Assembly (NCBI RefSeq): GCF_000011005.1 | Contig: NC_013665.1 | Location: 930,001 to 994,000 of the forward strand | Reading direction: 5' to 3' | DNA from: Methanocella paludicola SANAE | GTDB lineage: Archaea > Halobacteriota > Methanocellia > Methanocellales > Methanocellaceae | Length of the DNA: 64,000 nucleotides | Shown: one piece after another, positions 1 through 64,000 of the stretch | How positions within the stretch are numbered: the stretch's first letter is position 1 | Layout: every line of letters starts with the position of its first letter | Program-made: the position numbers and the translations under genes | The notes under the pieces: generated by a model | Databases searched by the model: none | What the model saw: the letters and a program-made list of their open reading frames with translations, nothing else | What the model was told of the DNA's origin: nothing

Positions 1-2
1 CC

Positions 3-2969
3 GTCGGTGTCGGCGGTGCTTACATCGCTATCGTTAACGCATCGAACACCAGTGAAGAGTACTATAACACTACGTCTGATGTGAACGGTAACTATTGGAT
101 CACTGGCATCAACGCTACCTACAGCTCTGTAAAGGGCACCGGCTCCGCCTGGTTCGGTGGCGACTACGCCAGGGGCATAAATGCCTACAAGATGTACGCC
201 ATGAAGGACCCGTACGGCGAAGGTTACTCTGGTGCGTTCGGTATTGATGAAAACCTGAGCGCCGCCACGACCACTTCGGTCGTCTTATTCACAAAACCGG
301 CTTATATGGGTATGTCCGTTGAGCGGTACTATGTTGTCGCTAATGGTATGGACAATATCAAGATCACTGCATACATGTATGATTCCCTCAATAACCCGGT
401 GGCTGACGGCTACAACATTAATTTCACGGTCGGGAATGCCACGAATAATAGCTTCACGCCCGGAAGTTTCCCATGGGTTCCGAGTAATGGCAGCCTTGAT
501 GGACTTGGAAATAACGTTTTGCTACAAAATCCGACCCACGATAACACCGGCAGCGCCAGTGTCCAATTCGGCTGGGTCGATAACGCCAATTCGAGCACGA
601 GCTCGACTGTCTGGGCATATTATGAAGACGATCCGAACATCAACATACATGCAACGATTAATTTCAAATGGGATAACGAGATAAGGCCCCCGTGCATTAC
701 CAATGTTTCGGCGAACAGGACATCGATCGGTCCGAATGACGATATAAAAGTAAGCTATATGTTAAATAACGCGGACATAACCGGCAATGACGTATGCTTG
801 TTAATTACTGACCCCAATGGGGTTTCGATCAAGAACGTTGATACGGGCATACAGTATAATGGTCTGCACGATATCTTATGGGATGGGTGCTTTGATAATG
901 GGACACGCGTTCCAAACGGCAATTACCTTCTGAAAATCGCCGTCCATACCCCCGAAGGCATTCCCGGGCAATTAAATCTAATAAAACAGTATGAATATAC
1001 ATTATCGCCATACGACGTGGCCATAGACTCCATGGGTAATGTGATAGTGGCGGATAATGATGGCAGTGCAATCAAGAGGATCTATCCCAATGGGACGACA
1101 CGATCTATCGGTAGCGGCTTCAACCACCCCTTTTCCGTGGCCGTTGACTCTCAGGATAATGTTTACATCGCCGATATGGACAACGTGATAAAAATCGTCT
1201 ACACCAATGGCACGATCAAGACCATAGGCAGCGGATTTATTAACCCTTCAGGCATAGACGTCGACTCGAAAGGCAATGTGTACGTGGCCGATTGGGGCAA
1301 TAATGCAATAAAGATGATCTATCCTAATGGAACGATCGTCACGCTTGGGAGCGGTATTGTCCATCCATATATGGTAGCGGTCGACGAGTTGGGTAACGTT
1401 TACGTGACTCAGAGTCTGGATGATATAGTCAAGGAAATTTATGTAAATAATACTGTCAGGACATTACCGTTCATATCATCCGATCCAAGGGGCGTGGCCG
1501 TTGACTCACACGGCAATGTATACGTTACGGACGATAGTGATAATTCTATCAAAATACTTTATGCCAATAACACAGTCGGGACATTCTATACCGGGCTAGC
1601 TTGGCCCGAGGGCCTGGAGGTCGACTCGCAAGATAACTTGTACGTGGCAGATACGAACCATGTCCGGGTCTTAGAGATTTATCCTAATGGCTCTACAAGA
1701 ACGTTCATGAGCAAGCTATCTTACCCCCGGGCCGCGGTACGTGATGTGAACGATGACATCTACGTGACCGAATCGGTGAATAATGACGTGAAGGTCATCC
1801 ATTCTAATGGTACCGTTGAGGTGATTGGCAGCGGATTCGATAATCCTCTTAGCATGGATATTGACGCATCAAGCAACATCTACGTAGCTGATTCGGGTAA
1901 CAGAATGATCACGGTCATATACCCCGATCATACGATCCATACTCTCGGAAGCGGGATCCAATATCCGTGGGGAGTTGCCGTCGATAGCAATGGATATGTC
2001 TACGTGACGGATTTGTGGAACAGAACTATATTGTTAATATATCCAAATAATACCACAGTCACGTTAAAAGACAATTATTACAGTCCATCATATATCGATG
2101 TGGATCGGTCGGGTAACATTTACGTCGCTAATGTCGACAATATGACTTTTGAAGAACTATATCCCAATGGTACCATTCGAACGTTGGGTAATGGATATAC
2201 TTGGAGTAGTTACTTGTTGAGCGGTATCGCTGTGGACGATTCTGGCAACGTATACGTGCCTAATGATATCAATAATACGATCGATGTGATACTGCCCGAT
2301 GGGAATATCATCTGCCTGGGTTCGGAATACCTCGACAGTCCACATGGTATAAGCATCGATGCTCAAGGTAACCTACTTATCGTCGATGCGAATGCCGTCA
2401 GCGAATTCGCCTCTTCGTCAATAATTACGAGCGATCCGATCGGTTTTAACGTGACTGGTATTAGTCCTGTATCGTTCACGTATCACCTAAATAAAGGCTG
2501 GAACCTCATCTCAATACCAGTCGTGCCCAAGGATGGTAATTTAACGATGTTTTTCCAGCCGATTATGAATAACGTTTCGATTGTGTGGGAGTATAACAGC
2601 TCGAATAGGTCGAACGCTTGGGCGTATTATACGACCATGACTGACAAGTATAAACAGGGCACGTTGAGGACGGTGAACGAACGGCAGGGATACTGGGTGC
2701 GGTGTAATAACGACACGGTATTCACGGTGACCGGGTACCAGCCGAAGAATAGTAATGTGACTTTGAATAGCGGGTGGAACCTTATCGGCAACCCGACGAT
2801 GGACGTTCGTCAGCCGTTGGCTGCTTATCCGAACGAGAAGATAGTGTGGATGTATAATAGCAGTAACACTGCTAGCCCGTGGGCTTATCACACGACTATG
2901 ACTGACAAGTACCAGCAGGGTGGTCTGACCGAGATGAAGCCGGGCTACGGGTACTGGGTGAGAATATGA
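3..2969 (+). CDS. NHL-repeat surface protein, 5' end cut by window
   Basis: The frame is open from the first bases of the window with no stop, so the true start lies outside; an internal GTG at 81 is only an apparent start. Domains in order: a carboxypeptidase-regulatory-like segment (positions 3-180), an Ig-like region, a FlgD-type Ig-like region (about 710-990), twelve NHL-type repeats of about 42 residues (pattern VDSxGNVYVAD...IYPNGT, about 1000-2400) and a duplicated C-terminal module beginning GWNLIS and GWNLIG and ending GYWVR. Twelve repeats would fit two six-bladed propellers. Many N-x-S/T sequons and the lack of catalytic motifs suggest a secreted, glycosylated binding protein of the cell surface. 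The end has no membrane anchor; the next gene, 13 bases downstream, does, so the two may form a surface complex (inference). Confidence 0.85.
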   Translation, partial: VGVGGAYIAIVNASNTSEEYYNTTSDVNGNYWITGINATYSSVKGTGSAWFGGDYARGINAYKMYAMKDPYGEGYSGAFGIDENLSAATTTSVVLFTKPAYMGMSVERYYVVANGMDNIKITAYMYDSLNNPVADGYNINFTVGNATNNSFTPGSFPWVPSNGSLDGLGNNVLLQNPTHDNTGSASVQFGWVDNANSSTSSTVWAYYEDDPNINIHATINFKWDNEIRPPCITNVSANRTSIGPNDDIKVSYMLNNADITGNDVCLLITDPNGVSIKNVDTGIQYNGLHDILWDGCFDNGTRVPNGNYLLKIAVHTPEGIPGQLNLIKQYEYTLSPYDVAIDSMGNVIVADNDGSAIKRIYPNGTTRSIGSGFNHPFSVAVDSQDNVYIADMDNVIKIVYTNGTIKTIGSGFINPSGIDVDSKGNVYVADWGNNAIKMIYPNGTIVTLGSGIVHPYMVAVDELGNVYVTQSLDDIVKEIYVNNTVRTLPFISSDPRGVAVDSHGNVYVTDDSDNSIKILYANNTVGTFYTGLAWPEGLEVDSQDNLYVADTNHVRVLEIYPNGSTRTFMSKLSYPRAAVRDVNDDIYVTESVNNDVKVIHSNGTVEVIGSGFDNPLSMDIDASSNIYVADSGNRMITVIYPDHTIHTLGSGIQYPWGVAVDSNGYVYVTDLWNRTILLIYPNNTTVTLKDNYYSPSYIDVDRSGNIYVANVDNMTFEELYPNGTIRTLGNGYTWSSYLLSGIAVDDSGNVYVPNDINNTIDVILPDGNIICLGSEYLDSPHGISIDAQGNLLIVDANAVSEFASSSIITSDPIGFNVTGISPVSFTYHLNKGWNLISIPVVPKDGNLTMFFQPIMNNVSIVWEYNSSNRSNAWAYYTTMTDKYKQGTLRTVNERQGYWVRCNNDTVFTVTGYQPKNSNVTLNSGWNLIGNPTMDVRQPLAAYPNEKIVWMYNSSNTASPWAYHTTMTDKYQQGGLTEMKPGYGYWVRI

Positions 2970-2982
2970 TACAGGTGGTAAT

Positions 2983-3831
2983 ATGAACAACAGGACATTA
3001 ACGAAGCTAATAACGACAGGAATGGCTTTACTGCTACTCACGGTAGTAGCAGCCGATGTATCCTTAAGCGATGACGATTTTAACCCGCCCAGCATACCCA
3101 CCCCGGTTCCAGTGGGTGGAGGAGGCAGCAGCGGAGGCGGCGGTGGAGGCAGCGGTGGCAGCTACACGCCCCCCGCTTTCGAAGCCTATACTCTCCCCAT
3201 AAAATCCAGTGATGGGACCATGATAGGCCGGCAGGAAGGCAAGAACTTTAATAGCGTTATGATTTGGGCCGAAAAGAATGGCAGTATAGGCAATACAATG
3301 TATGTCCTCACGGTGGAGGGCGAGACGAGCCAGAAGATCCCGGACGATGGATGGCTGGACATAACCTTCGAAACCCCCGATACTACTGGATTACCAGAAG
3401 GCATGGATGGACTTGCACTGGCTAAGGTTAAAATCGCTAAAAAGCCGGATGATTGGTACTACAAGTCCGGCAGTCCGAAGTATACGCTGAAGATATCCGG
3501 CCTAACCGAGGGCCTGGATGCCGGGGCCACGTACTACCTCGTAAGGTTGGATGGTGCGAACTTCCAGGGACAAAAGGTCGCCCCTGATATTGGCTCTGGG
3601 CAGGTGTCTTTAAAGTTCACCCCGTCGGGGGATATTGGGACATTTATCTTGTTAAGGGCAGCATCCCCAACGCCGACACCAACCTCAACTCTGGTGGCTA
3701 CTCCAACTCCAACGCCAATGCCAGCGTCTAACAATTCAGGTATGACAAGCGTACCCATATTGATAGGCACATTCGCTGTGGGAGCGGTACTCGGTATACT
3801 AGTCATGTTTCTGATGGCTAAGAAACGATAA
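2983..3831 (+). CDS. Membrane-anchored extracellular protein with Gly- and Pro/Thr-rich linkers
   Basis: 282 residues. The N-terminus is a signal peptide (charged start, then a Leu/Thr/Val-rich core to about residue 25). A Gly/Ser stretch (about 44-62) leads to a folded domain of about 160 residues, then a Pro/Thr-rich wall-spanning linker, and the C-terminus is a single hydrophobic helix followed by Lys-Lys-Arg, which gives an outside-facing, C-terminally anchored topology. A ribosome site (ggtggt) lies just before the ATG. It follows the NHL-repeat gene by 13 bases and is surely co-transcribed with it. I do not recognise the central domain; it carries no canonical PGF sorting motif. Function is probably structural or adhesive. 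Confidence 0.75.
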   Translation: MNNRTLTKLITTGMALLLLTVVAADVSLSDDDFNPPSIPTPVPVGGGGSSGGGGGGSGGSYTPPAFEAYTLPIKSSDGTMIGRQEGKNFNSVMIWAEKNGSIGNTMYVLTVEGETSQKIPDDGWLDITFETPDTTGLPEGMDGLALAKVKIAKKPDDWYYKSGSPKYTLKISGLTEGLDAGATYYLVRLDGANFQGQKVAPDIGSGQVSLKFTPSGDIGTFILLRAASPTPTPTSTLVATPTPTPMPASNNSGMTSVPILIGTFAVGAVLGILVMFLMAKKR

Positions 3832-3866
3832 TGGAGTATATTCTCCATTATCGTAAAATTTTTTTG
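3826..3866 (+). terminator. Hairpin and T-run terminator overlapping a stop codon
   Basis: A perfect 11-bp stem (CGATAATGGAG / CTCCATTATCG) with a six-base loop is followed within five bases by a run of seven T. The stem includes the TAA stop of the preceding gene. It should end the two-gene surface-protein transcript. Confidence 0.75.
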
Positions 3867-4107
3867 TGCTTTTTTAAATACGGAATTCTTGTCTTCCCTT
3901 ATTTTCCTTTTCCAATCAACCAGTGTGGACTCGGTTAGTGTCGGTTATAGGTTATGATAGGAAAAAGAGTCCTTCATATAGGTACTTTTAAATATATCAG
4001 AGATCTCCGGCGGCTCTTCTGGTTTTTATATCCAGGTTAGCCTGTACTAAATTTAATAGCAATTATTAAGAGAGCGACTGCATTATTGATATTAAGAGTT
4101 CGAGATC

Positions 4108-4620
4108 ATGCCGGATATTGTGAAAGCAAAGCCATTCCATGAATATATGAATGAATATAGAAAACAGGTGGCGAAGGGCGACATCAAAGAGGCGTATAGG
4201 GGATTGATGGAATATATCATGGACTTGAGGTCGCATTTCCAGAATAAATATCCGGATTACTTCGTATCCGGTAACATCTATTATGGGTACATGGACATGA
4301 CCTATTTTTCCTTCATCCCGGAATCACTGAAACAACAAAAGTTAAAAGTCGCTATTGTTTTTGTTCATGACACATTCAGGTTTGAAGTTTGGCTGGCAGG
4401 ATATAATAAGCAGGTTCAGGCAAAATACTGGAAATTGTTTAAAGAAAGTGGCTGGAATAAGTACCGCATTCCCTCAACGACAAAAGGCGCCGATTCTATA
4501 ATCGAGTGCACTTTAGTTGAAAACCCGGATTTTAGCGATCTAGATTCGTTAACCAGGCAGATCGAGGAAGGGACGCTGGAATTCATTAAGGATGTTGAGG
4601 GCTTCTTATCTAAACAATAA
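4108..4620 (+). CDS. Hypothetical protein, 170 aa, cytoplasmic
   Basis: A soluble protein with no signal peptide, no membrane segment and no cysteine motif. The N-terminal half (FHEYMNEYRKQV...YRGLMEYIMDLR) is helical and amphipathic, the middle is rich in aromatic residues (YYGYMDMTYFSF) and the end is acidic. The arrangement resembles small DUF7000-type proteins seen in many bacteria and archaea, but I name that family only from memory of its pattern. It is monocistronic: 276 bases separate it from the upstream terminator, with a TATA-like tract around 4040-4065, and the next gene is convergent. Codon use is like the neighbouring core genes. Function unknown. Confidence 0.7.
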   Translation: MPDIVKAKPFHEYMNEYRKQVAKGDIKEAYRGLMEYIMDLRSHFQNKYPDYFVSGNIYYGYMDMTYFSFIPESLKQQKLKVAIVFVHDTFRFEVWLAGYNKQVQAKYWKLFKESGWNKYRIPSTTKGADSIIECTLVENPDFSDLDSLTRQIEEGTLEFIKDVEGFLSKQ

Positions 4621-4685
4621 AACTGTTCTGATAATGCTCTCTTTTCTTAAACAAATTAAAGCTTCTATTTAAATCCGTGAGATTA

Positions 4686-5132
4686 CTAGCCGGACCGCTT
4701 CTTCAATAGATCCTCGATGTCCTTATTCCCGGCCGCTTCGGCGATCGTCATAACGGTCCCATCGAACTTATTATATATACCGATATCCGCTCCCGCATCC
4801 AGCAGGCACTCGACTACTTCTTTGTGGCCGTTCGTTACCGCCCACATCAAGGCCGTCAGGCCGAAATAGTCCTGGCTGTCGATGTAGGCGCCGGCCTTAA
4901 GCAGCATTTCGACGAATTCCCGGTTCCCGGCTGCCGCCGAGACGGCCAGTACGCTCATGCCGTCCTTATTTTTCGAGTTTACCAGGCGCATGTTTTGGGC
5001 GATGAGCTGCTGTGCCTTTTCCATGTCGTGCGACTTTAGCGCTGCCACAAATTCATTGAAAAATTCCTGTGGCTTCAGTGTACAGTCCCTGTCTCCAGGT
5101 TTCCCAAAAATACCTGATAAAAATTTTTTCAT
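4686..5132 (-). CDS. Ankyrin-repeat protein
   Basis: 148 residues. After a helical N-terminal stretch there are about three ankyrin repeats (GMSVLAVSAAAGNREFVEMLLKAGA, then GLTALMWAVTNGHKEVVECLLDAGADI, each about 33 residues) and a degenerate last repeat. The repeats form a protein-binding solenoid. The start fits the ATG at 5132, although the N-terminus (MKKFLSGIFGK) is hydrophobic only briefly and is unlikely to be a signal peptide. It is convergent with the gene at 4108 and divergent from the phosphoesterase at 5253, with about 120 bases between them. The binding partner cannot be deduced. Confidence 0.85.
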   Translation of the reverse strand: MKKFLSGIFGKPGDRDCTLKPQEFFNEFVAALKSHDMEKAQQLIAQNMRLVNSKNKDGMSVLAVSAAAGNREFVEMLLKAGAYIDSQDYFGLTALMWAVTNGHKEVVECLLDAGADIGIYNKFDGTVMTIAEAAGNKDIEDLLKKRSG

Positions 5133-5252
5133 ATAGACATTTGCACAGTTTATTTTTCCTTATATAATAAGCCTTTTCAAAGGGCCGAAGTAATGAATAG
5201 ATCGCCGGCCGGACCAGAGGTTTAACTATAACCAAGCGCATTCAGTCGTGGG

Positions 5253-6149
5253 ATGAACTACTGCCTGCTTCTCTTCTCCGACGTCCACGCGGATATCGAG
5301 GCGCTTGACGCATTGCTTTCGATAGCAGGCAGCAGTGACTTTGCCGCCCATTACGGCCCGATATCGAAGACCATCAACCTGGGGGATACTTTGCAGCGAG
5401 GTTACCATCCCTGCGAGGTCGTCCGAAGGCTAAAAGATGTAAAAAACCTCGTATCGGTGCTAGGCAACCACGACGAGTCATTTCTATATCATTTATCGTT
5501 ATTAGGCAACGACCGCCACAGCATTCGAGTCCACGATAGCTATTTTGCCACGGACGAATACCAGGGCTTCTTCCAGGGAATCGGCAGGACTCATGTCGAT
5601 ATGGAAAACAAGCTTTATGCGGTGCATGGCGGGCCCATCGACCCGGCCGCAATTCCGGCGAAAGAAAAGACCATCGACGACGAGTGGATATATTCGCAGA
5701 CATGGCAGCGCATATCGGTCATCGGCGAGTCGTTCATCGACTATGCCGGCTATAACTATTTACCGTCTCAGGCCTTCGATGCCGTAAAGTCCGCTTTGGG
5801 CTCCGACGGCTTCGTCATCGCCTGCGGCCACAACCACAAGGAAGCGGCCTTCGTGCAAAAGAACGGGGAAGTCGAGGACGTGCTTAATAAGCTGGACTCA
5901 GAGGAAATATCGCTGAACGGCCATAAAATAAAAGAAAAGAGGCTCCCGATAAACGATGATACCAATTATCTCGTCAGGCTGGGCATCGCAGGGCCCGAAG
6001 GCTTCCTCCAGTACGGCTGGGACACCTGCTACTTCGGCGTCCTAGCCGAGAAAGACGGAGCAAAGACATTTTACCTCCTCAGCTTCGAGATGGGAAGAAA
6101 AAAGGAAGAAGAGATCAGGCGACCGCAGACTCAATATTATGAGTGCTAA
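5253..6149 (+). CDS. Calcineurin-like metallophosphoesterase
   Basis: 298 residues. The metal-binding blocks of the family are in order: a D-x-H motif (FSDVHAD, residues 7-13), GD (NLGDTLQ, about 45), GNHDE (about 74) and C-terminal GHNH (about 198). These coordinate two metal ions for hydrolysis of phosphomonoesters or diesters. The fold and length fit predicted phosphodiesterases of the MJ0936/YfcE superfamily, but the C-terminal 90 residues are extra and include a charged stretch before a tail rich in Lys and Glu. Single gene with its own promoter region between divergent genes. The substrate is unknown. Confidence 0.85.
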   Translation: MNYCLLLFSDVHADIEALDALLSIAGSSDFAAHYGPISKTINLGDTLQRGYHPCEVVRRLKDVKNLVSVLGNHDESFLYHLSLLGNDRHSIRVHDSYFATDEYQGFFQGIGRTHVDMENKLYAVHGGPIDPAAIPAKEKTIDDEWIYSQTWQRISVIGESFIDYAGYNYLPSQAFDAVKSALGSDGFVIACGHNHKEAAFVQKNGEVEDVLNKLDSEEISLNGHKIKEKRLPINDDTNYLVRLGIAGPEGFLQYGWDTCYFGVLAEKDGAKTFYLLSFEMGRKKEEEIRRPQTQYYEC

Positions 6150-6166
6150 AAAAAGAAGAAGGTAAT

Positions 6167-7825
6167 TTACTTCTTATCGTGGTCCCGGATCTCCACGCGC
6201 CTGATCTTCCCGCTGATCGTCTTCGGCAGCGCAGGCACGAATTCCACGATCCTCGGGTACTTGTAAGGCGCCGTGACCTTCTTCACGTGGTCCTGCAGCT
6301 CCTTCTTCAGGGCGTCGCTGGGCGTATAGTCCTTCTTAAGCACCACCGTCGCCTTCACGATCTGGCCCCGGATTTCGTCGGGCACCGCCGTAATGGCGCA
6401 TTCCACGACCGCGGGATGCGTGATCAGGGCGCTCTCGACCTCGAAGGGCCCGATACGGTAGCCGGAACTCTTAATGACGTCGTCGGAACGGCCCACGAAC
6501 CAGAAATAGCCTTCCTCATCCATCCAGGCCATGTCACCCGTATAGTAGTAGCCGTCGTGCCAGACCGATTTAGTTCTCCTATCGTCCCGGTAATAGCCAT
6601 CGAAAATGCCCGCGGGCAGGCCTTTCATGGTATTGACGACGATCTCGCCCTCCTCGCCCGCCTCGCATTTTTTACCATCCAGGCTGATAAGCTCGATGTT
6701 ATAACCGGGCGAGGGCTTGCCCATGGAACCGGGCCTGGGCTCTATCCAGGGATAGGTACCGAGGGCGACCGTCATTTCTGTCTGGCCGAAGCCTTCCATG
6801 AGCTTTAGGCCCGTACGCTCGAGCCATTTATTGTATACTTCCGGGTTCAGGGGCTCGCCGGCCACGACGCAGTACTTCAAGCTGGAGAAGTCGTACTTGC
6901 TCATGTCCTCGTGGATGAGGAAACGGTATATGGTCGGCGGGGCGCAGAAGGTGGTGACCTTGTATTTCGAGGTCATCGCCAGCAGCCGGGCGGGGTTGAA
7001 CTCCTCGTAATCGTAGGCGAAGACGGCGCTGCCGGAGATCCACTGGCCGTAGATCTTGCCCCAGACCGCTTTGGCCCATCCCGTGTCCGCCACCGTGTAA
7101 TGCAGCCCGTCGTCCATAACGTTCTGCCAGTACTTCGCCGTGAGGATGTGGCCCAGGGGATAGACGAAGTTGTGCTGGACCATCTTGGGAAGCCCCACTG
7201 TTCCCGACGTGAAATACAAGATCAGGATATCCTCGTTCTTCGTGGCTTCCTTGCCCTTCGGCCTCTCGAAATGTTCCGGGGCTTTTTCGACCTCGGTATC
7301 GAAATCGATCCAGCCATCATATTTCCCGCCCACTACGGCCTTAAACTTCAGCGAGCATTCCTTCTGGGCCTTATCAACGTGATCGATGAGCGACTTCTCG
7401 TTCGCCGTAATGATCATCTTGATGTCGGCAAGCTGAACACGATAAGTGATGTCCTTCGTCGTGAGCATGTGCGTTGCGGGGATCGCGATGGCGCCGATCC
7501 TGTGGAGTGCGACCATGACATACCACCACTCGTACCTTCCCTTGAGTGCCAGCATCACGGCGTCGCCCTTCTTGATGCCGATGCCCTTCAGGAAGTTCGC
7601 GACCTTGTCGCTCATGCGCTTGATATCGGCGAAGGTCATGATCTGCTCGCCGCCGTTGTCGTCGCACCACACGAGGGCCAGCTTATCCGGCGTCTCGCGG
7701 GCCATGACGTCGATCACGTCATAGGCGAAGTTGAAGTTCGAGGGCACCTTGATCTTAAAATTATCTCGGAAATCCTCGTAGGAATCGAACTCCGTTTTTT
7801 CAAGGAACTTATGTAATAGTGACAT
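6167..7825 (-). CDS. Medium- or branched-chain acyl-CoA synthetase (AMP-forming)
   Basis: ATP-dependent acyl-adenylate/thioester synthetase of the ANL superfamily. Visible are the phosphate-binding loop ([12 protein letters not shown]), the A5 motif (EGFGQTE), the A7 block with TGD, the hinge ([14 protein letters not shown]) and the C-terminal catalytic lysine in [10 protein letters not shown]. Length (552 aa) fits medium-chain acyl-CoA synthetases, a family with characterised methanogen members that activate 2-methylacyl or short branched acids. I chose the ATG at 7825 (MSLLHKF) because GAGG lies 9 bases ahead; an in-frame ATG further upstream would overlap the regulator gene. It starts 10 bases after the cupin-type regulator ends, so the two form an operon and the regulator may sense an acid or its CoA ester (inference). 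Confidence 0.9.
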
Positions 7826-7835
7826 GTCGTTTTCC

Positions 7836-8390
7836 TCACATGATGATGGCCAGGAACCGGGCCTGCTTTTCATTCAACGCCACCATGGCGTGGTCGCAGC
7901 TCGAGTCAAAGTAGATGGAATCGCCCTCGTTGAGGACGAACTCCTGGTCTCTGATGATGAACCGGAGGCTGCCGTCCAGGACGTAGTTGAACTCCTGGCC
8001 TGGATGAGAGTTCGTATGCACGGGAGTGCCCTTGGGCTTCGGCTCCACGGTCACGATGAACGGCTCGGCTTTCTTGTTAATAAAATTAAAGGCCAGGTTC
8101 TGGTACTTGTACTGCTTCCGCCTTTCGACGCTCACGCCCTTGCCCTTCCGGGTCACCGTGAAATAGTGCATCCTTGGCGTCTCGCCGGTCAGGAGAATGC
8201 TCATCTCGACGCCGAGCTTCTTCGAGATCTCGTACAGCTCGCTCGCCGGTATGTCCTCTTCGCCATTCTCATACCTCTCGTACCGGTCTTTACTGATGTT
8301 GAGATATTTCGCCATCTCGTCCGTGCCGATCTCCAGGATGCCCCTCAGTTCCTTCACCCTGGCGGCCACTTCTTTTATGCGTTCCTGCAT
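7836..8390 (-). CDS. XRE-family regulator with C-terminal cupin domain
   Basis: 184 residues. Residues 1-70 are a helix-turn-helix of the Cro/XRE type ([26 protein letters not shown] without canonical divergence), and residues 110-184 form a small cupin barrel with the usual metal-site pattern ([16 protein letters not shown]...[13 protein letters not shown]). Such proteins repress or activate a neighbouring metabolic gene in response to a small ligand. The neighbour here is the acyl-CoA synthetase 10 bases downstream. GTGAGG lies 8 bases ahead of the ATG, and a TATA-like box sits about 80 bases upstream. A nearly identical pairing is common in methanogens (known from family context). Confidence 0.9.
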
Positions 8391-8467
8391 GTGTTTATCC
8401 TCACTTGATATTCAACACTTGATGCTCGCTGCTGATACAGTCAATAATTAAGCAACCCATGAAATAC

Positions 8468-8479
8468 TATTTAAAGGCT
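8468..8479 (-). promoter_or_regulatory. TATA-like box for the regulator/synthetase operon
   Basis: Read on the minus strand, gcctttaaatag is a good archaeal TATA box with a purine-rich flank. It lies about 80 bases before the regulator start, implying a leader of about 50 bases. The rest of the 250-base gap to 8639 is AT-rich and holds nothing else that I can support. Confidence 0.4.
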
Positions 8480-8639
8480 TCCATGCGGTATGCTGTCATA
8501 TCGCAAGCTAAATGGCGTCGACGTACTAGAGTTTGCATTTTAAGGGTATTTATAATAAATAATAGTTAAGTAATAGTTAAAAAATTCTTAATTATTATGC
8601 TTTTCAAGCGAAAGTTATTTGGTGGATTGCCAGTGACAT

Positions 8640-9104
8640 TTATTTTTTTATATTGTCCTTTTCCCATTCCCTGAAAAGTACGAGGTTCTCTTCCTTCAGT
8701 ACGTTGCCGCGGGCCGATATTTTACCGTCGCCGATAATGCTGAACAGCTCCCCGGGCGTATCGAGCACCACGTAGCCGTCCATCTTTACGTCGCTTATTC
8801 TGGCGCCATATACGATTCTGTCGATGTTAGCCAGTCCCAGCGCTCCGAGGCACATGGGGCACGGCTCGCAGGTGCAATAAATCGTACACCCGGACAGGTC
8901 CAGCGAGTCAAACACGTGGCATGCCTCATGTATCGTATTTATCTCAGCGTGAGCGGTCAGGTTTTTATCCCGAAGGATCGTGTTATGTGCGCATCCCACG
9001 ACTTTTCCATCCTTTACGATACAGGCGCCGAACGGCAGCTGGCCATGTCTCACGCCTTCTCGCGCTTTCTCTATTGCCAGCCGCATGTAGTCTTCATCGT
9101 TCAC
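8640..9104 (-). CDS. Nucleoside or base deaminase (cytidine deaminase-like fold)
   Basis: 154 residues with the zinc site of the CMP/dCMP deaminase superfamily: HAEINTIHEAC (His and catalytic Glu) and PCPMCLGAL (PCxxC, two Cys ligands). The C-terminal segment (WEKDNI) and the length fit the guanine deaminase/tRNA-adenosine-deaminase-like branch, where the product is released with ammonia. I favour the GTG at 9104 (VNDEDYMRLA) since homologues begin near there and an AGGT lies upstream; a GTG at 9125 would add seven residues. Monocistronic, divergent from the zinc ribbon gene with a 64-base gap. The exact substrate cannot be read from the sequence. Confidence 0.85.
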   Translation of the reverse strand: MNDEDYMRLAIEKAREGVRHGQLPFGACIVKDGKVVGCAHNTILRDKNLTAHAEINTIHEACHVFDSLDLSGCTIYCTCEPCPMCLGALGLANIDRIVYGARISDVKMDGYVVLDTPGELFSIIGDGKISARGNVLKEENLVLFREWEKDNIKK

Positions 9105-9168
9105 TGGACATCGACCTGTCAACACAATTATGTACGTACAATTTAATTATAAAACTGGTGACATTAAA

Positions 9169-9321
9169 ATGTGCTCCGTAGGCGGCCCGCCGGACTTCGA
9201 CTTTGAAATGGGCCAGGTCGAGAAATACAAATGTAAAGACTGCGGCGACGAATTCAAAGGCATCGGTAAAAACCCGAGCTGTCCGAAATGTGCATCCGAG
9301 AAGGTCGAGCCTCTCAAGTGA
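9169..9321 (+). CDS. Small zinc-ribbon (rubredoxin-like) protein
   Basis: 50 residues. Two CxxC knuckles, KCKDCGDEF and SCPKCAS, about 15 residues apart form one zinc ribbon; the sequence between them contains Gly and Lys as in FmdB/rubredoxin-like domains. I chose the ATG at 9169 because GGTGA lies 8 bases upstream; the longer reading from 9130 would cover the ribosome site. The final bases overlap the 3' end of the convergent amidase gene. Small free ribbons of this sort often serve as nucleic-acid or protein adaptors; no function can be assigned. Confidence 0.8.
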   Translation: MCSVGGPPDFDFEMGQVEKYKCKDCGDEFKGIGKNPSCPKCASEKVEPLK

Positions 9322-10699
9322 AGTCAGGCGGCCTGTAGGTGCCGATAATGCCCGATATCATTTCAGCTACGTCCAGAAGCTGCACGTCCCTCCAGCGTTT
9401 TCCCACGGCCTGCAGGCCCACCGGCAGGCCGTCCTTCGTAAAGCCCGCGGGGATGGTGACCACCGGGCTTCCCGTCAGGTTGAATATGCTGGTATATCCG
9501 AACGTCGCAACGTCATAGGGGGTCTTCACGCCTTCGACTTCCACGTCGGCCATCATGACTTCCATGAAATTTTTTAATTCCTCGTGCCGCGGGGCTGCTA
9601 TCGATGCGACCGGGCACATCCAGGCGTCCCGGCCCGATAAAAACGATTCCACTTTCCTGATGAAAGCATCGCGCTGCCCTAGCGCCTTCGAGTATCTATA
9701 CAGGTCCGAGCCGGCCCCCGCAAAGGAGCCCCGCAGGAATGGATTTTTAGCATTTTGTGCCATCACTTGCCAGACCTTTCGGGGTATGTGCCATGGCGGC
9801 GAGCGGGAGTACATGGCTGTCATCTCGACCTCCTGGTTGGATTCGACCGCTTTTTGAGAGTTGAACTTCTCCGGTATGGCGAACTCTACGGTGGCACCCT
9901 GCCCGGAAAGCAAGTCGCCTGCATGCCTGACCATGCTTTTTATCTCCTCCGTGACGGGAAGGCCCGGAAACGAATCGCTCACTACCAGCTTTAGCTCTCC
10001 GACCTCCTTGTTCTTAGGAGGGAAACGGGGCATAGGGGGCACTTCCCACAGGCGGCCGTCCTCGCCGCCGATAATGGACAGGGCAAGCCGTAAGTCCCGG
10101 GCGGAACGTGCCAGGGGGCCAATGGATATCAGGTACCTTAACAGGCCCCGGGGCGTGCCGGGGATATGCCCTGTCGAGGATACCATAAAGTCAGTTGGCT
10201 TTAGCCCGTAGACGCCGCAAAAATGAGCCGGCACACGGATCGAGCCCTTAATGTCGCTCCCGATATCGAGCGCCGACATGCCCGAGGCCACGGCCGCCGC
10301 GCTGCCGCCACTGCTGCCACCGGGCGTCCTCGAGACGTCCCATGGATTATTCGTACCCCCAAAAATTGGATTGCAGCAATGGCACCCGGACAGGAACTCC
10401 GGCAGGTTGGTCTTCCCCATGACGATGGCGCCCGCGGCCTTCAGGCGCGCCACGACCGTAGCGTCCTTCGACGGTATATAGTTAGACCGGGCAGGCAGGC
10501 CGCTCGTCGTCCGCATCCCCGCCGTCTCGAAGGAGTCCTTAATGGTAACGGGCACGCCATGCAGCGGCCCTTTCAGGGCCCCGCTCTTCAATGCTTCCTC
10601 GGCCTCCTCGGCCTCCCTGAGGGCGCTATCCTTATCGAGAGTCACCACCGCGTTGATCTTCGGGTTCATCCTCTCGATACGGTCCAAAAAGGCGGCCAC
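9314..10699 (-). CDS. Amidase-signature-family enzyme (GatA-like), 5' end uncertain
   Basis: Hydrolyses an amide bond. The Ser-cisSer-Lys triad is visible: Lys in VTIKDSFETAG (about residue 53), the Gly/Ser-rich block TPGGSSGGSAAAVASG (cis-Ser) and the nucleophile Ser in DIGSDIKGSIRVPA. The length (461 aa from GTG 10699) is slightly short. The frame continues upstream to about 10786 and reads IYKDASALARLIAEGKLSPV, which is the family's usual N-terminal helix, but it holds no ATG, GTG or TTG before the TAA at 10787-10789. Either initiation is non-canonical or the first exon of the reading frame has been lost by a frameshift. It is not gatA itself, since no gatB or gatC neighbour is present. 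The substrate is unknown. Confidence 0.8.
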   Translation of the reverse strand: MAAFLDRIERMNPKINAVVTLDKDSALREAEEAEEALKSGALKGPLHGVPVTIKDSFETAGMRTTSGLPARSNYIPSKDATVVARLKAAGAIVMGKTNLPEFLSGCHCCNPIFGGTNNPWDVSRTPGGSSGGSAAAVASGMSALDIGSDIKGSIRVPAHFCGVYGLKPTDFMVSSTGHIPGTPRGLLRYLISIGPLARSARDLRLALSIIGGEDGRLWEVPPMPRFPPKNKEVGELKLVVSDSFPGLPVTEEIKSMVRHAGDLLSGQGATVEFAIPEKFNSQKAVESNQEVEMTAMYSRSPPWHIPRKVWQVMAQNAKNPFLRGSFAGAGSDLYRYSKALGQRDAFIRKVESFLSGRDAWMCPVASIAAPRHEELKNFMEVMMADVEVEGVKTPYDVATFGYTSIFNLTGSPVVTIPAGFTKDGLPVGLQAVGKRWRDVQLLDVAEMISGIIGTYRPPDFT

Positions 10700-10951
10700 T
10701 ACGGATACCGGGCTGAGCTTTCCTTCCGCGATGAGCCGGGCCAGCGCGGAGGCATCCTTATATATGACATCGATGGTGAACGCCCGTTATACACGTTAGA
10801 TATCGCCATTATTGAACGTTATCGATACCATCGGCGGCACGGGCCCGTCGGGCCGTCGATAAGAGTGCCGCCATTTCAAGCGGAGAATCGAATATTCTTT
10901 CAGCATGTTATATTTGTCTCAGGCCGATACAGACAATGGGGGAGCGATAAA

Positions 10952-11728
10952 TTGGAAGTAAAAAAGGACGTTGATTATTGCTTTGTCGTACCGATCAAGC
11001 CGGATAAAGTGCTGGAGTTGAAGGATTTCTGGAGGGAGGCCGGCACAAAAAAGGCCGGCACCATGGACGTATATTTGCGTAACGTGGGACAATCCCGTGT
11101 CATGGCGTTCCTCGAGACCATGGAAGGCGAGCATTACCTGACCCAGTACATCCGGGGCTCCGAGGAGCTTCGCACGATACTCATGAAGAACCGGGGCATC
11201 GACCTTCCAGTGGCTGATTTCATTTTCCGGGAGTTCCAAAGGTTCGCCGGTTACGACATTACCGCGCCGGAAAATATACCGGACCTGGAGCTATTGTTCG
11301 ACTGGACGGCGGACCGGAAGACCGGCGAAGCTATGACGGAATCCAGGGCTTATGCAGTAATGCTACTGCCCGAAAAAGCCGAAGAAGCTAAACGCTTCTA
11401 TGCCCGGTTCAGGGAAGAGTGGCGGATGCGCCAGCTCGAGCAGTACATCGAAAACCGGGTAATTAAAGTATTATCGTTCCTGCAACATCGGCCCGAGGGC
11501 GACTATATCGTCGAATATGTCGAGACCGCCGGGAATATCGACGAGGTCGCAGGGAAGATAATGAGATCCGAGGAGCCGGTATTCAAGAACATGAAGGAAA
11601 CGTTCGCCCGGCTTACAGGTATCGACCTTGCCGACCCCCGGAATATGCCCCGGGTGGAATTGCTGTTCGACTGGAGCGCGGACCACGGCTTCCGTATCGG
11701 CGAAGCGGCGATGGCCCGTTCGGCCTAG
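10952..11728 (+). CDS. Tandem DUF6176-like protein
   Basis: 258 residues from a TTG start with GGGGGAG 7 bases ahead; an open frame extends upstream to 10223 but that part is antisense to the amidase. The protein is two similar halves of about 120 residues. Each begins with a strand like FVVPIKPDK / AVMLLPEKA followed by FWREA / FYARF, and each ends in IPDLELLFDW / MPRVELLFDW. This is the layout I know for DUF6176, a ferredoxin-like alpha/beta fold resembling antibiotic-biosynthesis-monooxygenase-type dimers; here the two subunits are fused. There are no conserved catalytic residues that I recognise. Function unknown. Confidence 0.75.
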   Translation: MEVKKDVDYCFVVPIKPDKVLELKDFWREAGTKKAGTMDVYLRNVGQSRVMAFLETMEGEHYLTQYIRGSEELRTILMKNRGIDLPVADFIFREFQRFAGYDITAPENIPDLELLFDWTADRKTGEAMTESRAYAVMLLPEKAEEAKRFYARFREEWRMRQLEQYIENRVIKVLSFLQHRPEGDYIVEYVETAGNIDEVAGKIMRSEEPVFKNMKETFARLTGIDLADPRNMPRVELLFDWSADHGFRIGEAAMARSA

Positions 11729-11804
11729 GCCTCGGTATAAAAGCCGGGTCACCCGGCGTATATTTTATTAGGTTCCGGGACACCATCCTTATTTAGGTGT
11801 TCAT

Positions 11805-12323
11805 ATGGACCTGGACCGCTTTGACGACATGAGTAAGGAGGAAATGAAAGACTATTTGGGGTTCCTGTTATGGCATTACCGCGTCGTCGACGCCTTCTGG
11901 TTCATCTATGTGGCAGAGCGCTATGGCCAGCCCGTCGCCGAAGAGGTCAACGAGCAGGTCTGGGGACGCGTGGCGCCAATGGCCGCTAAAGACCTGCTCG
12001 CACGGTTCAACATCACGGAAAAAGGATTAGAGGGCTTTGTCAAGGCGCTCCGGCTCTTCCCCTGGGCCATCATCGTCAATTATGACATCGAGCTCAAGGA
12101 CGATGAGGTCATCATTTCCGTACCGTCGTGCCCGACCCAGGAGGCACGCCTTCGGCGTGGGCTGGGGGAGTACGTCTGCCGGGAAATGCATAGGGCTGAA
12201 TTCACAGGGTTCGCGCAGGCCATTGATGACCGCATATGCGTAGAATGCCTCTTTGCCCCTCCGGGCCCACATCCGAAAGACATGTTCTGCAAGTGGCGAT
12301 TTTATATGAAAAAAGAGGATTAG
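11805..12323 (+). CDS. Hypothetical protein with conserved Cys (DUF6125-like)
   Basis: 172 residues, soluble. The N-terminal half is helical and has an aromatic block ([21 protein letters not shown]) and a [14 protein letters not shown] segment; the C-terminal half has Cys residues in [19 protein letters not shown] and [14 protein letters not shown]. The arrangement resembles small proteins of methanogens annotated DUF6125 or L-2-amino-thiazoline-4-carboxylate-hydrolase-like. The family label is from memory and only moderately certain. It starts at an ATG with a weak GGTG upstream and lies 76 bases after the DUF6176-like gene in the same direction, so co-transcription is possible. Confidence 0.7.
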
Positions 12324-12372
12324 CCGAAGTTAATGTTCTGCATCGTCCAGAAGTGGGCACGGCCCTTAAAAA

Positions 12373-12513
12373 TTAGATGTTCGAGTCCTGCTGCTCATAA
12401 ACATCCAGCAGCTCGTTCATGAACTCGTCGATGTTCGGGCTGTCCGAATCCTCGAGAGCTTCCTTGAATCGTAAGTAAGTGTTCCGCTGTTCAACGGGTA
12501 TGTAATAAGGCAT
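12373..12513 (-). CDS. Small acidic protein, 46 aa
   Basis: An uninterrupted ATG-to-TAA frame of 47 codons encodes a helical, acidic peptide (MPYYIPVEQRNTYLRFKEAL... ending DVYEQQDSNI). Codon use is like the neighbours and the composition is protein-like rather than shadow-like. It lies in the 259-base gap between the gene ending at 12323 and the channel gene, and nothing overlaps it. A ribosome site is weak (GAGAG about 10 bases ahead). No family recognised. Confidence 0.55.
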   Translation of the reverse strand: MPYYIPVEQRNTYLRFKEALEDSDSPNIDEFMNELLDVYEQQDSNI

Positions 12514-12582
12514 GTGATCAACTCTCTACTTTCTATTGGTATCTATTGGATTATACGTATCGGTATGCCGTATATTTTCTCA

Positions 12583-13212
12583 TCATTTCGGCCTGGGCAG
12601 CTGCCACTTGAACTGTATGGCGGAGAGCCTAAGGAGCAGCGTTACGGCGAATGTGACGGCCGAATTCGTTACAGGGTCAATCGAAAGATAGCTAAGGATG
12701 AAGAAGACGACAGCGCCGATTATCGTGGCCGTAGCATAGAAGTCCGACTTGAGGACCAGCGGGGTCTCTCCTGCCAGAAGGTCACGGATCATGCCGCCTC
12801 CGACACCGGTAAGGGCCGCCAGCATGATGATGCCGAACACATTGAGCCCCGCCTCTGCGCCCGCGCTCGCCCCTATGACCGTGAAGGCCGCCAGGCCGAC
12901 GGCATCGAGCACCAGGAAGGTACGGCTTTCCGGGTCCGCCAGGCCCCAGACTTTTTTAGAAAGCCAGTGGGATACCAGCACGATCACACAGCCGGCGAGC
13001 GCATACGCGGCAGGGCCGTTGTCGATGAACGCCGTGGGCGTGCGGTGAAGCATCACGTCCCGGATGAGCCCGCCGCCGAGGGCGGTCGCGAAGCCCAGCA
13101 CCAGGAGGCCGAGAACGTCGAACTCGTGGCGTATGGCCTTGAAGGCACCGGAAATGGCGAAGGCGATCGTGCCGATGGCGATGAAGAACTCGAAGAGCAT
13201 CTGTTCAAGCAT
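12583..13212 (-). CDS. TRIC/UPF0126-family membrane channel protein
   Basis: 209 residues from the ATG at 13212 (MLEQMLFEFF). Seven hydrophobic helices are arranged as two inverted three-helix repeats plus one. Each repeat carries the family's glycine signature: ATALGGGLIRDVML (about 42-55) and LTGVGGGMIRDLLAG (about 128-142). Prokaryotic TRIC proteins are trimeric potassium-type cation channels. The reading frame continues upstream to 13317 but those residues are unlike the family, so the shorter start is used. It reads on the minus strand after the repeat-rich secreted protein and is separated from it by a terminator at 13261-13290. Confidence 0.9.
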   Translation of the reverse strand: MLEQMLFEFFIAIGTIAFAISGAFKAIRHEFDVLGLLVLGFATALGGGLIRDVMLHRTPTAFIDNGPAAYALAGCVIVLVSHWLSKKVWGLADPESRTFLVLDAVGLAAFTVIGASAGAEAGLNVFGIIMLAALTGVGGGMIRDLLAGETPLVLKSDFYATATIIGAVVFFILSYLSIDPVTNSAVTFAVTLLLRLSAIQFKWQLPRPK

Positions 13213-13260
13213 GGCGTCAGGCTTTTGATAGCGCTGGCCATCGATAAAATTATCGCATGA

Positions 13261-13290
13261 TAAAAAGATGGGACAGCGTGCGCTGCCCCG
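13261..13290 (-). terminator. Hairpin terminator
   Basis: On the minus strand GGGGCAGCG/CGCTGTCCC forms a GC-rich stem with a short loop, followed by atcttttta. It lies just beyond the stop of the Met/Gly-repeat secreted protein gene. Confidence 0.55.
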
Positions 13291-13316
13291 GGTGTCGTAT
13301 TTATCGGCCTGCTTCA

Positions 13317-13904
13317 CTAATAGCCGGGGCTCATTCCGGCGCCGTAGCCGCCGTAGCCCATGTCGCCCATGCCGTAGCCGCCGCCATAGCCGCCTTTGCC
13401 CATGCCCATGTTGGCGTTAGCGCCCATGTTGGAGGTCTGGGGGATGCCCTTGCCCATGCCCATGTTGGAGCTGGGCATGCCTTTGCCCATGCCGCCTACG
13501 TTAGAGGTCTGGGGCATGCCTTTGCCCATGCCGCCGATGTTGGCGCCCATGTCGGTGCCTTTGCCCATGCCGCCTACGTTAGCGCCTTTGCCCATGCCTC
13601 CGACATTGGGCGTGGATAATCCCTTGCCCATTCCGCCCACATTAGAGGTCTGGGGCATGCCTTTGCCCATGCCGCCTACGTTGGCTCCCATGTTAGCGCC
13701 TTTACCCATTCCGCCCATGTTGGAGGTCTGGGGCATGCCTTTGCCCATGCCCATATTCGCATTGGCGTTCGCGCCCATATTGGACGCCTGCGGTATGCCC
13801 TTGCCTCCGTACATCTGGGCGAACGCCGGCGTCGCCACGCCGATCAGGCATAACACGACCATGGCAGTCGTCAGCAGTGTTACTATCTTGCTCAATCCAA
13901 CCAT
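13317..13904 (-). CDS. Secreted Met/Gly/Lys low-complexity repeat protein
   Basis: 195 residues. A clear signal peptide (VTLLTTAMVVLCLIGVATPAFA) ends at about residue 28 with an Ala-x-Ala-type site. The mature part is built from about ten imperfect repeats of a 10-16-residue unit, MGKGMPQTSNxGG or a shorter form MGKGANMGANVGG, and ends in a Gly/Tyr tail. No folded domain is visible. The repeats are also repeats at the DNA level (codons like ggc-atg-ggc-aag), so the array can expand or contract by slippage. Neighbours include a second Gly-rich secreted protein, at 14696. Possible role: surface matrix or metal (methionine) binding; this is inference only. Confidence 0.8.
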   Translation of the reverse strand: MVGLSKIVTLLTTAMVVLCLIGVATPAFAQMYGGKGIPQASNMGANANANMGMGKGMPQTSNMGGMGKGANMGANVGGMGKGMPQTSNVGGMGKGLSTPNVGGMGKGANVGGMGKGTDMGANIGGMGKGMPQTSNVGGMGKGMPSSNMGMGKGIPQTSNMGANANMGMGKGGYGGGYGMGDMGYGGYGAGMSPGY

Positions 13905-14056
13905 CGTTTTTTCACCCGCATAATAAAATCGTATTGTCTTTGAAATATACTCGTAAAAGATGGCGCATTCAATGCACTATGCGAACCGTGATTTAATTTT
14001 TTTATAATTCCTCGCGTTTTGTTTTACACGAGGGCATACAGGGAGCATTGGCCCGC

Positions 14057-14497
14057 TCACCGCGTTACTTCGATCGTCTTCTGGAATTCGCCGATCTCCT
14101 GGCCATTGGCAATGACCCTGGTGCCGACGCGGTATTTGCCCGGGAAGTTCGGTATGGTGGCCGTTTGTTTGTAGGTCTCCGTCTCGCCCGGCCTGATCCG
14201 GTATATTGGCACCTGGATATGGTCGCTCATGACCTTCACGAAGTTGCCCAGGAACTCCTTCTCGATGGCGGCGCGCACTTCGACCTTCGTGATGTCCCTG
14301 TCGCCCGTGTTCTTTATCGAGATGCGTACCGTGGCCTTATCGCCTACTTTGTAAGCGTCCTTATCGGTGCCGCTGTCGACGATCTCCGCCTTTACTGCCG
14401 GGCCCGGCGGGACCGCGCTTAAAATGAGTGAAACATGGAGTAACATATTGGTCAATTTAATTGAGACGGGCATTATTATAATCGTTTTTGATGCCAA
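14057..14497 (-). CDS. Secreted protein with one Ig-like (CARDB-type) domain
   Basis: The N-terminal hydrophobic segment (MLLHVSLILSAVPPG) is a signal peptide. The mature part, about 110 residues, reads KVGDKATVRISIKNTGDRDITKVEVRA then PGETETYKQTATIP...GKYRVGTRVIANGQ, the strand pattern of CARDB/alpha-galactosidase NEW3-type beta-sandwich modules that carry or space other surface domains. The start could be TTG 14497, ATG 14473 or ATG 14446; none has a strong ribosome site. It is divergent from the Gly-rich gene at 14696 and lies 150 bases beyond the start of the repeat protein in the same direction; the gap between them contains no strong feature. Confidence 0.75.
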   Translation of the reverse strand: MASKTIIIMPVSIKLTNMLLHVSLILSAVPPGPAVKAEIVDSGTDKDAYKVGDKATVRISIKNTGDRDITKVEVRAAIEKEFLGNFVKVMSDHIQVPIYRIRPGETETYKQTATIPNFPGKYRVGTRVIANGQEIGEFQKTIEVTR

Positions 14498-14695
14498 ACA
14501 TGGTCCCGACCGCCCGGCCCAATTAGCTATACCAGGCCGCTATTATTGGATATGAGTATCGAGAGCCTGATTCGAAATTTTTACTGCTCGCCATGCAGGA
14601 CTGTAGCTATATATTCGCATATACTGCCTTTTGAAATTGATTTTTGTGTCTTTTCCTTTTACGCTCCGCGCACATCTGTTCCTGTGGAGTTTCAT

Positions 14696-15409
14696 ATGAG
14701 AATGGGTTGGAAGTGCTTAATAGTGGCCTTTGTCGTCCTGTCGACGGTGCTTGCGTTCACCGTAACGATGGCGTATGCGGCACGCGGCGGCGAACAGGGT
14801 TCAGGAGGGATGCAGGGCGGCGCTGCAGGCGGCGCGAAGACCGGCGACCAGGCCGGGGTAAAGACGGGCGGCGGCATGCAAACCGGGGGCGGAGCTAAGC
14901 CACAGGTCGGCATGGGCGCCCAGGGCGGCCAGGCCGGAGTAAGGACTGGCGGCGGCATGGCCGGCCAGGCAGGACAGCTGGCGGGCCAGGGCACGCAGCA
15001 GGGCGGCCAGTTCACCGGAACGAAGCCTCAGGGCGGATTCCAGGGTGGCGAGCGCGGTGTGGGCGAGCGCGGGATTAGCGAACGAGGCACAGGCGAGCGC
15101 GGCATCGGTGAGCGTGGAATGGGCCCGCGTGGCGGTTTCGAAGGCCGCAGCTTCGACAGGGGCCAGTTCTTCGGCGGCAAAGATTATAACTCGTGGCGCC
15201 ACAGCCACCAGCACCGCTACTGGAACGGCCAGTCGTGGGTCTTCGGCGTACAGCCCGCCGGCTTCATAGCTGTGCCGGTGCCCGTGTCATCGTGTCCGTA
15301 TTCGCCGGAAATGTTCTCCGGTAACCCCAACGCATGCTTCTTTACGTGCGTCGATAACGGGTATGACCCAATAAACGTTTGCAACATCTGTTGTGGGACG
15401 AACTATTAA
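14696..15409 (+). CDS. Secreted Gly/Gln-rich protein with Cys-rich tail
   Basis: 237 residues from the ATG at 14696 with GGAG 8 bases upstream; an open frame 50 codons longer has no signal and is discarded. A signal peptide (CLIVAFVVLSTVLAFTVTMAYA) is followed by about 110 residues of Gly/Gln/Ala/Thr repeats and then GERGxGERG repeats. After the low-complexity part comes a basic-aromatic stretch (WRHSHQHRYWNGQSWVFG) and a short C-terminal domain with six Cys in SCPYSPEMF...CFFTCVDNG...CNICCG, which could make disulfides or bind metal. It has the same general construction as the protein at 13317 and may share its role on the cell surface. Confidence 0.8.
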   Translation: MRMGWKCLIVAFVVLSTVLAFTVTMAYAARGGEQGSGGMQGGAAGGAKTGDQAGVKTGGGMQTGGGAKPQVGMGAQGGQAGVRTGGGMAGQAGQLAGQGTQQGGQFTGTKPQGGFQGGERGVGERGISERGTGERGIGERGMGPRGGFEGRSFDRGQFFGGKDYNSWRHSHQHRYWNGQSWVFGVQPAGFIAVPVPVSSCPYSPEMFSGNPNACFFTCVDNGYDPINVCNICCGTNY

Positions 15410-15414
15410 AAACA

Positions 15415-15449
15415 AGGGGCCCGGGATCAGGGCTCAATTTTCTTTTTTA
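15415..15449 (+). terminator. Probable terminator
   Basis: A GC-rich imperfect hairpin (ggggcccgggatcagggctc) is followed by aattttcttttttag. It lies just after the stop of the Gly-rich protein gene. Confidence 0.45.
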
Positions 15450-15475
15450 GGTTTATAGCTCCTGGATCAGCATGT

Positions 15476-16552
15476 CTACCACCGGTGTGACAAACCCCGC
15501 TCTTTATTCTCATGTATCGCCTTGCCCATTTGCCCGATCTTCTTCCACTTCTTCCTCTCCTCGGCCATTAGCCCGGGATCTTTCTTCCTTTTCAGGGCGA
15601 GTAGCTCACGCTGTAGCTTCTGGTAGCTTTCGAACCGTGCTTCCGGGAGGGTACCTTCTTTTATGGCTCTTTTTATCGCACATCCGGGCTCGGTCTCGTG
15701 CTGGCAATCAGAGAACTTGCATTGTCGTGAAAGTTCCTCGATGTCCTGGAACGTCTCCGCGATGCCGTCCGTGGCGTCCCAGAGCTGCAGCTCCCGCATG
15801 CCGGGATTATCGATGATGACCCCGCCGCTTTCCATTATGATGAGCTCTCTGGCCGTCGTAGTATGCCTTCCCCGGCTATCGTCCTCCCTGATATCGCCGA
15901 TCTTTTGGCGGCCATAGCCTTCCAGAGCATTGATGATGGTGGACTTGCCAACGCCCGACGAGCCCAGGAGGACGATGGTCTTGCCCTCTTTCATATACGG
16001 CGATAATTGTTCCAGGCCGGTCTTCTGTATGGCGCTGATGGCGAAAATTGGTACGCCCGGGGCTATCGACTTAACGTCGTTCAGGCTGCCATCGATGTCC
16101 GGGCAGACATCCGATTTGTTCAGGACGATTATAGGCTCGACAGCGTTTTGTCGGGCGACCGCAAGGTATCTCTCCAGCCGCCTAAGGTTGAGGTCTTTGT
16201 TGAGGGATGTGACGATGAAAGCGGTATCCACGTTGGTCGCAATGACCTGCTCGCCAGTGACTCTTCCTGCATCTTTCCGGGAGATCTTACTTCTCCTGGG
16301 CAAGATGGCCTGCACCGTGTATGTGCCTGAATCGTCCTTCGATAAGGCGACCCAGTCGCCTACGGCGGGCAGCAGGCTGTCTTTTCGGAGTTTACCGGGT
16401 ATTCGGGCGTTTATTTCCCCGGCTTTCGTGTAGACCTTGCATCCGGTCCTGGTAACTGTAGATACTCTGCCCGGCTCGTGGCTTCCCGCGTACTCACGGA
16501 ATGCTGTTCCGAAAAACGCGTCCCAGCCGAGCGATCTTAACATCGGGTCCAT
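15476..16552 (-). CDS. rsgA: Ribosome small-subunit-dependent GTPase RsgA
   Basis: 358 residues. The order of modules is the RsgA one: an N-terminal OB-fold (about 30-100), a circularly permuted GTPase with NKSD (G4, about 145) before the P-loop GSSGVGKST (about 199) and DNPG (G3, about 250), and a C-terminal zinc-binding domain (CKFSDCQHETEPGC, residues about 278-292). It hydrolyses GTP on the 30S subunit during its late assembly. A homologue in an archaeon is less usual than in bacteria, which hints at lateral acquisition, though codon use is not visibly foreign. It is transcribed alone, upstream of the palindromic repeat at 16650. Confidence 0.95.
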   Translation of the reverse strand: MDPMLRSLGWDAFFGTAFREYAGSHEPGRVSTVTRTGCKVYTKAGEINARIPGKLRKDSLLPAVGDWVALSKDDSGTYTVQAILPRRSKISRKDAGRVTGEQVIATNVDTAFIVTSLNKDLNLRRLERYLAVARQNAVEPIIVLNKSDVCPDIDGSLNDVKSIAPGVPIFAISAIQKTGLEQLSPYMKEGKTIVLLGSSGVGKSTIINALEGYGRQKIGDIREDDSRGRHTTTARELIIMESGGVIIDNPGMRELQLWDATDGIAETFQDIEELSRQCKFSDCQHETEPGCAIKRAIKEGTLPEARFESYQKLQRELLALKRKKDPGLMAEERKKWKKIGQMGKAIHENKERGLSHRW

Positions 16553-16649
16553 TGTAATCGTCTCTTATATGCTCAGTATACGCTAAGATAATTGTGGTTA
16601 ACTGATACAAAGTGATATTCCCGTGGTTTTGGAGATTAACATTTTCTAT

Positions 16650-16975
16650 CCTTTCACGTTATGCCGTCATTGAGTGTCCTTAACCACAGGGGCGCAGAGC
16701 GCACGGGAGTTCACAGAGTTATTTTTTATAATTTGAGACTCAGAGCCCACAGAGCCCGGTTTATTAGTTTGCCTGGGGCACAGAGATAATTGAGGCCCGG
16801 TTGACCAATAAATAATAATGCGGGTTTATCCTCGGCAGTGCCTCGTTAAACTCTGTGCCTCAGGTAAGTTATAAACCCGTTCTCCGTGCCCTCTGAGCCT
16901 CCATCTTTAAAAAATCTCTGTGAAACTCTGAGCTCTCCGTGCCCCTGTGGTTGGACCACTCCGAGACGGCTCAGG
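16650..16975. repeat. Dispersed palindromic repeat, copy A
   Basis: An imperfect palindrome about 325 bases long. The ends are complementary: GAGTGTCC..AACCACAGGGG on the left and CCCCTGTGGTTGGACCACTC on the right, and the inner segments pair as cacagagtta/aaatctctgtg and gagcccggttta/taaacccg. The same sequence occurs at 52660 and 59418, with a fragment at 46597. It fills most of the 499-base gap between rsgA and the PrsW-like gene, has no open reading frame of its own, and would fold into a very long hairpin if transcribed. Confidence 0.85.
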
Positions 16976-17024
16976 ATAAAGCAAGAAAAGTATTAGCTAA
17001 AATGATAGTAAAAATATTATAAGA

Positions 17025-17066
17025 ACACAAAAAGAAAAAAAGAAATCCTGCTCAAGAGGCAGGATT
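17025..17066 (-). terminator. Hairpin terminator overlapping a stop codon
   Basis: On the minus strand AATCCTGC / GCAGGATT make an eight-base stem around the TGA stop of the protease gene, and a T-rich tract follows (positions 17025-17042). It closes the two-gene operon from 19188. Confidence 0.65.
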
Positions 17067-18377
17067 ATCTTCCGTTACTACAGGTTTAACCGGTGCTGCC
17101 GCTTTTCTGCGCATAACATACTTGGGCCTGCCAAGCGCCTGCTCACGCAGGTCCGCGAGCCAGTAGACCCATTTACGCTTGATCTGGGAAGGCTTCTGCT
17201 GCTTCAAGTAGAACCGGCCGTAGGCGACCGCGTGGCGGAACGACCAGAAGTGCCTCAGGCTCCACAGCTTCTTCGCGACGACCATCGGCTGGCCGGGGGT
17301 CGCCTTTATGAATGCCTGGAGGTCCTTTAATACGACCGCCAGAGTAGCCTCTTTGTCGTTCTTCAGGTACAGGTACTTGGTTATCATCGCGATCGCGAGC
17401 GCGCCAAGCAAGCCAAGCTCAAGCGCATATATTGCCAGGCCGCCGTTGAGGCGGAGCATTAATACGATCTTACCCCACCAGAGATCGCCTAACAGGTCGG
17501 ACCCGTTGATCATGAAGTGCAGCCAGGTGACCCAGACGAACGCGATGGCCGGAATAATGGGCCAGAGCTTGAACTTCTTCCTTATGAACAGGCCGTATCC
17601 GAGGGCGAGGCCGATGAACATCGTCGCCTCCGGGTGGCCCAGCCAGATAGACGGACCACTATGGTATGCGTCCGGGAATATGTAGAACGGGTTGAATCCC
17701 GGGCCCGCCACCCAGGACGACCTGTCCGGGCCAAGGCGCTCCCAGTACCCGGATATGACCCTGGCGATGTTCTCCATGAAAAAGAACCCGGCACCTGAGG
17801 CGCCGCCGAGCAGGGCGACATCGAGCGGCCCGAGGGCACGCTTCCAGTAGCCTCTGCCGGCAATTAACAGGAAAATGATCACGGGCAGGATCTTGACCGT
17901 CTCCTCGCAGATGGGCGAGGCGACGTCCGCCATGATGTTCACGCCCGGGCCGAGCACGAAGCTTGATCGGAGGATTATGTAGAGCGGGTTAAAATCACTG
18001 AACGCCGTTATGACGGCGACCATCAGCTGCTCGCTCCAGTACGAGGCGAAGAACACGAGCCCCATTCCGATGAGGAACATCCTGCCGATCTCTTTTACTG
18101 TGATGGCGCGCCACGGCGTCGTCAGTACCGTGTACTGTACGAGGAATATGGCCGGCCACCAGAGCGCCCAGATGATGCCCTGGAATGTGATCCTGTTCGT
18201 CATGAGCAGGGCGATGTTTATGACGCTCCATATGCCGATTATGATGAATGCCACGATCTGGATCATGGCCAGCTTGCTGAGCTTGACGGGCGCCGGGGGC
18301 TTCGATACAGCCTTTGCCGGTGGCGCCACGGTCACAGCCTGTGCCTGCTGGCTTATTGATCGGTTATCTTGTGCCAT
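17052..18377 (-). CDS. PrsW-like intramembrane metalloprotease
   Basis: 441 residues. After a cytoplasmic Ala/Pro-rich N-terminus of about 35 residues there are eight or so transmembrane segments. The active-site signatures of the PrsW/CPBP-like family are in order: EExxK in PICEETVKILPV (Glu158, Glu159, Lys162), FMEN (Glu202, Asn203) and a His in TWLHFMIN. The C-terminal 80 residues are basic and cytoplasmic. PrsW in Bacillus cleaves the RsiW anti-sigma factor; archaea have no such target, so the substrate is open. Its neighbour, 14 bases upstream, is a single-pass protein with a long disordered tail and is the natural first candidate for a substrate. Confidence 0.75.
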   Translation of the reverse strand: MAQDNRSISQQAQAVTVAPPAKAVSKPPAPVKLSKLAMIQIVAFIIIGIWSVINIALLMTNRITFQGIIWALWWPAIFLVQYTVLTTPWRAITVKEIGRMFLIGMGLVFFASYWSEQLMVAVITAFSDFNPLYIILRSSFVLGPGVNIMADVASPICEETVKILPVIIFLLIAGRGYWKRALGPLDVALLGGASGAGFFFMENIARVISGYWERLGPDRSSWVAGPGFNPFYIFPDAYHSGPSIWLGHPEATMFIGLALGYGLFIRKKFKLWPIIPAIAFVWVTWLHFMINGSDLLGDLWWGKIVLMLRLNGGLAIYALELGLLGALAIAMITKYLYLKNDKEATLAVVLKDLQAFIKATPGQPMVVAKKLWSLRHFWSFRHAVAYGRFYLKQQKPSQIKRKWVYWLADLREQALGRPKYVMRRKAAAPVKPVVTEDNPAS

Positions 18378-18390
18378 GTGTCACACCCCC

Positions 18391-19188
18391 TCAGAGCCAG
18401 TCGGGTAACCCGAACATGTCTGTATTATTTTCATTGGTCATGCTACCCTTGCCACTCGAGCCGCTGCCCGAGCCCTTGCCAGAGCTGCCGCTGGAGCCGC
18501 TATCGGTGCTGCTGCCAGAGCTTGAGCCGCCGTCGGATTTGCTCCCGGAGCCGGAGCCTTTGTCAGTATTGGGCCCGGTTCCCCACTCGTGATCGTCGTA
18601 CGACGGAGGCTTCGATGTCTCCGGATCGAGTGACGTTGACGGCGATACATCGCCCGTCGGTTCGTTACTCACCTGCTCACTGACCCAGTCTTTAGCATTA
18701 CCGGCCGCTTCTTTGACCGCATCTGCCGCATTGCCGACTGTTTCCGTGAACGAGTCCCAGGCGCTTTTCCCGTCATCCGTGCTCGTACTCGTATCCTTGC
18801 CGGACCCAGCGTCGGTCCCTGTACCAGCATCGGCGCCCGAACTCGGGGTAAGAGGCGCTAGATCGTCTTCGCCACCTGAACTCGGGGTGAGCGGTGCGAG
18901 AGCGTCGTCATCTTTACCCCGGCCGTTCTCGCTGCCGGAGCCCGAGCCCGCTGCTGCCGCTCCTGCCGCTGCCGAAGCGGCAGTCGAGCCCATGGCCGCT
19001 TCCTGGCCGTCGCTCGCAGCCCGCATGTTGTCGCCCGCGCTGGCCATGTCATGGAGGCCTACCGCGTGGAATACAGGGCTGCTCACGTAGATCAGTAGTG
19101 GTATGGCAAAGATCAATGCCAGTAAAGAGAAAAACAATCTCCATCGATATCTATAGATAAAGCTATCCGTTCGATTACGTCCCCTCAT
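18391..19188 (-). CDS. Single-pass membrane protein with a Ser/Gly/Asp-rich disordered tail
   Basis: 265 residues. A basic start (RGRNRTDSFIYRYRWR) precedes one transmembrane helix (FFSLLALIFAIPLLIYV, about residues 19-36) so the rest probably faces outside. That part is low complexity: Ala-rich, then two copies of LAPLTPSSG, then Gly/Asp/Thr repeats, an amphipathic helix (WDSFTETVGNAADAVKEAAGNAKDWVSEQV, about 141-170) and a Ser/Gly-rich run near the end. The C-terminus returns to FGLPDWL. It lies first in the operon with the PrsW-like protease, 14 bases ahead of it. No family is recognised. Confidence 0.7.
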   Translation of the reverse strand: MRGRNRTDSFIYRYRWRLFFSLLALIFAIPLLIYVSSPVFHAVGLHDMASAGDNMRAASDGQEAAMGSTAASAAAGAAAAGSGSGSENGRGKDDDALAPLTPSSGGEDDLAPLTPSSGADAGTGTDAGSGKDTSTSTDDGKSAWDSFTETVGNAADAVKEAAGNAKDWVSEQVSNEPTGDVSPSTSLDPETSKPPSYDDHEWGTGPNTDKGSGSGSKSDGGSSSGSSTDSGSSGSSGKGSGSGSSGKGSMTNENNTDMFGLPDWL

Positions 19189-19373
19189 AGGTTAATCACC
19201 TGCTAACCTAATCGTTATCCTTAGACTTTATTTGGTTATATAGTTATGTTTTATTAGAGAAGTGTGTTTGTATTGGGCGATTGCTTTGCGACTTTGGGGT
19301 CATTCAGAATTGAATTCTCCCAATTTTGTTAGTATAATTTATTTTAACTAAAGTAGTAATTATAAATCAATAA

Positions 19374-19520
19374 GCTTTTATATTAGATGTGCTTAATCAA
19401 TTGCTTAATGCCCATTGTCCAATGGCCATAATTTATCCATATGACGATATTTGTTGTAAAAACTCCAGGTCGAAAATGAATATCGTCTATTAGTGGGATG
19501 GCCACAGGTCAAAGACCTGT
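19374..19520 (+). promoter_or_regulatory. Promoter region of the radical SAM/glycosyltransferase operon
   Basis: The 364-base gap before the operon contains a TATA-like gcttttatatta at 19374-19385 and a perfect 7-bp inverted repeat ACAGGTC-aaa-GACCTGT at 19504-19520. The inverted repeat lies 33 bases before the first start codon and could be an operator or a hairpin in the leader. A strong ribosome site (GGGGGGTGA) follows at 19538-19546. Placement of the promoter is tentative. Confidence 0.4.
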
Positions 19521-19552
19521 ATTATTAAGCGGATAATGGGGGGTGACGATAG

Positions 19553-21118
19553 ATGAAAGAATTTGGAGTCATCGGCCTGGGTTCTGTTGGCTGGTCAGTC
19601 ATACATGGGCTTAGTCAATACTATTCTTATGCCGGTTACGATATTTTAAATGAATATAAATGGGAACCGATCTTAGACACAAAAATCGTTTTTATTTGTG
19701 TAGGAACCCCACTGGGAAATGATGGTAGATTAGATTGTAGCAATGTCCGAGAGGTCATAAGAAAATTATTCGAGGACCACTACAAGGGCGTCGTCGTTGT
19801 TAAAAGCACGGTATCTATCGGTTTCATGGATGCTGCGACTCGTGACTTTCTAGGAATACGCCTTGTCTATATGCCAGAATTTTTACGCGAAAAGAACAGC
19901 TACTCATGGTTTATCAAGCCTGACAGAATAGTTGTTTCTGGAAAACAAAAAGACATAGAAGAAGCGCTTTCCTTTTTCACATGGATTGAGGACGCGGTGA
20001 TTATTAAGACCGATTTTAGGAATGCTGAAACTGGAAAGCTGGCACATAATTCTTATATCGCGACGAAAGTCAGCTTTACGAATGAGATGGAATATATCTG
20101 TAAATCTGTTGGAGCTGATGCACATGATGTCATGAAGATCGTATCGACTGATCGTCGGGTCATGTGTAGCGAACATCTAACTCCTGGACTTGGGCCATAT
20201 GGCGGTAAATGTGTGCTCAAGGATATGAGCGAGTTAACTAATTCGACAAAAAGCGATTTTTTAATATCTGTACGTAATGTCAACGATCGATGTAAAACCC
20301 CGGAAACAATAAATAAGTTCCAGCCTGTAATCGTCATTATCCCGACTAAAAATAGGCCACTGAAACTCGAAAGGGCGCTCTCATCAATTATTGAACAGAC
20401 GTATCATCCCGAATTAGTAATAGTTATCAACGACCCAGTAAGTGACGCAACGGCCACTACACGAATAGTAACCTCAAAATTTACTCGAGATTTACCTGTA
20501 ATACAATTAGTTAATAATCGTTCGAGAAATATTTCGGGTGCCATTAATACCGGCCTTGAATATGTCCAGTATAGGTTTGATATTAAAAATTCTTTTGTAG
20601 CATTACTGGATGATGACGATTGGTGGGACAAGAAATATCTCGAGAATTGTGTAAAATTCGCCCATGAATACGATAGCGACTGGGTGATATCGGGGCTAAT
20701 TCGACACGACAACAAGTCTCCCGAAGGATGCTTCCAAGATATTCCAAATAACATTGAGGTATCCAAATTTTTGGTCACTAATCCCAACATTCAAAATTCA
20801 AACCTCTTCGTCAGGGCTAGTAAATTAATATCTATAGGAGGATACGATGAGAATCTCGTCAGTACGACAGACCGTGATATTTGCATTCGCCTTCTGCAAT
20901 CCAACAGTGTCCATTATACATTTCTCCGAAACCACCTGGTCCACCATGATGCATCGGATGACCCCGGGCGACTATCTCATCCCGGGTCATTGATTAAAAA
21001 GAAGGGGCTGAACGAGTTCTATCATAAGTACTCCTGTTTAATGTCGGGTGAGCAGAAGTCACAGTTCAAGGAGAGGGCAAAGATCCTATTTAAGGTTGAG
21101 ATACAGGAGACGGTATAA
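19553..21118 (+). CDS. Fusion: UDP-sugar dehydrogenase half with family 2 glycosyltransferase
   Basis: 521 residues. Residues 1-245 are the NAD-binding and central parts of the UDP-glucose/GDP-mannose dehydrogenase family: GLGSVG (8-13), VGTP, KSTV, and the catalytic Cys220 in GGKCVLKD with the usual Lys-Asp after it. The third domain, which binds the nucleotide sugar, is missing; instead residues 255-521 are a GT2 (GT-A) glycosyltransferase with a DDDDW metal site (353-357). The start ATG follows a strong ribosome site, and the gene ends in a TAATG overlap with the next. Oxidation without the UDP domain is questionable, so the first half may act on another carrier or be structural. It opens an AT-rich five-gene operon. 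Confidence 0.85.
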   Translation: MKEFGVIGLGSVGWSVIHGLSQYYSYAGYDILNEYKWEPILDTKIVFICVGTPLGNDGRLDCSNVREVIRKLFEDHYKGVVVVKSTVSIGFMDAATRDFLGIRLVYMPEFLREKNSYSWFIKPDRIVVSGKQKDIEEALSFFTWIEDAVIIKTDFRNAETGKLAHNSYIATKVSFTNEMEYICKSVGADAHDVMKIVSTDRRVMCSEHLTPGLGPYGGKCVLKDMSELTNSTKSDFLISVRNVNDRCKTPETINKFQPVIVIIPTKNRPLKLERALSSIIEQTYHPELVIVINDPVSDATATTRIVTSKFTRDLPVIQLVNNRSRNISGAINTGLEYVQYRFDIKNSFVALLDDDDWWDKKYLENCVKFAHEYDSDWVISGLIRHDNKSPEGCFQDIPNNIEVSKFLVTNPNIQNSNLFVRASKLISIGGYDENLVSTTDRDICIRLLQSNSVHYTFLRNHLVHHDASDDPGRLSHPGSLIKKKGLNEFYHKYSCLMSGEQKSQFKERAKILFKVEIQETV

Positions 21119-22065
21119 TGGATACTTATTGCCCCGACCTCTGGACTAGCCTCACCATCGATAACCAGGGAAACGTATACAGCTGCTGCCTGATCAAACC
21201 CGCACGCCTGGGAAATATATACCGGGCGAAACTCGAGAGTCTCGTTAACTATCCGGCGATCGTGGAAGAACGGCAAAATTCGTTGAACGGAAAATTACAG
21301 TGTTATGAGAACTGTAATTGGGTTAAAAAAGACGAATTATCAGGGGAACATATCGCCAGTAGTAAAGTCGAATATGATAAGATGTCTTATCTTCATTTGA
21401 ACTTTGGCGAGAGATGCAATATATCCTGTATCATGTGCAATCAAAGAAAGAGAGTATCGAAAAATCCATGGATACTGGACCCTGAAGTTCTCAAAAAAAA
21501 CATTAATTTGAAGCCATTCTCGGATATTGTGATACAGGGCGGTGAACCCCTTTTTATAAAAGAATGCCTTGAGTATTTAAGCTATCTCGGGAGTATCGGT
21601 AAAAAATACACCTTATTAACAAATGGTCTTTTGATCAATGACCTGATAGCCGATCAGCTTTCTATGGATGCGAAAATCGTCTGTATTTCCTTGAATGCGG
21701 CAACAAAAAATACGCATGAGTATGTTAATCGAGGCTCAAAATGGGACATTATACTGGATAATATAAAGAGGTTAAAAGAGGCCAGATCGCGTAATAATTC
21801 CCGTGTGGAGATATGGGGGAGGATGACAATAACGGCGTCGTCGCTCCATGAGATACCTCTATATTTAAAAATCTGGAAGACTCTTGGATTTGATCATATC
21901 AATTTTGGCTATGATCGCCAAACTGTGCCCTCGTACTTAAAAAGTAACCCACATTTTTATCAACAATTGAGAAAGGAGGTCACATCCGTACTGGCCAGGG
22001 CTGACCTATCGACGATGGATATCTATCGGCTTAAATATCTAGGCCTAGCTGAAGAAGGCGTATAA
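21118..22065 (+). CDS. Radical SAM enzyme with N-terminal SPASM-like cysteines
   Basis: 315 residues. The radical SAM signature CNISCIMC (Cys100, 104, 107) begins a partial TIM barrel with GGEP (about 142). Before it, residues 1-70 read like a SPASM segment: LTIDNQGNVYSCC (Cys23, 24), LGNIY, then CYENCNW (Cys62, 66) plus Cys5, enough for an auxiliary iron-sulfur cluster. SPASM parts normally follow the barrel, so this order is permuted. SPASM enzymes modify peptides or sugars by radical chemistry. The start overlaps the previous stop (TAATG), and the next gene starts 1 base after this stop, so translation is coupled. The substrate is not known. Confidence 0.8.
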   Translation: MDTYCPDLWTSLTIDNQGNVYSCCLIKPARLGNIYRAKLESLVNYPAIVEERQNSLNGKLQCYENCNWVKKDELSGEHIASSKVEYDKMSYLHLNFGERCNISCIMCNQRKRVSKNPWILDPEVLKKNINLKPFSDIVIQGGEPLFIKECLEYLSYLGSIGKKYTLLTNGLLINDLIADQLSMDAKIVCISLNAATKNTHEYVNRGSKWDIILDNIKRLKEARSRNNSRVEIWGRMTITASSLHEIPLYLKIWKTLGFDHINFGYDRQTVPSYLKSNPHFYQQLRKEVTSVLARADLSTMDIYRLKYLGLAEEGV

Positions 22066-22066
22066 T

Positions 22067-22867
22067 ATGGACTTATCCATTGTAATACGCTGTGGAGATG
22101 ACCGACGTGTATTTGACTGCATAAATAGCATCGACGAACATGTTGGCATAATCGTGGCGCTAAGCGAAAATGCGATGCTACAGAAAGAGCTCGAAGAAAA
22201 AAAGATCAAGTATTGCATTACTCCCCGACATAATCTATCTCAAACATCCAATATCGGGATTGATAAAGCAATATATGAGAAAGTCATACTAACCGATTCG
22301 GATACACAATTTGAACCCGGATGTATACGGGAATTATATCATGCGCTCGACCAATATCCAATCGCACGAGCACGAATTAATTTCGAGACAGATAGCGATA
22401 AATATTCATCGAGGCTTGTTTCCGAAGCCCGAGATTATGTAAATTCACTTCCTGTCGTTTATACTCCGGGGATCGCTTTCCGTAAAAGTATTGTAAAACA
22501 TATCGGCGGATTCATGTTCAACGACCTCGTGCCTTATGCCGTCGATGCCGATCTTAATTATCGTTTGGGCAAAACAGACCTTCCTGTCAAATTCATCGAT
22601 AATCTCGGATTAAAACATAATGCCGAGAGCATGAGGCATGACCTGAAGGCCGCATTCAGAATTGGTCGTGGGTGCGCAATTAGTTATCTGAGCTTAAGAA
22701 GGCTCAAGCAATATTCGAGTATACGATGGTATGACCTGAAAGGCGTTAAACTTCAAAGCCTGGGAGATGTCCTCATGAAGAAGGGGCTTATTGTCGCATT
22801 GTATCAGGTTATATGGGACGCATTTTACTGGACAGGATACGCAGGTCAAAGGCTGAGGGGCGTATAA
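22067..22867 (+). CDS. Family 2 glycosyltransferase
   Basis: 266 residues. The N-terminus is a GT-A Rossmann half (LSIVIRCGDDRRVFDCINSI, then NIGIDKAIYEKVILTDSDT) with the D-x-D metal site as DSDT at about residue 77-80. The middle (TPGIAFRKSIVKHIGGF) is typical of the GT2 acceptor-side region, and the C-terminal 60 residues are basic and amphipathic, suggesting attachment to the membrane. It transfers a sugar from a nucleotide donor, probably onto a lipid-linked or protein-linked acceptor. It is the third gene of the coupled operon, 1 base after the radical SAM gene and 3 bases before the giant fusion gene. Confidence 0.8.
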   Translation: MDLSIVIRCGDDRRVFDCINSIDEHVGIIVALSENAMLQKELEEKKIKYCITPRHNLSQTSNIGIDKAIYEKVILTDSDTQFEPGCIRELYHALDQYPIARARINFETDSDKYSSRLVSEARDYVNSLPVVYTPGIAFRKSIVKHIGGFMFNDLVPYAVDADLNYRLGKTDLPVKFIDNLGLKHNAESMRHDLKAAFRIGRGCAISYLSLRRLKQYSSIRWYDLKGVKLQSLGDVLMKKGLIVALYQVIWDAFYWTGYAGQRLRGV

Positions 22868-22870
22868 TCA

Positions 22871-25800
22871 ATGTCAGACTCAACCATAGGGCCTTCCGAA
22901 AAAGTGCGTTTCGATACGACACTATCCCTGATAAAGCAACAATACCCGGATTCTTATTTCAGGTTACTAGGCAGCGGCCATGAATCCGTTATCCTTACGG
23001 ATAATAGATTCACGTATAAAATATTCGATAACCCGGATTTTAAATACAAGTCTTTACTACAGGATTTTAAAATACGCTTCGCGAACTCGAAAAGATTTCT
23101 CTGTATCCTAGATATCCTGGATATTGATGGAATTCCTATTTTAAAATACGAGTATGAAGATTCCACAGAATATACGGGCGGTCACGAAGAGGAAATCATC
23201 GATTTTTTAGTCGAATGTAAGAAATATGGGGTCGTGTGCTGGGACGTCAAACCTCGTAATTTCCGAATTTTTAAGAATGGCTTACGATTCATCGATTATG
23301 GATGGGACATCAAGCCATACAATTTTAAAGATTTTGTTTTCATGGTCCAGCGCACCTATCTAAGTCTAAGATACCCTACAGCCACAAATTTTAAAGAGCT
23401 GGCGCACGAGGCCCTGACGAACTGGGAGCTTCACGAGCTGGATGGATTTCCCAATTTTTTTAATAAAGTCTATGAGCGTGTATTAAACACACAGATTGTA
23501 TGTGAATATCCAATTAAGTATGACCATAAAAAAGAGTATAGATCTATGATAGGTGATTTGCTGAATAAATTTGCGATGGGAAATGAACGTACTATCGAGC
23601 ATATATCCCCAGGAACGGAGCCTTTGGATATAGTCCCAAATTCAATTAATATGACCGGTCCATTAGATAACCTATCAAACTATGCTCCAGTCAATGTTTT
23701 CATATCCAATTGTGTGATAGATTTAAAGAAGGATCAACTGGTCGATTATATCACATCAGTTAAAAAATGTTTAGTACCAAATGGCCTTTTTATCCTAATA
23801 TTGCCAGATCAATTTTATTCGTATAGCATAGAAGAACTCCAGTTACATGATATTAGAACGTTGATAACGAAAGCCGGGTTTTCGATTTTAAGTGAGGACG
23901 AATCGCCCTATTATACGGAAATTTATGGAAATTTTAAAACCGACACATTAATATTAACCAACCGGTTGGCACAGACAGGAAATGAGCGAATAAGCCTGAT
24001 AATTAAAGCATGCTACCAGGATGGGGCTAACCTGGAACGGCAAGTTCAGCATATAGTATCACAGTGTAAGCAACCTCGATCATTCTTGGAAACAATCATT
24101 GTTATCGATCCCAAGAAGGATCATTTCCTGCGCCAGTTCGATGAGCCCTCTATCGATAAGACATATCGAGTGCTGGAAAATCTAAAGATGAGGTCGGTGA
24201 TTGATAATTATTATACTGCGCCTGATAACACAGAACAAATCCGGAAAATAAACCAGCGATGGTTTAACCTCGAATGCTCCAATTCACATAGTATTCAAAA
24301 TATACCAATAACACCTCAAATATACGCTTTTGAGCTAGCCCGGGGAGATTATATCCTGCAGGCTGATTGCGACGTTATGATTGGCCGCCGGGACCGAGAG
24401 CATGACTTTATCGGCGATATGATCTCCGCATTAAAAAATAACCCCGATGCAATATCGGTCTCTTTTAATATCGCTCACGATCCTGATTCAAAAGTCAACG
24501 ATTATACGTCTCCGGGTAATGGCGAGTATAAGCCCGAAGTACGATTTTGCTTATTCGACAAAGATCGTCTCTTCAAGTTAAGGCCGTTCCCGAATGAGCT
24601 TATTGATGGCCGGTTACGGTTATCTTGGTATCAATCGATTTATGAATTCCAGAAAAGGAATGGATTCGTGTCTCTACGCGGGGGAGATCCTAGATCCTTC
24701 TATGTCCATCCGCCCAATGAATATAAGCGTTATGAATTTACCTGGCTATCTATTCGGGAAAGAATTGGGTCCGGCAATATTCCGGACATCCAGTTTGAAA
24801 ATTTTGACCTCGTTGGCATCTATGAGGACTGGTGTTTGCCAAAGAGGGAAGAGCCCTATATCTTCATCATCTGCGGCCGAAATATCACTCCGGCAAAATT
24901 CTATCGCTGCTGGCAATCCTTAAAAAACCAATCCCGGCCATACTGGGGTGCGATCATCATCGACGACGCGTCGACAAATGGATTACCTGATTACATAGGG
25001 CTGCTGGTAAAACCATATGCAAGCAAAGTAACTTTCATCAAGAACCCCTCTCGAAAAGGCGTTCTCCAAAATATTTATGACGCAATAAAAAATTATTGTT
25101 CGAACCCCTATTCCGTTATCATCATTCTGGATGCCGATGATATGTTGATCGGCAATAGTGCGCTTAATACGATCCATCGCCATTATATCGCCGGAGCTGA
25201 TATGACCTCCGGCTCGACCATTCGAATGGATAAGGGATATTATGACTATAAACCGGATTTTGCACATCCGAGAAATCACCGAGGTGGCGATGTCTGGATG
25301 CATATCAGGACATTTAGAAAATATCTATTCGATAGGATTGCTCAGGATGATTTCATTAATAATGGCAAGTGGGTCGATAAATTCACCGAACTTACATATA
25401 TGGTCCCGATCGCCGAAATGGCAAGCAATCCTCATCACATTAAAGTGCCATTGTACCTGTGGGAACCTACTCAAGCGAGAAACAAATTACATTATAAAAT
25501 GAATCGGGAAACGAACGATTTTATTACGTCTAGGAAGCCCTATAATAAAGTAATAAAGCCTAGTATAACGGCCATATCTCCACCGGGGGAAATCATAAAT
25601 AGCCTTCAACCGGGGCAGCTTATTTTCATCCGCCATGCAGAACGAGTGCGCTCTGATGGAAGAAAAGATATTATATCAGATGATGTCCCGCTGACAAATG
25701 ACGGCGCAATTGATTGTAAAACCTTCGGAAAACATTTACCGATTAAGCTGGATCTTATAATTACGAGCCCGGCGCTCCGGGCAGTTCAAACCGCGGAAAA

Positions 25801-26188
25801 TATACGTGCAGGGAACGGTTCGGATTGTAAAATTATCCCGCTTGAAAGCCTGAGGCGATTAAAAATATTTAATTATAAGGAATGGAGACGATTAAAAAAT
25901 AAAAAGGGTTGGCATGGGACGATTCAAGAATGGGTAGCTGGTAAAATTAGTGATAAAGTGATTTATCCCTATGACTCAACTATAATTGAGATTATTAAGT
26001 CTTTAAACATCGAAATGGATAAACATCACTCGCAAAACATACTAGTAGTATCGCATAACCATGTGATTGACCTTCTTTATTATTACTATTTTAATTACTT
26101 AGCAAAGAACGTATTCCACCTGAATGGATTTGTTATTGATAGGAATGAAATTTTATCCGGCCATGATAAATTAGAGGTGGACCAATAA
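22871..26188 (+). CDS. 1105-aa five-domain fusion: kinase-like, methyltransferase-like, two GT2, histidine phosphatase
   Basis: Domains by residue. 30-210: protein-kinase-like fold with a glycine loop (GSGHES), a lysine in YKIF, a catalytic-loop-like CWDVKPRNF (123-131) and FIDYG (140-144) in place of DFG. 215-365: a class I methyltransferase-like segment without a recognisable SAM glycine motif. 370-655: GT2 with DCD (499-501). 660-880: a second GT2 with DADD (754-757). 910-1105: histidine phosphatase with RHAE (921-924) and a second His in SHNH (1061-1064). The combination suggests one protein that phosphorylates, glycosylates and dephosphorylates an intermediate of one pathway. I know of no described protein with this order. 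The stop overlaps the next start. Confidence 0.85.
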   Translation: MSDSTIGPSEKVRFDTTLSLIKQQYPDSYFRLLGSGHESVILTDNRFTYKIFDNPDFKYKSLLQDFKIRFANSKRFLCILDILDIDGIPILKYEYEDSTEYTGGHEEEIIDFLVECKKYGVVCWDVKPRNFRIFKNGLRFIDYGWDIKPYNFKDFVFMVQRTYLSLRYPTATNFKELAHEALTNWELHELDGFPNFFNKVYERVLNTQIVCEYPIKYDHKKEYRSMIGDLLNKFAMGNERTIEHISPGTEPLDIVPNSINMTGPLDNLSNYAPVNVFISNCVIDLKKDQLVDYITSVKKCLVPNGLFILILPDQFYSYSIEELQLHDIRTLITKAGFSILSEDESPYYTEIYGNFKTDTLILTNRLAQTGNERISLIIKACYQDGANLERQVQHIVSQCKQPRSFLETIIVIDPKKDHFLRQFDEPSIDKTYRVLENLKMRSVIDNYYTAPDNTEQIRKINQRWFNLECSNSHSIQNIPITPQIYAFELARGDYILQADCDVMIGRRDREHDFIGDMISALKNNPDAISVSFNIAHDPDSKVNDYTSPGNGEYKPEVRFCLFDKDRLFKLRPFPNELIDGRLRLSWYQSIYEFQKRNGFVSLRGGDPRSFYVHPPNEYKRYEFTWLSIRERIGSGNIPDIQFENFDLVGIYEDWCLPKREEPYIFIICGRNITPAKFYRCWQSLKNQSRPYWGAIIIDDASTNGLPDYIGLLVKPYASKVTFIKNPSRKGVLQNIYDAIKNYCSNPYSVIIILDADDMLIGNSALNTIHRHYIAGADMTSGSTIRMDKGYYDYKPDFAHPRNHRGGDVWMHIRTFRKYLFDRIAQDDFINNGKWVDKFTELTYMVPIAEMASNPHHIKVPLYLWEPTQARNKLHYKMNRETNDFITSRKPYNKVIKPSITAISPPGEIINSLQPGQLIFIRHAERVRSDGRKDIISDDVPLTNDGAIDCKTFGKHLPIKLDLIITSPALRAVQTAENIRAGNGSDCKIIPLESLRRLKIFNYKEWRRLKNKKGWHGTIQEWVAGKISDKVIYPYDSTIIEIIKSLNIEMDKHHSQNILVVSHNHVIDLLYYYYFNYLAKNVFHLNGFVIDRNEILSGHDKLEVDQ

Positions 26189-27030
26189 TGAGATGTAATT
26201 CTTATACGAAATTATCAGATTCGGCGTATAAGCTTACTAACCTTATAAGAATATCCAAACCAATTACAAAGATATTTGGACCAGAATATACTACTTCCCT
26301 CGATAACATTGAAATCGACATCACGTTCAAGTGTAACCTTAAATGTTACAACTGTGACCGTTCCTGCACACAAGCGCCTAGTGAATTGACGATGTCGCTA
26401 GAACAAATAAGAAAATTCATCGATGAGAGTATTTCGAATGATAAGCATTGGTCCCGGATACGTGTTCTGGGCGGCGAACCGACATTACATCCGGATATCG
26501 ACAAAATTTTAAAAATTTTACTTGACTATAAAGAGAATTATTCGCCCACGACCTGGCTTGAACTCACCACAAATAATTTTGGTCCTGAGGTCAATAGAAA
26601 ATTGCTAAAGGTGCCAAGGAAAATATACGTCAATAACACCCGGAAAATGGGTCGATTCCAGAAAAAATTCGAAGCCTTTAATCTTGCGCCTTGCGACAAT
26701 AGGATATATGCATTTACCGATTTTACTAATGCGTGCTGGATAACAAATGATTGTGGTATGGGATTAAACCGTTATGGCTACTATCAATGTGGTGCGGCGG
26801 GATCTATTGATCGAGTATTTGGCATGAATATTGGTTTGAAGAAATTGCCAGTGTATCAATCTGAATTTTACGATCAAAAAACGAATTTATGCTCTTTATG
26901 TGGCCATTTTGCACGACGTAGATTTGTGCCAGGAAATTTGTGTAAGCCTGTAAATGGAGAGCCAAAATCAAATAGATGGATATTAGCTTATGAGAATTAT
27001 TCGAAGCAACCAACATTAAGCTTATATTAA
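26188..27030 (+). CDS. Second radical SAM enzyme of the operon
   Basis: 280 residues. The signature is CNLKCYNCDRSC (Cys49, 53, 56, and an extra Cys60), followed by GGEPTLH (about 95) and further barrel strands (LELTTNN). The C-terminal third has Cys in ACWITNDCG, YQCGAAG and a pair in LCSLCGHF, which could hold one auxiliary cluster. Proteins of this build sit in several glycan-biosynthesis and radical-SAM/glycosyltransferase loci. The ATG overlaps the stop of the giant fusion gene, so it is the last gene of the translationally coupled series. The following gene is convergent, 10 bases away. The substrate is unknown. Confidence 0.8.
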   Translation: MRCNSYTKLSDSAYKLTNLIRISKPITKIFGPEYTTSLDNIEIDITFKCNLKCYNCDRSCTQAPSELTMSLEQIRKFIDESISNDKHWSRIRVLGGEPTLHPDIDKILKILLDYKENYSPTTWLELTTNNFGPEVNRKLLKVPRKIYVNNTRKMGRFQKKFEAFNLAPCDNRIYAFTDFTNACWITNDCGMGLNRYGYYQCGAAGSIDRVFGMNIGLKKLPVYQSEFYDQKTNLCSLCGHFARRRFVPGNLCKPVNGEPKSNRWILAYENYSKQPTLSLY

Positions 27031-27040
27031 CTTTTAATTT

Positions 27041-27442
27041 TCATTTGGGCATATTGTTCAAGCTAAGATATGTGTTCACGCTCATCATATCCAGCCCTTT
27101 CTCCTGTAGCTCCTTATACACGCGCTGATTATATTCCCGGTTCTCCCTCTCAGCTCTCTCCTCATCGCCAGGTATCTTCGGATCAAAACCGAACATAGAG
27201 CAGATAGCATCGAGCTCCTGGTATTCCACATCCTCATATATCCTGACGTGCCGGTCATCGGTCATGAGGTGCATGGCATAGAACTCCAGGTATTCCCTGT
27301 CGCCGTCTTTCCCGAAGATATACCGGATGGACCATCCGGCCTTTGTGATGAAGCCCGGCGACCGGTTAGCAAGGTCTTCTTCGGGCAGCTCGATGTTCCA
27401 GTGCCCGAAGTACTGGCCGAATTCACGTTTCACGGCCTGCAT
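27041..27442 (-). CDS. Hypothetical protein, 133 aa
   Basis: A soluble alpha/beta protein beginning MQAVKREFGQYFGHWNIELP. The first 60 residues have a mixed strand pattern (GWSIRYIFGKDGDREYLEFYAMHLMTDDRHVRIYEDV) and the end is a charged helix (ERAERENREYNQRVYKELQEKG). No signal peptide, membrane part or metal motif is seen, and I do not recognise the family. Its ATG lies inside a TAATG overlap with the small gene upstream, so the two are coupled. The C-terminus runs to 10 bases from the convergent radical SAM operon. Confidence 0.7.
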   Translation of the reverse strand: MQAVKREFGQYFGHWNIELPEEDLANRSPGFITKAGWSIRYIFGKDGDREYLEFYAMHLMTDDRHVRIYEDVEYQELDAICSMFGFDPKIPGDEERAERENREYNQRVYKELQEKGLDMMSVNTYLSLNNMPK

Positions 27443-27555
27443 TAATGCCCTTCTTCGTCTTCCTCATCGTCGAAGTCGTGGAGCCTAACGCTTTCCCGGA
27501 CGCGCTTCTGGCCGCGGCTTTGCAATTCCTCGTCATCGTAGGTCAGTATGTTCAT
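27442..27555 (-). CDS. Small acidic protein, 37 aa, coupled to the next gene
   Basis: A 38-codon frame from an ATG with GAGGTTTT just ahead (minus strand). The peptide is charged: MNILTYDDEEL, a basic middle (QKRVRESVRLHDF) and a very acidic end (DDEEDEEGH). The stop overlaps the ATG of the gene at 27041-27442 as TAATG, which strongly suggests both are real and translated in sequence. The promoter region upstream carries the shared element at 27581. It may be a small regulatory partner such as an antitoxin-like peptide, but nothing in it confirms that. Confidence 0.55.
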   Translation of the reverse strand: MNILTYDDEELQSRGQKRVRESVRLHDFDDEEDEEGH

Positions 27556-27580
27556 AGTAAAACCTCATTCGATTTTATTG

Positions 27581-27608
27581 TAACAAGTTTTATTAACATG
27601 TAATACAT
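27581..27608. promoter_or_regulatory. Shared intergenic promoter/operator element, copy 1
   Basis: A 28-base sequence beginning taacaagttttattaa and ending in the near-palindrome atgtaatacat lies between two divergent genes. Twenty-five of the 28 bases recur at 30577-30604, also between divergent genes. The tract ttttattaa could be a TATA box for either direction. Confidence 0.55.
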
Positions 27609-27653
27609 TATATAGTTATTGTATATTATTATTAGCAATTCGGGGTGTCACAG

Positions 27654-27980
27654 GTGGTCCGCAGATCGCTTCAAAAGTTTTACTCAAAGAAACTGAACAA
27701 GCCCAGGGTCTACGTCGGCAGGCTGGGTGACATCAGCTTTTATCGCAAGAAGGACGGGTACCGCGTGCTGGTCAGCGACGTGTCGCTGGAGACCGGGGAG
27801 CCGATCGCCGATCATCTGTGGATACGGTCCGAAGTGCTGCCGCAGACAATGGGGCTGACAATCGGGGATATAATACGCTTTACCGGCATTGTGCAAAATT
27901 ATCGTAAGGAGGATGGGAGCATGGACTTTGGGGTCGACGTAGTCCAGGAGAGCTTCGCAAAAGGAGTTATGGCGATTTAA
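27654..27980 (+). CDS. Hypothetical OB-fold-like protein, 108 aa
   Basis: I chose the GTG at 27654 (VVRRSLQKFYSKK) because GGGGTG lies 9 bases ahead; the upstream GTG at 27645 is inside that site. After a basic N-terminus come alternating strands (RVYVGRLGDISFYRKKDGYRVLVSDVSL...HLWIRSEV...GDIIRFTGIVQNYRKEDG) in the pattern of a five-stranded OB barrel. Similar folds bind single-stranded DNA, RNA or protein partners. It is divergent from the small acidic protein gene, with the shared element between them. The family is not recognised and the fold call is inference. Confidence 0.6.
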   Translation: MVRRSLQKFYSKKLNKPRVYVGRLGDISFYRKKDGYRVLVSDVSLETGEPIADHLWIRSEVLPQTMGLTIGDIIRFTGIVQNYRKEDGSMDFGVDVVQESFAKGVMAI

Positions 27981-28125
27981 CATTTATCGCTTAATCAATG
28001 ATCATTTATCTGTCAATCAAATCGCTTGAAGAAAATTTCGATGATGAATCGGAGGAATAGCCAGTCATCTTAGAGCTTGATGGGTTTAAGTTCATTGGAA
28101 AAATACTATCTGCTTGCAGACTAAC

Positions 28126-28869
28126 TTATACCTGTGATAATAAATTTCTAATAAGCATGTTCACTTCATTCCGTCCCAGCTTCCCATACCTCTCGATTGA
28201 TGTCGCCTGTTCCGGGATACCGGCTAAATGCTCACGTAAAAAGCTTAGCCCGGCTAATTTCTCGCCCAGATAATACAGGTCTATGTCTCTTCCGCCATGA
28301 CCGGGGTCTATTAATGCAAGGACATCGGCATAATCCTTTACTAATTTTCCTCGCCCCCAATCCATATCCCGATAGAGCCCGTTCTCGATACGATACCTTC
28401 GATCATGGGTTGCCTTAAGTTTATACAATAGTAGCAGTGTCCTTTCGGGTATACGTGCACTGACGCTCCTTACCGGTATTTCTTTGTACCTGCCGACGAT
28501 CTCATCAAAACTAAGCTCTTCCGGTCTACCCAGGAAATTACATGGGTCGGATGTCGTACCAAAGTCGATAATTATCTCCCCATAGTCCGTTCTTTTAAAC
28601 ACGGAAGTACCGCTCTCATCGGTATACGGCTCATACTCTCTTTCCGAAGTTAAGAAATGCTTCAAGCTACTACGCGTTTCACTATTGGTGATGAGGTCGA
28701 TGTCTATGGACTTGAGCGTATCGTTATAGGCATATACGGCCCATCCCCCGACCAGGAACGTATTCTGTATCCCTTTCCTGCCTTCCCGCTCTTTGATCCA
28801 GCGTAAGATCATGTCCAGCTCATCAAGGGATATGTCGAATATTCGGGGATCTACATCATAGGGCTGCAT
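28126..28869 (-). CDS. AbiEii-like nucleotidyltransferase toxin
   Basis: 247 residues. The start is a DNA-polymerase-beta-type nucleotidyltransferase: LVGGWAVYAYND (GG motif, about 40-51) and SIDIDLITN (metal-binding D-x-D, about 55-63), then a third acidic residue in IIIDFGTT. The rest is helical with KLKATHDRR (about 152) and a DYADVLALID segment, as in AbiEii/MenT-like proteins, which inactivate tRNA by adding nucleotides. It starts 14 bases inside the end of the AbiEi-like gene, the normal order of this type IV toxin-antitoxin pair. It is the likely growth-arrest effector in phage defence or plasmid maintenance. Confidence 0.75.
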   Translation of the reverse strand: MQPYDVDPRIFDISLDELDMILRWIKEREGRKGIQNTFLVGGWAVYAYNDTLKSIDIDLITNSETRSSLKHFLTSEREYEPYTDESGTSVFKRTDYGEIIIDFGTTSDPCNFLGRPEELSFDEIVGRYKEIPVRSVSARIPERTLLLLYKLKATHDRRYRIENGLYRDMDWGRGKLVKDYADVLALIDPGHGGRDIDLYYLGEKLAGLSFLREHLAGIPEQATSIERYGKLGRNEVNMLIRNLLSQV

Positions 28870-29869
28870 ACTTATCGACCATCATTTTTGTCACGTCCTT
28901 ACTGCTGTACCCCTGGCCGGCAATGTCGAGCAATGTCTGGCCGGGCGATACGACCTTTACATCCTCAAGTTCTTTTGAGTCGCTAAAGACGTCCCTGTCG
29001 GGCAGATATAGCCTGACAGTTACTCCATCATTCGTAATGTCCTCCGACAATATGTCGATAAGCCGGCCGATATCCTGATTTTTCATGTACGCATAAGCCG
29101 TATCGCCACGGACTGAATAACCGGTGTAAAGGCCAGCAGCCGTATAGCTTGTGAAGGAGCAATCGATATTTTCAATTTTTGTGACACGCGAGATGTACCG
29201 GGCGGTATCAAAAGCGCTCTTACCGCGCAACTTTATTTCCCTGATGAACAGGTTTTCAAATGGGCGCTCCCAGGCGATGCCGTTTAACAGCTTGTTCATG
29301 TCGCTGATGACGATCAAATCGTCTTTCCGCGCGGCTATGCCCTGCGATAACAAGGCCGAGATCGTCTTATGGGACCATCCATACGAGACATGCTCTTTAA
29401 GCGATATCTGCCGTATCGATGACATTTTTTCTTTTAACAGAGATGATATGACCGCCCATGACTTCTTTGACGTGAACTTGATGCCTGCAGACGGCTTCGC
29501 CGCATCCACTTCTGGCATTTTAACACCAGGCGGTAGTAAAAGAACATCGATGCCGGCAGCCTTTGCGACCGCTTCTTCCAGGGGGGCCGATACTTTGCAG
29601 ATGATGATATAGCGATAGCGATACTTATCGCTGCGCTTGCTGATCAGATCTTTATATAAATTGATCACGGATATCGATACGATCGAGAGCTTTTTTTTCA
29701 CCTCGATAATATACCTGTCAGTGCTGTCCTCTATGGCGAGATCCGGTTTCAGGCGGATGGTGTCGTCCTTGATGAGGAATTCGGGCTTCAGGTGGGCATT
29801 TGCGCTTAGATGGAGCTTTTGACGTAAGAATTCCTTGAGTGACTCGTAGAGTTTTTCATTTTCAGGCAT
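28856..29869 (-). CDS. AbiEi-like antitoxin/repressor with a nuclease-like N-terminal domain
   Basis: 337 residues. Residues 25-115 resemble a restriction-endonuclease-like fold: KPEFLIKD, LKPDLAIE and YIIEVKKKLS give the P-D-x(n)-E-x-K pattern. Residues 130-215 hold a helix-turn-helix (EHVSYGWSHKTISALLSQGIAARKDD), and the C-terminal part (SPGQTLLDIAGQGYSS) is the AbiEi antitoxin end. AbiEi proteins bind inverted repeats in front of their own operon and neutralise AbiEii. The upstream gap has such repeats (29874-29960). The N-terminal domain is not typical of AbiEi; it may be an inactive DNA-binding remnant or a working nuclease. The downstream toxin gene overlaps it by 14 bases. Confidence 0.7.
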   Translation of the reverse strand: MPENEKLYESLKEFLRQKLHLSANAHLKPEFLIKDDTIRLKPDLAIEDSTDRYIIEVKKKLSIVSISVINLYKDLISKRSDKYRYRYIIICKVSAPLEEAVAKAAGIDVLLLPPGVKMPEVDAAKPSAGIKFTSKKSWAVISSLLKEKMSSIRQISLKEHVSYGWSHKTISALLSQGIAARKDDLIVISDMNKLLNGIAWERPFENLFIREIKLRGKSAFDTARYISRVTKIENIDCSFTSYTAAGLYTGYSVRGDTAYAYMKNQDIGRLIDILSEDITNDGVTVRLYLPDRDVFSDSKELEDVKVVSPGQTLLDIAGQGYSSKDVTKMMVDKYAAL

Positions 29870-29873
29870 GGTT

Positions 29874-29960
29874 AATTATCATTAAATAATGATACTATTT
29901 AAATGTATCAGTGATACGTATCACTAAAAAGTGATACGTAATAAAGATATCAGTGATAGT
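29874..29960. promoter_or_regulatory. Operator array of the AbiE-like pair
   Basis: A 16-bp perfect palindrome AGTGATACGTATCACT (29910-29925) is followed by two more half sites, AGTGATACG (29930-29938) and TCAGTGATAG (29950-29959). A further dyad ATTATCATT/AATGATA (29875-29895) sits next to the start codon, and the TATA-like ctatttaaat (29894-29904) lies between them. This layout fits binding of the AbiEi-like repressor over its own promoter. Confidence 0.75.
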
Positions 29961-30081
29961 ATTGATTTGCGATGCCCTACAGGACTGGTTTCCTTGATAA
30001 TTTAATCTATCGTAACACTCTTTTTAAATCGCTATAATTTGAAAAATTAAAAAATATTAATGTTAATACAAAAGGAAGGAT

Positions 30082-30381
30082 CTACCGGTCGAAATTATAG
30101 AGCTTCCTTTCTTTAACCTTCAAGTCATTAACAACGTCAGCCAACTCTTCGGTATCTGCCCGGATGGCCTCCAGCTGGTTGTAAACATCATTCAGCCGCC
30201 CGACGATCATGGCGAATTGTTCGTCGTCCACCGAGACCAGACTCCGGGGAGCGTTGACCTCCTGGTGGATGGCCTCGGCGATCGTCATCGCCTCTCGCTG
30301 TATGTCCACGAACGGCCCGTAGAAGACGGAGCGGGGCATGAGGTGCTCGTTGTCAGATTTTACTGTTTCGCTGTCACTCAT
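30082..30381 (-). CDS. Small coiled-coil protein, 99 aa
   Basis: I place the start at the ATG 30381 because GGAG lies 9 bases ahead; an in-frame ATG at 30444 adds 21 residues with no ribosome site. The protein is acidic at the start (MSDSETVKSDNEHL) and then helical with heptad-like spacing (FAMIVGRLNDVYNQLEAIRADTEELADVVNDLKVKERK). No known family. It is divergent from the VWA-domain gene with 256 bases between, and that gap holds copy 2 of the shared element. A role as a partner or inhibitor of the VWA protein is possible but unsupported. Confidence 0.65.
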   Translation of the reverse strand: MSDSETVKSDNEHLMPRSVFYGPFVDIQREAMTIAEAIHQEVNAPRSLVSVDDEQFAMIVGRLNDVYNQLEAIRADTEELADVVNDLKVKERKLYNFDR

Positions 30382-30576
30382 ATCAATCGACTCCTTCAAT
30401 TTTATTAATTTTTTTTTAAAACAGTCAGGCTGGCTATCGCTCACTTTGCGAGGCTATGTTTGCCGATCCCAGGTTCTTTATGGAACTCGTAAGTCGATTG
30501 CTTTCCAAACGAATACAACTCACATGGTAACATAGGGCTTTATCGTATATATAAATTATCATTAATTGATGCTACA

Positions 30577-30604
30577 TAACAAGTTTTATTAATATGAAAT
30601 GCAT
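30577..30604. promoter_or_regulatory. Shared intergenic promoter/operator element, copy 2
   Basis: Matches 25 of 28 bases with the element at 27581-27608 and lies 34 bases before the VWA gene. Just upstream, the 12-base aattatcattaa (30555-30566) also occurs in the AbiE operator array at 29873-29884. Confidence 0.55.
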
Positions 30605-30637
30605 AGTATTATTATACAATTGTTTGGAGATTAATTT

Positions 30638-31297
30638 ATGACAAAACCGAAGCCCAAATCAACAGATAAAAAAGCCGTAAAAACAGGTGACATAACCGAG
30701 ATCGTCGTCATCCTCGACCGCAGCGGCTCCATGTCGTCGGTCATCGACGATGCCATCGGCGGCTTCAACACATTCCTGGAAAAGCAGCAAGCCGATCCGG
30801 ACCCAGCCTGGTTCACGCTGGTCCAGTTCAACGACCGCTCCGAGACCGTGTGTAGCGGCATCGATATCCGGGATGCTAAGCCCTATGATCGTAAGTCGTA
30901 TGTACCTTCGGGCAACACGGCGCTCCTGGACGCGGTCGGGCAGGGCATCAACGACGTGCTCCAGAGGCCGGAAGATAGTAAAAGCAAGGTGCTTTTTGCC
31001 ATTCTGACGGATGGGCAGGAAAACTCTTCGAGAGAGTTCACCAGGGAACAGATCCAGCGCCTGATCAAAATGCGCCAGGAGGCCGGTTGGGAGTTCGTCT
31101 ATCTGGGCGTTGGGCTGGAGCAGTTCGATGCAGAGAGGGCGGGCGCCGGGATCGGTATTCATGCGGATAAGGTCGCCATCTATATGAAGAGTAAGATGGG
31201 CATTGACCTGGCTTCTGAGGAGATGCATAGGGCTGTGATGGAATATAAGAGAACGGGTAAGCTGGATAAGGATGAGTGGAAAAGAAGGCCCAGGTAA
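30638..31297 (+). CDS. Cytoplasmic von Willebrand factor A (VWA) domain protein
   Basis: 219 residues, no signal peptide. The metal-ion-dependent adhesion site is intact: DRSGSM (D-x-S-x-S, about 26-31), a Thr in SGNTALLDA (about 97) and an Asp in LTDGQEN (about 128). Binding of Mg2+ here lets such domains capture acidic partner residues, for instance in AAA+ ATPase assemblies. The last 60 residues (IHADKVAIYMKSKMGIDLASEEMHRAV) are helical and not part of the VWA fold. No AAA+ partner lies adjacent. Its start codon follows a TTGGAGA ribosome site. Confidence 0.85.
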   Translation: MTKPKPKSTDKKAVKTGDITEIVVILDRSGSMSSVIDDAIGGFNTFLEKQQADPDPAWFTLVQFNDRSETVCSGIDIRDAKPYDRKSYVPSGNTALLDAVGQGINDVLQRPEDSKSKVLFAILTDGQENSSREFTREQIQRLIKMRQEAGWEFVYLGVGLEQFDAERAGAGIGIHADKVAIYMKSKMGIDLASEEMHRAVMEYKRTGKLDKDEWKRRPR

Positions 31298-31336
31298 GCC
31301 GCTCATAACATAAAAGTTAGAAGATATTTTAGTTGC

Positions 31337-31382
31337 CCGGTAGCTAGCACATATTTATGCGAGCCGGGCTTTGATTTTTTTG
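31337..31382 (+). terminator. Terminator after the VWA gene
   Basis: GCCCGG and CCGGGC form a stem around a 23-base loop, followed by tttgattttttt. It lies 40 bases after the VWA stop codon. Confidence 0.45.
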
Positions 31383-31411
31383 TTGGTAAATTATCAGGGG
31401 GTTAAAAGCCG

Positions 31412-31633
31412 ATGCTTGAGCCGAAGAAATCAGGTAAGGAGAAGCTGGCGGAGGGCATTATTGCGCTGGCAGTTCTCATCGTGATAGCCTCGGTCGTGTT
31501 ACCGCTGATCAGCCCGGCTTTGTGCTGCACTCTGCCCGTGCTGTTGCCCTTACTATGGGCGGGGTATATTTATCAGCAATGGGAGGATAAATTAAAGAAA
31601 AAGCCTCCTATGCCGCCGGAGCAGATGCTCTAA
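31412..31633 (+). CDS. Small membrane protein, 73 aa
   Basis: Basic N-terminus (LEPKKSGKEKLAEG), then two hydrophobic helices (IIALAVLIVIASVVLPLIS and CTLPVLLPLLWAGYIY) separated by a short turn containing a Cys pair (CC), and a charged Pro-rich end (KKPPMPPEQML). GGGGG lies 10 bases ahead of the ATG. The convergent rmuC gene ends 15 bases away. The pattern fits a two-pass inner-membrane protein of unknown function; no family is recognised. Confidence 0.65.
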   Translation: MLEPKKSGKEKLAEGIIALAVLIVIASVVLPLISPALCCTLPVLLPLLWAGYIYQQWEDKLKKKPPMPPEQML

Positions 31634-31648
31634 TGATCGCTGATGGGT

Positions 31649-33211
31649 TTAATTATTATCCCCATTTGGGCCTGATTCTTTTTCCCCATTACCTAACGCA
31701 AGATCTCTAACGCTCTGCTCTAATATCAACGGAGAATCAATATCCTTGTCAGTCGATATACCAAGCTCTTTAAATCTCCTGGCACTCACGAGCAATCTTG
31801 ACTCCATCGAACCGACGGCGGAATTATATGAATTAACCGCTTTCTTGAGGCCCTTACCAACCTCGGACATGTTATCATTAAAAGTGATTATACGATTATA
31901 GAGCTCTTTACCAAGGTTCTTTATTTCTTCCGCATTCTCTGCGATCTGCTCCTGTCTCCACCCATATGCTACTGCTTTCAATAATGCGATCAGCGTTGTA
32001 GGTGTGGCTAGTATCACATTCCTTTCGACACCAAACTCGATAAGTGTAGGATCTTTTTCAAGAGCAGCACTGAAGAAGGTCTCGCCAGGCAAGAACATGA
32101 CAACGAACTCAGGAGTGTCATTGAATTGTTGCCAGTATGACTTATCGCTTAGCTGTGTAATATGTTTCTTAACCTGCGAGGCATGATCGATCAGCTTTTC
32201 ATTCTTTATATCGTCGTCCTTTGCTTCAATGGCATCAATATATGCGTATAAAGGCGCTTTCGAATCCACGATGATGTTCTTGCGGTTTGGAAGGTAAATG
32301 ATCATGTCGGGACGTATATTGCAGCTCTCGTTCCTCAATGGTACCTGTTCTTTGAAGTCGCAATAATTCACCATCCCCGATAATTCCACGACTCTCTTTA
32401 GCTGAATCTCTCCCCATTGGCCACGTACCGAAGGCGCCCTCAGCGCTTTAACGAGGTTAGAAGTTTCCGACTGTAATAGTAATTCGGTTTGAGATAATGT
32501 TTTCACCTGTTCCTTTAATTCTGTATAGGCTGATACACGCTCTTTTTCCATTTCCTGGATCTTTACGTCCACCTTATCGAGCGATTCTTTAAGCGGTGTG
32601 ACCATGTCGTTGATAGCTTTCTGTCGTACTTCGAGATCGACTTTTGCCCCGTTCTGGTAATTTTCGAGAGTTGTCTTTGCCAGATCGAGGAACGATTGAT
32701 TGTTATTTTTGAGAGCCTCGGCCGATAATGCATTAAAGGCGTCGGATAGTTTCTGCTGAGCTTCATTTAGCAGTGCAAGCTTTTCTTCAGTCGACTTACG
32801 CTCCTTTTCCAGGGTCGTGTTTAAATGTTCTATCTGCTTCTGATTTTCCGTATTTTGGGCTTGTAGATCCTTTATAGTAATATCCTTTGCCCGTATGGTC
32901 GAATCCAATTCTGGTATGCGGTTATTTTTCTCTTCTGCCGCCGACCTCTTATCGGATTCTGCACGGACTTGCTCGCGGAGTTGGGCCGCCTCAGAGCGGG
33001 CCTGGCTTAACTGGTCATTCAGGTCTCTCATCTGCGAATCGAAAAATTTCATTTGTTCAGTCTGTGCTACGTGCTGTAGTTCAGACTCAGCTTTAGTTCT
33101 GGCAATTGCATCCTGCACTTTGCTCTTAGATGATATATGCGTTATAGCAAATCCAAAAATAAAACCAACAATAATTGCCCCTATCACTATCCCAATGGTG
33201 AGTAAATCCAT
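31649..33211 (-). CDS. rmuC: DNA recombination protein RmuC
   Basis: 520 residues. One N-terminal transmembrane helix (LTIGIVIGAIIVGFIFGFAI), then about 180 residues of coiled coil (SELQHVAQTEQMKF... LEKERKSTEEKLALLNEAQQ), then the RmuC domain: VRGQWGEIQLKRVVEL, DMIIYLPNRKNIIVDSKAPLYAYIDA and VMFLPGETFFSAALE. The domain has a restriction-nuclease-like core (the D of PDMI and the D-S-K segment). In bacteria RmuC suppresses inversions and gross rearrangements at repeats. It is divergent from the UvrD-type helicase-nuclease with 220 AT-rich bases between; both are in the recombination/defence class. Confidence 0.95.
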   Translation of the reverse strand: MDLLTIGIVIGAIIVGFIFGFAITHISSKSKVQDAIARTKAESELQHVAQTEQMKFFDSQMRDLNDQLSQARSEAAQLREQVRAESDKRSAAEEKNNRIPELDSTIRAKDITIKDLQAQNTENQKQIEHLNTTLEKERKSTEEKLALLNEAQQKLSDAFNALSAEALKNNNQSFLDLAKTTLENYQNGAKVDLEVRQKAINDMVTPLKESLDKVDVKIQEMEKERVSAYTELKEQVKTLSQTELLLQSETSNLVKALRAPSVRGQWGEIQLKRVVELSGMVNYCDFKEQVPLRNESCNIRPDMIIYLPNRKNIIVDSKAPLYAYIDAIEAKDDDIKNEKLIDHASQVKKHITQLSDKSYWQQFNDTPEFVVMFLPGETFFSAALEKDPTLIEFGVERNVILATPTTLIALLKAVAYGWRQEQIAENAEEIKNLGKELYNRIITFNDNMSEVGKGLKKAVNSYNSAVGSMESRLLVSARRFKELGISTDKDIDSPLILEQSVRDLALGNGEKESGPNGDNN

Positions 33212-33432
33212 GTCAAAAGCTTCCCCGATGTTTATTATATAGTGCTTATAAAGTTAGCTATTTTGTAATAAGCATTTATAAGTTAATGATGTAAATTATA
33301 TTTTTTGTAAGTAACATTGGATTAGTTAGCGAAATTTTACTTAATAAATGATATTTTTAGTCCCATAAGCTATAATATAGCATCCGAATATACTTATTGA
33401 GTTAGCATCAGGTAAGCAACGAGGGTATATCG

Positions 33433-36400
33433 ATGGATTTTTTCGAGTGGTTCGCCGAGCGCACGAGCGATGGTGCCAATAAAAGGTACTTGAACGATGA
33501 GCAGAAACGTGCCATAGAAGCTGCAAAGGGCGCTATCCTAGTCGTCGCCGGCGCCGGCACCGGTAAGACCACGATGATCACGGCGAAGGCCGCTTATCTC
33601 ATTAAAGAGAAAAAGTTGAAGCCTGAACGGCTTATTATGCTCACCTTCTCCCGGGAAGCGGCTAAGCACATGAAAGATGAAATCGTAAGGATATTACCCG
33701 AAGCTCGAGACGTATATGCCAACACTTTTCACTCCTTTTGCTATGAGTTTCTCCGGGACCATTCGGCGAAGACCGGCATTACGGACGATTATCAGGTACT
33801 GGATGAGGCGAATGCTAAGTTCCTGATGTATAAAGAGCTTGATGTCCCGGCTTATTGGGTCTCGATCTATGTTAATACTATTCAGAGGGCAAAGGACCTG
33901 GATATTTCTCAAGAAGCTTATGAAGGGTACATTTCCCGGCTTAAGGCTCAGCTTGACGAGTATGCGCCCGGCGCTTCTGATCTGGCTGACGAAGTATCCA
34001 AGGCCACAGTGAGGATCAATACGATGCACCTGGAGCCTCCGACGAAGGCGCTCCGGGAGGAGAAAAATTTCCTGACGGCGTTCATTGAGGCGTACGAGGA
34101 GCATGAGAAATATACAGCGTTTTTAGAGGCCTGGAAAGGCTATGAGAAGCTGAAGTCAGAAAAGAAAATGCTCGACTACGCGGACATGATCAAGATGGTC
34201 ATCGACTACTGCCAGGCCTGGGGTGACGATGCCCTGGCGGAACTTTATGATTATGTCATCGTGGACGAGTTCCAGGATACTAATCGGCAGCAGTTCAAGC
34301 TGTTAAAGATACTGGCCTCGAAGTGCGGCGACATAACCGCTGTGGGTGACGAGAACCAGGCTATTTATGCGTTCAGGGGCGCATATCCGGAGAATATCGG
34401 CGAATTCACAATCGATTTTAAGGCTGACGTAAAGAACCTTACTGAGAATTACCGCTCGACTAATGCGATCTTAAGGACTGCTCACAGGCTTATTGTCAAT
34501 AATTACGATGACCCGGAGGAGACTAAGCTGTTGAAGTCCGCTCTTGGTGTTGAAGGCGACAAGGTGAAGCTGATAAGGACGTCAAACCCTAAAGAGCAGG
34601 CAAGAAGGGTAATCGAAGAGATTGAGCGCATCGTTGAAGATGATATCGATTTTAACCGTATCGCCGTATTATTCCGTTCACATTCCTCCGCGAATGCAGT
34701 CCAATCAGCATTTGAAAGCCGTAGCATCCCGTTTCAGCTTATTAGTAATAACGGATTTTTAAAACGGCCCGAGGTAAGGACGGCTCTCGCTTACCTGTAT
34801 GTCATCGCTAACCTGGAAGATCCGCGTTATGGGGCAGACCAGATGTGGTGGAAGCTCCTGCATTACAAATACGGTCTGACGATGAAGGACTCGCACATAC
34901 TGGCAAAAGCGGCAAAGCGTGATACCATCCAGAACGTGCTTCTGGGGAAGCTGCCGGATGCACTATCGTGGGATGGGAAGAAAAAGATCAACTCGCTGCT
35001 GGCTAAGATAGAGGAGTTGAGGAAGAACAAGAATAAGTCGTTGTCGAATTTATTGCTGGATGTTTACGAGGCATCCGGATTGTCCCGGGAGCTCTCACAT
35101 GAGTCGACCCGGACTAGCCGCATATGGATGTTGAACCTGAGATACCTGCACGACCTGGTTGCCGGGTTCGAGGACTTTTACGGCGCTGACTTAGCCGGGT
35201 TCATCGAGTACATGCGCATGCTTGATGAGCTGGGTGAAGATCTTGATGCGCCCACTTTAAAGGAAGCTCAAGGGGTCGTGCTCATGACCTGCCATGGCGC
35301 AAAAGGCTTAGAATACGACTACGTGTTCATCGTCGACCTGGCTAAGGATAAATTCCCTATCACGGCTGGCGGCCGGGCGCCGCTATTGCCTGACGAGCTC
35401 AACGACCGCTTCAGGGATATCTTTGAGGCCGAATGGGAGAGCGATAAAGAGCTGGACGAGGCGTTGAAGGCCCGGAAGCGAGAGCTGCGGCTGAAGGAAG
35501 AGCGGCGGCTGGCATACGTGGCCTATACTCGGGCGAAGAAGGAGCTTTATCTCTGTCATCCGCAGTCGTATGGCGAGAACGAGCGCAGCCCGTCGATGTT
35601 CATCGCTGAGTCGTGCTTTGAGGATAATAGCGTCCACGACGATATCGAGCTCATCCAGGACGATGAGGTAAAAGTCGGAGAGATGGCGAAGGATGGCGCC
35701 CTGGATAAGAAAAAGGACGAGATCAAGAGGCTGGTGCTTTCGACGATCGATTCGGAGCCTCAGCTGGCGCTTTATAATTTATTGTTGTACCAGGGTCTGT
35801 GTTGTCATAATCTGCCCTCTGGCATTCCTGAAGCGGCGAGGGCGAGAGAAGATGCAGCCCTGATCATGAAAGACATCGGCGATGGGACGCCTCTCGGGTT
35901 GAAGTTCGACCCCGAGGAGGTCGTTTTATCCCATTCATCGCTGAAGATTTACCGTGACTGTCCCAAAAAGTTTGAGCTTGCGCGGCTGCTGAGGATGCCA
36001 TCGAGGTACGATGACGAGGAGGAGGGCGAGGGAGCCCTGGGATTCGGCACGTTCGTTCATGAAGCCCTGGAACTTGCGGCGAAGAATAAGGTGAAGTCGA
36101 GGCAGGAGCTCGATGATATTGCCGCTGAGCTGCTAAAAGAGCCCGGTTATAAGGATATTGATGTAAAGCGGGCTAAGGTCATCTTCGATACGTTCTGGGC
36201 GCGCAACAGGACTAAGCTCGGTAATGTGGTCATGACAGAGCAGGCGTTCAGTTTCGAGCTCGGCGGGTTCAGGTTCTCCGGGAAGATCGACCGTGTGGAC
36301 GAGCTGAATGGTAATGGTGAGGTAGAGATCATCGATTATAAGACTGGCCGGGAGCCGTCTAAAGAGGACCGGGAGAGCCAGTTGTTGCTTTATAAGCTGG

Positions 36401-36696
36401 CTTTTGAGTATGACCCTGCTTTGAAGGCGATGGGATATAAGCCGATGAACCTTACGCTGGAGTTGTTAGAGGCGGAGAAGCCGAGGATATTCCAGGTCGA
36501 CGATGATGGATTCATGGTGTGCACTAATGGGCGGTGCGTTAAGGCGAATGTCGCTGAAGTTGAGGCCGGTTTACTGGAACTCGCTGAGTGTATTAAGCAT
36601 GATTACGAGAACGGTTTCGGGGTGAAGGAGGATTGCGGCGGTACTATGGGTGGGGGGAGTAGTTGTGAGTACAGGATGTACTGCCCTAGGTGGTGA
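33433..36696 (+). CDS. UvrD-type helicase fused to a RecB-like nuclease with iron-sulfur cysteines
   Basis: 1087 residues. The superfamily 1 helicase motifs run in order: VVAGAGTGKTTMI (37-49), DEFQDTNRQQ (about 277), GDENQAIYAFRGA (motif III), NYRSTNAIL (IV) and CHGAKGLEYDYVF (V), and VAYTRAKKELYL (VI). The C-terminal 250 residues are a PD-(D/E)XK nuclease: RDCPKKFELARLLRMP, GTFVHEALE, GKIDRVDE and EIIDYKTG. Cys in YRDCPKK and in the final EDC...SSCEYRMYC segment is the Cys-x(n)-Cys-x-Cys-x-Cys pattern of AddB/Cas4-like iron-sulfur nucleases. It is an end-processing helicase-nuclease merged in one chain. Normal AddAB complexes split these roles; single-chain forms are known in archaea. Divergent from rmuC. 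Confidence 0.9.
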   Translation: MDFFEWFAERTSDGANKRYLNDEQKRAIEAAKGAILVVAGAGTGKTTMITAKAAYLIKEKKLKPERLIMLTFSREAAKHMKDEIVRILPEARDVYANTFHSFCYEFLRDHSAKTGITDDYQVLDEANAKFLMYKELDVPAYWVSIYVNTIQRAKDLDISQEAYEGYISRLKAQLDEYAPGASDLADEVSKATVRINTMHLEPPTKALREEKNFLTAFIEAYEEHEKYTAFLEAWKGYEKLKSEKKMLDYADMIKMVIDYCQAWGDDALAELYDYVIVDEFQDTNRQQFKLLKILASKCGDITAVGDENQAIYAFRGAYPENIGEFTIDFKADVKNLTENYRSTNAILRTAHRLIVNNYDDPEETKLLKSALGVEGDKVKLIRTSNPKEQARRVIEEIERIVEDDIDFNRIAVLFRSHSSANAVQSAFESRSIPFQLISNNGFLKRPEVRTALAYLYVIANLEDPRYGADQMWWKLLHYKYGLTMKDSHILAKAAKRDTIQNVLLGKLPDALSWDGKKKINSLLAKIEELRKNKNKSLSNLLLDVYEASGLSRELSHESTRTSRIWMLNLRYLHDLVAGFEDFYGADLAGFIEYMRMLDELGEDLDAPTLKEAQGVVLMTCHGAKGLEYDYVFIVDLAKDKFPITAGGRAPLLPDELNDRFRDIFEAEWESDKELDEALKARKRELRLKEERRLAYVAYTRAKKELYLCHPQSYGENERSPSMFIAESCFEDNSVHDDIELIQDDEVKVGEMAKDGALDKKKDEIKRLVLSTIDSEPQLALYNLLLYQGLCCHNLPSGIPEAARAREDAALIMKDIGDGTPLGLKFDPEEVVLSHSSLKIYRDCPKKFELARLLRMPSRYDDEEEGEGALGFGTFVHEALELAAKNKVKSRQELDDIAAELLKEPGYKDIDVKRAKVIFDTFWARNRTKLGNVVMTEQAFSFELGGFRFSGKIDRVDELNGNGEVEIIDYKTGREPSKEDRESQLLLYKLAFEYDPALKAMGYKPMNLTLELLEAEKPRIFQVDDDGFMVCTNGRCVKANVAEVEAGLLELAECIKHDYENGFGVKEDCGGTMGGGSSCEYRMYCPRW

Positions 36697-36897
36697 TAAT
36701 AGGATATATTCCTATAACAAATAAATGTTTTATAACGCATGTCTATTAATTTTTTTACTAATATATGGGCTAAAGAGTGCATCATAAGTCCTTTTAGCAT
36801 ATTAATATGATAAGCAACGTAATCGAAAAATTTAATTTATATTTTTTCATTATTTATATAATTCGATATCAATATTTTTTATTAATAGTAAATTAAA

Positions 36898-37926
36898 TTA
36901 TTTATTTATTGATATTACTCCGCTTTCTAAACCCCTCATTAATAATTCTTTATATGAATTATAAATAGTATAAGCTTCACCTTTAAGTGGATAATCTTTA
37001 ACTCTTATAAACTCATCCCTTACGTGATTAGGGACACCAATCAAATCATCAATTGTAATAATCTCTATATTAGGTTCATTTCTTAAAATACGCCATTCTT
37101 TATCAGTAGACTTATTTTTATCTAAATAATTTATATCTTGTCTAGTCATTCGAGGCCATAAATAATAGGCTTTTTTATATGATTTTTGTGATAAGAAATA
37201 ATACTTAGTAAGATACATTTCGCCAACTGCTATATGACCTGCTCTTTGAGAGGATTCTGTAAAGTTCCTTTTATTTCTACCAGTTAATTTTATTACGTAC
37301 CCATTTTTTAATACTGTTGATCTTTCTTTGGCAAAATTTTCCCAACTATTATGATAAGTATTTTTAAATTTGATTTCAAATATCGTATACATAGATTTTA
37401 ATTTGTTATTAATAAATAAATTCAATTTTTCTTTGTCATGAATTGCATATATTAAATCTTTAAGTTCAGATAAATCATCAATGATAAGGTAAGTACCGTT
37501 CTCATATAACGATGCAAAATATGCCATACCAAATAAATCTTCTTGTATTTTATTTTTACCTTTTCTTAAATAATATATTCCAATGATCCCATTTTTAACT
37601 GCACCTAATGCATGATGAAACCTCTGATATTGAGCGTTTCCAGACGACCCTCTATTTAATGCATCCGTACCTTCTAAAGCTATTATGGGCCGAGTATTTA
37701 CCTTTTTACCATTATATTTACATATCCAATTTTCTTTTATAGTCCAACAAGCATCACATGAACCATAAGCAGTCCTATCTACCCCAAAGGTCAATCCGTC
37801 ATCACAAAATAGTCTCATATCATCGTTGCTAGATTCCGGAAATATTCTCAAATCTAATCCATTAATTGTGTACCCTAACTTATCAATAATTTCTCTTTTA
37901 ATAATTTCATCACTCGATAAAGACAT
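36898..37926 (-). CDS. Restriction-endonuclease-like protein of the RM operon
   Basis: 342 residues, last gene of a four-gene minus-strand operon, starting 1 base after the 359-aa gene ends. The N-terminal 110 residues hold acidic and lysine-bearing strands (DDMRLFCDDGLTFGVDRTAYG, then PIIALEGTDALNRGSSGNAQYQRFHHALG) in a nuclease-like order; the E of ALEGTD and the conserved QYQRFHHALG helix recall type II enzymes such as those of the PD-(D/E)XK class. No zinc finger. The protein is AT-rich in coding sequence, as are its partners. The endonuclease role is inferred mainly from operon position and is moderate. Confidence 0.5.
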   Translation of the reverse strand: MSLSSDEIIKREIIDKLGYTINGLDLRIFPESSNDDMRLFCDDGLTFGVDRTAYGSCDACWTIKENWICKYNGKKVNTRPIIALEGTDALNRGSSGNAQYQRFHHALGAVKNGIIGIYYLRKGKNKIQEDLFGMAYFASLYENGTYLIIDDLSELKDLIYAIHDKEKLNLFINNKLKSMYTIFEIKFKNTYHNSWENFAKERSTVLKNGYVIKLTGRNKRNFTESSQRAGHIAVGEMYLTKYYFLSQKSYKKAYYLWPRMTRQDINYLDKNKSTDKEWRILRNEPNIEIITIDDLIGVPNHVRDEFIRVKDYPLKGEAYTIYNSYKELLMRGLESGVISINK

Positions 37927-37927
37927 G

Positions 37928-39007
37928 TTATAACCTTGGTATCATATCTATTATCTCTTTATACGTTAATCTATTGATAAATTGTACTATATCCCATGTT
38001 GAAGATATTTTCTTATGATTATATTCAATATAAAAATCATTGAATTCATCATTTGTTAAATTGGCTATTAAATAATATTTAAAATAATTTGATATCCAGT
38101 CATCGTATTTACGATGATATTTTTCATCGATGATAAAATTTTCAGTTGGTTCTATAGCTTTTAATTTATAGTTATTATCTATATAAATTAATCCGTAAAA
38201 TTTCTTTGACAGTTTGATTTTTGAAGTATAAATTTCATAACCTTTACAAAATAGTCCAGTACTTAGGTATTTATCTAATTGTTTTGTCATTTCTTTTGTA
38301 CTTGTCTTAGCTTCACCAACTATAAAATTATTATCTTCTATTATATATTCATTACATAAATTTTTAAAACCAAGTCTAATTAGTGATAGTTCTAAAATGT
38401 TAATACAATTAAGAGGAATATGATAAGTATTTATAAAGTTATTATATTTTATAGATCTATACCCTCCAAAGTCGGGGGTTCCATAAGAATGGCTTAGTGG
38501 GATCTGTGTTTCCACGATATATTTTTCCTTTTTAAAATATTCACATGTTAAATATTCTAAAAATGGTTCCATGCCATTTCCGTTTTTAGATTTTTCTATT
38601 CTTTGTATGATGTAATCAGTAGAATTAACTCCTATTTTTTCGTAAAAAGTCTTTAATTTATTCTGAAGCTCTAATTCTCTATTAAATTCTACCGGAACTA
38701 TTATCTTGTCATTATTAAACAAGTATTTTCTTCCTAGGTACAAGTTATATGGGGTATTTTTTAATGTAGTATTATCAAATAATCCGGTAACAAATTTATA
38801 ATCTAGAGAGTTATAAAATAGTTTAGTAAGCCCTTTAGGTGTAAATGGAAAGACTGGATTGTCTAGGTAACCAGCACCTGTTATAGATGAAAAAATAAAT
38901 GCAGAAAATTTATCCATTTTAATACCGGGCCCTAATTCAGTATTAACTATTTTAAAATTAAAATTTTCTTTCATTATTTTAATAAATTTATCAGCATTGA
39001 TTTCCAC
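37928..39007 (-). CDS. PD-(D/E)XK-type nuclease of the RM operon
   Basis: 359 residues. A core near the middle reads YGTPDFGGYRS (P-D with a Gly-rich strand) and further on NFIVGEAKTS (E-x-K), the two halves of a restriction-nuclease active site. The preceding helix (FLEYLTCEYFKKEKYIVETQIP) also matches nuclease folds. The gene overlaps the end of the 508-aa methyltransferase by 17 bases and runs directly into the 342-aa gene. It is a plausible endonuclease or nuclease subunit. The gene is one of the most AT-rich in the window. Confidence 0.65.
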   Translation of the reverse strand: MEINADKFIKIMKENFNFKIVNTELGPGIKMDKFSAFIFSSITGAGYLDNPVFPFTPKGLTKLFYNSLDYKFVTGLFDNTTLKNTPYNLYLGRKYLFNNDKIIVPVEFNRELELQNKLKTFYEKIGVNSTDYIIQRIEKSKNGNGMEPFLEYLTCEYFKKEKYIVETQIPLSHSYGTPDFGGYRSIKYNNFINTYHIPLNCINILELSLIRLGFKNLCNEYIIEDNNFIVGEAKTSTKEMTKQLDKYLSTGLFCKGYEIYTSKIKLSKKFYGLIYIDNNYKLKAIEPTENFIIDEKYHRKYDDWISNYFKYYLIANLTNDEFNDFYIEYNHKKISSTWDIVQFINRLTYKEIIDMIPRL

Positions 39008-40517
39008 TTTTTATTTCACCCATAATTTTATTTAACTTCTTTATAGATAAACCATCTAAATTAATCTTATATTCATTATAGTATAACTCAATCAGTAATT
39101 TTGATACAAGCATATCATATATTTTTGGGCAGTCATCTATATTACTTTTATTAATTATGTCTTCTAATAATGATTCTAATGAATATTGCTTGTTATATGT
39201 ATGCCCAAAATATTCTCCTCTTTCGAATGTTAAGTATAAATCCGATTTTGGTGAAAATTCCGACCAATTAATATTATATGAATTACTCACTGTACTTTCA
39301 ATATTAATATTTATTAATTTGAATCCATTCCTTTTAAAAACACTTAATACATCTTGCCAAATATCGAATTCTTTATTATGGAAACAAATCGTAAACTTTT
39401 TTCCATTTTTTAAGATTCGCCTACCTTCTTTTAGTGACATTTCAAGAAGTTTTATAAACTCTTTTTTACCTTTATCTTGTACAGGATTTATAATAACTTC
39501 TTCCCTATTATCATAGTTTAAACCTAACCACGAATTCCATACTAGCGATAGCTCGGAATATTGGATTGCTTCACCATATGGCGGATCCGTAATGATATAA
39601 TCAACTGATTCATCCTCTAGTCCAGTATTAAATGAAGATTGATTAAAAAATTTATAATCGCCAATTTTTTTCTTTATTTTAGATTTTAATAATTTTTTAG
39701 ATTTTATTACTAAATTTACCCTATCCAAATATCTCATCCAAACATTCTCTTCAAAATAATCATCAGGTATCCAATAGTTATTAACACCTAATGGTCGGAC
39801 GTTTTCACTTTTCAGTTTACTTGTATGAAGCAAGGTATTTGAAAATGCTAATAAAAATAACTTTTCATATTTTAGATTATTGCTCTTTATGCAATGCAAT
39901 AATTCCGATAAGGCATATAGGTTTTTATTAGTAAATATATCAGTTATTTTTCGGACACCTTTATAAGAAAATCTATCTTTATAAAACTTTAACGGAAAAT
40001 TATTTTCTGGAACCCATTTGTCAATCTCATACACAATATTTAATTGATCTTTCTCTTGATTTGTTAATTCTCTTTTTATTTTTGTTTTACCGCAGTTATA
40101 ACAATAAAATACACCAGACTCTTTACCTTTAAACTTAGGCCCAATGTTTATGTGGTCAATTACTAGATTCTTTCCACAATAAACACATTTATCTACTACA
40201 GCATATAATTGATTAAATAAAGGCTCTAGTTCTCCTTTTATTAACCCTAATTCATCAATAAATTCATCTTCATTGAAATCGCATGTGATTGTATTTTCCG
40301 TGATAAAAATGGCTATCGGATTTAAATCATATCCAATAAAATTCCTATTTTGTGATATAGATTCTAAAGCTGTAACACCACTACCGACAAATAAGTCAAC
40401 AACTATATCTCTTTCTTTAGAATTAGTTGTAATTAATTTATTAATTGGCCTCCATGGCTTTCTTGCCCAATATTTATGGATTTTATATATTTTTGAAAAA
40501 TCACTTGATGTAGCCAA
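38991..40517 (-). CDS. DNA methyltransferase (amino-methylase) with zinc-ribbon insert
   Basis: 508 residues. The SAM-binding loop comes first (DLFVGSGVTALES, motif I, about 45) and the catalytic motif DPPYGEAIQYSEL (motif IV, about 313) much later, so the order is class alpha and the target is N6-adenine or N4-cytosine. Between them lies a zinc ribbon (CVYCGK ... CYNCGK, about 110-145), which may act in target recognition. The N-terminus KIHKYWARKPWRP recalls DUF1156-type methylases. The gene starts 3 bases after the end of the previous methyltransferase gene; two methylases in one operon suggest methylation of an asymmetric site by separate strands. Confidence 0.85.
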   Translation of the reverse strand: MATSSDFSKIYKIHKYWARKPWRPINKLITTNSKERDIVVDLFVGSGVTALESISQNRNFIGYDLNPIAIFITENTITCDFNEDEFIDELGLIKGELEPLFNQLYAVVDKCVYCGKNLVIDHINIGPKFKGKESGVFYCYNCGKTKIKRELTNQEKDQLNIVYEIDKWVPENNFPLKFYKDRFSYKGVRKITDIFTNKNLYALSELLHCIKSNNLKYEKLFLLAFSNTLLHTSKLKSENVRPLGVNNYWIPDDYFEENVWMRYLDRVNLVIKSKKLLKSKIKKKIGDYKFFNQSSFNTGLEDESVDYIITDPPYGEAIQYSELSLVWNSWLGLNYDNREEVIINPVQDKGKKEFIKLLEMSLKEGRRILKNGKKFTICFHNKEFDIWQDVLSVFKRNGFKLININIESTVSNSYNINWSEFSPKSDLYLTFERGEYFGHTYNKQYSLESLLEDIINKSNIDDCPKIYDMLVSKLLIELYYNEYKINLDGLSIKKLNKIMGEIKSGNQC

Positions 40518-40520
40518 GCT

Positions 40521-41576
40521 TTATACCTCTTTCTTTAATATGATGCAGTAATGGTGCAAAATATTACTAGCCCAACTATAGGGGTATCCATATGGTGATA
40601 ATTGTATTTTATCCTGTATCCAAATCTTCTCATCTTTAAGTACATATTTATTAGACAATGACTTAGCAAGGTCCCATGCAAGCGGGTATAACTTACCCCC
40701 TTTCTTAATGTTTTTAACGATAATAACAATATAAGCTCCTTTTACAAGCTTATCAAATATATCTAAATAAATTTTTGTTAATTCACCCACGAATTGGTCA
40801 TAATCAGCGATATTGCCAAGATCATTGGATAAATCGGAATACTTAACATCGAGTCCGTTGCCTTCCCTTGTTTTTTTAAATCCATCTGTACTCCTGTTTA
40901 AAACATCCCAATATGGTGGGGAAGATATACAAAAATTAAATTGTTCATCATTATATAATTCTTTAATATTTCTTGCATCTGCGTTGTATATATTTTTATA
41001 GAATTCAGGTACGCGCTTTAAAATAATATCATAATATTTTTTATTTAACTCAGTACCATATCCAATTCTATTCGTTCTCTTACATGCAACTAACGTACTT
41101 CCTATACCAGCAAAAGGATCAATTACCTTCATGCCTTCCTTCGTAAAAAAAAGTATGAAGTCTTCGATCATTGTAGGGGAATACGTTGCAGGATGATCAA
41201 CACAATTTTCGCAAATTTCTTGCTCTTCTTTTAAATCTTTTTGTAAAGCGTTGAAAACGAACCAACTGCATGTAAATTTTGTCCATTCTTTACCCGTCAA
41301 ATAATTTAATGAATTTTTAATATCATAAGCGCCTTGGTCTATATCCAGTATAATAGCATGAGCAGAGTCTATATTTCCATTTGGATCATATAGTTTGACT
41401 TTATCCCATTGACTAATGAACCTTTTAGGGATATTATCTTTATAATTATTATATATATTATTTAGCATTAATTTAGCTTTTTCATTAGATTTGTCATCTA
41501 GACAAGGAACGATTGATTTATTATTCTTATAATAGAAATAATATTCTTGTACATCTGAAATTAATTTTTTTTGCAT
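40521..41576 (-). CDS. Second DNA methyltransferase of the RM operon
   Basis: 351 residues. Motif I is DPFAGIGSTLVA (about 152) and motif IV is SSPPYWDVLNRS (about 215); the S-P-P-Y-W form is typical of N4-cytosine methylases, although N6-adenine cannot be excluded. The N-terminal 120 residues are helical and not part of the catalytic core. It is the first gene of the minus-strand operon, with the other three genes following at 3, -17 and 1 base. Its upstream gap (41577-41732) is AT-rich and probably carries the promoter. Confidence 0.85.
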   Translation of the reverse strand: MQKKLISDVQEYYFYYKNNKSIVPCLDDKSNEKAKLMLNNIYNNYKDNIPKRFISQWDKVKLYDPNGNIDSAHAIILDIDQGAYDIKNSLNYLTGKEWTKFTCSWFVFNALQKDLKEEQEICENCVDHPATYSPTMIEDFILFFTKEGMKVIDPFAGIGSTLVACKRTNRIGYGTELNKKYYDIILKRVPEFYKNIYNADARNIKELYNDEQFNFCISSPPYWDVLNRSTDGFKKTREGNGLDVKYSDLSNDLGNIADYDQFVGELTKIYLDIFDKLVKGAYIVIIVKNIKKGGKLYPLAWDLAKSLSNKYVLKDEKIWIQDKIQLSPYGYPYSWASNILHHYCIILKKEV

Positions 41577-41732
41577 AAGACCCCTGCTAATCTTTAGACG
41601 TAATACCTTATCCTCTCTAATCAGATTAATAGAATTTATGTCTTTTGTATATGCGAGGTGTAACTAATATGGAACTGACTTAAAATTATCTTCTCTAATA
41701 ACTGTTCTTATAGAATGGATCTAATATCAACT

Positions 41733-43034
41733 TCATCCAAAAACTAATTCGTAGGCAAACTCGGCTCGCTTTCTTTCACAACCGATTCCTTGCATGCAAA
41801 GTAATTTATCCATACGGTTTATGTCCACTGGTCTAAGTACTACTTGAGCCCGCACACCACCACGTATAGGATCATATAAATTAATCCGTTGTTCATTATT
41901 CTCAGAACTAACATTATCTGTCGTAGGATATAATATAGTAGAGTTCTCTCCCAGGTTACGGCTCTGGGCATATATGGAAAGTTGATATAGCATTTCCCGC
42001 GGCAATGGTAGCTTCCAAAGGTCCCTGTATTTGGTGTCCAGAATTGCTACCACCTTATTCATATTGTCCCTTACTATGAAATCCGGATATAGGTGTGGTG
42101 GTCTCCGTTTCAATGGATTATAATTATTATCATAGGCCATAAGTCCCTTTAATGGGGGCTCGTCATATACCTTGTAATCGTGGAGATAATCGTGCAGGTA
42201 TCTAGATATGAGGACCTGAAAAAAATGGTTCATATCGAACAAGAAACCTGGCAGATTCATGCCATCCTTTTGTTCCAAATCTATACCCTGCGATGACATA
42301 AGCATTTTTATAATGCTTATAGATGGTTGGTAAGCCCTTGTTAAACGGCTCATATCCATATCAACTACACTCATCATCTCCCAATTTAACTTTACAGGAC
42401 TGACAGTTTCTCGAAGGATAAATGACAATCGCCGTAGCCTGCCCTTTAACTTCTGGCTACTTGTCAAATTAGAGCCCATAATCAGCCCTGCAAGGAGCAC
42501 CCTGTTCATAGTATTGTCATCTGATCTTGGGTAATATTTACACGGAAGGCTTTGCTTGCTTATGCCGCCTCGTCTTGCTATCCTCTGTATATTGAGAATT
42601 CCGCGAGGTATTTTGAGCTCAGAATCTGTAGGCTTGTATTTTTTATGGAGTCCTCTGGATATCAATATGTTAGCTTCTATTGAGAGTTGGTACAAGAGCA
42701 AATCGTGGAAATTCATTTTTCCAGTGCTATACTCCGTATTTTTATAAAGGTCAAGGTCTTCAAGGCTATATGCGTATCTTAGCAATCGTAAAAGGCTATC
42801 TCCTTCTATTTTTGGTTTTATGGAAATTTGAATATCTCCAAGAACAATTTTCCCCACGTATGATGTAGTACTCAGGAATAAGCCGTCTTTAAGCCCATAA
42901 ACCTTTAATACTCCTGAGTCGCTCAGCCTGTTTGCTAACTTGTTGGTGCTATCGCCTTCGAGGAATATTCCTCTGGTCTTACTTACTTTATTTGGGTGTA
43001 CAGTTTCCCATTCTTTTAAATGTATTTCTTGCAT
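41733..43034 (-). CDS. mcrC: McrC-type subunit of a McrBC restriction system
   Basis: 433 residues. The N-terminal half has the McrC pattern (LLRLLRYAYSLEDLD...IPRGILNIQRIARRGGISKQSLPC, then NTMNRVLLAGL), and the end holds a nuclease core (PDFIVRDNMNKVVAILDTKYRDLW, the D...D-x-K arrangement). McrC cuts DNA near methylated or otherwise modified sites when driven by the McrB GTPase. It starts 3 bases after the end of the McrB gene. GC content is intermediate between the RM operon and the core genes. Confidence 0.9.
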   Translation of the reverse strand: MQEIHLKEWETVHPNKVSKTRGIFLEGDSTNKLANRLSDSGVLKVYGLKDGLFLSTTSYVGKIVLGDIQISIKPKIEGDSLLRLLRYAYSLEDLDLYKNTEYSTGKMNFHDLLLYQLSIEANILISRGLHKKYKPTDSELKIPRGILNIQRIARRGGISKQSLPCKYYPRSDDNTMNRVLLAGLIMGSNLTSSQKLKGRLRRLSFILRETVSPVKLNWEMMSVVDMDMSRLTRAYQPSISIIKMLMSSQGIDLEQKDGMNLPGFLFDMNHFFQVLISRYLHDYLHDYKVYDEPPLKGLMAYDNNYNPLKRRPPHLYPDFIVRDNMNKVVAILDTKYRDLWKLPLPREMLYQLSIYAQSRNLGENSTILYPTTDNVSSENNEQRINLYDPIRGGVRAQVVLRPVDINRMDKLLCMQGIGCERKRAEFAYELVFG

Positions 43035-43037
43035 AGA

Positions 43038-45341
43038 CTATCCAGTTAGTTGCTCTTCCTCACCGGTAGAATCATGCGCTTGAGGTGATTTGGTAATATC
43101 CGGATAATTGACCAATAGGGCATCCACAAGGTTATCCCATTTTGATGGATCGAACAAGCCATCATTGATTCGCTGTTGCTTGACATCGATTATGGTCGTG
43201 CCGAGAATTTTCCCCAGTTTATCATAGTCTTCATAACAATATTCCTCAAGCAATGGTATAATGTCGTCGCGAAGCACGCGACAGAATTTGGAAAAATCTT
43301 TCAACGGTTGTCCATTTTCGAGAAGGTAAGTGTGTCCAATCAAGAGGTTTCGTGCGTCAGGTCCTACATTATCAAGGATACTGCTATTTATTGCATCTAG
43401 CCATGCGCCAAGGGGTATACCATTTATTTGAGCATTGCCGAGTATATCGTAATCTGGCATTAGTTCCACGAACCCAAAGCGTCTCCGCAGGGCTGCGTCA
43501 AGCAATGAGATAGATTTGTCAGCGGTGTTCATAGTGCCAATGATAAACACGTTAGGTGGGACACGTAAGGCATTCCCACTTAATGGGAGTAATACAGGCT
43601 TATTCCTCTTGTCCTTCTCCATTATAGTCATCAATTCGCCAAAAATGCGGGGAGTATCACCCCGGTTGAATTCATCAATAATCAGGTAATAATTATGGAT
43701 GCTACTGGCGGCTTCGGCACATAATTTCTTGAAGATTCCATCCTCTACATTAAAGACCATTTGGCCATTCTCTACCATGGAACGGTATCCTTCGATGAAG
43801 TCCTCATAACCAAATGATGGGTGGAATGTACACATCCTTACTAAGCCGCTTTTATTTTTGTCACCCTCGATCACCCGTTTCTCCTCTTCGGTAAGATCTT
43901 TAAAAGATTTATTGAATGCTGATCGGGATGCTAATTCCTTGGCAGCCTTCTCCGCCCAATATGTTTTTCCTGTGCCTGGAGGTCCATACAGAATGACCTG
44001 GCTTTTACGTTCTAACACAGACTGGATTCTACTTATGATACCTGTGAGTATTGGCAGAGGAGGTTGGGGTGCTACATAAGGTTTGTTAAGATATTTTTCA
44101 ACAGTCATTAAAGTACCTTGACTGGTTATTTGATATACAGGCAAGTCAGTATCCTCTATACCCATCGCTTCCTCGTCGTTCAGGGAAAGCCATTCTACCG
44201 GTAGTTGATGGGATAGTTCATAGGATGGGACATAAGAATAATTCCCAATAACATTACCCGCTCCGAGAATATGATATCCAGATGTTATAAGCACTAAATC
44301 GCCCTCGTTAATCCTGTTAGCAAAGTAGAAGACCTGTTGTGCGGCTTTTGTAGATGCAGGTGGAGATAAAGAGTACTGTGACTCAATAGATTTTTTGATA
44401 CTATCCAATCCTGATCGTGAATCAGGGGTTTGGGATATATCTCCAATATCAGACCAACTAATAGCTATACTGTTGTTACTCCGCATCCATTCCCATTGTT
44501 TTTTCCCCGGACCATCATCGTTGATACTTATCCTCCAGTAATTATATGGTCGCCCATATTTCAGCCTCAGGATTGTCGTTAAATAGATGATTGGCATACC
44601 TAGTTCTTTGGCCATGGCAACATATTTCCCGGCACAAATAAACCTTCCAACGCCCTCAGGCGGCATAACCAAAGCTTTTCTTAAATAAAACCTCTGATAA
44701 TTAGCATTGTGGAAATCATCCAGCTTACTTGGATATAGTAGGCTAAGATATTTATGGCCCCAGGAGACCTGGCTAAAATAGGCGAAAGCAGGATCCATGC
44801 GCTTCACATTTAATAATTTTTTCTGGAGCTCCTCGTACTCCGCATCGCTAGCATTCTCTGGCAGATCGCCCATAAGTTTGGAACACTCTAAAAGCTCTTC
44901 ACGCTGGCCCCTGGCGATCCTTATCGCCTCATCCTCGGTAATAATTTTTTGCTTTTGCGGCGATCCAGTAACCCAATCCCCTTTCCTGCTCTGATAAATA
45001 TAGAATTTTAATGCGCTACCACCACCAATACTACCGAAAATATTTGTTTCGAACTCCTCGTCATTCTTGAATTCTAACCAGTATGCCAAGCTGTCACGGC
45101 TGTTCTTGCCATGCATGTACTCAAGGAGTGCTTTCCCATCTAAACTGGCAAGAACCTCGGGGTTGAATTTTTTACGAAAATTGCTAAGATTATTATTGAT
45201 TGACGTTAGAGACTGTAAATCACCTTTTCTCACACTCTCTTCATAAAATTGTAGTAAATCAGTTTGCATTTTGCTATCTAATACCAAATACGTCACGCCC
45301 TTAACATAATAGGAATTATAGGTAGATGAATTATTCGCCAA
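43038..45341 (-). CDS. mcrB: McrB-type AAA+ GTPase with EVE-like recognition region
   Basis: 767 residues. The C-terminal AAA+ module has the Walker A loop YGPPGTGKTYWAEKAA (about residue 449), Walker B IIDEFNRGDTPRIFGEL, the sensor GTMNTADKS and DAALRRRFGF, all of the McrB pattern. The middle (WRISINDDGPGKKQWEWMRSNNSIAISW to ITSGYHILGAGNV) is EVE/PUA-like and would read modified bases. The N-terminus is a helical region with a MrcB-type domain (LASLDGKALLEYMHGKNSRDSLAYWLEF). It forms the GTP-driven translocation ring that activates McrC, whose gene follows 3 bases later. Confidence 0.9.
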   Translation of the reverse strand: MANNSSTYNSYYVKGVTYLVLDSKMQTDLLQFYEESVRKGDLQSLTSINNNLSNFRKKFNPEVLASLDGKALLEYMHGKNSRDSLAYWLEFKNDEEFETNIFGSIGGGSALKFYIYQSRKGDWVTGSPQKQKIITEDEAIRIARGQREELLECSKLMGDLPENASDAEYEELQKKLLNVKRMDPAFAYFSQVSWGHKYLSLLYPSKLDDFHNANYQRFYLRKALVMPPEGVGRFICAGKYVAMAKELGMPIIYLTTILRLKYGRPYNYWRISINDDGPGKKQWEWMRSNNSIAISWSDIGDISQTPDSRSGLDSIKKSIESQYSLSPPASTKAAQQVFYFANRINEGDLVLITSGYHILGAGNVIGNYSYVPSYELSHQLPVEWLSLNDEEAMGIEDTDLPVYQITSQGTLMTVEKYLNKPYVAPQPPLPILTGIISRIQSVLERKSQVILYGPPGTGKTYWAEKAAKELASRSAFNKSFKDLTEEEKRVIEGDKNKSGLVRMCTFHPSFGYEDFIEGYRSMVENGQMVFNVEDGIFKKLCAEAASSIHNYYLIIDEFNRGDTPRIFGELMTIMEKDKRNKPVLLPLSGNALRVPPNVFIIGTMNTADKSISLLDAALRRRFGFVELMPDYDILGNAQINGIPLGAWLDAINSSILDNVGPDARNLLIGHTYLLENGQPLKDFSKFCRVLRDDIIPLLEEYCYEDYDKLGKILGTTIIDVKQQRINDGLFDPSKWDNLVDALLVNYPDITKSPQAHDSTGEEEQLTG

Positions 45342-45398
45342 TTAATATACTCTTGCTATTGCATTATATGTAATTGAAATAAAATAAAAAAATGATGA

Positions 45399-46289
45399 TT
45401 ATCTAACATATTCTCGATATGCATCTGCAAAAACTGATTTAATCACTTCTCTATTACCCTCAAACATCCCTTCGTCGATGTTCAATCGTAGGACTGCTCT
45501 TTGTCTATCAATCCCTAATACATCTATGTTACTATTATTAAACTTACTTTTTAATACCTCTAAATCAGATGAACGGATATGGACTCTTAAGAACCTTCTC
45601 ATAGGTATAAACGCTACAAAATTATTAGCCCTATTATTCTGCGTTAATCCAATGTAATAGACATTATATTTTAATGTCAAATTTTGATCAATTTCCTTTA
45701 ATATTTCATAACATTGATCCACTAATTTCATTGAAGTTAACGAGCTTTTATCCTCCCAATAAGACCTATCAACAGGTTCGCCTTTTTCATTATCTTCTTC
45801 ATCAGTACCTAAAGAAGCTTCATCTAATACTTTTGTAAAATTTAACGTTAATGTATTACCTATTTGAATAGCGTTTAATTGTAATGCTATAATTGGTATA
45901 GCTCCATTTAAAAGAGATATTACATTTAAAAATCTGGATGTTATATCTTCAGCCACAATTACTGCACAGTGATCGTAATCTCTGTATCTATTTTGCTCAA
46001 TATCCCAATATTCAATGGCTCTAATTATGTGACTTTCATCGATTTTGCCAAGCATAAGCTCGACTTCATATCTTTTATTATTATCCGCATCTTCAAAGAG
46101 AAGGTCTAGCCTACCAGCTTTTGGTTGCATTCTCTCTTTATCTTTTAATATAAGTTCACCGAGGCCAAGGATTGATGGATCATTAGCAATAAGATCTCTT
46201 ACCCAAAATTCATCAAATAATGGATTATCTTTAATTAGGATTTTCGAACCCTTTACATAAATTAAATTAGCATTTGCTAATTGAGACAT
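45399..46289 (-). CDS. EndoMS/NucS-like PD-(D/E)XK protein
   Basis: 296 residues. After an N-terminal region (SKILIKDNPLFDEFWVRDLIANDPSILGLGEL) comes the nuclease-like core AGRLDLLFED...YEVELMLGKIDESHIIRAIEYWDIEQNRYRD, where the catalytic order D-x(n)-E-x-x recalls DUF91/EndoMS proteins; the lysine normally following Glu is replaced by a Met-Leu stretch, so activity is uncertain. The C-terminal part (DVLGIDRQRAVLRLNID) is a separate alpha/beta domain. It is 57 bases upstream of the McrB gene in the same direction and probably belongs to the same defence cluster. Confidence 0.7.
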   Translation of the reverse strand: MSQLANANLIYVKGSKILIKDNPLFDEFWVRDLIANDPSILGLGELILKDKERMQPKAGRLDLLFEDADNNKRYEVELMLGKIDESHIIRAIEYWDIEQNRYRDYDHCAVIVAEDITSRFLNVISLLNGAIPIIALQLNAIQIGNTLTLNFTKVLDEASLGTDEEDNEKGEPVDRSYWEDKSSLTSMKLVDQCYEILKEIDQNLTLKYNVYYIGLTQNNRANNFVAFIPMRRFLRVHIRSSDLEVLKSKFNNSNIDVLGIDRQRAVLRLNIDEGMFEGNREVIKSVFADAYREYVR

Positions 46290-46396
46290 AAAAAAGTTAT
46301 CGATACGTAGATAATTAAAGATAATTAGATTTTATGGCAATATTTTATTTATTATCACAAATTTTAATCGATGGATAATTATATTATCATATTAAA

Positions 46397-46596
46397 ATGC
46401 TCGAAGGAGTACTCGGACGACTCCATAACGAACATCCGAACCTACCACACAGAGATTAAGAGAGCGCAACTCGCCTATATCTCCTATTGAGATAACATGG
46501 TCGGCTACATCGAGTCCGCCGAAGCCAGGCATCCGGACAAAACTCTGCTGGATACTGCCAGCAGGAACAAGGAAGAGGCCAACGCCGATGTCGAGG
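46397..46596 (+). pseudogene. Decayed gene fragment, interrupted by a repeat
   Basis: A plus-strand frame reads like a helical protein (TNIRTYHTEIKRAQLAYISY, then an in-frame TGA at 46486, then MVGYIESAEARHPDKTLLD) and is cut at 46597, where the sequence becomes part of the dispersed palindromic repeat. No intact copy lies in the window, so it cannot be named. It shows that the repeat end joined or replaced the tail of a once coding sequence. Confidence 0.5.
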
Positions 46597-46795
46597 GCCC
46601 CAGGAAAGTTATAAACCCGTCCTCCGTGGCCTCTGAGCCCTCCCTTTTTTAAAAAAACGCGTATGAGCCTGGGGCTCGTGCATAATAGATGAAAATTTCT
46701 CGAAATTGAAAATATCCTTTGATATCTCCTCTTTTCGAGAATCTTTCATAGGAAATCTCTGTGTAACTTAGTGAACTCCATGTCCCTGTGTGCTA
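46597..46795. repeat. Partial copy of the dispersed palindromic repeat
   Basis: Positions 46597-46645 carry the inner right half of the repeat (taaacccgtcctccgtgg.. ctctgagcc) and 46747-46795 its outer right end (aaatctctgtgtaacttagtg ... ccctgtg). The left half is missing, and about 100 unrelated bases lie between. Confidence 0.7.
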
Positions 46796-46807
46796 TGACA
46801 CGCCACG

Positions 46808-46885
46808 AATGCATAGGGAAATGATGGAGAATATAGAAAAAAAATACAGAACATCAGAGACACTGTCATCATTTCCCTATGCATT
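46808..46885. repeat. Perfect 19-bp inverted repeat
   Basis: AATGCATAGGGAAATGATG at 46808-46826 pairs exactly with CATCATTTCCCTATGCATT at 46867-46885 around a 40-base A-rich spacer. No gene lies in or next to it. It could be a miniature mobile element or a strong hairpin RNA. The following 200 bases (46886-47060) contain scattered cttcgtg/cgtgtc motifs like those in the palindrome at 49553. Confidence 0.75.
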
Positions 46886-47260
46886 TTTACATTAACGTCG
46901 CTCGCTATAACAATAGTTGATATATTTGTCTTATTTTTGTGGCACTTCGTGACTTACGTCATTCGTTCGTGTCTTAATAGCTGTGGACTTGGTGTTTTAA
47001 TTCGCTTAATAGGGGCCTTTGAGTTTTCATGGTTTAATAGTGTTTACAGTGTCTTCACGATTTAGTGTTCGTAAAATCTAATAAAAAATTTTGGGTCTTC
47101 GTGTTACCAAACCGGGGGCTGTACGTGCATCGCAAACCATATACAGGCCAACTAGGTGCTTTAACTATAAAGCAGGAATATTATTTTCTATTTATCCAAA
47201 AAACAAAGAAACATTTTCGCATAATTGCCTATTATAAAATATATTCTCTATGATACATAG

Positions 47261-47452
47261 AAAAACTTATTAAGCACTTGAACAAATATATCCACTGTAC
47301 CAATCACTTACTCGCTTACCCCCTCCTCAGGGTGGATGAGCCAATACTCACATAAAAAACAAACCAACTCAAAATAACCGAACGGTGCTATACCTCCTAA
47401 GAATAGAGTCGCCCGGGAACTGCCTCCGGGCGGCCTATCCCGGGGACTTTTT
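47261..47452 (+). ncRNA. Candidate small RNA 1 (anti-Shine-Dalgarno-containing)
   Basis: A TATA-like box aaaaacttattaag (47261-47274) implies transcription from about 47295. The predicted RNA is Cys-codon-free and without an open reading frame. It contains ACCTCCT (47392-47398) in an unpaired A-rich context, followed by a GC-rich hairpin (gcccggg ... cccggggac) and a T-run at 47448-47452. A second unit with the same order lies at 47592. The spacing, promoter and terminator fit a trans-acting small RNA (inference). Confidence 0.5.
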
Positions 47453-47591
47453 ATTAACTTATGAAAATCCACATTACGATTTTTAAACTCCTTAATACAA
47501 TATGCCAGAATAATTTGTTCTATCAGTAATCGAAAAAAAGTAAAAACTTACAATAAAAATCACAAATATAATAAATTCTATCCATTTAATC

Positions 47592-47890
47592 GAAAAATTT
47601 ATTAAGCACTAGAACAAATATATCTTGTGTAGCAAACAATCTACACTCCATCCCCTGGCCGGGGAACTAACGGGGCATAAGCAGGCAAAACAAATCGATA
47701 GCTAATATAAAAGGTGTCATAATCGCCCACAATCGGGCAACTACTGATAAACGGCCTGTACGATCTTAATTCCTCGGCCAAACCCTTACGATCAAAATTT
47801 CACCTCAGAATTAAAAACGAAAGTGCATTATACCTCCTCTACTGTGGGCCGCTTACTGTACGTGGGTGGGCGGCCCAGAGTAGAATTTTA
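47592..47890 (+). ncRNA. Candidate small RNA 2 (related to the unit at 47261)
   Basis: A TATA-like box gaaaaatttattaag (47592-47606) shares 26 of about 30 bases with unit 1 through ttattaagcact-gaacaaatatat. The RNA would start near 47625. It again carries tatACCTCCT (motif 47832-47838) and ends in a strong hairpin in which TCTACT/AGTAGA and GGGCCGC/GCGGCCC pair, followed by atttta. There is no long open frame. Confidence 0.5.
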
Positions 47891-47965
47891 TTTATCATAT
47901 TTTACCAATTGCCAATATACTCCATGAGAACGTGCAATAGATAATATCCGGCAAATAAGTGTTAA

Positions 47966-47979
47966 TAATTTATTTATTT
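47966..47979 (+). promoter_or_regulatory. TATA-like box; leaderless start of the flavin reductase gene
   Basis: taatttatttattt ends 21 bases ahead of the ATG at 48001, the normal archaeal distance from TATA box to transcription start. The message is therefore probably leaderless, which fits the absence of a ribosome site. Confidence 0.5.
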
Positions 47980-48000
47980 GCACATAATAGACTAATTATT

Positions 48001-49395
48001 ATGCTCTCTTTCGACGTCATCGTCATCGGCTCCGGCGCGGGATTTATCGTCGTCGATAACGCCCTGGCCAAAGGCAAGCGCGTCGCCCTCGTGGAAAAGG
48101 GCCCCCTCGGCGGCACCTGCCTCAACAACGGCTGCATCCCCTCGAAGATACTGATCACTCCCGCGGACATCATCCGCAGCTTCCAGGATGCAAAGGCAAT
48201 AGGCGTCGAAGGGGAAGTTACTAAAGTAGACTTCCCGTCCATCCTCGGTCGTTTCCGGGCTCTCCAGGAGGACGAGCATAAGCACATGCTGGAAGAGATA
48301 AAAGCCTCCAAAAACCTCTCATTCTACCCGGTCGTGGGCGAATTTATCGGCGACTACACGCTCAAGGTCGGCGAAGAGACCATCATGGCCCCGAAGATCG
48401 TCATCGCCTCGGGCAGCAGGCCGGCGGTCCCTCCTATCCCGGGCCTAAAAGAAACAGGATACATCGATAACATCACCCTGCTAGATCTCAAAAAGCTCCC
48501 CGAAAGCCTTGCCATCATCGGCGCCGGCTACATCGGCTGCGAGTACGGCCACTTCTTCTCCGCCATGGGTACAAAAGTTACTCTCATCGGCCGCCCGCCG
48601 GTCGTCCTCGACAACGAGGACCCCGAGGTCAGCGCTGCGATCACGAAAGCCTTACCACGCTACATGGACCTCATGGTCGGCCACGAAGTGACGCGAGTAG
48701 AAAAAAGCGGCAACAAGAAGGCCGTCATCGCCCGCAGCATGAAAGACGGCAAAGAAGTCCGCATCGAGGCTGAGGAGGTCATGCTCGCCGGCGGCCGCCG
48801 CTCCAACTCCGACCTGCTCAAGCCCGAAAAATCCGGGGTCGCGACCGACAAAAAAGGCTTCATCATTGTCAACGAGCACCTGGAAACGAACAAGCCCGGC
48901 ATTTACGCTTTCGGCGATGCCATCGGCCGCTACATGTTCCGCCACACGGCCAACTACGAGGCCGACGTCGTATCAATCAACCTGCTCTCCCTCTTAAAGA
49001 CCGCCGTCGACTTTCATGCCGTGCCCAACGCGGTCTTCACGCACCCGCAGGCCGCCCACGTGGGCATGAAAGAGGCCGAAGCGGTGGCCGCAGGGAAGAA
49101 AATACTGGTCGGCCGTGCCAGATACACGGACACGGCCAAGGGCTATGCGCTCAACGCGCAGGACGGCTTTGTCAAAGTCGTTACCGAAGAGGGAACTGGG
49201 AAAATACTCGGCTGCTCCGTCGTGGGGGAGTTCGCGCCCGAGATCGTGCAGCAGGTCGTATGGCTCATGAACACCCGCGAACAGGATTACACGCCCGTTG
49301 TCCGGGGGCAGATCATCCACCCGGCGATCAGCGAGGTGCTGGGGAGGGCGTTCGGTAACCTGGAGCACCCTGAGCATCACCATAATACAAACTAA
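48001..49395 (+). CDS. Dihydrolipoamide dehydrogenase-like flavin disulfide reductase
   Basis: 464 residues. Start at ATG 48001 (MLSFDVIVIGSGAG); the upstream extension in frame has no homology. FAD-binding GxGxxG is at 10-15, the redox disulfide is GGTCLNNGCIPSK (about 38-50), the NAD(P)H-binding site is IGAGYIGCEYGHFF (about 170) and the flavin/ribityl motif is GIYAFGDAIG (about 300). The C-terminal His-Pro (HPAISEVLGRAFGNL) is the acid-base pair partner of the disulfide. It may act in lipoamide or glutathione/mercuric-type reduction; archaea often use such proteins without a pyruvate dehydrogenase complex. The C-terminus ends in a His-rich tail (EHPEHHH). Single gene. Confidence 0.85.
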   Translation: MLSFDVIVIGSGAGFIVVDNALAKGKRVALVEKGPLGGTCLNNGCIPSKILITPADIIRSFQDAKAIGVEGEVTKVDFPSILGRFRALQEDEHKHMLEEIKASKNLSFYPVVGEFIGDYTLKVGEETIMAPKIVIASGSRPAVPPIPGLKETGYIDNITLLDLKKLPESLAIIGAGYIGCEYGHFFSAMGTKVTLIGRPPVVLDNEDPEVSAAITKALPRYMDLMVGHEVTRVEKSGNKKAVIARSMKDGKEVRIEAEEVMLAGGRRSNSDLLKPEKSGVATDKKGFIIVNEHLETNKPGIYAFGDAIGRYMFRHTANYEADVVSINLLSLLKTAVDFHAVPNAVFTHPQAAHVGMKEAEAVAAGKKILVGRARYTDTAKGYALNAQDGFVKVVTEEGTGKILGCSVVGEFAPEIVQQVVWLMNTREQDYTPVVRGQIIHPAISEVLGRAFGNLEHPEHHHNTN

Positions 49396-49552
49396 TTTTA
49401 TTTAAGATTGGGATTTGTAAATACAGCCATTTGGTTTCTTACCTCGAAAGCCAGTAGTACCATGCTTGCTCTTTTTAACTATTTCTCCTGTGTTCGACTC
49501 ACGCCGGTCCTTCCGATTGATAACATTCGCCATGGCCTATCCGTGGTACCTG

Positions 49553-50075
49553 TGGGCGTTGATTTGTTCGGTCGGTATCACGAACCTCTCCAAAGGAATT
49601 AAACCACGAATCTTTTTTTAGATTTTTCTCACGAAGCCTCGAATGCTCTAGAACACCGTCAATGCCCGAACTCTCTAATCCACAGGGCAGTGCTCTAAGT
49701 CTCTAACGCGCTAACCCGAAACGAAGTCTCTAAGTCTCTAAAACACGTTTGAAACGCTAAACGTTGGAGCACGAACACTCTAAAAGCCCGGTCGTTCCCC
49801 AGTACTTTTGGGTATTAGTGGCGTTGGCGATTTAGCCGAGCCTTAGAGAGTTAGTGCTATGTCGTTTAGCGTTTCGAACGTGCATTCGAGCTTTTGAGCC
49901 TTCGTTTCGGGTTAGAGTCTTCGAGAATTCGAGCACTGCCCTGTGGATTAGAGAGTTCGTGCGTTGACGGTGAGTTCGATGCTCAGAGATTTAGTGAGTA
50001 AAAATTATAAAAGAAAATTAGTGGTTTAATTCCTTTGGAGAGGTTCGTGTTACTGACCAAACAAATCAGCGTCTA
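49553..50075. repeat. Half-kilobase imperfect palindrome
   Basis: The ends (49553-49608 and 50020-50075) are near-perfect reverse complements over about 50 bases (gatttgttcggtcggtatcacgaacctctccaaagg against its mirror). The inner parts also pair, with arms such as ccacagggcagtgctc/gagcactgccctgtgg (49680-49695 and 49930-49945) and aaacgctaaac/gtttagcgttt. It holds no gene. It is unlike the repeat at 16650 in sequence, though both share cacgaa/ttcgtg and ccacaggg words, so they may be related families of palindromic elements. Confidence 0.8.
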
Positions 50076-50120
50076 AGGGCAACATGGTAAATAATGGGCG
50101 GCAATCCTTTGAGAACAGTA

Positions 50121-50387
50121 TTATTTGCCTAGCTTGGAGTCCTCGCTCCCCTTCTTTTTATCCTCGGGAGACTTCCTCTCCGCACTATCAAAAGACTCAT
50201 CTTCCGACGTGTACGTCGACGACGACAGCACAACGGGACCCCTCAGATCACGCATCGGGGCAGTCGGCCCGCCCTCACGCTCCTCGCCCATCTCACTCTC
50301 ACGATGGCTCTCGATACCCTCGTAAATATCCTTTCCAGGCTTCTTCGTCGAATAAACGTTCTTATCCACGTCCTTTTCTTCCGGCAT
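50121..50387 (-). CDS. Small hydrophilic disordered protein, 88 aa
   Basis: From the ATG at 50387 (MPEEKDVDKNVYSTKK) with GGGGTG 8 bases ahead; a longer frame reaching 50471 would include a Trp/Cys-rich N-terminus without protein-like character. The protein is polar throughout: Glu, Lys, Asp, Ser and Arg make up most of it, with a Pro/Thr segment (APMRDLRGPVVLSSSTY) in the middle. Possible regulatory or stress protein. It is divergent from glmS with about 300 bases between. No family recognised. Confidence 0.55.
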   Translation of the reverse strand: MPEEKDVDKNVYSTKKPGKDIYEGIESHRESEMGEEREGGPTAPMRDLRGPVVLSSSTYTSEDESFDSAERKSPEDKKKGSEDSKLGK

Positions 50388-50545
50388 ATACACACCCCAT
50401 GAACATCTCAAACGGCCCCAAAAAAATACTATGGCGGGCATAACACGGCAAAAATTACCCCACAACCACATGCTAATTAATCCGCTAAAAAATAACCTAT
50501 TTTATAATAATATCATTCTTATTTATAGAATTTAATATAATCATG

Positions 50546-50557
50546 CGTATAAAATAG
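50546..50557 (+). promoter_or_regulatory. Probable glmS promoter with a long leader
   Basis: cgtataaaatag is a good TATA-like box, implying transcription from about 50580 and a leader of about 110 bases before glmS. No glmS ribozyme-like core is recognised. The leader can pair GTCCG near 50605 with CGGAC 50685-50689 just before the start codon. Confidence 0.4.
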
Positions 50558-50693
50558 TACCCATTAGAGTTGGAACTATAGCAGGCTTACGATCTGGCGG
50601 GCAAGTCCGGGTGACTTAACCGTTACCATCAACGACGCTTACCATGCCACTCGTTCGCACGGCTACTATTGATAAACTCTTGGTCGGACAACT

Positions 50694-52520
50694 ATGTGTG
50701 GCATCGTTGGATATGTTGGTAATGGTAACACAAGGGATATGCTCATTGATTCGCTCAGTATGCTCGAATACCGCGGCTACGATTCCGCCGGACTGGCACT
50801 GGCATGCCCGGACGCCATGAAGGTCATCAAGACCACCGAGATGATCTCAAAGCTCAAGGAGATCGTGCCCTCGTCCATTTATGCCTGTTCGGGCATCGGC
50901 CATACGAGGTGGGCGACACATGGAAAGCCCTCCGACGTGAACGCCCACCCGCACCAGGACTGTACCCATCGTATCGCCGTAGCCCATAACGGCATCATCG
51001 AGAACTACCAGGAGTTAAAGGAAAAGCTCATCCGTAACGGCCACCGCTTCGTATCCGAGACGGATACGGAGGTCATCGCCCACCTCATCGAGGAGCACTA
51101 CGAGGGGGACACGATGGCCGCCATCCTTGAGACCGTGAGAAAGCTCACCGGCTCGTTCGCCCTGCTCATCGTGAACGAGGACGAGCCCGAAAAGCTCTTT
51201 GCGGTCAAGAAGGACAGCCCGCTCGTCATCGGCATCGGCGAAGGCCAGTACTTCGTCGCCTCGGACTCCACGGCCTTCGCGAAGCACACGAAACAGGTGC
51301 TCTACCTCAAGGACGGGGACATCGGCATCATCACAAAGTCAGGCGTCTATATCTCCGACTTCAACGGCATCAGGGTCGTCCGCACTCCCCAGGTCATGGA
51401 GTGGAATACGGAGGAGGCGGGCGTCTGCGGCTATGCCCACTACATGCTCAAGGAGATCCACGAGCAGCCTAAGTCGCTTAACGATGCGATGATCTCGAGA
51501 GTCGACGCCCTCAAGGGCACCATCGACCTGCCCGAGCTGGGCCTCACGAAGGAGCAGGTCAACCAGTTCAAGCGTATCATCATCGTAGCCTGCGGCACGT
51601 CATACCATGCCGGGCTCCTGGGTAAATATGCCATCGAGCGTTTGACGGACCTGCCGGTGAGCGTCGAGATCGGCTCGGAGTTCCGGTATGCGGCCCGGCG
51701 CCTGACGCAGGACGCGCTCATCATTGCCATATCCCAGTCGGGGGAGACCGCGGATACCATCGCCGCCGTTAAGGACGCGGTGCAAAAAGGCATCCATGTC
51801 ATCGCCATCACCAACGTCTTCGGGAGCACCATCACGCGCGAGGCCCCCAGCACCATTTACATGCATGCCGGCCCGGAGATCGGCGTGGCGGCGACGAAGA
51901 CGTTCACATCCCAGGTCATGATCCTGTACCTGCTCGCCCTCTACCTGAGCAAGCAGCGGGACACCGTGGCCCCGCAGGAGCTGAAGCAGATGATCGTCTC
52001 CCTGAAGAGCGTCCCCCAGAAAGTCCAGCAGGTCATGGAGCAGGAGTCGTACATCAAAGAGCTGTCAAAGCTGTTCTCGAATTCGGGCTCGTTCTTCTTC
52101 ATCGGGCGGAACATGAACTACCCGGTAGCCCTGGAGGGCTCGCTCAAGATCAAGGAGATCGCCTACGTGTTCTCCGAAGGCTTCGCGGCGGGAGAGCTCA
52201 AGCACGGCCCCATCGCGCTAATTACGACCCAGGTCCCGGTCGTGGCCATCGCGACCCGCTCGCCGACATACGATAAGACGATCAGCAACATCAAGGAGAT
52301 CATGGCCAGAGACGCCGTAGTCCTGGCCGTTGCCAGCGAGAGCGACGACAGCATCGGCCGGCTGACCAAGCTCGTGGTCCGGGTGCCGGACGCGTGCGAG
52401 TTCACTTCGCCCATACTCTCGTCGGTCGTACTACAGCTGCTCTCCTACTATACGGCATTGTACCGCGGATGCCCGATCGATAAGCCCAGGAACCTGGCGA
52501 AATCGGTCACTGTAGAATGA
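50694..52520 (+). CDS. glmS: Glutamine-fructose-6-phosphate aminotransferase (isomerising)
   Basis: 608 residues. The chain opens with the N-terminal nucleophile Cys2 (MCGIVGYVGN) of the glutaminase domain (1-240), with RWATHG and GIIENY. Two SIS domains follow (about 285-430 and 455-600) with GTSYHAG, SQSGETADT, and EGFAAGELKHGPIALI; the C-terminus is LAKSVTVE, as in GlmS. It converts fructose-6-phosphate and glutamine to glucosamine-6-phosphate, the first step to UDP-N-acetylglucosamine, which in archaea feeds S-layer and protein glycosylation. That gives it a functional tie to the glycosyltransferase operon at 19553. No Archaea-type glmM or glmU lies beside it. Confidence 0.97.
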   Translation: MCGIVGYVGNGNTRDMLIDSLSMLEYRGYDSAGLALACPDAMKVIKTTEMISKLKEIVPSSIYACSGIGHTRWATHGKPSDVNAHPHQDCTHRIAVAHNGIIENYQELKEKLIRNGHRFVSETDTEVIAHLIEEHYEGDTMAAILETVRKLTGSFALLIVNEDEPEKLFAVKKDSPLVIGIGEGQYFVASDSTAFAKHTKQVLYLKDGDIGIITKSGVYISDFNGIRVVRTPQVMEWNTEEAGVCGYAHYMLKEIHEQPKSLNDAMISRVDALKGTIDLPELGLTKEQVNQFKRIIIVACGTSYHAGLLGKYAIERLTDLPVSVEIGSEFRYAARRLTQDALIIAISQSGETADTIAAVKDAVQKGIHVIAITNVFGSTITREAPSTIYMHAGPEIGVAATKTFTSQVMILYLLALYLSKQRDTVAPQELKQMIVSLKSVPQKVQQVMEQESYIKELSKLFSNSGSFFFIGRNMNYPVALEGSLKIKEIAYVFSEGFAAGELKHGPIALITTQVPVVAIATRSPTYDKTISNIKEIMARDAVVLAVASESDDSIGRLTKLVVRVPDACEFTSPILSSVVLQLLSYYTALYRGCPIDKPRNLAKSVTVE

Positions 52521-52546
52521 TCTTTTCACCATATACCACATCCTAT

Positions 52547-52572
52547 GGAGGTGATCTGTGAAGGAATTATGA
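52547..52572 (+). other. Full-length Shine-Dalgarno sequence with a four-codon ORF
   Basis: GGAGGTGATC (52547-52556) is the exact complement of the 16S rRNA tail. One base later is GTG-AAG-GAA-TTA-TGA, a minimal ORF too close to the site for normal initiation; another ATG (52569) opens MRSLQ with a better distance. The region also carries aatgatct (52516-52523) and agatcatt (52572-52579), which could form an enclosing stem. It may be a ribosome decoy, an attenuator or an accident. Confidence 0.3.
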
Positions 52573-52596
52573 GATCATTACAATGATTTACAGGCC

Positions 52597-52631
52597 AGAG
52601 CAGCTTTTGCTGCTCTTTTCTTTTTTTTTGA
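52597..52631 (+). terminator. Strong terminator after glmS
   Basis: AGAGCAGC-TTTT-GCTGCTCT is a perfect eight-base stem with a four-base loop, followed by tttctttttttttg. It lies about 80 bases after the glmS stop. Confidence 0.85.
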
Positions 52632-52659
52632 CTCTTCCGCGGTTTTGGGATTAACATTT

Positions 52660-53036
52660 TTATCCTTTTCTCGTTATGCCTTCGTTGAGTGGTCCAACCA
52701 CAGGGGCACAGAGCTCACGGAGTTTCACAGAGTTATTTTTTAATAATTTGAGGCCACGGAGAGCACAGAGCCCGGTTTATTGGCTTACCCGGGGCACAGA
52801 GTTTATTGGGGCACGGTTGACGAATAAACAATTACCACATGATTATTTGATAACAGTTTTCCACCTGGACCGGTTTATCATCAGCTATGCCTCCTTCAAC
52901 TCTGTGCCCCAGGCATATTATAAACCCGTCCTCCGTGCCCTCTGAGTCTCCATCTATAAGAAATCTCTGTGAACTCTGCGCTCTCCGTGCCCCTGTGGTT
53001 GAGGACACTCAACGACCGCATAACGTAAAAGAGCAT
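52660..53036. repeat. Dispersed palindromic repeat, copy B
   Basis: The longest of the three near-full copies. Its outer arms pair from tccttttctcgttatgcc to ggcataacg-type sequence at 53018-53030; the inner arms are those of copies A and C (ccacaggggcacagagctc / ctctccgtgcccctgtgg). It lies between the glmS terminator and the acetyltransferase gene. No protein-coding frame in it is credible. Confidence 0.85.
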
Positions 53037-53138
53037 GGGGATCAGCTACAACAATTACGATCCCAAAAATGCACAAGAGCCTTTTTTTATTTACTATTTT
53101 TCTGCTGGCATAATTCATATAAGCTAACAGGTCTATTT

Positions 53139-53693
53139 ATGTGGGAAGCTATGGCAGAGCTAAGGATACGTACCGCCCACCTGGAGCTTATTTCGGGCTC
53201 TTCTGAGATATTAAAGGCCGATATGGAAGGCAGAGAAGCCCTCTCGGCCGCGTTAGAGGCAAAGGTCATCGAGGGCTGGCCGCCGGAGATCTGGCGGGAC
53301 GCTGTAGAAGAATTTTTTACCCGCGCCATGAAGCATCCCGGGCTCGCCGTGTGGCTCAACTGGTACTGGGTGCTCGTCGAGGATGGCGAGCGCACGCTTA
53401 TCGGCTCGGGCGGGTTCACCGGAGCCCCCTTCAATGGCGAGGTCATGATCGGCTATTCTATGCTGGAGCCCTATCAGCGTAAGGGCTACGGCTCCGAGGC
53501 TGTCAGCGCTCTCGTAAACTGGGCCTTCGCGAATCCCGGCGTGCAGCGTATCGTGGCCGAGACGCACGGCAATAACCGGGCCTCCATACGCCTCCTGGAG
53601 AAGTGCGGCTTCGAGTATGCGGGCAGGGGCTTCGAGAACGGCACGATAAGGTACTCGATAATGAGAGAAAAATGGTTGCTGTCTAAAAAATAG
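53139..53693 (+). CDS. GNAT-family N-acetyltransferase
   Basis: 184 residues from the ATG at 53139; the open frame reaching 52887 runs through the repeat and is not used, and an ATG at 53151 is a second option. The GNAT acetyl-CoA loop is the R/Q-x-x-G-x-G/A motif YQRKGYGSEAV (about 114-124), preceded by beta strand GEVMIGYSM and followed by the C-terminal LLEKCGFEYAG. The family acetylates amines, often the N-termini of ribosomal proteins (RimJ/RimL-like) or small metabolites. The distance to the terminal gene on the other strand is 3 bases (convergent). The substrate is unknown. Confidence 0.85.
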   Translation: MWEAMAELRIRTAHLELISGSSEILKADMEGREALSAALEAKVIEGWPPEIWRDAVEEFFTRAMKHPGLAVWLNWYWVLVEDGERTLIGSGGFTGAPFNGEVMIGYSMLEPYQRKGYGSEAVSALVNWAFANPGVQRIVAETHGNNRASIRLLEKCGFEYAGRGFENGTIRYSIMREKWLLSKK

Positions 53694-53695
53694 TC

Positions 53696-54304
53696 CTACT
53701 CCTTTACATATACGCCCTGGTTTAGCGGGCCCATATAAAAAGGCTTGACCCTCTCAAAGGATACTTCTTTTAATCCCGAATTTTGCATTACCTTGTGCAG
53801 GTCAGCCCTGGTTATGCCATGCCCGCTGCGGCCGTTCAGCTCCGGGTCACGGATGAACATCCGCCCTCCCTTTTTCACTTTAGAGGCCAGCGAATCTACG
53901 ACTTTCTGCCTCTCTTCCTCGTCCACGTCGTGGATGACGAAGCTTGCGACGACGACGTCGAAGGCGCCGTCCGGGATAGGCAACTCCGTGATCCTGCCCT
54001 GGTGGAAGCTCACGTTCGGGTATTTAGCCATCATCTTTTTTACCTCGCCGATCCAGACCCTGGAAAGGTCCACGATCGTAAGGCTGCCGCGGGGCAATGA
54101 CCCGGCGATATATTTCGACATCTTGCCGGACCCCGGGCCGAACTCCAGCACGTTCTCCCCGCCCATCAGGCCCATGTCCGCCACGTATCTCTTATAGAAA
54201 GGGCCTTCGATGATCGTCATTATCAGCCTGGTAAGGGCGACTTCCAGGCGTGATGGCTCATGGAACGACATGATTTCCTGAATTAGCATGTCGCCTGTTA
54301 ACAT
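53696..54304 (-). CDS. Class I SAM-dependent methyltransferase
   Basis: 202 residues from the ATG at 54304 (MLTGDMLIQEIM); ATG 54289 is an alternative. The SAM-binding glycine motif is VLEFGPGSGKMSKY (about 54-66), an acidic residue follows beta 2 (LTIVDLSRVW), and motif IV is FDVVVASFVIHDVDEEE (about 120). Such small enzymes methylate lipids, quinones or small molecules; similar genes of methanogens are often next to redox genes. It is divergent from the Rieske/glutaredoxin/FTR operon (50 bases between starts), so the two may share a promoter region. The substrate cannot be deduced. Confidence 0.8.
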   Translation of the reverse strand: MLTGDMLIQEIMSFHEPSRLEVALTRLIMTIIEGPFYKRYVADMGLMGGENVLEFGPGSGKMSKYIAGSLPRGSLTIVDLSRVWIGEVKKMMAKYPNVSFHQGRITELPIPDGAFDVVVASFVIHDVDEEERQKVVDSLASKVKKGGRMFIRDPELNGRSGHGITRADLHKVMQNSGLKEVSFERVKPFYMGPLNQGVYVKE

Positions 54305-54353
54305 TTTTGGTACGGGACAACTTTTAATAAATATAAAGATTAAAATAATTACT

Positions 54354-54692
54354 ATGGTCATTTCTCAACAGCAAGGCCCCCAATGGGTCTTCGCCATGGA
54401 AGATAAGAAGCTCAAGGAGAACTCCATGGCCGCCACTTTCCCGAAAGGGCTGCCAGTGCTCCTTATAAAAAAAGAGGGGCGGATCTACGCCCTCTCGAAT
54501 AAGTGCGCACACATGGCCTGTGCGCTGTCCGGCGGCTCGCTCTTCGGCTTCATGCTCAAATGCCCGTGCCACGACTGGCTTTACGACATTAGGACGGGCC
54601 AGTTCTTTAATGCTCCTGAAATCAGGCTCCCGGTCTTTGAATCAAAAATTGAGGAAGGCAAGATCTTCATCAACGTGGGAGGCCAGCCCTGA
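54354..54692 (+). CDS. Rieske-type [2Fe-2S] protein, first of a redox operon
   Basis: 112 residues from the ATG at 54354; the TATA-like tract cttttaataaatataaag ends about 16 bases before, so the message is probably leaderless or nearly so. The cluster-binding motif is C-x-H...C-x-x-H: CAHMACALSGGSLFGFMLKC and CHDW, giving two Cys and two His ligands. The protein is soluble and small, like the ferredoxin subunits of oxygenases or arsenite-oxidase-type Rieske proteins; it carries single electrons at moderately high potential. The stop overlaps the ATG of the glutaredoxin gene (TGATG), and three further redox genes follow. Confidence 0.85.
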   Translation: MVISQQQGPQWVFAMEDKKLKENSMAATFPKGLPVLLIKKEGRIYALSNKCAHMACALSGGSLFGFMLKCPCHDWLYDIRTGQFFNAPEIRLPVFESKIEEGKIFINVGGQP

Positions 54693-54952
54693 TGCCCAGA
54701 GTGTCCATGTATACCCTTAGTACCTGCCCCTGGTGCCGGAAGACCAAGCAGTTCTTCAGGGACCGGCAGATACCCTTCGACTTCGTCGACTACGACCTGG
54801 CCGACACCGACGAGCAGGACCGCATTGTGGCCGACATGCGAAAGCACACCAGCGACATATCGTTCCCGTATGTCGTCATCGGCGACAGGGTCATCCAGGG
54901 CTACGATCCCGATAAATACGAGCAGATACTGAAGGAGGCTGGAGGCAAATGA
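54692..54952 (+). CDS. Glutaredoxin/thioredoxin-like protein
   Basis: 86 residues. The redox motif is STCPWCRKTKQFF with CPWC at about 12-15 and the cis-Pro region FPYVVIGDRVIQGYDPDK near residue 60, the glutaredoxin/NrdH fold. It exchanges dithiol for disulfide, reducing protein or small-molecule disulfides. The start overlaps the preceding Rieske stop, and the next start overlaps this stop (ATGA), so it is translationally coupled within the operon. The nearby ferredoxin:thioredoxin-reductase-like gene is a natural electron donor: ferredoxin to FTR to this protein. Similar modules are reported in methanogens. Confidence 0.9.
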   Translation: MPRVSMYTLSTCPWCRKTKQFFRDRQIPFDFVDYDLADTDEQDRIVADMRKHTSDISFPYVVIGDRVIQGYDPDKYEQILKEAGGK

Positions 54953-55296
54953 CCGCGGACCTTGAAACACGAAAGAACGCACTGCGCCACTTCTTCGAGC
55001 CCATCGTGGATAAGCTGGGCTACAAGTTCACGCCCGATGAGGAGATGGTGGAGTTCCTGTTAGAGCAGGAGGTAAAGCTCGAGGACAGGTGGGGCATCCC
55101 GTACTGTCCCTGCCAGGCTCTCCTGCGCATCCGCCAGGAGGACATGAAGATCGTCTGCCCCTGCATTCCTTTTCATCGCAAGCACTTTGACGCCTTGAAG
55201 CGGTGCTGGTGCGGGCTCTACGTCCATAAGGACGTCACCGACCCGAACAGCCTGAAGCAGATACCGCTTTCCGAGCTGGAGGGGGATAAGCAATGA
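54949..55296 (+). CDS. Ferredoxin:thioredoxin reductase catalytic-subunit-like protein
   Basis: 115 residues. Cys are in the order CPC (53, 55), CPC (70, 72) and CWC (86, 88), the six that hold one [4Fe-4S] cluster and one active-site disulfide in FTR catalytic chains. In plants the enzyme moves electrons from ferredoxin to thioredoxin; in methanogens the homologous ferredoxin:disulfide reductase works without the variable subunit. The gene is coupled by overlaps (ATGA) on both sides. The glutaredoxin immediately upstream is probably its disulfide partner. Nothing in the sequence shows a missing ligand, so I expect a functional enzyme. Confidence 0.9.
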   Translation: MTADLETRKNALRHFFEPIVDKLGYKFTPDEEMVEFLLEQEVKLEDRWGIPYCPCQALLRIRQEDMKIVCPCIPFHRKHFDALKRCWCGLYVHKDVTDPNSLKQIPLSELEGDKQ

Positions 55297-55679
55297 TCGA
55301 GATCGCTAAGGTCGGGGACGTGCTGCCCGGCGGCATGATGTTCGTAAAAGCGGGGGAGAGGGAGCTTTGCCTGTGTAACGTGAACGGCGAATACTACGCC
55401 GTCTCCCGCCGGTGCGGCCACATGAACGCCCCGCTGAACATGGGCACGCTGGACGGGTACATACTGACGTGCGGCCTGCACAACATCTCCTTCGACGTGC
55501 GCACGGGGAAGTCACTGTGCCCTATGGTGCCCCACTATATGCCAGGGGCTCCAATACAGTCGTCCACCGTCGATAATTACATGGGCTGGGTCGAAGATTT
55601 AATAAAGCACACTACGATCTGTGACATAAAGACCTATAAGGCGATCGTCGAGGGCGACTCCATAAAGGTGGACATCTGA
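55293..55679 (+). CDS. Second Rieske-type [2Fe-2S] protein
   Basis: 128 residues. The cluster motif is CGHMNAPLNMGTLDGYILTC with the second His in CGLHNISFD, so all four ligands are present. The sequence before it (MIEIAKVGDVLPGGMMFV...CLCNVNGEYYAVS) is the usual beta-sandwich start of oxygenase-ferredoxin-type Rieske proteins. It differs clearly from the operon's first gene, so this is not a recent duplication. The C-terminal 40 residues (DNYMGWVEDLIKHTTICDIKTYKAIVEG) are an extra helical and strand section. The gene overlaps the FTR-like gene by four bases and ends five bases from the convergent threonine-synthase-like gene. Confidence 0.85.
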   Translation: MIEIAKVGDVLPGGMMFVKAGERELCLCNVNGEYYAVSRRCGHMNAPLNMGTLDGYILTCGLHNISFDVRTGKSLCPMVPHYMPGAPIQSSTVDNYMGWVEDLIKHTTICDIKTYKAIVEGDSIKVDI

Positions 55680-55683
55680 CCCA

Positions 55684-56673
55684 CTATGTCTTAAGTCCAG
55701 AGCCCGTGAGCGGCAGGACGACTTTCCGCATATTGTTGATGCCGTTCTTGAAGTGCCGCCGGGCGCCGGCGACGACGACGGCCGAAGTATCCTCAACGTA
55801 AATGCCCATGTGCCGGAGCGTTTCATTAGCAGCCCGTATCTCGTCGTCCGATACGGTCATGACGCTGCCACCGCTCTCCCTTATGGCCGAGGCCATCTCT
55901 TCAAGCCTGGGCGGATGGGCGATGGCGATCCCCTCTGCGATGGTCGGCTTTGGCTCTGCGTCAGGCAGGTCGTAGAACTTGTTGTAAAGGGGGCAGCAGT
56001 TCTCGCTTTGCACGGCGATCAGCCTCGGTAAAAATCCCAGTTCCTTAAAGCCGATGTAGGCGCCGATGAGCATGGTGCCGTTGCCCGCGGGCACGAAAAC
56101 GGTATCCGGGAAGCCCATCTGCACGTAGGTCTCATAGGCCATGGACTTGGTGCCCTCGAAGAACAGGGGGTTATAAACATGAGAGGCGTAGTACGTTTTT
56201 CCCGCCGCCTCCTGCGCTGCTTTCGCAGCGTTCTCCCTGGGCCCCGGGACCTTCACGATGTCGGCGCCGTAGGCGCTGATCTGCTTCAGCTTGGCCGCGG
56301 GCGTACTTTCCGGGACATAGATATGGCACTTGATCCCGGCCGCGGCACAATAGGCCGCGATAGAGGCCCCGGCGTTACCGGAAGAATCCTCGACCACCTC
56401 GCCAATGCCCATCTCTTTCAGCTTATTGACGAGCACCACGGAGCCCCGGTCCTTGAACGAGCCCGTGGGCATCTGGTGGTCCATTTTAAAATAGACTCGG
56501 GCGCCGTAGATCTCCTTCCTCAGGAGCGGCGTGTTCGTCTCTCCCAGCGATACGGGCAGGTCGACGCTTTCTTTCCCTTCCTTCCGGAGCGTAAATAGGC
56601 CGCCGCAGCTGCATTTATAGGCGAGGCCGTCGATCGGATAGCTTTTACCGCACCGCCCGCAGGAAAAACGCAT
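55684..56673 (-). CDS. Threonine synthase-like PLP enzyme
   Basis: 329 residues. I use the ATG at 56673 (MRFSCGRCGKSY) because GAAGGAGAT lies just ahead; the ATG at 56694 is upstream of that site. An N-terminal zinc-ribbon-like segment (CGRCGK ... CSCGG) precedes the PLP fold-type II core: the Schiff-base lysine in GSFKDRGS (about 72), phosphate-binding SSGNAG (about 98-103) and GNGTM (about 205). The family includes threonine synthase and cysteate/threonine-like synthases. At this length (about 330 rather than 400) it is closer to the shorter archaeal ThrC or cysteate synthase; the choice is not decidable here. Confidence 0.8.
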   Translation of the reverse strand: MRFSCGRCGKSYPIDGLAYKCSCGGLFTLRKEGKESVDLPVSLGETNTPLLRKEIYGARVYFKMDHQMPTGSFKDRGSVVLVNKLKEMGIGEVVEDSSGNAGASIAAYCAAAGIKCHIYVPESTPAAKLKQISAYGADIVKVPGPRENAAKAAQEAAGKTYYASHVYNPLFFEGTKSMAYETYVQMGFPDTVFVPAGNGTMLIGAYIGFKELGFLPRLIAVQSENCCPLYNKFYDLPDAEPKPTIAEGIAIAHPPRLEEMASAIRESGGSVMTVSDDEIRAANETLRHMGIYVEDTSAVVVAGARRHFKNGINNMRKVVLPLTGSGLKT

Positions 56674-56824
56674 ATCTCCTTCATGATACGGCAAAGGGTA
56701 TAAAATTTTTTACCGGCGAGCGCCCGTGAAAAGAGCGTTCAGGAACTATGAGGAAATATATAGCGTATCGGCGGGTATATTGAGCCTGTCCCGGGGATAA
56801 CGGGTTGCCTGATAAGGTGAAAAA

Positions 56825-57289
56825 ATGTTCAAGGATTTCCTCTCAATATTCATGTCCAGATTTCCCGACCGTTTCGCGTGTCTCGTCATCATCGTCAGCA
56901 TCTTCTGCACGGGTTCCCTGGCCTATGAGACCGTCGGCCTGCCCATTCAGACTGCCGACGCCACGGTCACCGGCAGCGAGGGCGCGACGTCATCCGCAAT
57001 AAGCTGGGTCAACATGCAAAAGTGCTTCGGCGACCGCATCAAGCCCGAAACAATAGTCACGGACGTTCATAACACAGGGAATAACGATTACAGCATAACG
57101 ATATACTTCGAGTCGCTAAAATATAAGGTCGAGCCGGGAACGGGCTGCCTGCACCATGTGCCCGTCAACCACACGGTAGATATGCTCGTATCTCAGGGCA
57201 AGGTCATAACAGCCTGCGAGAACGGCCGGGATCTGATAAATGACCAGGCCTACGGCCCCGTCTTCGACATCAGCCTCGAGTATCAGTAG
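56825..57289 (+). CDS. Secreted or membrane-anchored protein, 154 aa
   Basis: A single hydrophobic segment (FACLVIIVSIFCTGSLAY, about 18-35) with basic residues before it is a signal peptide or anchor. The outside part of about 118 residues has a strand pattern (DIVTDVHNTGNNDYSITIYFESLKYKVEPG) and three Cys in positions that could form a disulfide (KCFGDR, GCLHH, TACENG). No family is recognised. A GGTGAAAAA site precedes the ATG at 56825. It is convergent with the lipoprotein gene on the other strand, two bases apart. Confidence 0.65.
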   Translation: MFKDFLSIFMSRFPDRFACLVIIVSIFCTGSLAYETVGLPIQTADATVTGSEGATSSAISWVNMQKCFGDRIKPETIVTDVHNTGNNDYSITIYFESLKYKVEPGTGCLHHVPVNHTVDMLVSQGKVITACENGRDLINDQAYGPVFDISLEYQ

Positions 57290-57290
57290 C

Positions 57291-57482
57291 TCATTTTAAC
57301 GGCGCCTGTGGCGGCACCACCGTCGCAGTCGGCCCCTGCACGACTTTCACCGGGCACGGTACATAAGCAGTATATGGCACACGATAATAATGCCGGCCGG
57401 GCATGCAGCAGCAACAGCATCCCGAGACCAGCAGCGCGGCAGCGATAACGATAACGATCAAGGCCAGCTTCAGCTTCAACAC
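57291..57482 (-). CDS. Small lipoprotein-like peptide with five adjacent Cys
   Basis: 63 residues. A basic-hydrophobic signal (LKLKLALIVIVIAAALLVSG) ends in a lipobox-like LVSGC followed directly by four more Cys and a Met-Pro. The remaining 35 residues are Pro/Val/Tyr-rich (YYRVPYTAYVPCPVKVV). Lipid attachment at the first Cys is plausible; the run of Cys could also bind metal or be acylated. Archaeal lipoboxes are known from haloarchaea. It runs toward the gene at 56825 and is isolated. Confidence 0.6.
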   Translation of the reverse strand: MLKLKLALIVIVIAAALLVSGCCCCCMPGRHYYRVPYTAYVPCPVKVVQGPTATVVPPQAPLK

Positions 57483-57638
57483 TCATCCCCGGTAAACTCT
57501 AGAACGGGCATTTACATAACCATATGTCGTGGATAATAGGGCCCTGCATGCAAACCATATTAAACACGGCCGGGAACCACTATCCTTATAATTAAGCACT
57601 TTCCTATAATTATCCACTAAAAGGTAAGGGGACCATGG

Positions 57639-58835
57639 ATGCAGCCAGAATCAATACTCAATCCCGAGTGGAAGCGCGGGGTCAACGGTAAGGTCTCCGC
57701 ACTCTATATGACGCCGGACGCGTCGTTCGTCGCGGCGGGCTCCGGGGACCACGACGTTTATCTGATGAACTTCAGCGGCAAGCTCCTGTGGGCGAGCACC
57801 ACCGGGGATGACGTGCAGTCCGTGAAAGTGTCCGACGACGGGGGCTTCGTTGCCTCCTACTCGAAGGACAACACGGTCTCGTTCTTCAACAAGCGGGGCA
57901 ACGAGGTGTGGGCGAGCCGATTCAGCCGGCGCGTCAACACGATCGACATGTCGCCCGACGGCTCTCTCGTCGTCGCGGGCTCCGAGGACGGGCTGGTGAA
58001 AGCGTTCGACCAGCGGGGTAACGTCCTGTGGACGAAGGAGTGCCAGCGCCCGGTCAACTCAGTCTCTATTTCGGGCAGCGGCAGCCTCGTCATGGCCGGG
58101 GCCAACACGAATAAGGCCTACATGCTCACGCGCGACGGCCGCCTTCGCTGGGAGTTCCAGGCGCAGTCGCCCGTCGTGTTCGTCTACACGTCCGTCGACG
58201 GGGAGATCAGCTATGCGCTGGAGTCTAATAATAACGAGTTCCACCAGATCAGTGACCGGGGAGGAGAGCTTTCGAGCAACACCTACTCGCAGCGGGTCCT
58301 GGACATCTCCGTCACCGACGACGGCCGCTACGTGGCTATCGCTTTCTCTAACGGCTTTGTTTATTATACGGAGAAGAACGGGCACCTGCTCTGGAGGCAG
58401 TCCGTTCCCGGCCCCATCACGAGCGTGAAGGTATCGCCAGACGGCAGCCTCGTATTCGTTACGACCGTCGAGAAGGCCGTGTATATCCTGAACAAGAAAG
58501 GCTCGACCCTGCTGAATTATCGCTTTGACGGGCCGGCCGAGTGCTCGGCGAGCAGCGCGGAGGGCGACTACCTCGCCGTGGGCGCGCTCGACACCGTGTT
58601 CATGTTCGCGCTCCCGAAGTACCTGGAGTACGTGGTCCGGGAGCAGGTGAAGATCTCTAAGATGATCAAGGCCGACGAGGACAAGCGCTACCGGCCTGAG
58701 GCCAGCCAGGCGGCCTATCCCGGCGCCCCCAACGGCGGCGTGAATACCTGCCGTAAGTGCGGCGCTCCCATACTGTCGGGCCGGACGCTGTGTAATTATT
58801 GCGAGATGATGCAGCGTCGTACTGGCTCTCCGTGA
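57639..58835 (+). CDS. Beta-propeller protein with C-terminal zinc ribbon
   Basis: 398 residues. About eight 40-residue blades repeat the pattern SVKVSDDGGFVASYSKDNTVSFFNKRGNEVW, i.e. VSxDG...A.GS.D..V....G..LW, which is the WD40/PQQ-type sandwich seen in archaeal propellers. No signal peptide is present, so it is cytoplasmic or peripheral. The C-terminal 35 residues hold CRKCGAP...LCNYCEM, one zinc ribbon. The ATG at 57639 follows GGGG; a second ATG at 57635 is in another frame. A phosphatase gene starts 10 bases after its stop, so both are probably one operon. It may act as a scaffold. Confidence 0.8.
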   Translation: MQPESILNPEWKRGVNGKVSALYMTPDASFVAAGSGDHDVYLMNFSGKLLWASTTGDDVQSVKVSDDGGFVASYSKDNTVSFFNKRGNEVWASRFSRRVNTIDMSPDGSLVVAGSEDGLVKAFDQRGNVLWTKECQRPVNSVSISGSGSLVMAGANTNKAYMLTRDGRLRWEFQAQSPVVFVYTSVDGEISYALESNNNEFHQISDRGGELSSNTYSQRVLDISVTDDGRYVAIAFSNGFVYYTEKNGHLLWRQSVPGPITSVKVSPDGSLVFVTTVEKAVYILNKKGSTLLNYRFDGPAECSASSAEGDYLAVGALDTVFMFALPKYLEYVVREQVKISKMIKADEDKRYRPEASQAAYPGAPNGGVNTCRKCGAPILSGRTLCNYCEMMQRRTGSP

Positions 58836-58845
58836 TGGGGTAAAT

Positions 58846-59385
58846 GTGGCAGGCATTCTGGAGCGGTCTCAAGAGCTTCGGATCGAGGGCCTTGAGACGC
58901 CGCGTTTATTTTATCTGGTTTTAAAAGAGCCTGCGCCCCTCGCGGGCATGTCGTACCCGGCCATGCGTATGCCGTGGCGGCGGCTGTATGACCTCGGGTT
59001 CCACCATGTGGTCTGCCTCTGCTGCGAACGTGTGGATTATAATCCTGCTCCGCTACGCATGCTCTGTAAGGTCGAGATGGAGGACCTGCACCATGGCAAT
59101 GAACCGCTGTACCCGGCCATGAACGAGAGGCTTGTCCGCGATGCCGTTTCTGCGATTAATGCCTGTATGGATAAAGGCGAGGGCGTGGCCGTCCATTGTG
59201 TTGGCGGCACCGGCCGCACTGGCACCGTCATCGGCTGCGTGCTACGCTCCCGCGGGTATTCCGCTGACGAGGTTATTGCATACCTTGATTATGTCAATAA
59301 GCAGCGGGGCCGGAGAGGCTGGCCCGAGGCGCCCTGGCAGACCGAGATGGTGCGCCATTTTGATACTGTCCCCAATCGTCAATAA
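58846..59385 (+). CDS. Dual-specificity/tyrosine-type protein phosphatase
   Basis: 179 residues from a GTG start with GGGG upstream. The CX5R active site is HCVGGTGRTG (about 118-127; nucleophile Cys119, Arg125), and the general acid is probably an Asp or Glu in the EMEDLHHG loop (about 76-83). The last strand region (AYLDYVNKQRG) fits the small DSP/PTP fold common in archaea. It would dephosphorylate Tyr/Ser/Thr or a small phosphate ester. It lies 10 bases after the propeller gene and likely forms an operon with it; the propeller may provide substrate docking. Confidence 0.85.
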   Translation: MAGILERSQELRIEGLETPRLFYLVLKEPAPLAGMSYPAMRMPWRRLYDLGFHHVVCLCCERVDYNPAPLRMLCKVEMEDLHHGNEPLYPAMNERLVRDAVSAINACMDKGEGVAVHCVGGTGRTGTVIGCVLRSRGYSADEVIAYLDYVNKQRGRRGWPEAPWQTEMVRHFDTVPNRQ

Positions 59386-59417
59386 TTTTTACGTTTTCTA
59401 TATTCCCATCATTTTTC

Positions 59418-59762
59418 CGTATACCGTCGTTGAGTGTCCTTAACCACAGGGACACCGAGTGCATGGAGTTACACAGAGATTTTTTTATAATTTGAGGCAC
59501 AGAGGACTCAGAGCCCGTTTATTGGCTTTCCCGGGGCACAGAGTTAATGGAGGCTCGGTTGACCAATAAACAATTGATGAGTGATCGCCGATCGATGAAT
59601 GCGTGAATTGGTTTATCCTTAACGGTGGCTCGTTAGACTCTGTGCCTCAGGGAAGTATAAACCCGTACTCCGTGCCCTCTGAGCCTCCCTTATAAAAAAT
59701 CTCCGTGAAGCTCTGCGCTCTCCGTGCCCCTGTGGTTGGACCACTCAAAGACGGCATAACTG
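59418..59762. repeat. Dispersed palindromic repeat, copy C
   Basis: Same arms as copies A and B: ccgtcgttgagtgtcc/ggaccactcaaagacgg at the ends, ccacaggg.cac / gtgcccctgtgg inside, and gagcccg/taaacccg deeper. The central loop carries a different short sequence (gatgagtgatcgccgatcgatgaat). It fills most of the gap between the phosphatase gene and the gene at 59831. Confidence 0.85.
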
Positions 59763-59830
59763 GAAAGGAGCAAGTCAGTATAACTGCCGAAATTACGAAT
59801 TAACCGAAAAACATGGTACAGACGCTAGTT

Positions 59831-60694
59831 CTAATCATCGAACGTCTTCTGCCGGCCCATCCTTCGCTTGTTCTCGTGGCGTGGCCTGAATAATTTTTCA
59901 AAGCCCTGCATGGGTATGACGATGCCGTTGCTGCGGAAAAAGACCGAGTTGATGAACCACGTTCTCATGAAATCGTAGAGCGTTCGGTCATCCACTTCGC
60001 CGAGGCCGCTTTCCCTGAGGACGGAGTTGCTGAGCGGGGGCGTGCGGGCCACGTATTCGCTCTCTTTTAGCTTTGTGAACCCTTCGCCGCTTTCCTGGTA
60101 GATGCCCACGTACGATGGGAGCCATTTCGGCACCTTCTGTTCACTACCTAAAACCAGCCACACGTAGTCGGCGAACATGGCGTAATGCGGGAGCTGCTCT
60201 AAAAATCGATTAACATTATCGTGATCACTTTTGAACTCGAACAGGTGGAGGCCCTGCCTGAGCCCGTAACCTGCCAGAAACCCGCTCTCCCACTTTAGCC
60301 GCTCTTCCAGGTAGGCACATTCCTCGTCGCGGCAGGCGATGACATGGCGCACGACATCCTTGCTCCCGATAAGCATGTTGAAGTCCTTTTCCGATAGCAG
60401 GATGTCCTTCTCGATATCCCGGAAGCCCTGGAGCAGGCATTGCTCGTCGTAGACGGGCTCAAAATTTCTCAGAAAAGCCCGCTTCTTCTCGGAGCAGGTG
60501 CCGTCCAGCTGGTAGCGGTTGCAGGCCCGGACGGCGCTGAGCTTCTTGCTCTCAACCAGCCCCTCGATGGCCGAGTCCTCGGGCACGTAGGCGGCGATGT
60601 CGAACATGCCGAAGCGGGCCTCCTCTAGTACGTAGGGCGTCTCCTGTAAAATGATAGCCGCGAACCGGCGCTTCAAAATGTCCTCGACGGTCAT
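59831..60694 (-). CDS. Hypothetical PD-(D/E)XK-like protein, 287 aa
   Basis: Start at ATG 60694 (MTVEDILKRRFAAIIL). In the middle, EEARFGMFDIAAYVPED is close to the beginning of a nuclease-like domain, and LHLFEFKSDHDNVNRFLEQLPHYAMFADYVWLVL has the E-x-K followed by a helix and a hydrophobic strand, the arrangement of Sce7726/MmcB-type nuclease folds. Several Cys (about 63, 72, 90, 125, 131) could bind a metal. Partner genes are absent: it is isolated between copy C of the palindromic repeat and the ABC operon. A role in DNA repair or defence is a guess based on the fold. Confidence 0.55.
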   Translation of the reverse strand: MTVEDILKRRFAAIILQETPYVLEEARFGMFDIAAYVPEDSAIEGLVESKKLSAVRACNRYQLDGTCSEKKRAFLRNFEPVYDEQCLLQGFRDIEKDILLSEKDFNMLIGSKDVVRHVIACRDEECAYLEERLKWESGFLAGYGLRQGLHLFEFKSDHDNVNRFLEQLPHYAMFADYVWLVLGSEQKVPKWLPSYVGIYQESGEGFTKLKESEYVARTPPLSNSVLRESGLGEVDDRTLYDFMRTWFINSVFFRSNGIVIPMQGFEKLFRPRHENKRRMGRQKTFDD

Positions 60695-60744
60695 CGATAT
60701 CAAATAAAAGTAGCGGAGGTAAGGTTCATAAACCTTCTCCCGCG

Positions 60745-61962
60745 CTATCGGATGTCCATCCTCATGAACGCCACATACGTCAGGCCGAATGCCAGGATGA
60801 TCTCGACGATAAGCCCGAGCACCTTCGTCCAGACGTAGGAGAGCGACTCCCAGACGGATATCGTTTTCGTGTACGGCGACCAGTAGGATGACGTCGGGTC
60901 ATAGGGCTTTTGTTTGGAAAGTATTGCCCCGGAGATGCTGTTTCCTCCAAAGCCTAAGAACCCGCTGAAGTCGTATATTGGCGAGACCGTGTTGAGCACG
61001 TCGGATATCTGGGAGGACACCAGGAACTTTTTGTTCATGTAATTGTAGTATTTCTCGGTCTCGGGACTATATGTCGGTACCGGAATGGGCACCGGCTCCA
61101 TCGATCCGGCCGTATCGTTCTTATAGACGACCGTCTCGGTAGTTGATGTATTCACGATATATGGCATTTGATCTACCGGCGCATCAGGCTCCGGGCCCAG
61201 GACGAATCCCGCAACCGTCACACCTATCAGCGACGAGAGGATCGAGAATATGAGCATGAGGAACACGATCCCTATCGTGAATATGACGGCCATGGCCGAG
61301 TTCTTAGCGACCGTGGACATCAGCATGGCGATGGCGAAGAACACGGTACAGTAGAGCAGGGCGGCGATGAAGAATACGGCTAACCTTAAAAGGTCGTCCG
61401 CTACCGGCACTACCCCGTAGAGCAGCATGACTGCGATGGTCATGAGGAATGTCGCCGCGATGACGATAGCCAGCGTTACAATCGCGCCCAGAGATTTACC
61501 GTTGATGAGCGCGTCACGGTACATAGGGCTGGAGAGCACGGTCTTAAGCGTCCCCTCCTCCTTCTCCCTCGATACCTGGTCGAACCCCATAGAAACGCTC
61601 AATATCATGCCCAGGATGGAGAACAGCAGCGCAAAGCTTGAGAATACCTGCAGCACCGATGGCATGGGTGGATTCGTATAATATTCCAGGCTATCCTTCA
61701 GGCTTTGTATCTCTTGCGCCGACGCCCCTCTCGCCTCCGCATCCTGAATTTGCTTTTGCATGCTGTTAATGGTCTCCTGCCGGTACGGATTATCTGAGGC
61801 CACGTCGTTCTTGTAATACTGGAGGCTCTTATTGTAGCTTTCCATGCCCGTGACCATGGCATAAAGGGCGAGCAGCATGAATATGGCAAGGATGGCGATG
61901 AAGCGCTTGCTCGTTATCTGGTCTTTGAGCTCTTTCTCGGCCACGATAAATATGGATTCCAC
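60745..61962 (-). CDS. ABC-2-type transporter permease
   Basis: 405 residues. One transmembrane helix near the start (FIAILAIFMLLALYAMVTG), an outside loop of about 65 residues with coiled-coil character, then five more helices (SSFALLFSILGMILSVSMGF, VTLAIVIAATFLMTIAVMLLYG and others), a second outside loop (about 260-330) and a final helix. SREKEEGTLKTVLSSPMYRDALINGK is the cytoplasmic coupling loop of the NosY/ABC-2 family. It starts 1 base after the ATPase gene ends and forms an exporter with it. The substrate cannot be predicted. Confidence 0.9.
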   Translation of the reverse strand: MESIFIVAEKELKDQITSKRFIAILAIFMLLALYAMVTGMESYNKSLQYYKNDVASDNPYRQETINSMQKQIQDAEARGASAQEIQSLKDSLEYYTNPPMPSVLQVFSSFALLFSILGMILSVSMGFDQVSREKEEGTLKTVLSSPMYRDALINGKSLGAIVTLAIVIAATFLMTIAVMLLYGVVPVADDLLRLAVFFIAALLYCTVFFAIAMLMSTVAKNSAMAVIFTIGIVFLMLIFSILSSLIGVTVAGFVLGPEPDAPVDQMPYIVNTSTTETVVYKNDTAGSMEPVPIPVPTYSPETEKYYNYMNKKFLVSSQISDVLNTVSPIYDFSGFLGFGGNSISGAILSKQKPYDPTSSYWSPYTKTISVWESLSYVWTKVLGLIVEIILAFGLTYVAFMRMDIR

Positions 61963-61963
61963 G

Positions 61964-62869
61964 TCATTCCCTCCGGTACACGGTCTCGAGGAATATGTCC
62001 TCCAGGGATTCTTCCTCGACCTTCAGCTCTCGTATGCGTACTCCGCTCTTCATGAGCTCCGAGGCGACTTCGTTAACTATGTCGGACTGGACTCGAAGGG
62101 TGGCCGAGCCATCATTATACGTGGCATCGATGATGCCAGGGTCCGTGAGCTTCGGCATCATGCCGATGACTTTGATCTTAATGGTCATGGGCTTGTCCTT
62201 GTGCATCTTATTTCTCACATCGTCCAGCGAGCCCTGTGTCACGATCTTTCCCTTTGAGATGATGCAGATCGTGTTACAGACGTGCTCCACCTCATCCAGG
62301 ATATGGGAAGAGAAAAAAATCGTTTTGCCCTTTGCCGCCTGCTCTTTAATGATCTTGCGGAACTGGATGACCCCTTCGGGGTCCAGGCCGTTCGTGGGCT
62401 CGTCTAAAAAGATGACCTCCGGGTCGTTCAGCAGCGCCCGGGCCAGGCCCAGCCTCTGTCTCATGCCCCGGGAAAAAGCTCCCGCAGGCTTGTCGACGTT
62501 CTTCAGCCCGGCGTACTCCAGCAATTCCGTAATACGAGCTTCAGACTCGGCGTCCTTCAGCCCATAAAATTTCGCTAAATACCTCAAGTTCTGCCGTGCG
62601 CTCAGGTTAGAGTAAAACCCGACGCCTTCCGGCAAATACCCTATCATGCGCTTGATCTGGATAGGGTTCCTTGCGACCTCGATGTCCTTGATAAAACACT
62701 TGCCGCCGGTCGGCTCGATGAGGCCGGCGAGCATGCCGATCGTGGTCGTCTTGCCCGCCCCGTTGGGGCCCACGAAGCCGCAAACCTGGCCCTTTTCGAT
62801 GTTGATGTCGATCGAATCGACGGCCTTCACTTTGTTGTAAACCTTCGTCAGGCTTTCCGTCCTTATCAT
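61964..62869 (-). CDS. ABC transporter ATP-binding protein
   Basis: 301 residues. Walker A is GPNGAGKTT (about 34-42), the signature is SRGMRQRLGLA (about 129), Walker B is VIFLDEPTNGLDP (about 150) and the switch His is SSHILDEVEH (about 185). The C-terminal 90 residues are an extra regulatory domain typical of drug- or lipid-export ATPases of the DrrA/CcmA type. It pairs with the permease gene one base downstream. An 8-bp inverted repeat lies 15 bases before the start. Confidence 0.95.
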   Translation of the reverse strand: MIRTESLTKVYNKVKAVDSIDINIEKGQVCGFVGPNGAGKTTTIGMLAGLIEPTGGKCFIKDIEVARNPIQIKRMIGYLPEGVGFYSNLSARQNLRYLAKFYGLKDAESEARITELLEYAGLKNVDKPAGAFSRGMRQRLGLARALLNDPEVIFLDEPTNGLDPEGVIQFRKIIKEQAAKGKTIFFSSHILDEVEHVCNTICIISKGKIVTQGSLDDVRNKMHKDKPMTIKIKVIGMMPKLTDPGIIDATYNDGSATLRVQSDIVNEVASELMKSGVRIRELKVEEESLEDIFLETVYRRE

Positions 62870-62884
62870 ATCCGACCCGCCCTG

Positions 62885-62910
62885 GAAGGCGACGCCCCCA
62901 GATCGCCTTC
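62885..62910 (-). promoter_or_regulatory. 8-bp inverted repeat before the ABC operon
   Basis: GAAGGCGA (62885-62892) and TCGCCTTC (62903-62910) pair around ten bases and lie 15 bases before the ATPase start codon. It could be an operator or a 5'-leader hairpin that covers the ribosome site. The TATA-like tatatatccg lies about 60 bases before the start. The rest of the 190-base gap holds nothing else I can support. Confidence 0.5.
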
Positions 62911-63061
62911 TACAATGTAATTAAAAGCGGATATATAGCCTCTCTCTAACGATCAACCAACTGACTGCCGCTCGCTTTCGATATCGTACAGCTAAATATC
63001 CGGCCATACAAAATAATGAACACAAAAATAAAAAAATTGCGGCTGTACTAGATTAGCCACT

Positions 63062-63286
63062 GTGCTAATCTATGAAAATGAAGCTAACAATTGTAAATTA
63101 AAGAAAAATACTCAACTTAAGCTGCTTGAATATTTCGCGCTGGAAGTTACCGCCAGATCAGCAGCTAATTTGATTGATATCCACACGGATTCTTTCCCGC
63201 TGTTTTTGAAAGAGTGGGAGTTCATCTTTAATTATGGAACACCCAGGCAACAATTCGAAACGTTGAGGCTGTGGTGTGACATCTAA
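63062..63286 (+). pseudogene. Scar of an IS1595-type transposase
   Basis: 74 codons join the start of the catalytic region (LKKNTQLKLLEYFALEVTARSAANLI) directly to the extreme end (LFLKEWEFIFNYGTPRQQFETL) of an IS1595/IS1016-type transposase; the middle, which carries the DDE residues, is deleted. The left flank ggctgtactagattagcc looks like the family's terminal repeat. It cannot encode an active enzyme. The next gene looks foreign, so this may mark a mobile-element junction. Confidence 0.65.
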
Positions 63287-63357
63287 AACCCTTATCTACA
63301 ACAATCACAAAGGGTATATTCCAGTTATTACACAACTTAGTAAAAGGAGTTCTTGCA

Positions 63358-64000
63358 TTGGACATCCCACGTATCTTCAACATTACCGAAAGTGCTCACC
63401 GCATCCATAACCCGTTCACACCAGAAAAGCTCGCCACTCTCGGCGCAGCGTTGCGCCTGGAATCGGGGACTCGTGTGCTCGACCTCGGCAGCGGTTCGGG
63501 CGAGATGCTGTGCACCTGGGCACGCGATTACGGAATCATCGGCGTCGGCATTGACATGAGCCAATTGTTCACCGAGCAAGCGAAACTCCGAGCTGAAGAA
63601 CTCGGAATCGCCGATCGAGTCAAGTTCATCCACGGCGACGCTGTCGGCTACGTCGCCGACGAAAAGGTCGGTGTGGCAGCCTGTCTCGGTGCCACGTGGA
63701 TCGGTGGGGGAGTCGCCGGCACCATCGAGCTTCTGGCGAAGAGTCTCCGCTCCGAAGGGATCATCCTCATCGGCGAGCCCTACTGGCGGCAGTTACCACC
63801 GACGGAAGACGTTGCCAAGGGATGCACTGCCAATTCTATCTCCGACTTTCTCTTGCTTCCAGACCTTCTCGCGTCTTTCGGCGACCTCGACTACGACGTT
63901 GTGGAAATGGTTCTGGCTGGCCAAGAAGGCTGGGATAGGTACGAGGCGGCCAAGTGGCTCACCATGCGCCGATGGCTCGAATCGAATCCCGACGACGACT
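63358..64000 (+). CDS. SAM-dependent methyltransferase, cut by window end, bacterial-looking
   Basis: Open from the TTG at 63358, with AAAGGAG 9 bases ahead, to the window end with no stop (214 codons seen). The SAM motif is VLDLGSGSGEMLCTWA (about 38-50), with IGVGIDMSQLF for beta 2 and IHGDA for motif III, then GIILIGEPYW as the strand after the catalytic region. The protein resembles the small-molecule methyltransferases common in actinobacteria and proteobacteria. Codon use (CGC, GGC, CTC and CAA/GAA mixed) and the C-terminal tail (LAGQEGWDRYEAAKW) differ from the archaeal neighbours. It directly follows a transposase scar, so recent transfer is likely (inference). Confidence 0.8.
   Translation, partial: MDIPRIFNITESAHRIHNPFTPEKLATLGAALRLESGTRVLDLGSGSGEMLCTWARDYGIIGVGIDMSQLFTEQAKLRAEELGIADRVKFIHGDAVGYVADEKVGVAACLGATWIGGGVAGTIELLAKSLRSEGIILIGEPYWRQLPPTEDVAKGCTANSISDFLLLPDLLASFGDLDYDVVEMVLAGQEGWDRYEAAKWLTMRRWLESNPDDD

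Follow-up and report, generated by a model that had tools for sequence, protein, structure and literature searches.

A compositionally foreign operon of Methanocella paludicola that may direct the assembly and modification of a short glycan

Five adjacent genes of Methanocella paludicola SANAE (NC_013665.1) may form a single horizontally acquired cassette for the cytoplasmic assembly and modification of a short glycan or glycoside, a reading to which we give about an even chance; the sugar chain produced would probably be phosphorylated and chemically reworked. The cassette is apparently conserved and mobile, being common to unrelated methanogens with a version in marine bacteria, and it is apparently undescribed in the literature searched. 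A new biosynthetic pathway is therefore likely still to be worked out, within a system that joins a kinase-glycosyltransferase core to exchangeable tailoring enzymes in both groups of organisms. The predictions are that an unannotated kinase domain phosphorylates a glycan, that a UDP-glucose dehydrogenase (UGDH) works without its UDP-binding domain, and that two radical SAM (rSAM) steps take place on sugars.

Results and discussion

Organisation and composition of the operon

Coordinates refer to the window, the whole 64,000-nt stretch of DNA analysed, and are collected in Table 1. The five ORFs (19553-27030) are intact, lie on the forward strand and contain no internal stops. From P0001 to P0005 they are joined in order by an overlap of 1 base, gaps of 1 and 3 bases, and a further overlap of 1 base, so the same-direction, tightly coupled arrangement described in the initial annotation is correct. 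Because every reading frame is open, decay of the operon through frameshifts is ruled out.

Table 1. Features of the operon and its upstream region (window positions)
Feature	Position	Strand	Extent	Assignment
AT-rich upstream region	19189-19552	+		candidate promoter; one TATA-like TTTATA at 19377
P0001 ORF	19553-21118	+	521 aa	
P0001 mini-UGDH	19553-20302	+	aa 1-250	UDPG_MGDP_dh N and central domains (Pfam/NCBIfam)
P0001 GT2A	20318-21118	+	aa 256-521	GT2 glycosyltransferase fused to mini-UGDH
P0002 ORF	21118-22065	+	315 aa	radical SAM enzyme, N-terminal SPASM/twitch domain (Pfam/NCBIfam)
P0003 ORF	22067-22867	+	266 aa	GT2-type glycosyltransferase, invariant TDSDT motif
P0004 ORF	22871-26188	+	1105 aa	
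P0004 kinase domain	22871-23605	+	aa 1-245	protein-kinase fold (profile, AF2/Foldseek)
P0004 methyltransferase remnant	23606-23968	+	aa 246-366	degenerate; homology to intact domain in relatives
P0004 GT2B	23969-24886	+	aa 367-672	divergent GT-A glycosyltransferase; QxDxDVxIGR, GG(D/N), HPxN motifs
P0004 GT2C	24887-25585	+	aa 673-905	GT2 glycosyltransferase domain (Pfam)
P0004 histidine phosphatase	25595-26188	+	aa 909-1105	branch 1, His_Phos_1; RHA, LRA, SHNH catalytic motifs
P0005 ORF	26188-27030	+	280 aa	second radical SAM enzyme (Radical_SAM)

The composition of this island is foreign to the host. Its GC content is 40.3%, against 56.0 ± 3.1% in 60 background windows of equal size taken from 20 stretches of the host genome, and its tetranucleotide distance, suggested at the outset as a check for transfer, is 0.525, beyond the background maximum of 0.303. 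GC3 in the island is 0.36-0.46, compared with 0.69-0.84 in several flanking genes. The AT-richness originally claimed relative to both flanks is sharp on the left, where the flank is normal (55% GC), but less so on the right, where the flank (27-34.5 kb) is itself atypical at 46% GC.

Domain content of the encoded proteins

P0001 begins with what had been recognised as half a nucleotide-sugar dehydrogenase, and this description holds. The truncated enzyme, here called mini-UGDH, shares with the UDP-glucose 6-dehydrogenase family the NAD-binding and central domains and the catalytic Cys, Lys and KST motifs (Cys220 and Lys162 are kept in P0001), but it differs in lacking the UDP-binding end and in being either fused to GT2A or a stand-alone protein of ~300 aa. 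The C-terminal UDP-binding domain was absent from P0001 in the Pfam/NCBIfam search, from the cassette relatives as judged by length and alignment, and from 56 of 57 complete viral relatives. Unexpectedly, most of the phage relatives retrieved have this short form, generally with radical SAM genes close by, and tailed phages often carry the two together. Mini-UGDH constitutes a distinct form. The host encodes a separate full-length UGDH, and the truncated protein is therefore not its housekeeping enzyme.

P0002 and P0005 both score above the Radical_SAM cut-off and carry CX3CX2C (Cys100/104/107 and Cys49/53/56 respectively), as expected of the two radical SAM enzymes originally assigned. Cys5, 23, 24, 62 and 66 are also invariant in P0002, and the C-terminal cysteines 183, 189, 201, 235 and 238 are conserved in P0005. 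Over nearly its full length P0002 follows the domain plan of the NF033640 twitch radical SAM proteins, with an N-terminal twitch/SPASM domain ahead of the radical SAM domain, though at 88.6 bits against a curated cut-off of 170 it is not a member of that family. Among its nearest solved structures is BlsE, the cytosylglucuronate decarboxylase, a radical SAM enzyme with a uronic acid as its substrate; the likeness is confined to the rSAM core, and the BlsE model gives 32 bits against a cut-off of 400. Identity with viperin (pVip) was rejected (NCBIfam model 42 against 180 bits; the PADLOC match is limited to the rSAM core), and weak rSAM matches were set aside as single-domain similarities.

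The four glycosyltransferase (GT) domains proposed for the operon are GT2A, P0003, GT2B and GT2C, GT2B having been settled by its predicted GT-A fold (AF2 pLDDT 88, Foldseek E 2.5e-7). No PDB sequence matched the GT2B or P0003 profiles. Like GT2B, the kinase domain of P0004 is missed by Pfam and supported by AlphaFold/Foldseek (pLDDT 84, E 7e-8); a profile search against the PDB (E ~1e-5) agrees that what had been called kinase-like has a protein-kinase fold. The Gly loop, Lys50, catalytic-loop Asn130 and DFG-type Asp142 are invariant. The HRD-type Asp is present in P0004 (CWDVKPRN) and in L037, with Asn in the other nine aligned relatives; since the catalytic Asp is thus replaced in most of them, their kinase domain may not be a phosphotransferase. 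The methyltransferase-like domain is degenerate in P0004; its counterpart in the relatives of 1732-1736 aa is an intact methyltransferase carrying the SAM-binding motif GCGRG. The histidine phosphatase is confirmed by its His_Phos_1 match and catalytic motifs, and is encoded by a separate gene in L014, L041 and L042.

Recurrence in methanogens and marine bacteria

The initial annotation proposed asking whether the set recurs in conserved order, and it does: adjacencies are conserved across several methanogen families, and a reduced form occurs in Gammaproteobacteria. This recurrence strongly supports a dedicated, transferred, glycan-related system. Profile searches with the cassette components were made over 393 Halobacteriota genomes, and four component profiles recovered the same four or five of them, all methanogens, from different families; the genes were always clustered, rather than occurring singly and in unrelated places. 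The P0003-type GT, confined to archaeal type I cassettes, was found in 5 of the 393 genomes, and the P0005-type rSAM in the same five and as a contig-end fragment in a same-family relative. A strong P0002-type rSAM is present in four of the five, the fifth cassette being broken by a contig end, and GT2B occurs in 7 of the 393. If independence is assumed, the probability of the P0003-type GT falling by chance on exactly the five type I genomes is ~1e-11. In the gene maps, mini-UGDH-GT2A adjoins the P0002-type twitch-rSAM in four genomes, and GT2B, or a protein ending in it, is directly followed by the P0005-type rSAM in five. The G294 cassette also carries a carbamoyltransferase and an epimerase, and its second mini-UGDH is in pieces; one P0005-type copy (L014) is a pseudogene. 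With P0004 as sole query no relatives were found in genome contigs, viral contigs or 40 sampled related genomes; distant ones were reached by tblastn of plasmids and with a concatenated two-row profile.

A sister operon (type II), with the order mini-UGDH / GT-GT-KIN-MT-GT-GT / HP / SLOG, is found in five further methanogens (G182, G389, G451, G512 and G463), and its central protein is a 1,735-aa GT-GT-kinase-methyltransferase-GT-GT megaenzyme. Both radical SAM enzymes are missing from type II operons, as judged by profiles over the 393 genomes and by the type II gene maps, so they are not a core element of every version. In Salinivibrio, Photobacterium and Vibrio the set is GT2A / GT-KIN-GT2B-GT2C / unknown / P0005-type, with a methyltransferase added in the latter two, while a tight operon in Pseudoalteromonas combines a GT-KIN-GT protein with RibA-NADAR, AsnB-like and N-acetyltransferase genes. 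Across the loci, modules fuse and split freely between proteins. P0005-like genes of Desulfobacteraceae (L017, L019, L020) occur without the cassette, and matches in Sinorhizobium and a jumbo phage were set aside as single-domain similarity only. Trees of GT2B and P0005 give good support to the type II and the bacterial groups, but their deeper nodes are poorly ordered, with long branches joining one another, and no direction of transfer between domains is therefore read from them.

Proposed function and its alternatives

A modified glycan, as first suggested, is consistent with the component enzymes; the acceptor might, as was also suggested, be a lipid or a protein, and the product might be one that is both glycosylated and radical-altered. 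In the pathway we favour, the sugar chain would be built by the four GT domains, and a sugar hydroxyl would be phosphorylated by the P0004 kinase domain, by analogy with the capping of a growing glycan by WbdD and O7 ORF6. In the sister architecture the intact adjacent methyltransferase, degenerate in P0004, could methylate that phosphate, and the histidine phosphatase might edit or remove it. Mini-UGDH would oxidise a sugar at C6, with the fused GT2A presenting the sugar in place of the lost UDP-binding domain, and the two radical SAM enzymes would then rework sugar carbons, for example by decarboxylation, epimerisation or deoxygenation, a chemistry guessed from distant relatives. Several observations speak against this pathway: export and polymerisation genes and Wzt_C are not linked to the cassette, a coiled-coil ruler was not detected, most relatives have Asn for the catalytic Asp of the kinase, and type II operons do without the radical SAM enzymes. 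It is tempting to go further and to regard mini-UGDH with twitch/SPASM radical SAM enzymes as an undescribed sugar-modifying module, in which oxidation is followed by radical rearrangement of a sugar that is not carried as an ordinary UDP-sugar; such a module, common in tailed phages, would have been built into methanogen kinase-GT cassettes to give a new class of phosphorylated glycan. This extension is less likely than not, but if true it would provide a function for a gene pair that recurs in phage genomes.

The most serious competitor, possible although distinctly less probable than the cytoplasmic glycan, is a soluble specialised metabolite such as an aminoglycoside-like pseudo-oligosaccharide, whose units the GTs would join, the radical SAM enzymes deoxygenate or epimerise, and an APH-like kinase and phosphatase protect and deprotect, with tailoring varying by strain. 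In its favour, the cassette is mobile and patchily distributed, its tailoring partners change from locus to locus (a carbamoyltransferase in G294; RibA-NADAR, AsnB-like and N-acetyltransferase proteins in Pseudoalteromonas; a SLOG/LOG-like protein in type II), surface-glycan machinery is lacking nearby, and APH(2'')-Ia is one of the top fold matches to the P0004 kinase. Those matches are, however, led by protein kinases, GT2 enzymes usually make polysaccharides and not small antibiotics, the cassettes contain no transporter, regulator or aminocyclitol synthase, and no extracellular product is known.

A surface or S-layer glycan, exported by machinery encoded elsewhere in the host, seems unlikely. 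Such glycans typically involve UGDH-type enzymes, GTs and epimerases, similar shuffling of modules is seen in ABC-transporter-dependent O-antigen assembly (PMC11231755), and Wzt_C proteins are encoded above cut-off elsewhere in the genome in six of nine carriers. Against this, Wzt_C is absent or sub-threshold in G000 (sub-threshold), G294 and G182, the loci examined contain no linked flippase, polymerase or exporter, and an oligosaccharyltransferase is absent nearby.

A role in defence or counter-defence, through macromolecule modification or an anti-phage compound, is very unlikely. R-M/McrBC genes lie near the cassette within the window, PglZ and BrxL near that of G295, and a type I methyltransferase and UvrD helicase near that of V. 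hannami, and tailed phages commonly carry mini-UGDH with radical SAM enzymes; but mobile cargo often shares islands, no obvious defence genes surround the G310, G294, G182 and Photobacterium loci, and PADLOC gives no system for the five proteins, only generic radical-SAM similarity to viperin. Least probable of all is RiPP-like maturation and glycosylation of a peptide made elsewhere: SPASM/twitch radical SAM enzymes typically mature peptides, but the operon has no spare coding room for a precursor (a distant one being possible), all-against-all comparison of ORFs of at least 45 aa revealed no extra conserved small ORF between loci, and no RiPP NCBIfam model scored above cut-off.

Comparison with polymerase-terminator systems

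Among characterised proteins the proposed cytoplasmic glycan cassette has two points of comparison. WbdD of Escherichia coli O9a brings a kinase fold and a methyltransferase to glycan assembly beside GTs (PMC3482155), and P0004 resembles it in this combination. Unlike P0004, WbdD lacks a GT domain but possesses a coiled-coil ruler, and an exporter pathway is linked to it (PMC3482155); it is not among the 50 Foldseek matches listed for the P0004 kinase domain. A crude heptad scan revealed no coiled-coil ruler in P0004, L041 or the Salinivibrio proteins, in which the domains are directly juxtaposed.

The nearest characterised architecture is that of the polymerase-terminator ORF6 of Klebsiella pneumoniae O7, compared here by domain content, which has the order MT-kinase-coiled coil-GT2-GT2 (PMC11231755). 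Proteins of the P0004 type differ in their order, kinase-MT-GT-GT(-HP), in having no coiled coil and in the extra histidine phosphatase; the methyltransferase is degenerate in P0004, the partners are a truncated UGDH and two rSAM enzymes, and no ABC transporter is linked. The kinase of O7 ORF6 is likewise hardly recognisable from its sequence, and in related systems the modules are redistributed among proteins (PMC11231755). What O7 ORF6 and P0004 have in common is the presence of kinase, methyltransferase and two GT2 modules in one large protein, and the pairing of a kinase and/or methyltransferase terminator with GT2 modules is seen in P0004 and its relatives as KIN-MT-GT2B-GT2C.

Organisation of the operon and domain content of its proteins

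The genome of the host is a single contig of 2,957,635 bases, and it encodes McrA. The initial annotation had described a tightly coupled five-gene operon at 19553-27030, and this was borne out: the five reading frames, encoding P0001 to P0005 (P1 to P5), lie on the same strand with junctions of -1, +1, +3 and -1 bases. All are open and free of frameshifts, so the operon is not decayed.

Coordinates of the operon genes and of selected genes at related loci
Feature	Location	Strand	Remark
P0001	19553-21118	+	open reading frame
P0002	21118-22065	+	open reading frame
P0003	22067-22867	+	open reading frame
P0004	22871-26188	+	open reading frame
P0005	26188-27030	+	open reading frame
Carbamoyltransferase within the G294 cassette	L037:13230-14795		Pfam Carbam_trans_N/C
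Start of the G295 type I cassette	L038:4275		
SLOG/LDcluster4 (LOG-like) gene	L041:11523-12095; L042:7965-8537		also in L087, L088, L089, L090

According to Pfam and NCBIfam, P0001 comprises the N-terminal and central UDPG_MGDP_dh domains followed by a GT2 glycosyltransferase, the UDP-binding C-terminal domain being missing (hence mini-UGDH); P0002 is a SPASM-containing radical SAM (rSAM) enzyme, P0003 a GT2, P0004 a GT2 with His_Phos_1, and P0005 a second rSAM enzyme. Two domains of P0004 escape Pfam, one N-terminal and kinase-like and the other spanning residues 367-672. A profile of the N-terminus matched PDB entries of protein kinases (E about 1e-5), and the best Foldseek matches of its AlphaFold model (pLDDT 84) were protein kinases (PAK1, PknB, CK2), with APH(2'')-Ia among them. 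Region 367-672 is confidently modelled (pLDDT 88) as a GT-A glycosyltransferase. The intervening stretch is homologous to the intact methyltransferase of larger relatives (L041 1001-1115, Pfam) and has lost the SAM-binding motif.

As judged from sequence, catalytic residues are kept wherever they can be assessed: the Cys, Lys and KST motif of the UGDH; DxD-type motifs of the glycosyltransferases; the CX3CX2C motif of each rSAM enzyme, along with its auxiliary cysteines; RHA, LRA and SHNH in the histidine phosphatase; and the Lys, Asn and DFG-type Asp of the kinase domain. At the HRD-type position of that domain, P0004 and L037 have the Asp and other relatives an Asn.

Recurrence of the gene set

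A profile of GT2B, a glycosyltransferase domain of P0004, matched 7 of 393 Halobacteriota genomes, including the host itself. The window-like set with rSAM enzymes P2 and P5 (type I) occurs at loci in G294, G295, G310 and G041, the contig of G041 ending within the locus. In the G294 locus, P5 comes after a P4-like protein with 46% identity over 1095 aa; next are a carbamoyltransferase and an epimerase, and then P3, P2 and mini-UGDH-GT2A. G295 and G310 encode the kinase-fold domain (KIN) and GT2B separately, and also have mini-UGDH-GT2A, P2, P3 and P5. Searched independently across the 393 genomes, P3 was found in the five type I genomes and in no others, a coincidence with a probability near 1e-11 if independence is assumed; P5 in the same five and, as a fragment where a contig breaks off, in a same-family relative; and P2 strongly in four, in all of which it adjoins mini-UGDH-GT2A. 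GT2B, or a protein containing it, precedes P5 in 5/5. These five genomes belong to five different families, and all carriers encode McrA.

A compact type II operon, carried by G182, G389, G451, G512 and G463 and partially by G435 and G456, encodes a stand-alone mini-UGDH, a megaenzyme of 1732-1739 aa (GT2A-GTy-KIN-MT-GT2B-GT2C, where MT is a methyltransferase), a histidine phosphatase and a SLOG (LDcluster4) protein. The P2, P3 and P5 profiles found no match in the type II carriers G182 and G389; G389 and G295, of one genus, carry different cassette types. The SLOG gene closes the operon in every locus that extends far enough.

Salinivibrio, Photobacterium and Vibrio encode GT2A, GTx-KIN-GT2B-GT2C, an unknown gene and P5, the latter two genera also a methyltransferase. 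The unknown gene is conserved, of unassigned family (L010:17559-18329, L015:11556-12317, L016:11535-12305); its product begins GNGPG...RFNQP, recalling some sialyltransferase-like proteins, and its 3' end overlaps a convergent neighbour by about 70-80 bases. The archaeal MAG locus L014 has two sets, which include a separate phosphatase, P2 and the fusion proteins KIN-GT2B-P5 and GT2A-GTx; one P5 copy is a pseudogene. A tight four-gene operon on a Pseudoalteromonas plasmid (L011:14720-21242) has the look of a related cluster for a specialised metabolite; it encodes GT2A-KIN-GT, a RibA-NADAR fusion, an AsnB-like protein and an arylamine N-acetyltransferase. Thus the modules keep together as a set while their fusions vary freely, and the homologues do not occur only singly, the finding that would have told against a dedicated system.

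A profile scan of viral contigs with P0001 recovered 61 loci (L092-L152, IMG/VR), and 56 of the 57 complete relatives are of 236-272 aa and without the UDP-binding domain. In these redundant loci, chosen by two peptide patterns, an rSAM-motif reading frame occurs in 41/60 (19/33 distinct sequences), such a frame with a twitch motif like that of P0002 at its N-terminus in 27/60 (13/33), and an rSAM gene directly adjoining the mini-UGDH in 31/60 (11/33), these being raw neighbour counts without matched control neighbourhoods and the rSAM calls resting on motif and partial BLAST support. The pairing suggests a long-standing functional partnership between P0001 and P0002; no paper on it was found in a text search of the literature.

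Composition and genomic neighbourhood

The suggested check of tetranucleotide content for signs of transfer placed the operon outside the background range, given by sixty 7.5-kb windows of the host genome. Its GC content is 0.403 (background 0.560 +/- 0.031, minimum 0.484), its tetranucleotide distance 0.525 (maximum 0.303) and its TETRA correlation 0.42 (minimum 0.50). Loci in G294, G295, G310, G041 and G389 also have GC below their measured flanks, in G389 by only a small margin on one side. These measurements mark the cassette as accessory and probably acquired by transfer.

A function in defence is a weak rival, since defence genes lie near the cassette in three neighbourhoods (the window, G295 and V. 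hannami) but not in others.

A probable restriction-modification/McrBC island lies at 36898-46289 in the window, a very AT-rich block (mostly 25-43% GC) that encodes N6/N4 DNA methylases, McrC and McrB-like AAA proteins; neither Pfam nor PADLOC gave a match for three of its genes. Likewise unmatched in both are two overlapping genes on the minus strand at 28126-29869, which by eye look like a toxin-antitoxin-like pair, a nucleotidyltransferase-like protein of 247 aa and its 337-aa partner. In G295, the type I cassette has PglZ and BrxL genes (BREX-type; L045:680-4480) about 10 kb upstream.

Proposed function and comparison with known systems

A coiled coil and a linked exporter were sought in the cassette and neither was found; in this it differs from the ABC-transporter-dependent class, membership of which is therefore not claimed. 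The best functional analogue found is Klebsiella O7 ORF6, a single chain that carries two GT2 modules together with a methyltransferase and a kinase that sequence does not reveal, the latter two placing a methyl-phosphate on the glycan end; in the systems grouped with it, modules of this kind have been reshuffled among proteins (PMC11231755). WbdD places the same terminal methyl-phosphate on O9a polymannose (PMC3482155). Read by this analogy and from the retained catalytic residues, P0001 would couple oxidation to transfer in one enzyme, P0002 and P0005 would be radical enzymes that rework sugars, and P0004, like O7 ORF6, may both build a glycan and cap it with phosphate, with a phosphatase attached.

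Follow-up and report, generated by a model that had tools for sequence, protein, structure and literature searches.

The O7 ORF6 protein of Klebsiella pneumoniae unites in one chain, in the order methyltransferase-kinase, coiled coil and GT2-GT2, a pair of modules that caps a glycan in vitro and two GT2 modules that help to build that glycan (PMC11231755). ORF6 and WbdD are the described systems closest to the protein reported here. Tandem GT-A domains are also found in the E. coli K4 chondroitin polymerase and in Pasteurella heparosan synthase 2, and the histidine phosphatases of branch 1 (CobC and GpmB-like proteins) carry an RHA or RHG motif, an Arg, and a second His. We describe an archaeal protein from Methanocella paludicola SANAE, encoded in a 64,000-nucleotide stretch of the chromosome (the window), which is one chain of 1105 amino acids with five predicted folded domains. 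We found no description of its kinase-GT2-GT2 architecture in the literature searched.

Five predicted domains in a single chain

Positions 22871-26188 of the window hold one intact forward-strand ORF with an ATG start and no internal stops, in agreement with the single 1105-residue protein of the preliminary description. The reverse strand is rich in stops throughout, which rules out an overlapping antisense gene. The genome is a single contig of 2,957,635 bases, published as finished (PMC3146512), and encodes the protein once. The same architecture recurs in Methanosarcina sp. KYL-1 and in one Methanomassiliicoccales archaeon, and there is no copy in the three other genomes of the M. paludicola family. 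Among 392 genomes of the phylum there is one full-length homologue; because it is collinear over residues 17-1101 (46% identity), chance is excluded. An assembly join is ruled out by the finished genome and the collinear homologues. A phage origin was also rejected: phage records gave one GT2-only match, and relatives lie on only two viral contigs. The ORF and its domains are as follows.

22871-26188, forward strand: five-domain ORF, 1105 aa, comprising kinase-like, degenerate methyltransferase, GT2-like A, GT2 B, and histidine phosphatase domains (Pfam, homologues, predicted model)
22922-23488, forward strand: kinase-like domain, residues 18-206, with GSG at 34-36, Lys50, Asp125, Asn130, and Asp142 (profile, family alignment, Foldseek)
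23525-23968, forward strand: degenerate class I methyltransferase-like domain, residues 219-366, lacking the SAM glycine loop (hhalign, model fold)
23987-24844, forward strand: GT2-like domain A, residues 373-658, with DCD at 499-501 (invariant Asp, single-gene homologues, K4CP tandem match, weak Pfam match)
24851-25555, forward strand: GT2 domain B, residues 661-895, with DADD at 754-757 (Pfam PF00535, structural matches)
25613-26143, forward strand: histidine phosphatase domain, residues 915-1091, with RHAE at 921 and His1062 (Pfam PF00300, kept RH, Arg, and His)

Above its cut-offs Pfam names two domains only, GT2 and His_Phos_1. A full-length AlphaFold2 model built from 44 sequences has a mean pLDDT of 87.8 and a pTM of 0.83, and a separate model of residues 1-371 has a pLDDT of 87.3. 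Pfam, the profiles of relatives, and the predicted model together bear out the five domains and folds proposed earlier from the sequence. The landmarks then listed are also in place: CWDVKPRNF at residue 123, FIDYG at 140, DCD at 499, DADD at 754, RHAE at 921, and the second phosphatase His at 1062, in an SHNH that begins at 1061.

The kinase-like domain matches no Pfam family and has no NCBIfam name. A profile of residues 1-213 from 37 relatives matches protein kinases in the PDB (best E 4.7e-7), Foldseek matches the domain to PknB, CaMKII, and APH(2'')-Ia, and the first part of the model of residues 1-371 matches protein kinases and aminoglycoside phosphotransferases. The predicted fold, Lys50, the catalytic-loop residues Asp125 and Asn130, and the DFG Asp142 place the domain in the protein-kinase-like superfamily. 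The His of the HRD motif is absent, C-W-D replacing H-R-D. Across an alignment of 55 kinase-like domains of the family, the equivalents of Lys50, Asn130, and Asp142 are invariant (55/55), but 29 have Asn in place of the catalytic-loop Asp, and phosphotransfer cannot be taken for granted throughout the family. Every member whose methyltransferase is intact has the Asn; the Asp, in a DxKxxN loop, is kept by the window protein, by its two five-domain relatives, and by most members fused to a radical SAM domain. Phylogeny may account for this pairing of Asn with an intact methyltransferase, as against Asp in the clade of the window protein.

Residues ~213-368 are modeled with a class I methyltransferase fold, the best structural match being a phosphoethanolamine methyltransferase (Z 15.9, 2.8 Å over 145 residues). 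There is no GxG motif in residues 206-372 of the window protein, whereas 15 relatives with an intact region have an invariant DYGCG loop between the kinase and the first GT2, and Pfam methyltransferase families match all 15. The loop is missing from the window protein and from its Methanosarcina and Methanomassiliicoccales counterparts, and the profile of these three degenerate members aligns with the intact profile over the C-terminal half only (hhalign 94.9%, E 4.2e-8). Since the intact relatives carry the SAM loop and the archaeal five-domain members do not, the earlier suggestion that this region has no clear glycine loop and may be a scaffold is well founded; a non-catalytic role in the window protein is well supported.

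Domain B is a GT2 by Pfam (PF00535 at 675-808, E 3.9e-13, 50.1 bits against a cut-off of 23.3). Its residues D754, D756, and D757 show conservation of 90% or more across 44 relatives, and its structural matches are WrtF, RmlT, SpsA, and TarS (Z 20-21). Domain A is divergent: it scores 14.6 bits with PF00535 (E 0.031), below the cut-off of 23.3, the best Pfam GT2 score among relatives is E 6.6e-4, and a first-GT2 profile found no sequence match among PDB chains. D499 and D501 are invariant in 44 sequences, and the best Foldseek match of the full-length model over both GT domains is the chondroitin polymerase K4CP (E 1.2e-18). Domain A thus has a predicted GT-A fold and a DXD motif, and is called GT-A-like by the model and DCD only. 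In VIA, K4CP gives a Z of 23.4 with a large rmsd, which we read as a differing orientation of the domains.

The C-terminal domain matches His_Phos_1 at residues 917-1084 (PF00300, E 3.5e-15, 56.6 bits against a cut-off of 21.7). The RH, Arg, and second His are kept across the family, as in histidine phosphatases of branch 1; the domain falls well short of all NCBIfam equivalog cut-offs.

A five-gene cassette and its relatives

The five-domain gene stands fourth in a run of five genes that abut one another at 19553-27030, the others being:

19553-21118, forward strand: NDP-sugar dehydrogenase-like domain without its C-terminal domain, fused to a GT2 (Pfam PF00984, PF03721, PF00535)
21118-22065, forward strand: radical SAM/SPASM protein with CNISCIMC (PF04055, 5.9e-17; PF13186; NF033640, 4.5e-25, below cut-off)
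22067-22867, forward strand: small GT2 protein, 266 aa (PF00535, 8.4e-6)
26188-27030, forward strand: second radical SAM protein with CNLKCYNC, overlapping the five-domain ORF by 1 nt (PF04055, 4.6e-10)

The dehydrogenase-GT2 fusion is conserved within the cassette; in the window, the domain lost from the dehydrogenase-like part is the UDP-binding one, and the Cys of GGKC is kept. In bacterial relatives, a homologue of the second radical SAM protein forms one chain with the kinase-GT2-GT2 core, and that a domain fused there is an adjoining gene here supports a shared pathway. The five-gene block yielded no flippase, ligase, or ABC exporter.

The cassette has a GC content of 37-43%, compared with 56.5% in the left flank and 40.7% in the right. 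Low-GC regions of this genome have been regarded as likely to be horizontally acquired (PMC3146512), and the low GC of the cassette and its absence from the three other family genomes fit such an acquisition. GC falls from 56.5% to about 41% at window position ~19200 and stays low to at least 41.5 kb, which suggests a larger acquired island. Within this low-GC part, at 31649-36696, an RmuC-like gene lies beside a gene for a UvrD/AddA-like helicase whose C-terminal part weakly matches Cas4.

Scans of viral and genome contigs with the single protein gave no matches; a scan of the genome contigs with the first-GT2 alignment gave 55 loci. About 50 relatives, from archaea and bacteria of some ten phyla, have a common kinase-GT2-GT2 core, around which methyltransferase, phosphatase, radical SAM, and two more GT2 modules are gained or dropped. 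HMM annotation distinguishes three types:

Kinase-methyltransferase-GT-GT-phosphatase: archaea
Kinase-GT-GT-radical SAM: mostly Bacteroidota and Treponema; some Myxococcota, Thiotrichaceae, and others
GT2-GT2-kinase-methyltransferase-GT-GT, with or without phosphatase: Planctomycetota, methanogens, and others

In a tree of the first GT2, the archaeal five-domain members group with archaeal single GT2s (94/83, not starred), and this group is sister to the radical-SAM-fused clade (joint group 97/94). Giant proteins of ~1735 aa in the phylum have two extra N-terminal GT2-like regions and an intact methyltransferase, and the phosphatase is the next gene; standalone dehydrogenase homologues precede giants in L014, L015, L063, and L065. 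In some genomes of the phylum, the kinase and the first GT2 are single genes of the same cassette. The split homologues that the preliminary description had asked about therefore exist in related archaea, for the kinase, the first GT2, or the phosphatase.

Other genes accompany the bacterial cassettes. A GT2-epimerase-GT2 ORF, with an NAD-dependent sugar epimerase, lies directly upstream of the kinase-GT2-GT2-radical SAM gene in L028 (6675-9194), L025, L031, and L033, and is fused to it in L041. Defence-type genes (PglZ, DrmD/DrmMI, McrBC-like, a BrxH/DrmD-like helicase, DruE-like, CRISPR I-E, and GmrSD-like) are found beside cassettes at:

L028, 340-4601
L042, 15163-19166
L045, 4258-6756
L047, 4253-6787
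L049, 12844-20740
L056, 3293-6196
L061, 84-5345 and 13933-20427

A defence function was not adopted, such genes occurring at only a minority of loci by raw count.

Possible products of the cassette

We give roughly even chances to the reading that the protein assembles a glycan in the cytoplasm, as a modular enzyme of one chain that includes a kinase step. The two GT2 domains would attach two sugars, one after the other, taken from nucleotide-sugar donors; the kinase-like domain would phosphorylate a hydroxyl of the oligosaccharide or of its carrier; and the phosphatase would take a phosphate off that intermediate or a later one, with the dead methyltransferase as a spacer or binding platform. 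The neighboring dehydrogenase-GT2 fusion, the small GT2, and the pair of radical SAM proteins may supply further sugars and modify them, and the whole may be a horizontally spread cassette whose product is an unusual phosphosugar-containing compound. This reading is favored by the conserved GT, phosphatase, and kinase nucleotide-binding motifs, by the three further GT2 or sugar-dehydrogenase units in the abutting block, and by the sugar epimerases adjacent or fused in relatives; O7 ORF6 is its closest experimentally tested precedent. Against it we count the frequent Asn at the catalytic Asp, the sub-threshold Pfam score of the first GT2, the lack of a flippase, ligase, or exporter in the block, and the split homologues. 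The preliminary description had gone further, suggesting that a phosphorylated glycan intermediate is processed without release. The motifs for such processing are present, but physical channelling is no conserved requirement, because in close relatives either the phosphatase or the kinase and first GT2 are proteins of their own; the split homologues show that the pathway does not depend on the fusion.

Two other readings concern the chain itself. The kinase-like domain might bind nucleotides as a pseudokinase, or catalyze a reaction other than phosphoryl transfer, and regulate or scaffold the two GT2s; the fusion would then do no more than fix stoichiometry, and the phosphatase would have a small, unrelated substrate. 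The loss of the catalytic Asp from over half of the family while Lys, Asn, and the DFG Asp are invariant would fit, as would the missing HRD His in the window protein and the occurrence of kinase, GT2, and phosphatase as separate genes. We think this unlikely, given the Asp and DxKxxN loop in the window protein, its five-domain relatives, and most radical-SAM-fused members, and given the comparable Klebsiella O7 chain, whose kinase is active although highly divergent (PMC11231755). Alternatively, the protein could be a chain polymerase and terminator comparable to those of ABC-transporter-dependent O antigens, in which the GT2s polymerize and the kinase caps. It has the same set of catalytic modules as O7 ORF6 and a two-domain chondroitin polymerase as its best structural match; but a coiled-coil ruler is absent from the model, the methyltransferase is dead, the phosphatase would undo the cap, and no ABC exporter lies in the block, all of which makes this reading very improbable.

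A different product is raised by the neighbors of bacterial relatives, whose operons repeatedly hold genes for making or importing a free base derived from GTP or a purine. The cassette might glycosylate, phosphorylate, and radical-modify a free GTP-derived base, such as preQ0 (a 7-deazaguanine), to give a base-containing glycoconjugate; the archaeon would draw its preQ0 from the archaeosine pathway, a housekeeping route. QueC adjoins the cassette in four loci of three lineages, and a YhhQ-type transporter of queuosine precursors (preQ0/preQ1) lies directly upstream of it in six:

L039, 12532-13242: QueC after radical SAM genes
L044, 12363-12998; L045, 12393-13016; L047, 12393-13022: QueC directly after the kinase-GT2-GT2-radical SAM gene
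L027, 1394-2032; L040, 1477-2139; L054, 1833-2471; L055, 4950-5588; L057, 6987-7625; L058, 6962-7591: YhhQ-type transporter

These genes mostly overlap the next cassette gene or lie within 3 nt of it, and never occur together in one locus. A gene for a LOG-like hydrolase (TIGR00725) follows giants in ~14 loci, and on a Pseudoalteromonas plasmid a GT2-kinase-GT-like relative is followed by a fusion of GTP cyclohydrolase II (RibA) and a NADAR N-glycosidase and then by an asparagine-synthase-like gene (L081, 10720-16556). M. paludicola itself has one QueC. We nevertheless regard a base as a doubtful substrate. The QueC and YhhQ linkage is confined to bacterial relatives; the archaeal five-domain blocks (the window, L022, and L023) have no QueC, YhhQ, LOG-like, or RibA-NADAR gene, and, with no preQ0-forming or -importing gene in the window operon, the M. 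paludicola QueC lies ~277 kb away. The genomes with an operon QueC have no other full-length one, so the cassette may have landed next to a housekeeping gene, and no gene clearly attaching a sugar to a base was recognized. That the protein is the archaeal form of widespread assembly-line enzymes with cassettes that yield a glycosylated, phosphorylated, radical-SAM-modified nucleobase (7-deazaguanine or another GTP-derived base) is a rather unlikely proposal; if true, archaea and bacteria would have a base-sugar compound of a new class.

Apart from the identity of the product, the window protein joins in one chain modules that are otherwise interchangeable around the kinase-GT2-GT2 core, and its relatives are Rosetta-stone fusions that place the radical SAM and phosphatase steps in one pathway with sugar transfer. 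Should the QueC, YhhQ, LOG-like, and RibA-NADAR neighbors be functional, the family would point to an unknown class of base-sugar metabolites, for which cultivable bacteria (Olleya, Lacinutrix) offer a place to look.

Comparison with known systems

Like O7 ORF6 (PMC11231755) and WbdD, the window protein combines a kinase, a methyltransferase-type domain, and a pair of GT2 modules in a single polypeptide; it also has motifs of the DXD type and a kinase missed by sequence libraries. It differs in having the kinase before the methyltransferase, an extra histidine phosphatase, no SAM loop, and no coiled-coil molecular ruler in its model, where the longest helices are ~21 residues; it is also archaeal and associated with radical SAM genes. 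Because the ruler is missing, the methyltransferase dead, and a phosphatase added, we do not claim membership of the ORF6-type terminators. The K4 chondroitin polymerase and heparosan synthase 2 have the tandem GT-A arrangement and provide the best Foldseek and VIA match, but at 14% identity and without kinase, methyltransferase, or phosphatase. The phosphatase domain resembles CobC and GpmB-like enzymes in its RHA/RHG-type motif, Arg, and second His, and differs from them in being fused to GT2s. Bacterial kinase-GT2-GT2 members carry other accessory modules, those fused to radical SAM lacking both methyltransferase and phosphatase, but their core is homologous, and in the alignment they are 27-46% identical to the window protein.

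Follow-up and report, generated by a model that had tools for sequence, protein, structure and literature searches.

Two tandem candidate small RNA genes sharing a promoter-like block and an anti-Shine-Dalgarno 3' module in Methanocella paludicola

Two units arranged in tandem on the + strand of the Methanocella paludicola chromosome are best read as paralogous, lineage-specific small RNA (sRNA) genes whose exposed linker would mask Shine-Dalgarno (SD) sites, a reading that we hold with slightly better than even confidence. Masking of SD sites is the most likely action of the units and stands at about an even chance, whereas non-coding transcription of some kind is likelier and can be called probable. 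The observation itself is somewhat stronger than first stated, and its interpretation is plausible and precedented. Lineage-specific here means not found beyond this species, in a comparison set in which its genome is the only one of the genus. M. paludicola is a methane-producing archaeon of rice fields. Its chromosome, a single contig, comprises 2,957,635 bp, as given in the genome report (PMC3146512), and the window, the whole stretch of 64,000 nt analyzed here (chromosome positions 930001–994000), supplies all positions below unless noted. The units occupy approximately 47260–47452 and 47592–47889, offset by 332 bp, and fall within 1.7 kb of intergenic DNA on the margin of a low-GC island.

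Each unit opens with a 33-bp block at the promoter position (47260–47292 in unit 1 and 47592–47624 in unit 2, both on the + strand). The two blocks are identical at 31 of 33 positions, with the sequence GAAAAA[C/T]TTATTAAGCACT[T/A]GAACAAATATATC, in which a BRE-like GAAAAA precedes a TATA-like CTTATTAAG (47266–47274) and a conserved spacer in unit 1, and a TATA-like TTTATTAAG (47598–47606) in unit 2. Allowing up to three mismatches, the block has two copies genome-wide, both in this pair, against none for a reversed control pattern and none expected in the shuffled window. Local alignment of the two promoter zones scored 65, compared with at most 32 in shuffles. These results bear out the shared promoter-like box described in the earlier note. 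In archaea, the spacing of the BRE and the TATA box puts the transcription start about at the end of such a block, and unit 1 would be expected to start near 47293–47297. A promoter matrix derived from the upstream regions of 29 tRNAs ranked the blocks 1593 (unit 1) and 319 (unit 2) of approximately 128,000 positions. For intergenic DNA rich in A and T, such a score is no more than moderate, and the promoter call consequently leans less on the strength of the block than on its repetition and placement. The candidate sRNAs would thus span 47293–47452 (about 160 nt, with the 5' end taken from the TATA position and the 3' end from the T run) and 47625–47889 (about 265 nt).

The second shared element is located at the 3' end. 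A common linker of about 35 nt, 5' of the terminal hairpin, reads CAACTCAAAAT..AACCGAACGGTGC..TATACCTCCT and spans 47365–47398 in unit 1 and 47801–47838 in unit 2, ending in TATACCTCCT in both; its local score of 25 was equaled by 2 of 1000 shuffles. The 9-mer ATACCTCCT, a motif already noticed in both units, was confirmed at 47390–47398 and 47830–47838. Two copies in the window compare with 0.45 expected, and 5 of 100 shuffles reach two, so the 9-mer alone is mildly unlikely and constitutes weak evidence. The strong part of the evidence is the position of the motif before the hairpin. In a 464-kb sample read on both strands (the window and 20 stretches of this genome), 2 of 52 ACCTCCT sites, both of them here, had on their 3' side a hairpin (folding energy −18 kcal/mol or lower) and then TTTT. 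The anti-SD ACCTCCT of unit 1 (47392–47398) has a predicted unpaired probability of 0.81–0.90 at every base; that of unit 2 (47832–47838) is predicted to be unpaired at 0.95–1.0 for ACCUCC, while its final U pairs into the hairpin in the predicted fold.

The GC-rich 3' hairpins followed by T residues, likewise claimed earlier, were recovered in both units. The terminal hairpin of unit 1 (47405–47450; −28.8 kcal/mol, z −3.98) is associated with TTTTT at 47448–47452 and was matched in a terminator-like scan, and that of unit 2 (47838–47884; −35.5 kcal/mol, z −6.38) is followed by TTTT at 47886–47889. A 9-bp hairpin core starts 10 nt 3' of the motif in both units (47408–47434 and 47848–47874), although in unit 1 this core is a suboptimal alternative (−21.7 kcal/mol) to the more stable extended hairpin. 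When the core was taken in register from an unguided alignment, all nine pairs held, of which five differ and two are changed on both sides. The pair counts on two sequences were not significant (117 of 500 shuffles) and the similarity of the hairpin sequences was within chance (84 of 500 shuffles); hence, we do not claim hairpin covariation as proof, and the conserved core pairing is suggestive only.

Between these two modules, the units diverge. Their middle parts displayed no similarity (150 of 300 shuffles aligned as high), and their upstream flanks aligned no better than shuffles. The earlier description of the units as otherwise different therefore holds for the middles but fails for the linker of about 35 nt before the hairpin (2 of 1000 shuffles). 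Both RNAs fold better than most shuffles as a whole, with z −2.85 for unit 1 (2 of 200 shuffles as good) and z −4.57 for unit 2 (0 of 200), and unit 2 retained z −2.37 (4 of 200) without its terminal hairpin. The middle domain of unit 2 (47656–47780) is predicted to be closed by a long-range helix between UGGCCGGGGAA (47656–47666) and UUCCUCGGCCA (47770–47780), on which the MFE and centroid structures agree, and it has no counterpart in unit 1. In line with the earlier note, no open frame on the + strand is convincing; the longest ones, which begin with GTG, have 33–34 codons, and just one ATG frame of at least 8 codons, 13 codons long, lies wholly within a unit.

Under the favored SD-masking reading, each sRNA gene would have an archaeal promoter of its own on the + strand, and the GC-rich hairpin with its U run would end each transcript. 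The single-stranded 3' linker ending in AUACCUCCU would be exposed, fixed beside the terminal hairpin, and could pair in trans with the SD region of certain mRNAs, blocking 30S binding and thereby repressing translation. The common promoter would express both sRNAs under the same condition, and the diverged middles may give each sRNA a different partner, shape, or additional targets.

To evaluate SD usage and possible targets, we sampled 403 roughly predicted translation starts, drawn from about 16% of the genome. GGAGG was found upstream of 28 of the 403 starts and of 4 in a shifted control interval; an SD system exists in M. paludicola. The perfect AGGAGGT leader, the best match to the motif, preceded a single start among the 403, and in view of this rarity a regulon would have to be restricted or to rely on pairing over fewer bases. 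Duplex energies of the linkers with the 403 starts were not better than those of flank-shuffled linkers with the same core (top-20 mean energy equaled by 41 of 60 controls for unit 1 and 7 of 60 for unit 2), and no near-perfect extended complement of either linker was found elsewhere in the genome. The linker is therefore a plausible pairing element, but its targets are not given by the sequence. The second-ranked start for unit 2 in the sample (L076 +14343; leader GGGAGGAGGG) was not significant; it belongs to a gene that we take, by eye, to be the methyl-coenzyme M reductase beta subunit.

The target data leave room for another explanation, in which the units are structured non-coding RNAs that act by binding a protein or by way of their diverged middles, and CCUCC, beside the terminator, serves as a protein-binding or processing site rather than an mRNA seed. 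Complementarity to targets no better than controls, the scarcity of perfect AGGAGGT leaders (1 of 403), and the sizeable folded middle domain of unit 2 are all in keeping with such a role. Nevertheless, the sole clearly conserved transcribed stretch ends in an exact anti-SD sequence that is predicted to be unpaired in both units, and we regard this explanation as somewhat unlikely.

The distribution of the units is narrow. The Rfam scan, at gathering and permissive thresholds, gave no family match; a match to STnc150 was rejected (E 0.22 and 17.8 bits, where the cut-off is 60). DNA similarity searches of 40 related genomes disclosed no relative, and a 27-nt match in one of them (G036) was dismissed as a chance TATA-like stretch inside an apparent coding sequence with no downstream module. 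DNA similarity, pattern, and covariance-model searches revealed no relatives in three other Methanocellaceae or among another 290 genomes from the phylum, and nothing similar was seen at other sites of the M. paludicola genome. The covariance search that the earlier note had suggested for further family members produced none, as a model of the 3' module returned the two known copies only across 294 genomes of the phylum; one match at E 0.02 was judged to be chance. The exact promoter pattern was absent from GTDB genome contigs and viral contigs, and BLAST against plasmids and phages gave no match. Among the other TATACCTCCT sites in four genomes of the family, none carries a hairpin and T run; these sites resemble coding sequence or ordinary SDs read in antisense. 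Three near-identical stretches of the genome carrying TATACCTCCT (L021, L033, and L036, at genome positions 204408, 1335920, and 1928127) likely represent an insertion sequence. As the searches of other genomes yielded no further family member, the units show no conservation between species, and all of the evolutionary evidence comes from one paralogue pair. The M. paludicola genome paper identified non-translated genes with Rfam, tRNAscan-SE, ARAGORN, and a similar tRNA tool, which would not find the units; both are therefore probably unannotated in the published genome.

Within that one pair, similarity is limited to the promoter and the 3' linker while the rest has changed, and the two RNAs consequently look like paralogues. 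A conserved promoter and 3' linker next to unrelated middles and flanks are a footprint of selection between them. The earlier suggestion of selection on the RNA is supported, as a conserved promoter position, an exposed anti-SD motif, and a terminator-like hairpin around an unrelated middle make up the pattern expected of sibling sRNA genes under selection. The same data could alternatively reflect an old tandem duplication in a low-GC island that left a promoter and a terminator without a functional RNA, the motif being a leftover or chance. The low-GC region at 37–48 kb beside restriction and methylase genes, the lack of homologues elsewhere, and the only mildly unlikely 9-mer would suit this history. 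Neutral decay, however, is not expected to confine similarity to the promoter position and the 3' module, and the stability of both hairpins far exceeds that of shuffles (z −4.0 and −6.4), which makes a functionless duplication unlikely.

The pair is flanked by McrBC-type and DNA-methylase genes on the left and by a dihydrolipoamide-dehydrogenase-like gene, beginning at 48001, on the right. Being on the same strand and about 110 bp upstream of the latter, the units could be its tandem cis-acting leaders (attenuators), yet a promoter-like block and a terminator-like hairpin belong to each unit, a TATA-like TTTATTTAT (47969–47977) stands just before the gene itself, and the units are missing at its orthologues from two other genera in the family; we consider this role very improbable. 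No orthologue of the downstream gene was confirmed in the genome-contig collection. The TATA-like TTTATTTAT is positioned about 25 bases 5' of the ATG of the dehydrogenase-like gene, and transcription of this gene would probably start near its own ATG, as expected for a leaderless mRNA. Finally, the case that the earlier note had set against itself, in which the signal belongs to the − strand and AGGAGGTAT is an ordinary ribosome site of short genes, is rejected as extremely improbable, since the AGGAGGTATAATG present on the − strand of unit 2 leads into a frame of only five codons (MHFRF-stop), unit 1 has no start codon just after AGGAGGT, and the orientation of the T runs and promoter blocks fits the + strand.

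To our knowledge, the mechanism is known for few archaeal sRNAs, and there has been little study of such RNAs beyond Methanosarcina and the haloarchaea. In the open-licence literature, we found no sRNA described in the genus Methanocella and no tandem anti-SD siblings described in archaea. The best reading by analogy is that the units may resemble Methanosarcina sRNA162, sRNA154, and sRNA41 in mechanism and Neisseria NmsRA/NmsRB in arrangement. M. mazei sRNA162 (191 nt) uses a single-stranded, unstructured linker before its last stem-loop to mask an internal ribosome site, and it has homologues in close relatives only (PMC3510493). The units are likewise intergenic and of similar size, with a putative promoter and terminator of their own, a linker before the last stem-loop, and a narrow distribution; this likeness is one of layout, the sequences having been compared only through the Rfam scan and the phylum-wide model search. 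Unlike the units, sRNA162 is a single copy with proven expression and target. Ribosome-binding sites are also masked by loop 2 of Methanosarcina sRNA154 and by sRNA41, the latter on polycistronic ACDS mRNAs (PMC5867862). The units share the archaeal setting and, as proposed here, the masking; sRNA154 differs in that it also stabilizes targets and is conserved across Methanosarcina, and neither of these sRNAs is described as a tandem pair in PMC5867862. Compared with the M. mazei sRNA162/154/41 type, the units have their own putative promoter and terminator, with promoter strength only moderate, no long frame, and, in the predicted folds, an exposed sequence complementary to ribosome-binding sites in a genome with GGAGG-type SDs.

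NmsRA and NmsRB are tandem intergenic sibling sRNAs with anti-SD motifs that are about 70% identical (PMC5362039). As in that system, two adjacent paralogous sRNA genes would share a seed region; in contrast to the bacterial pair, however, the units share only the promoter and 3' module, differ in length (about 160 and 265 nt), and lack overall similarity. Because the middles are unrelated (150 of 300 shuffles), the pair may work like the NmsR family but is not assigned to it. A more far-reaching idea, which we consider a long shot, is a modular design that joins interchangeable, specificity-setting middles to an invariant promoter and an invariant cassette of anti-SD and terminator, such that one regulatory signal would elicit a family of ribosome-site blockers. 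If the SD-masking reading is true, the units would make a compact and testable example of this mechanism for the Methanocellales, in a major rice-field methanogen.

The surroundings of the pair provided several further observations. The low-GC island at 37000–48000, with a GC minimum of 25%, lies directly to the left of the sRNA units and contains two DNA methylases, a McrC-like protein, an AAA+ McrB-like protein, and an unassigned protein of 296 aa. At 33433–36696, a large UvrD-type helicase gene scored high against the Gabija GajB models of PADLOC. In the same intergenic stretch as the units, at 46808–46885, an inverted repeat with perfect arms of 19 nt (AATGCATAGGGAAATGATG / CATCATTTCCCTATGCATT; spacer of 40 nt) is possibly a terminator or the remnant of a small mobile element.
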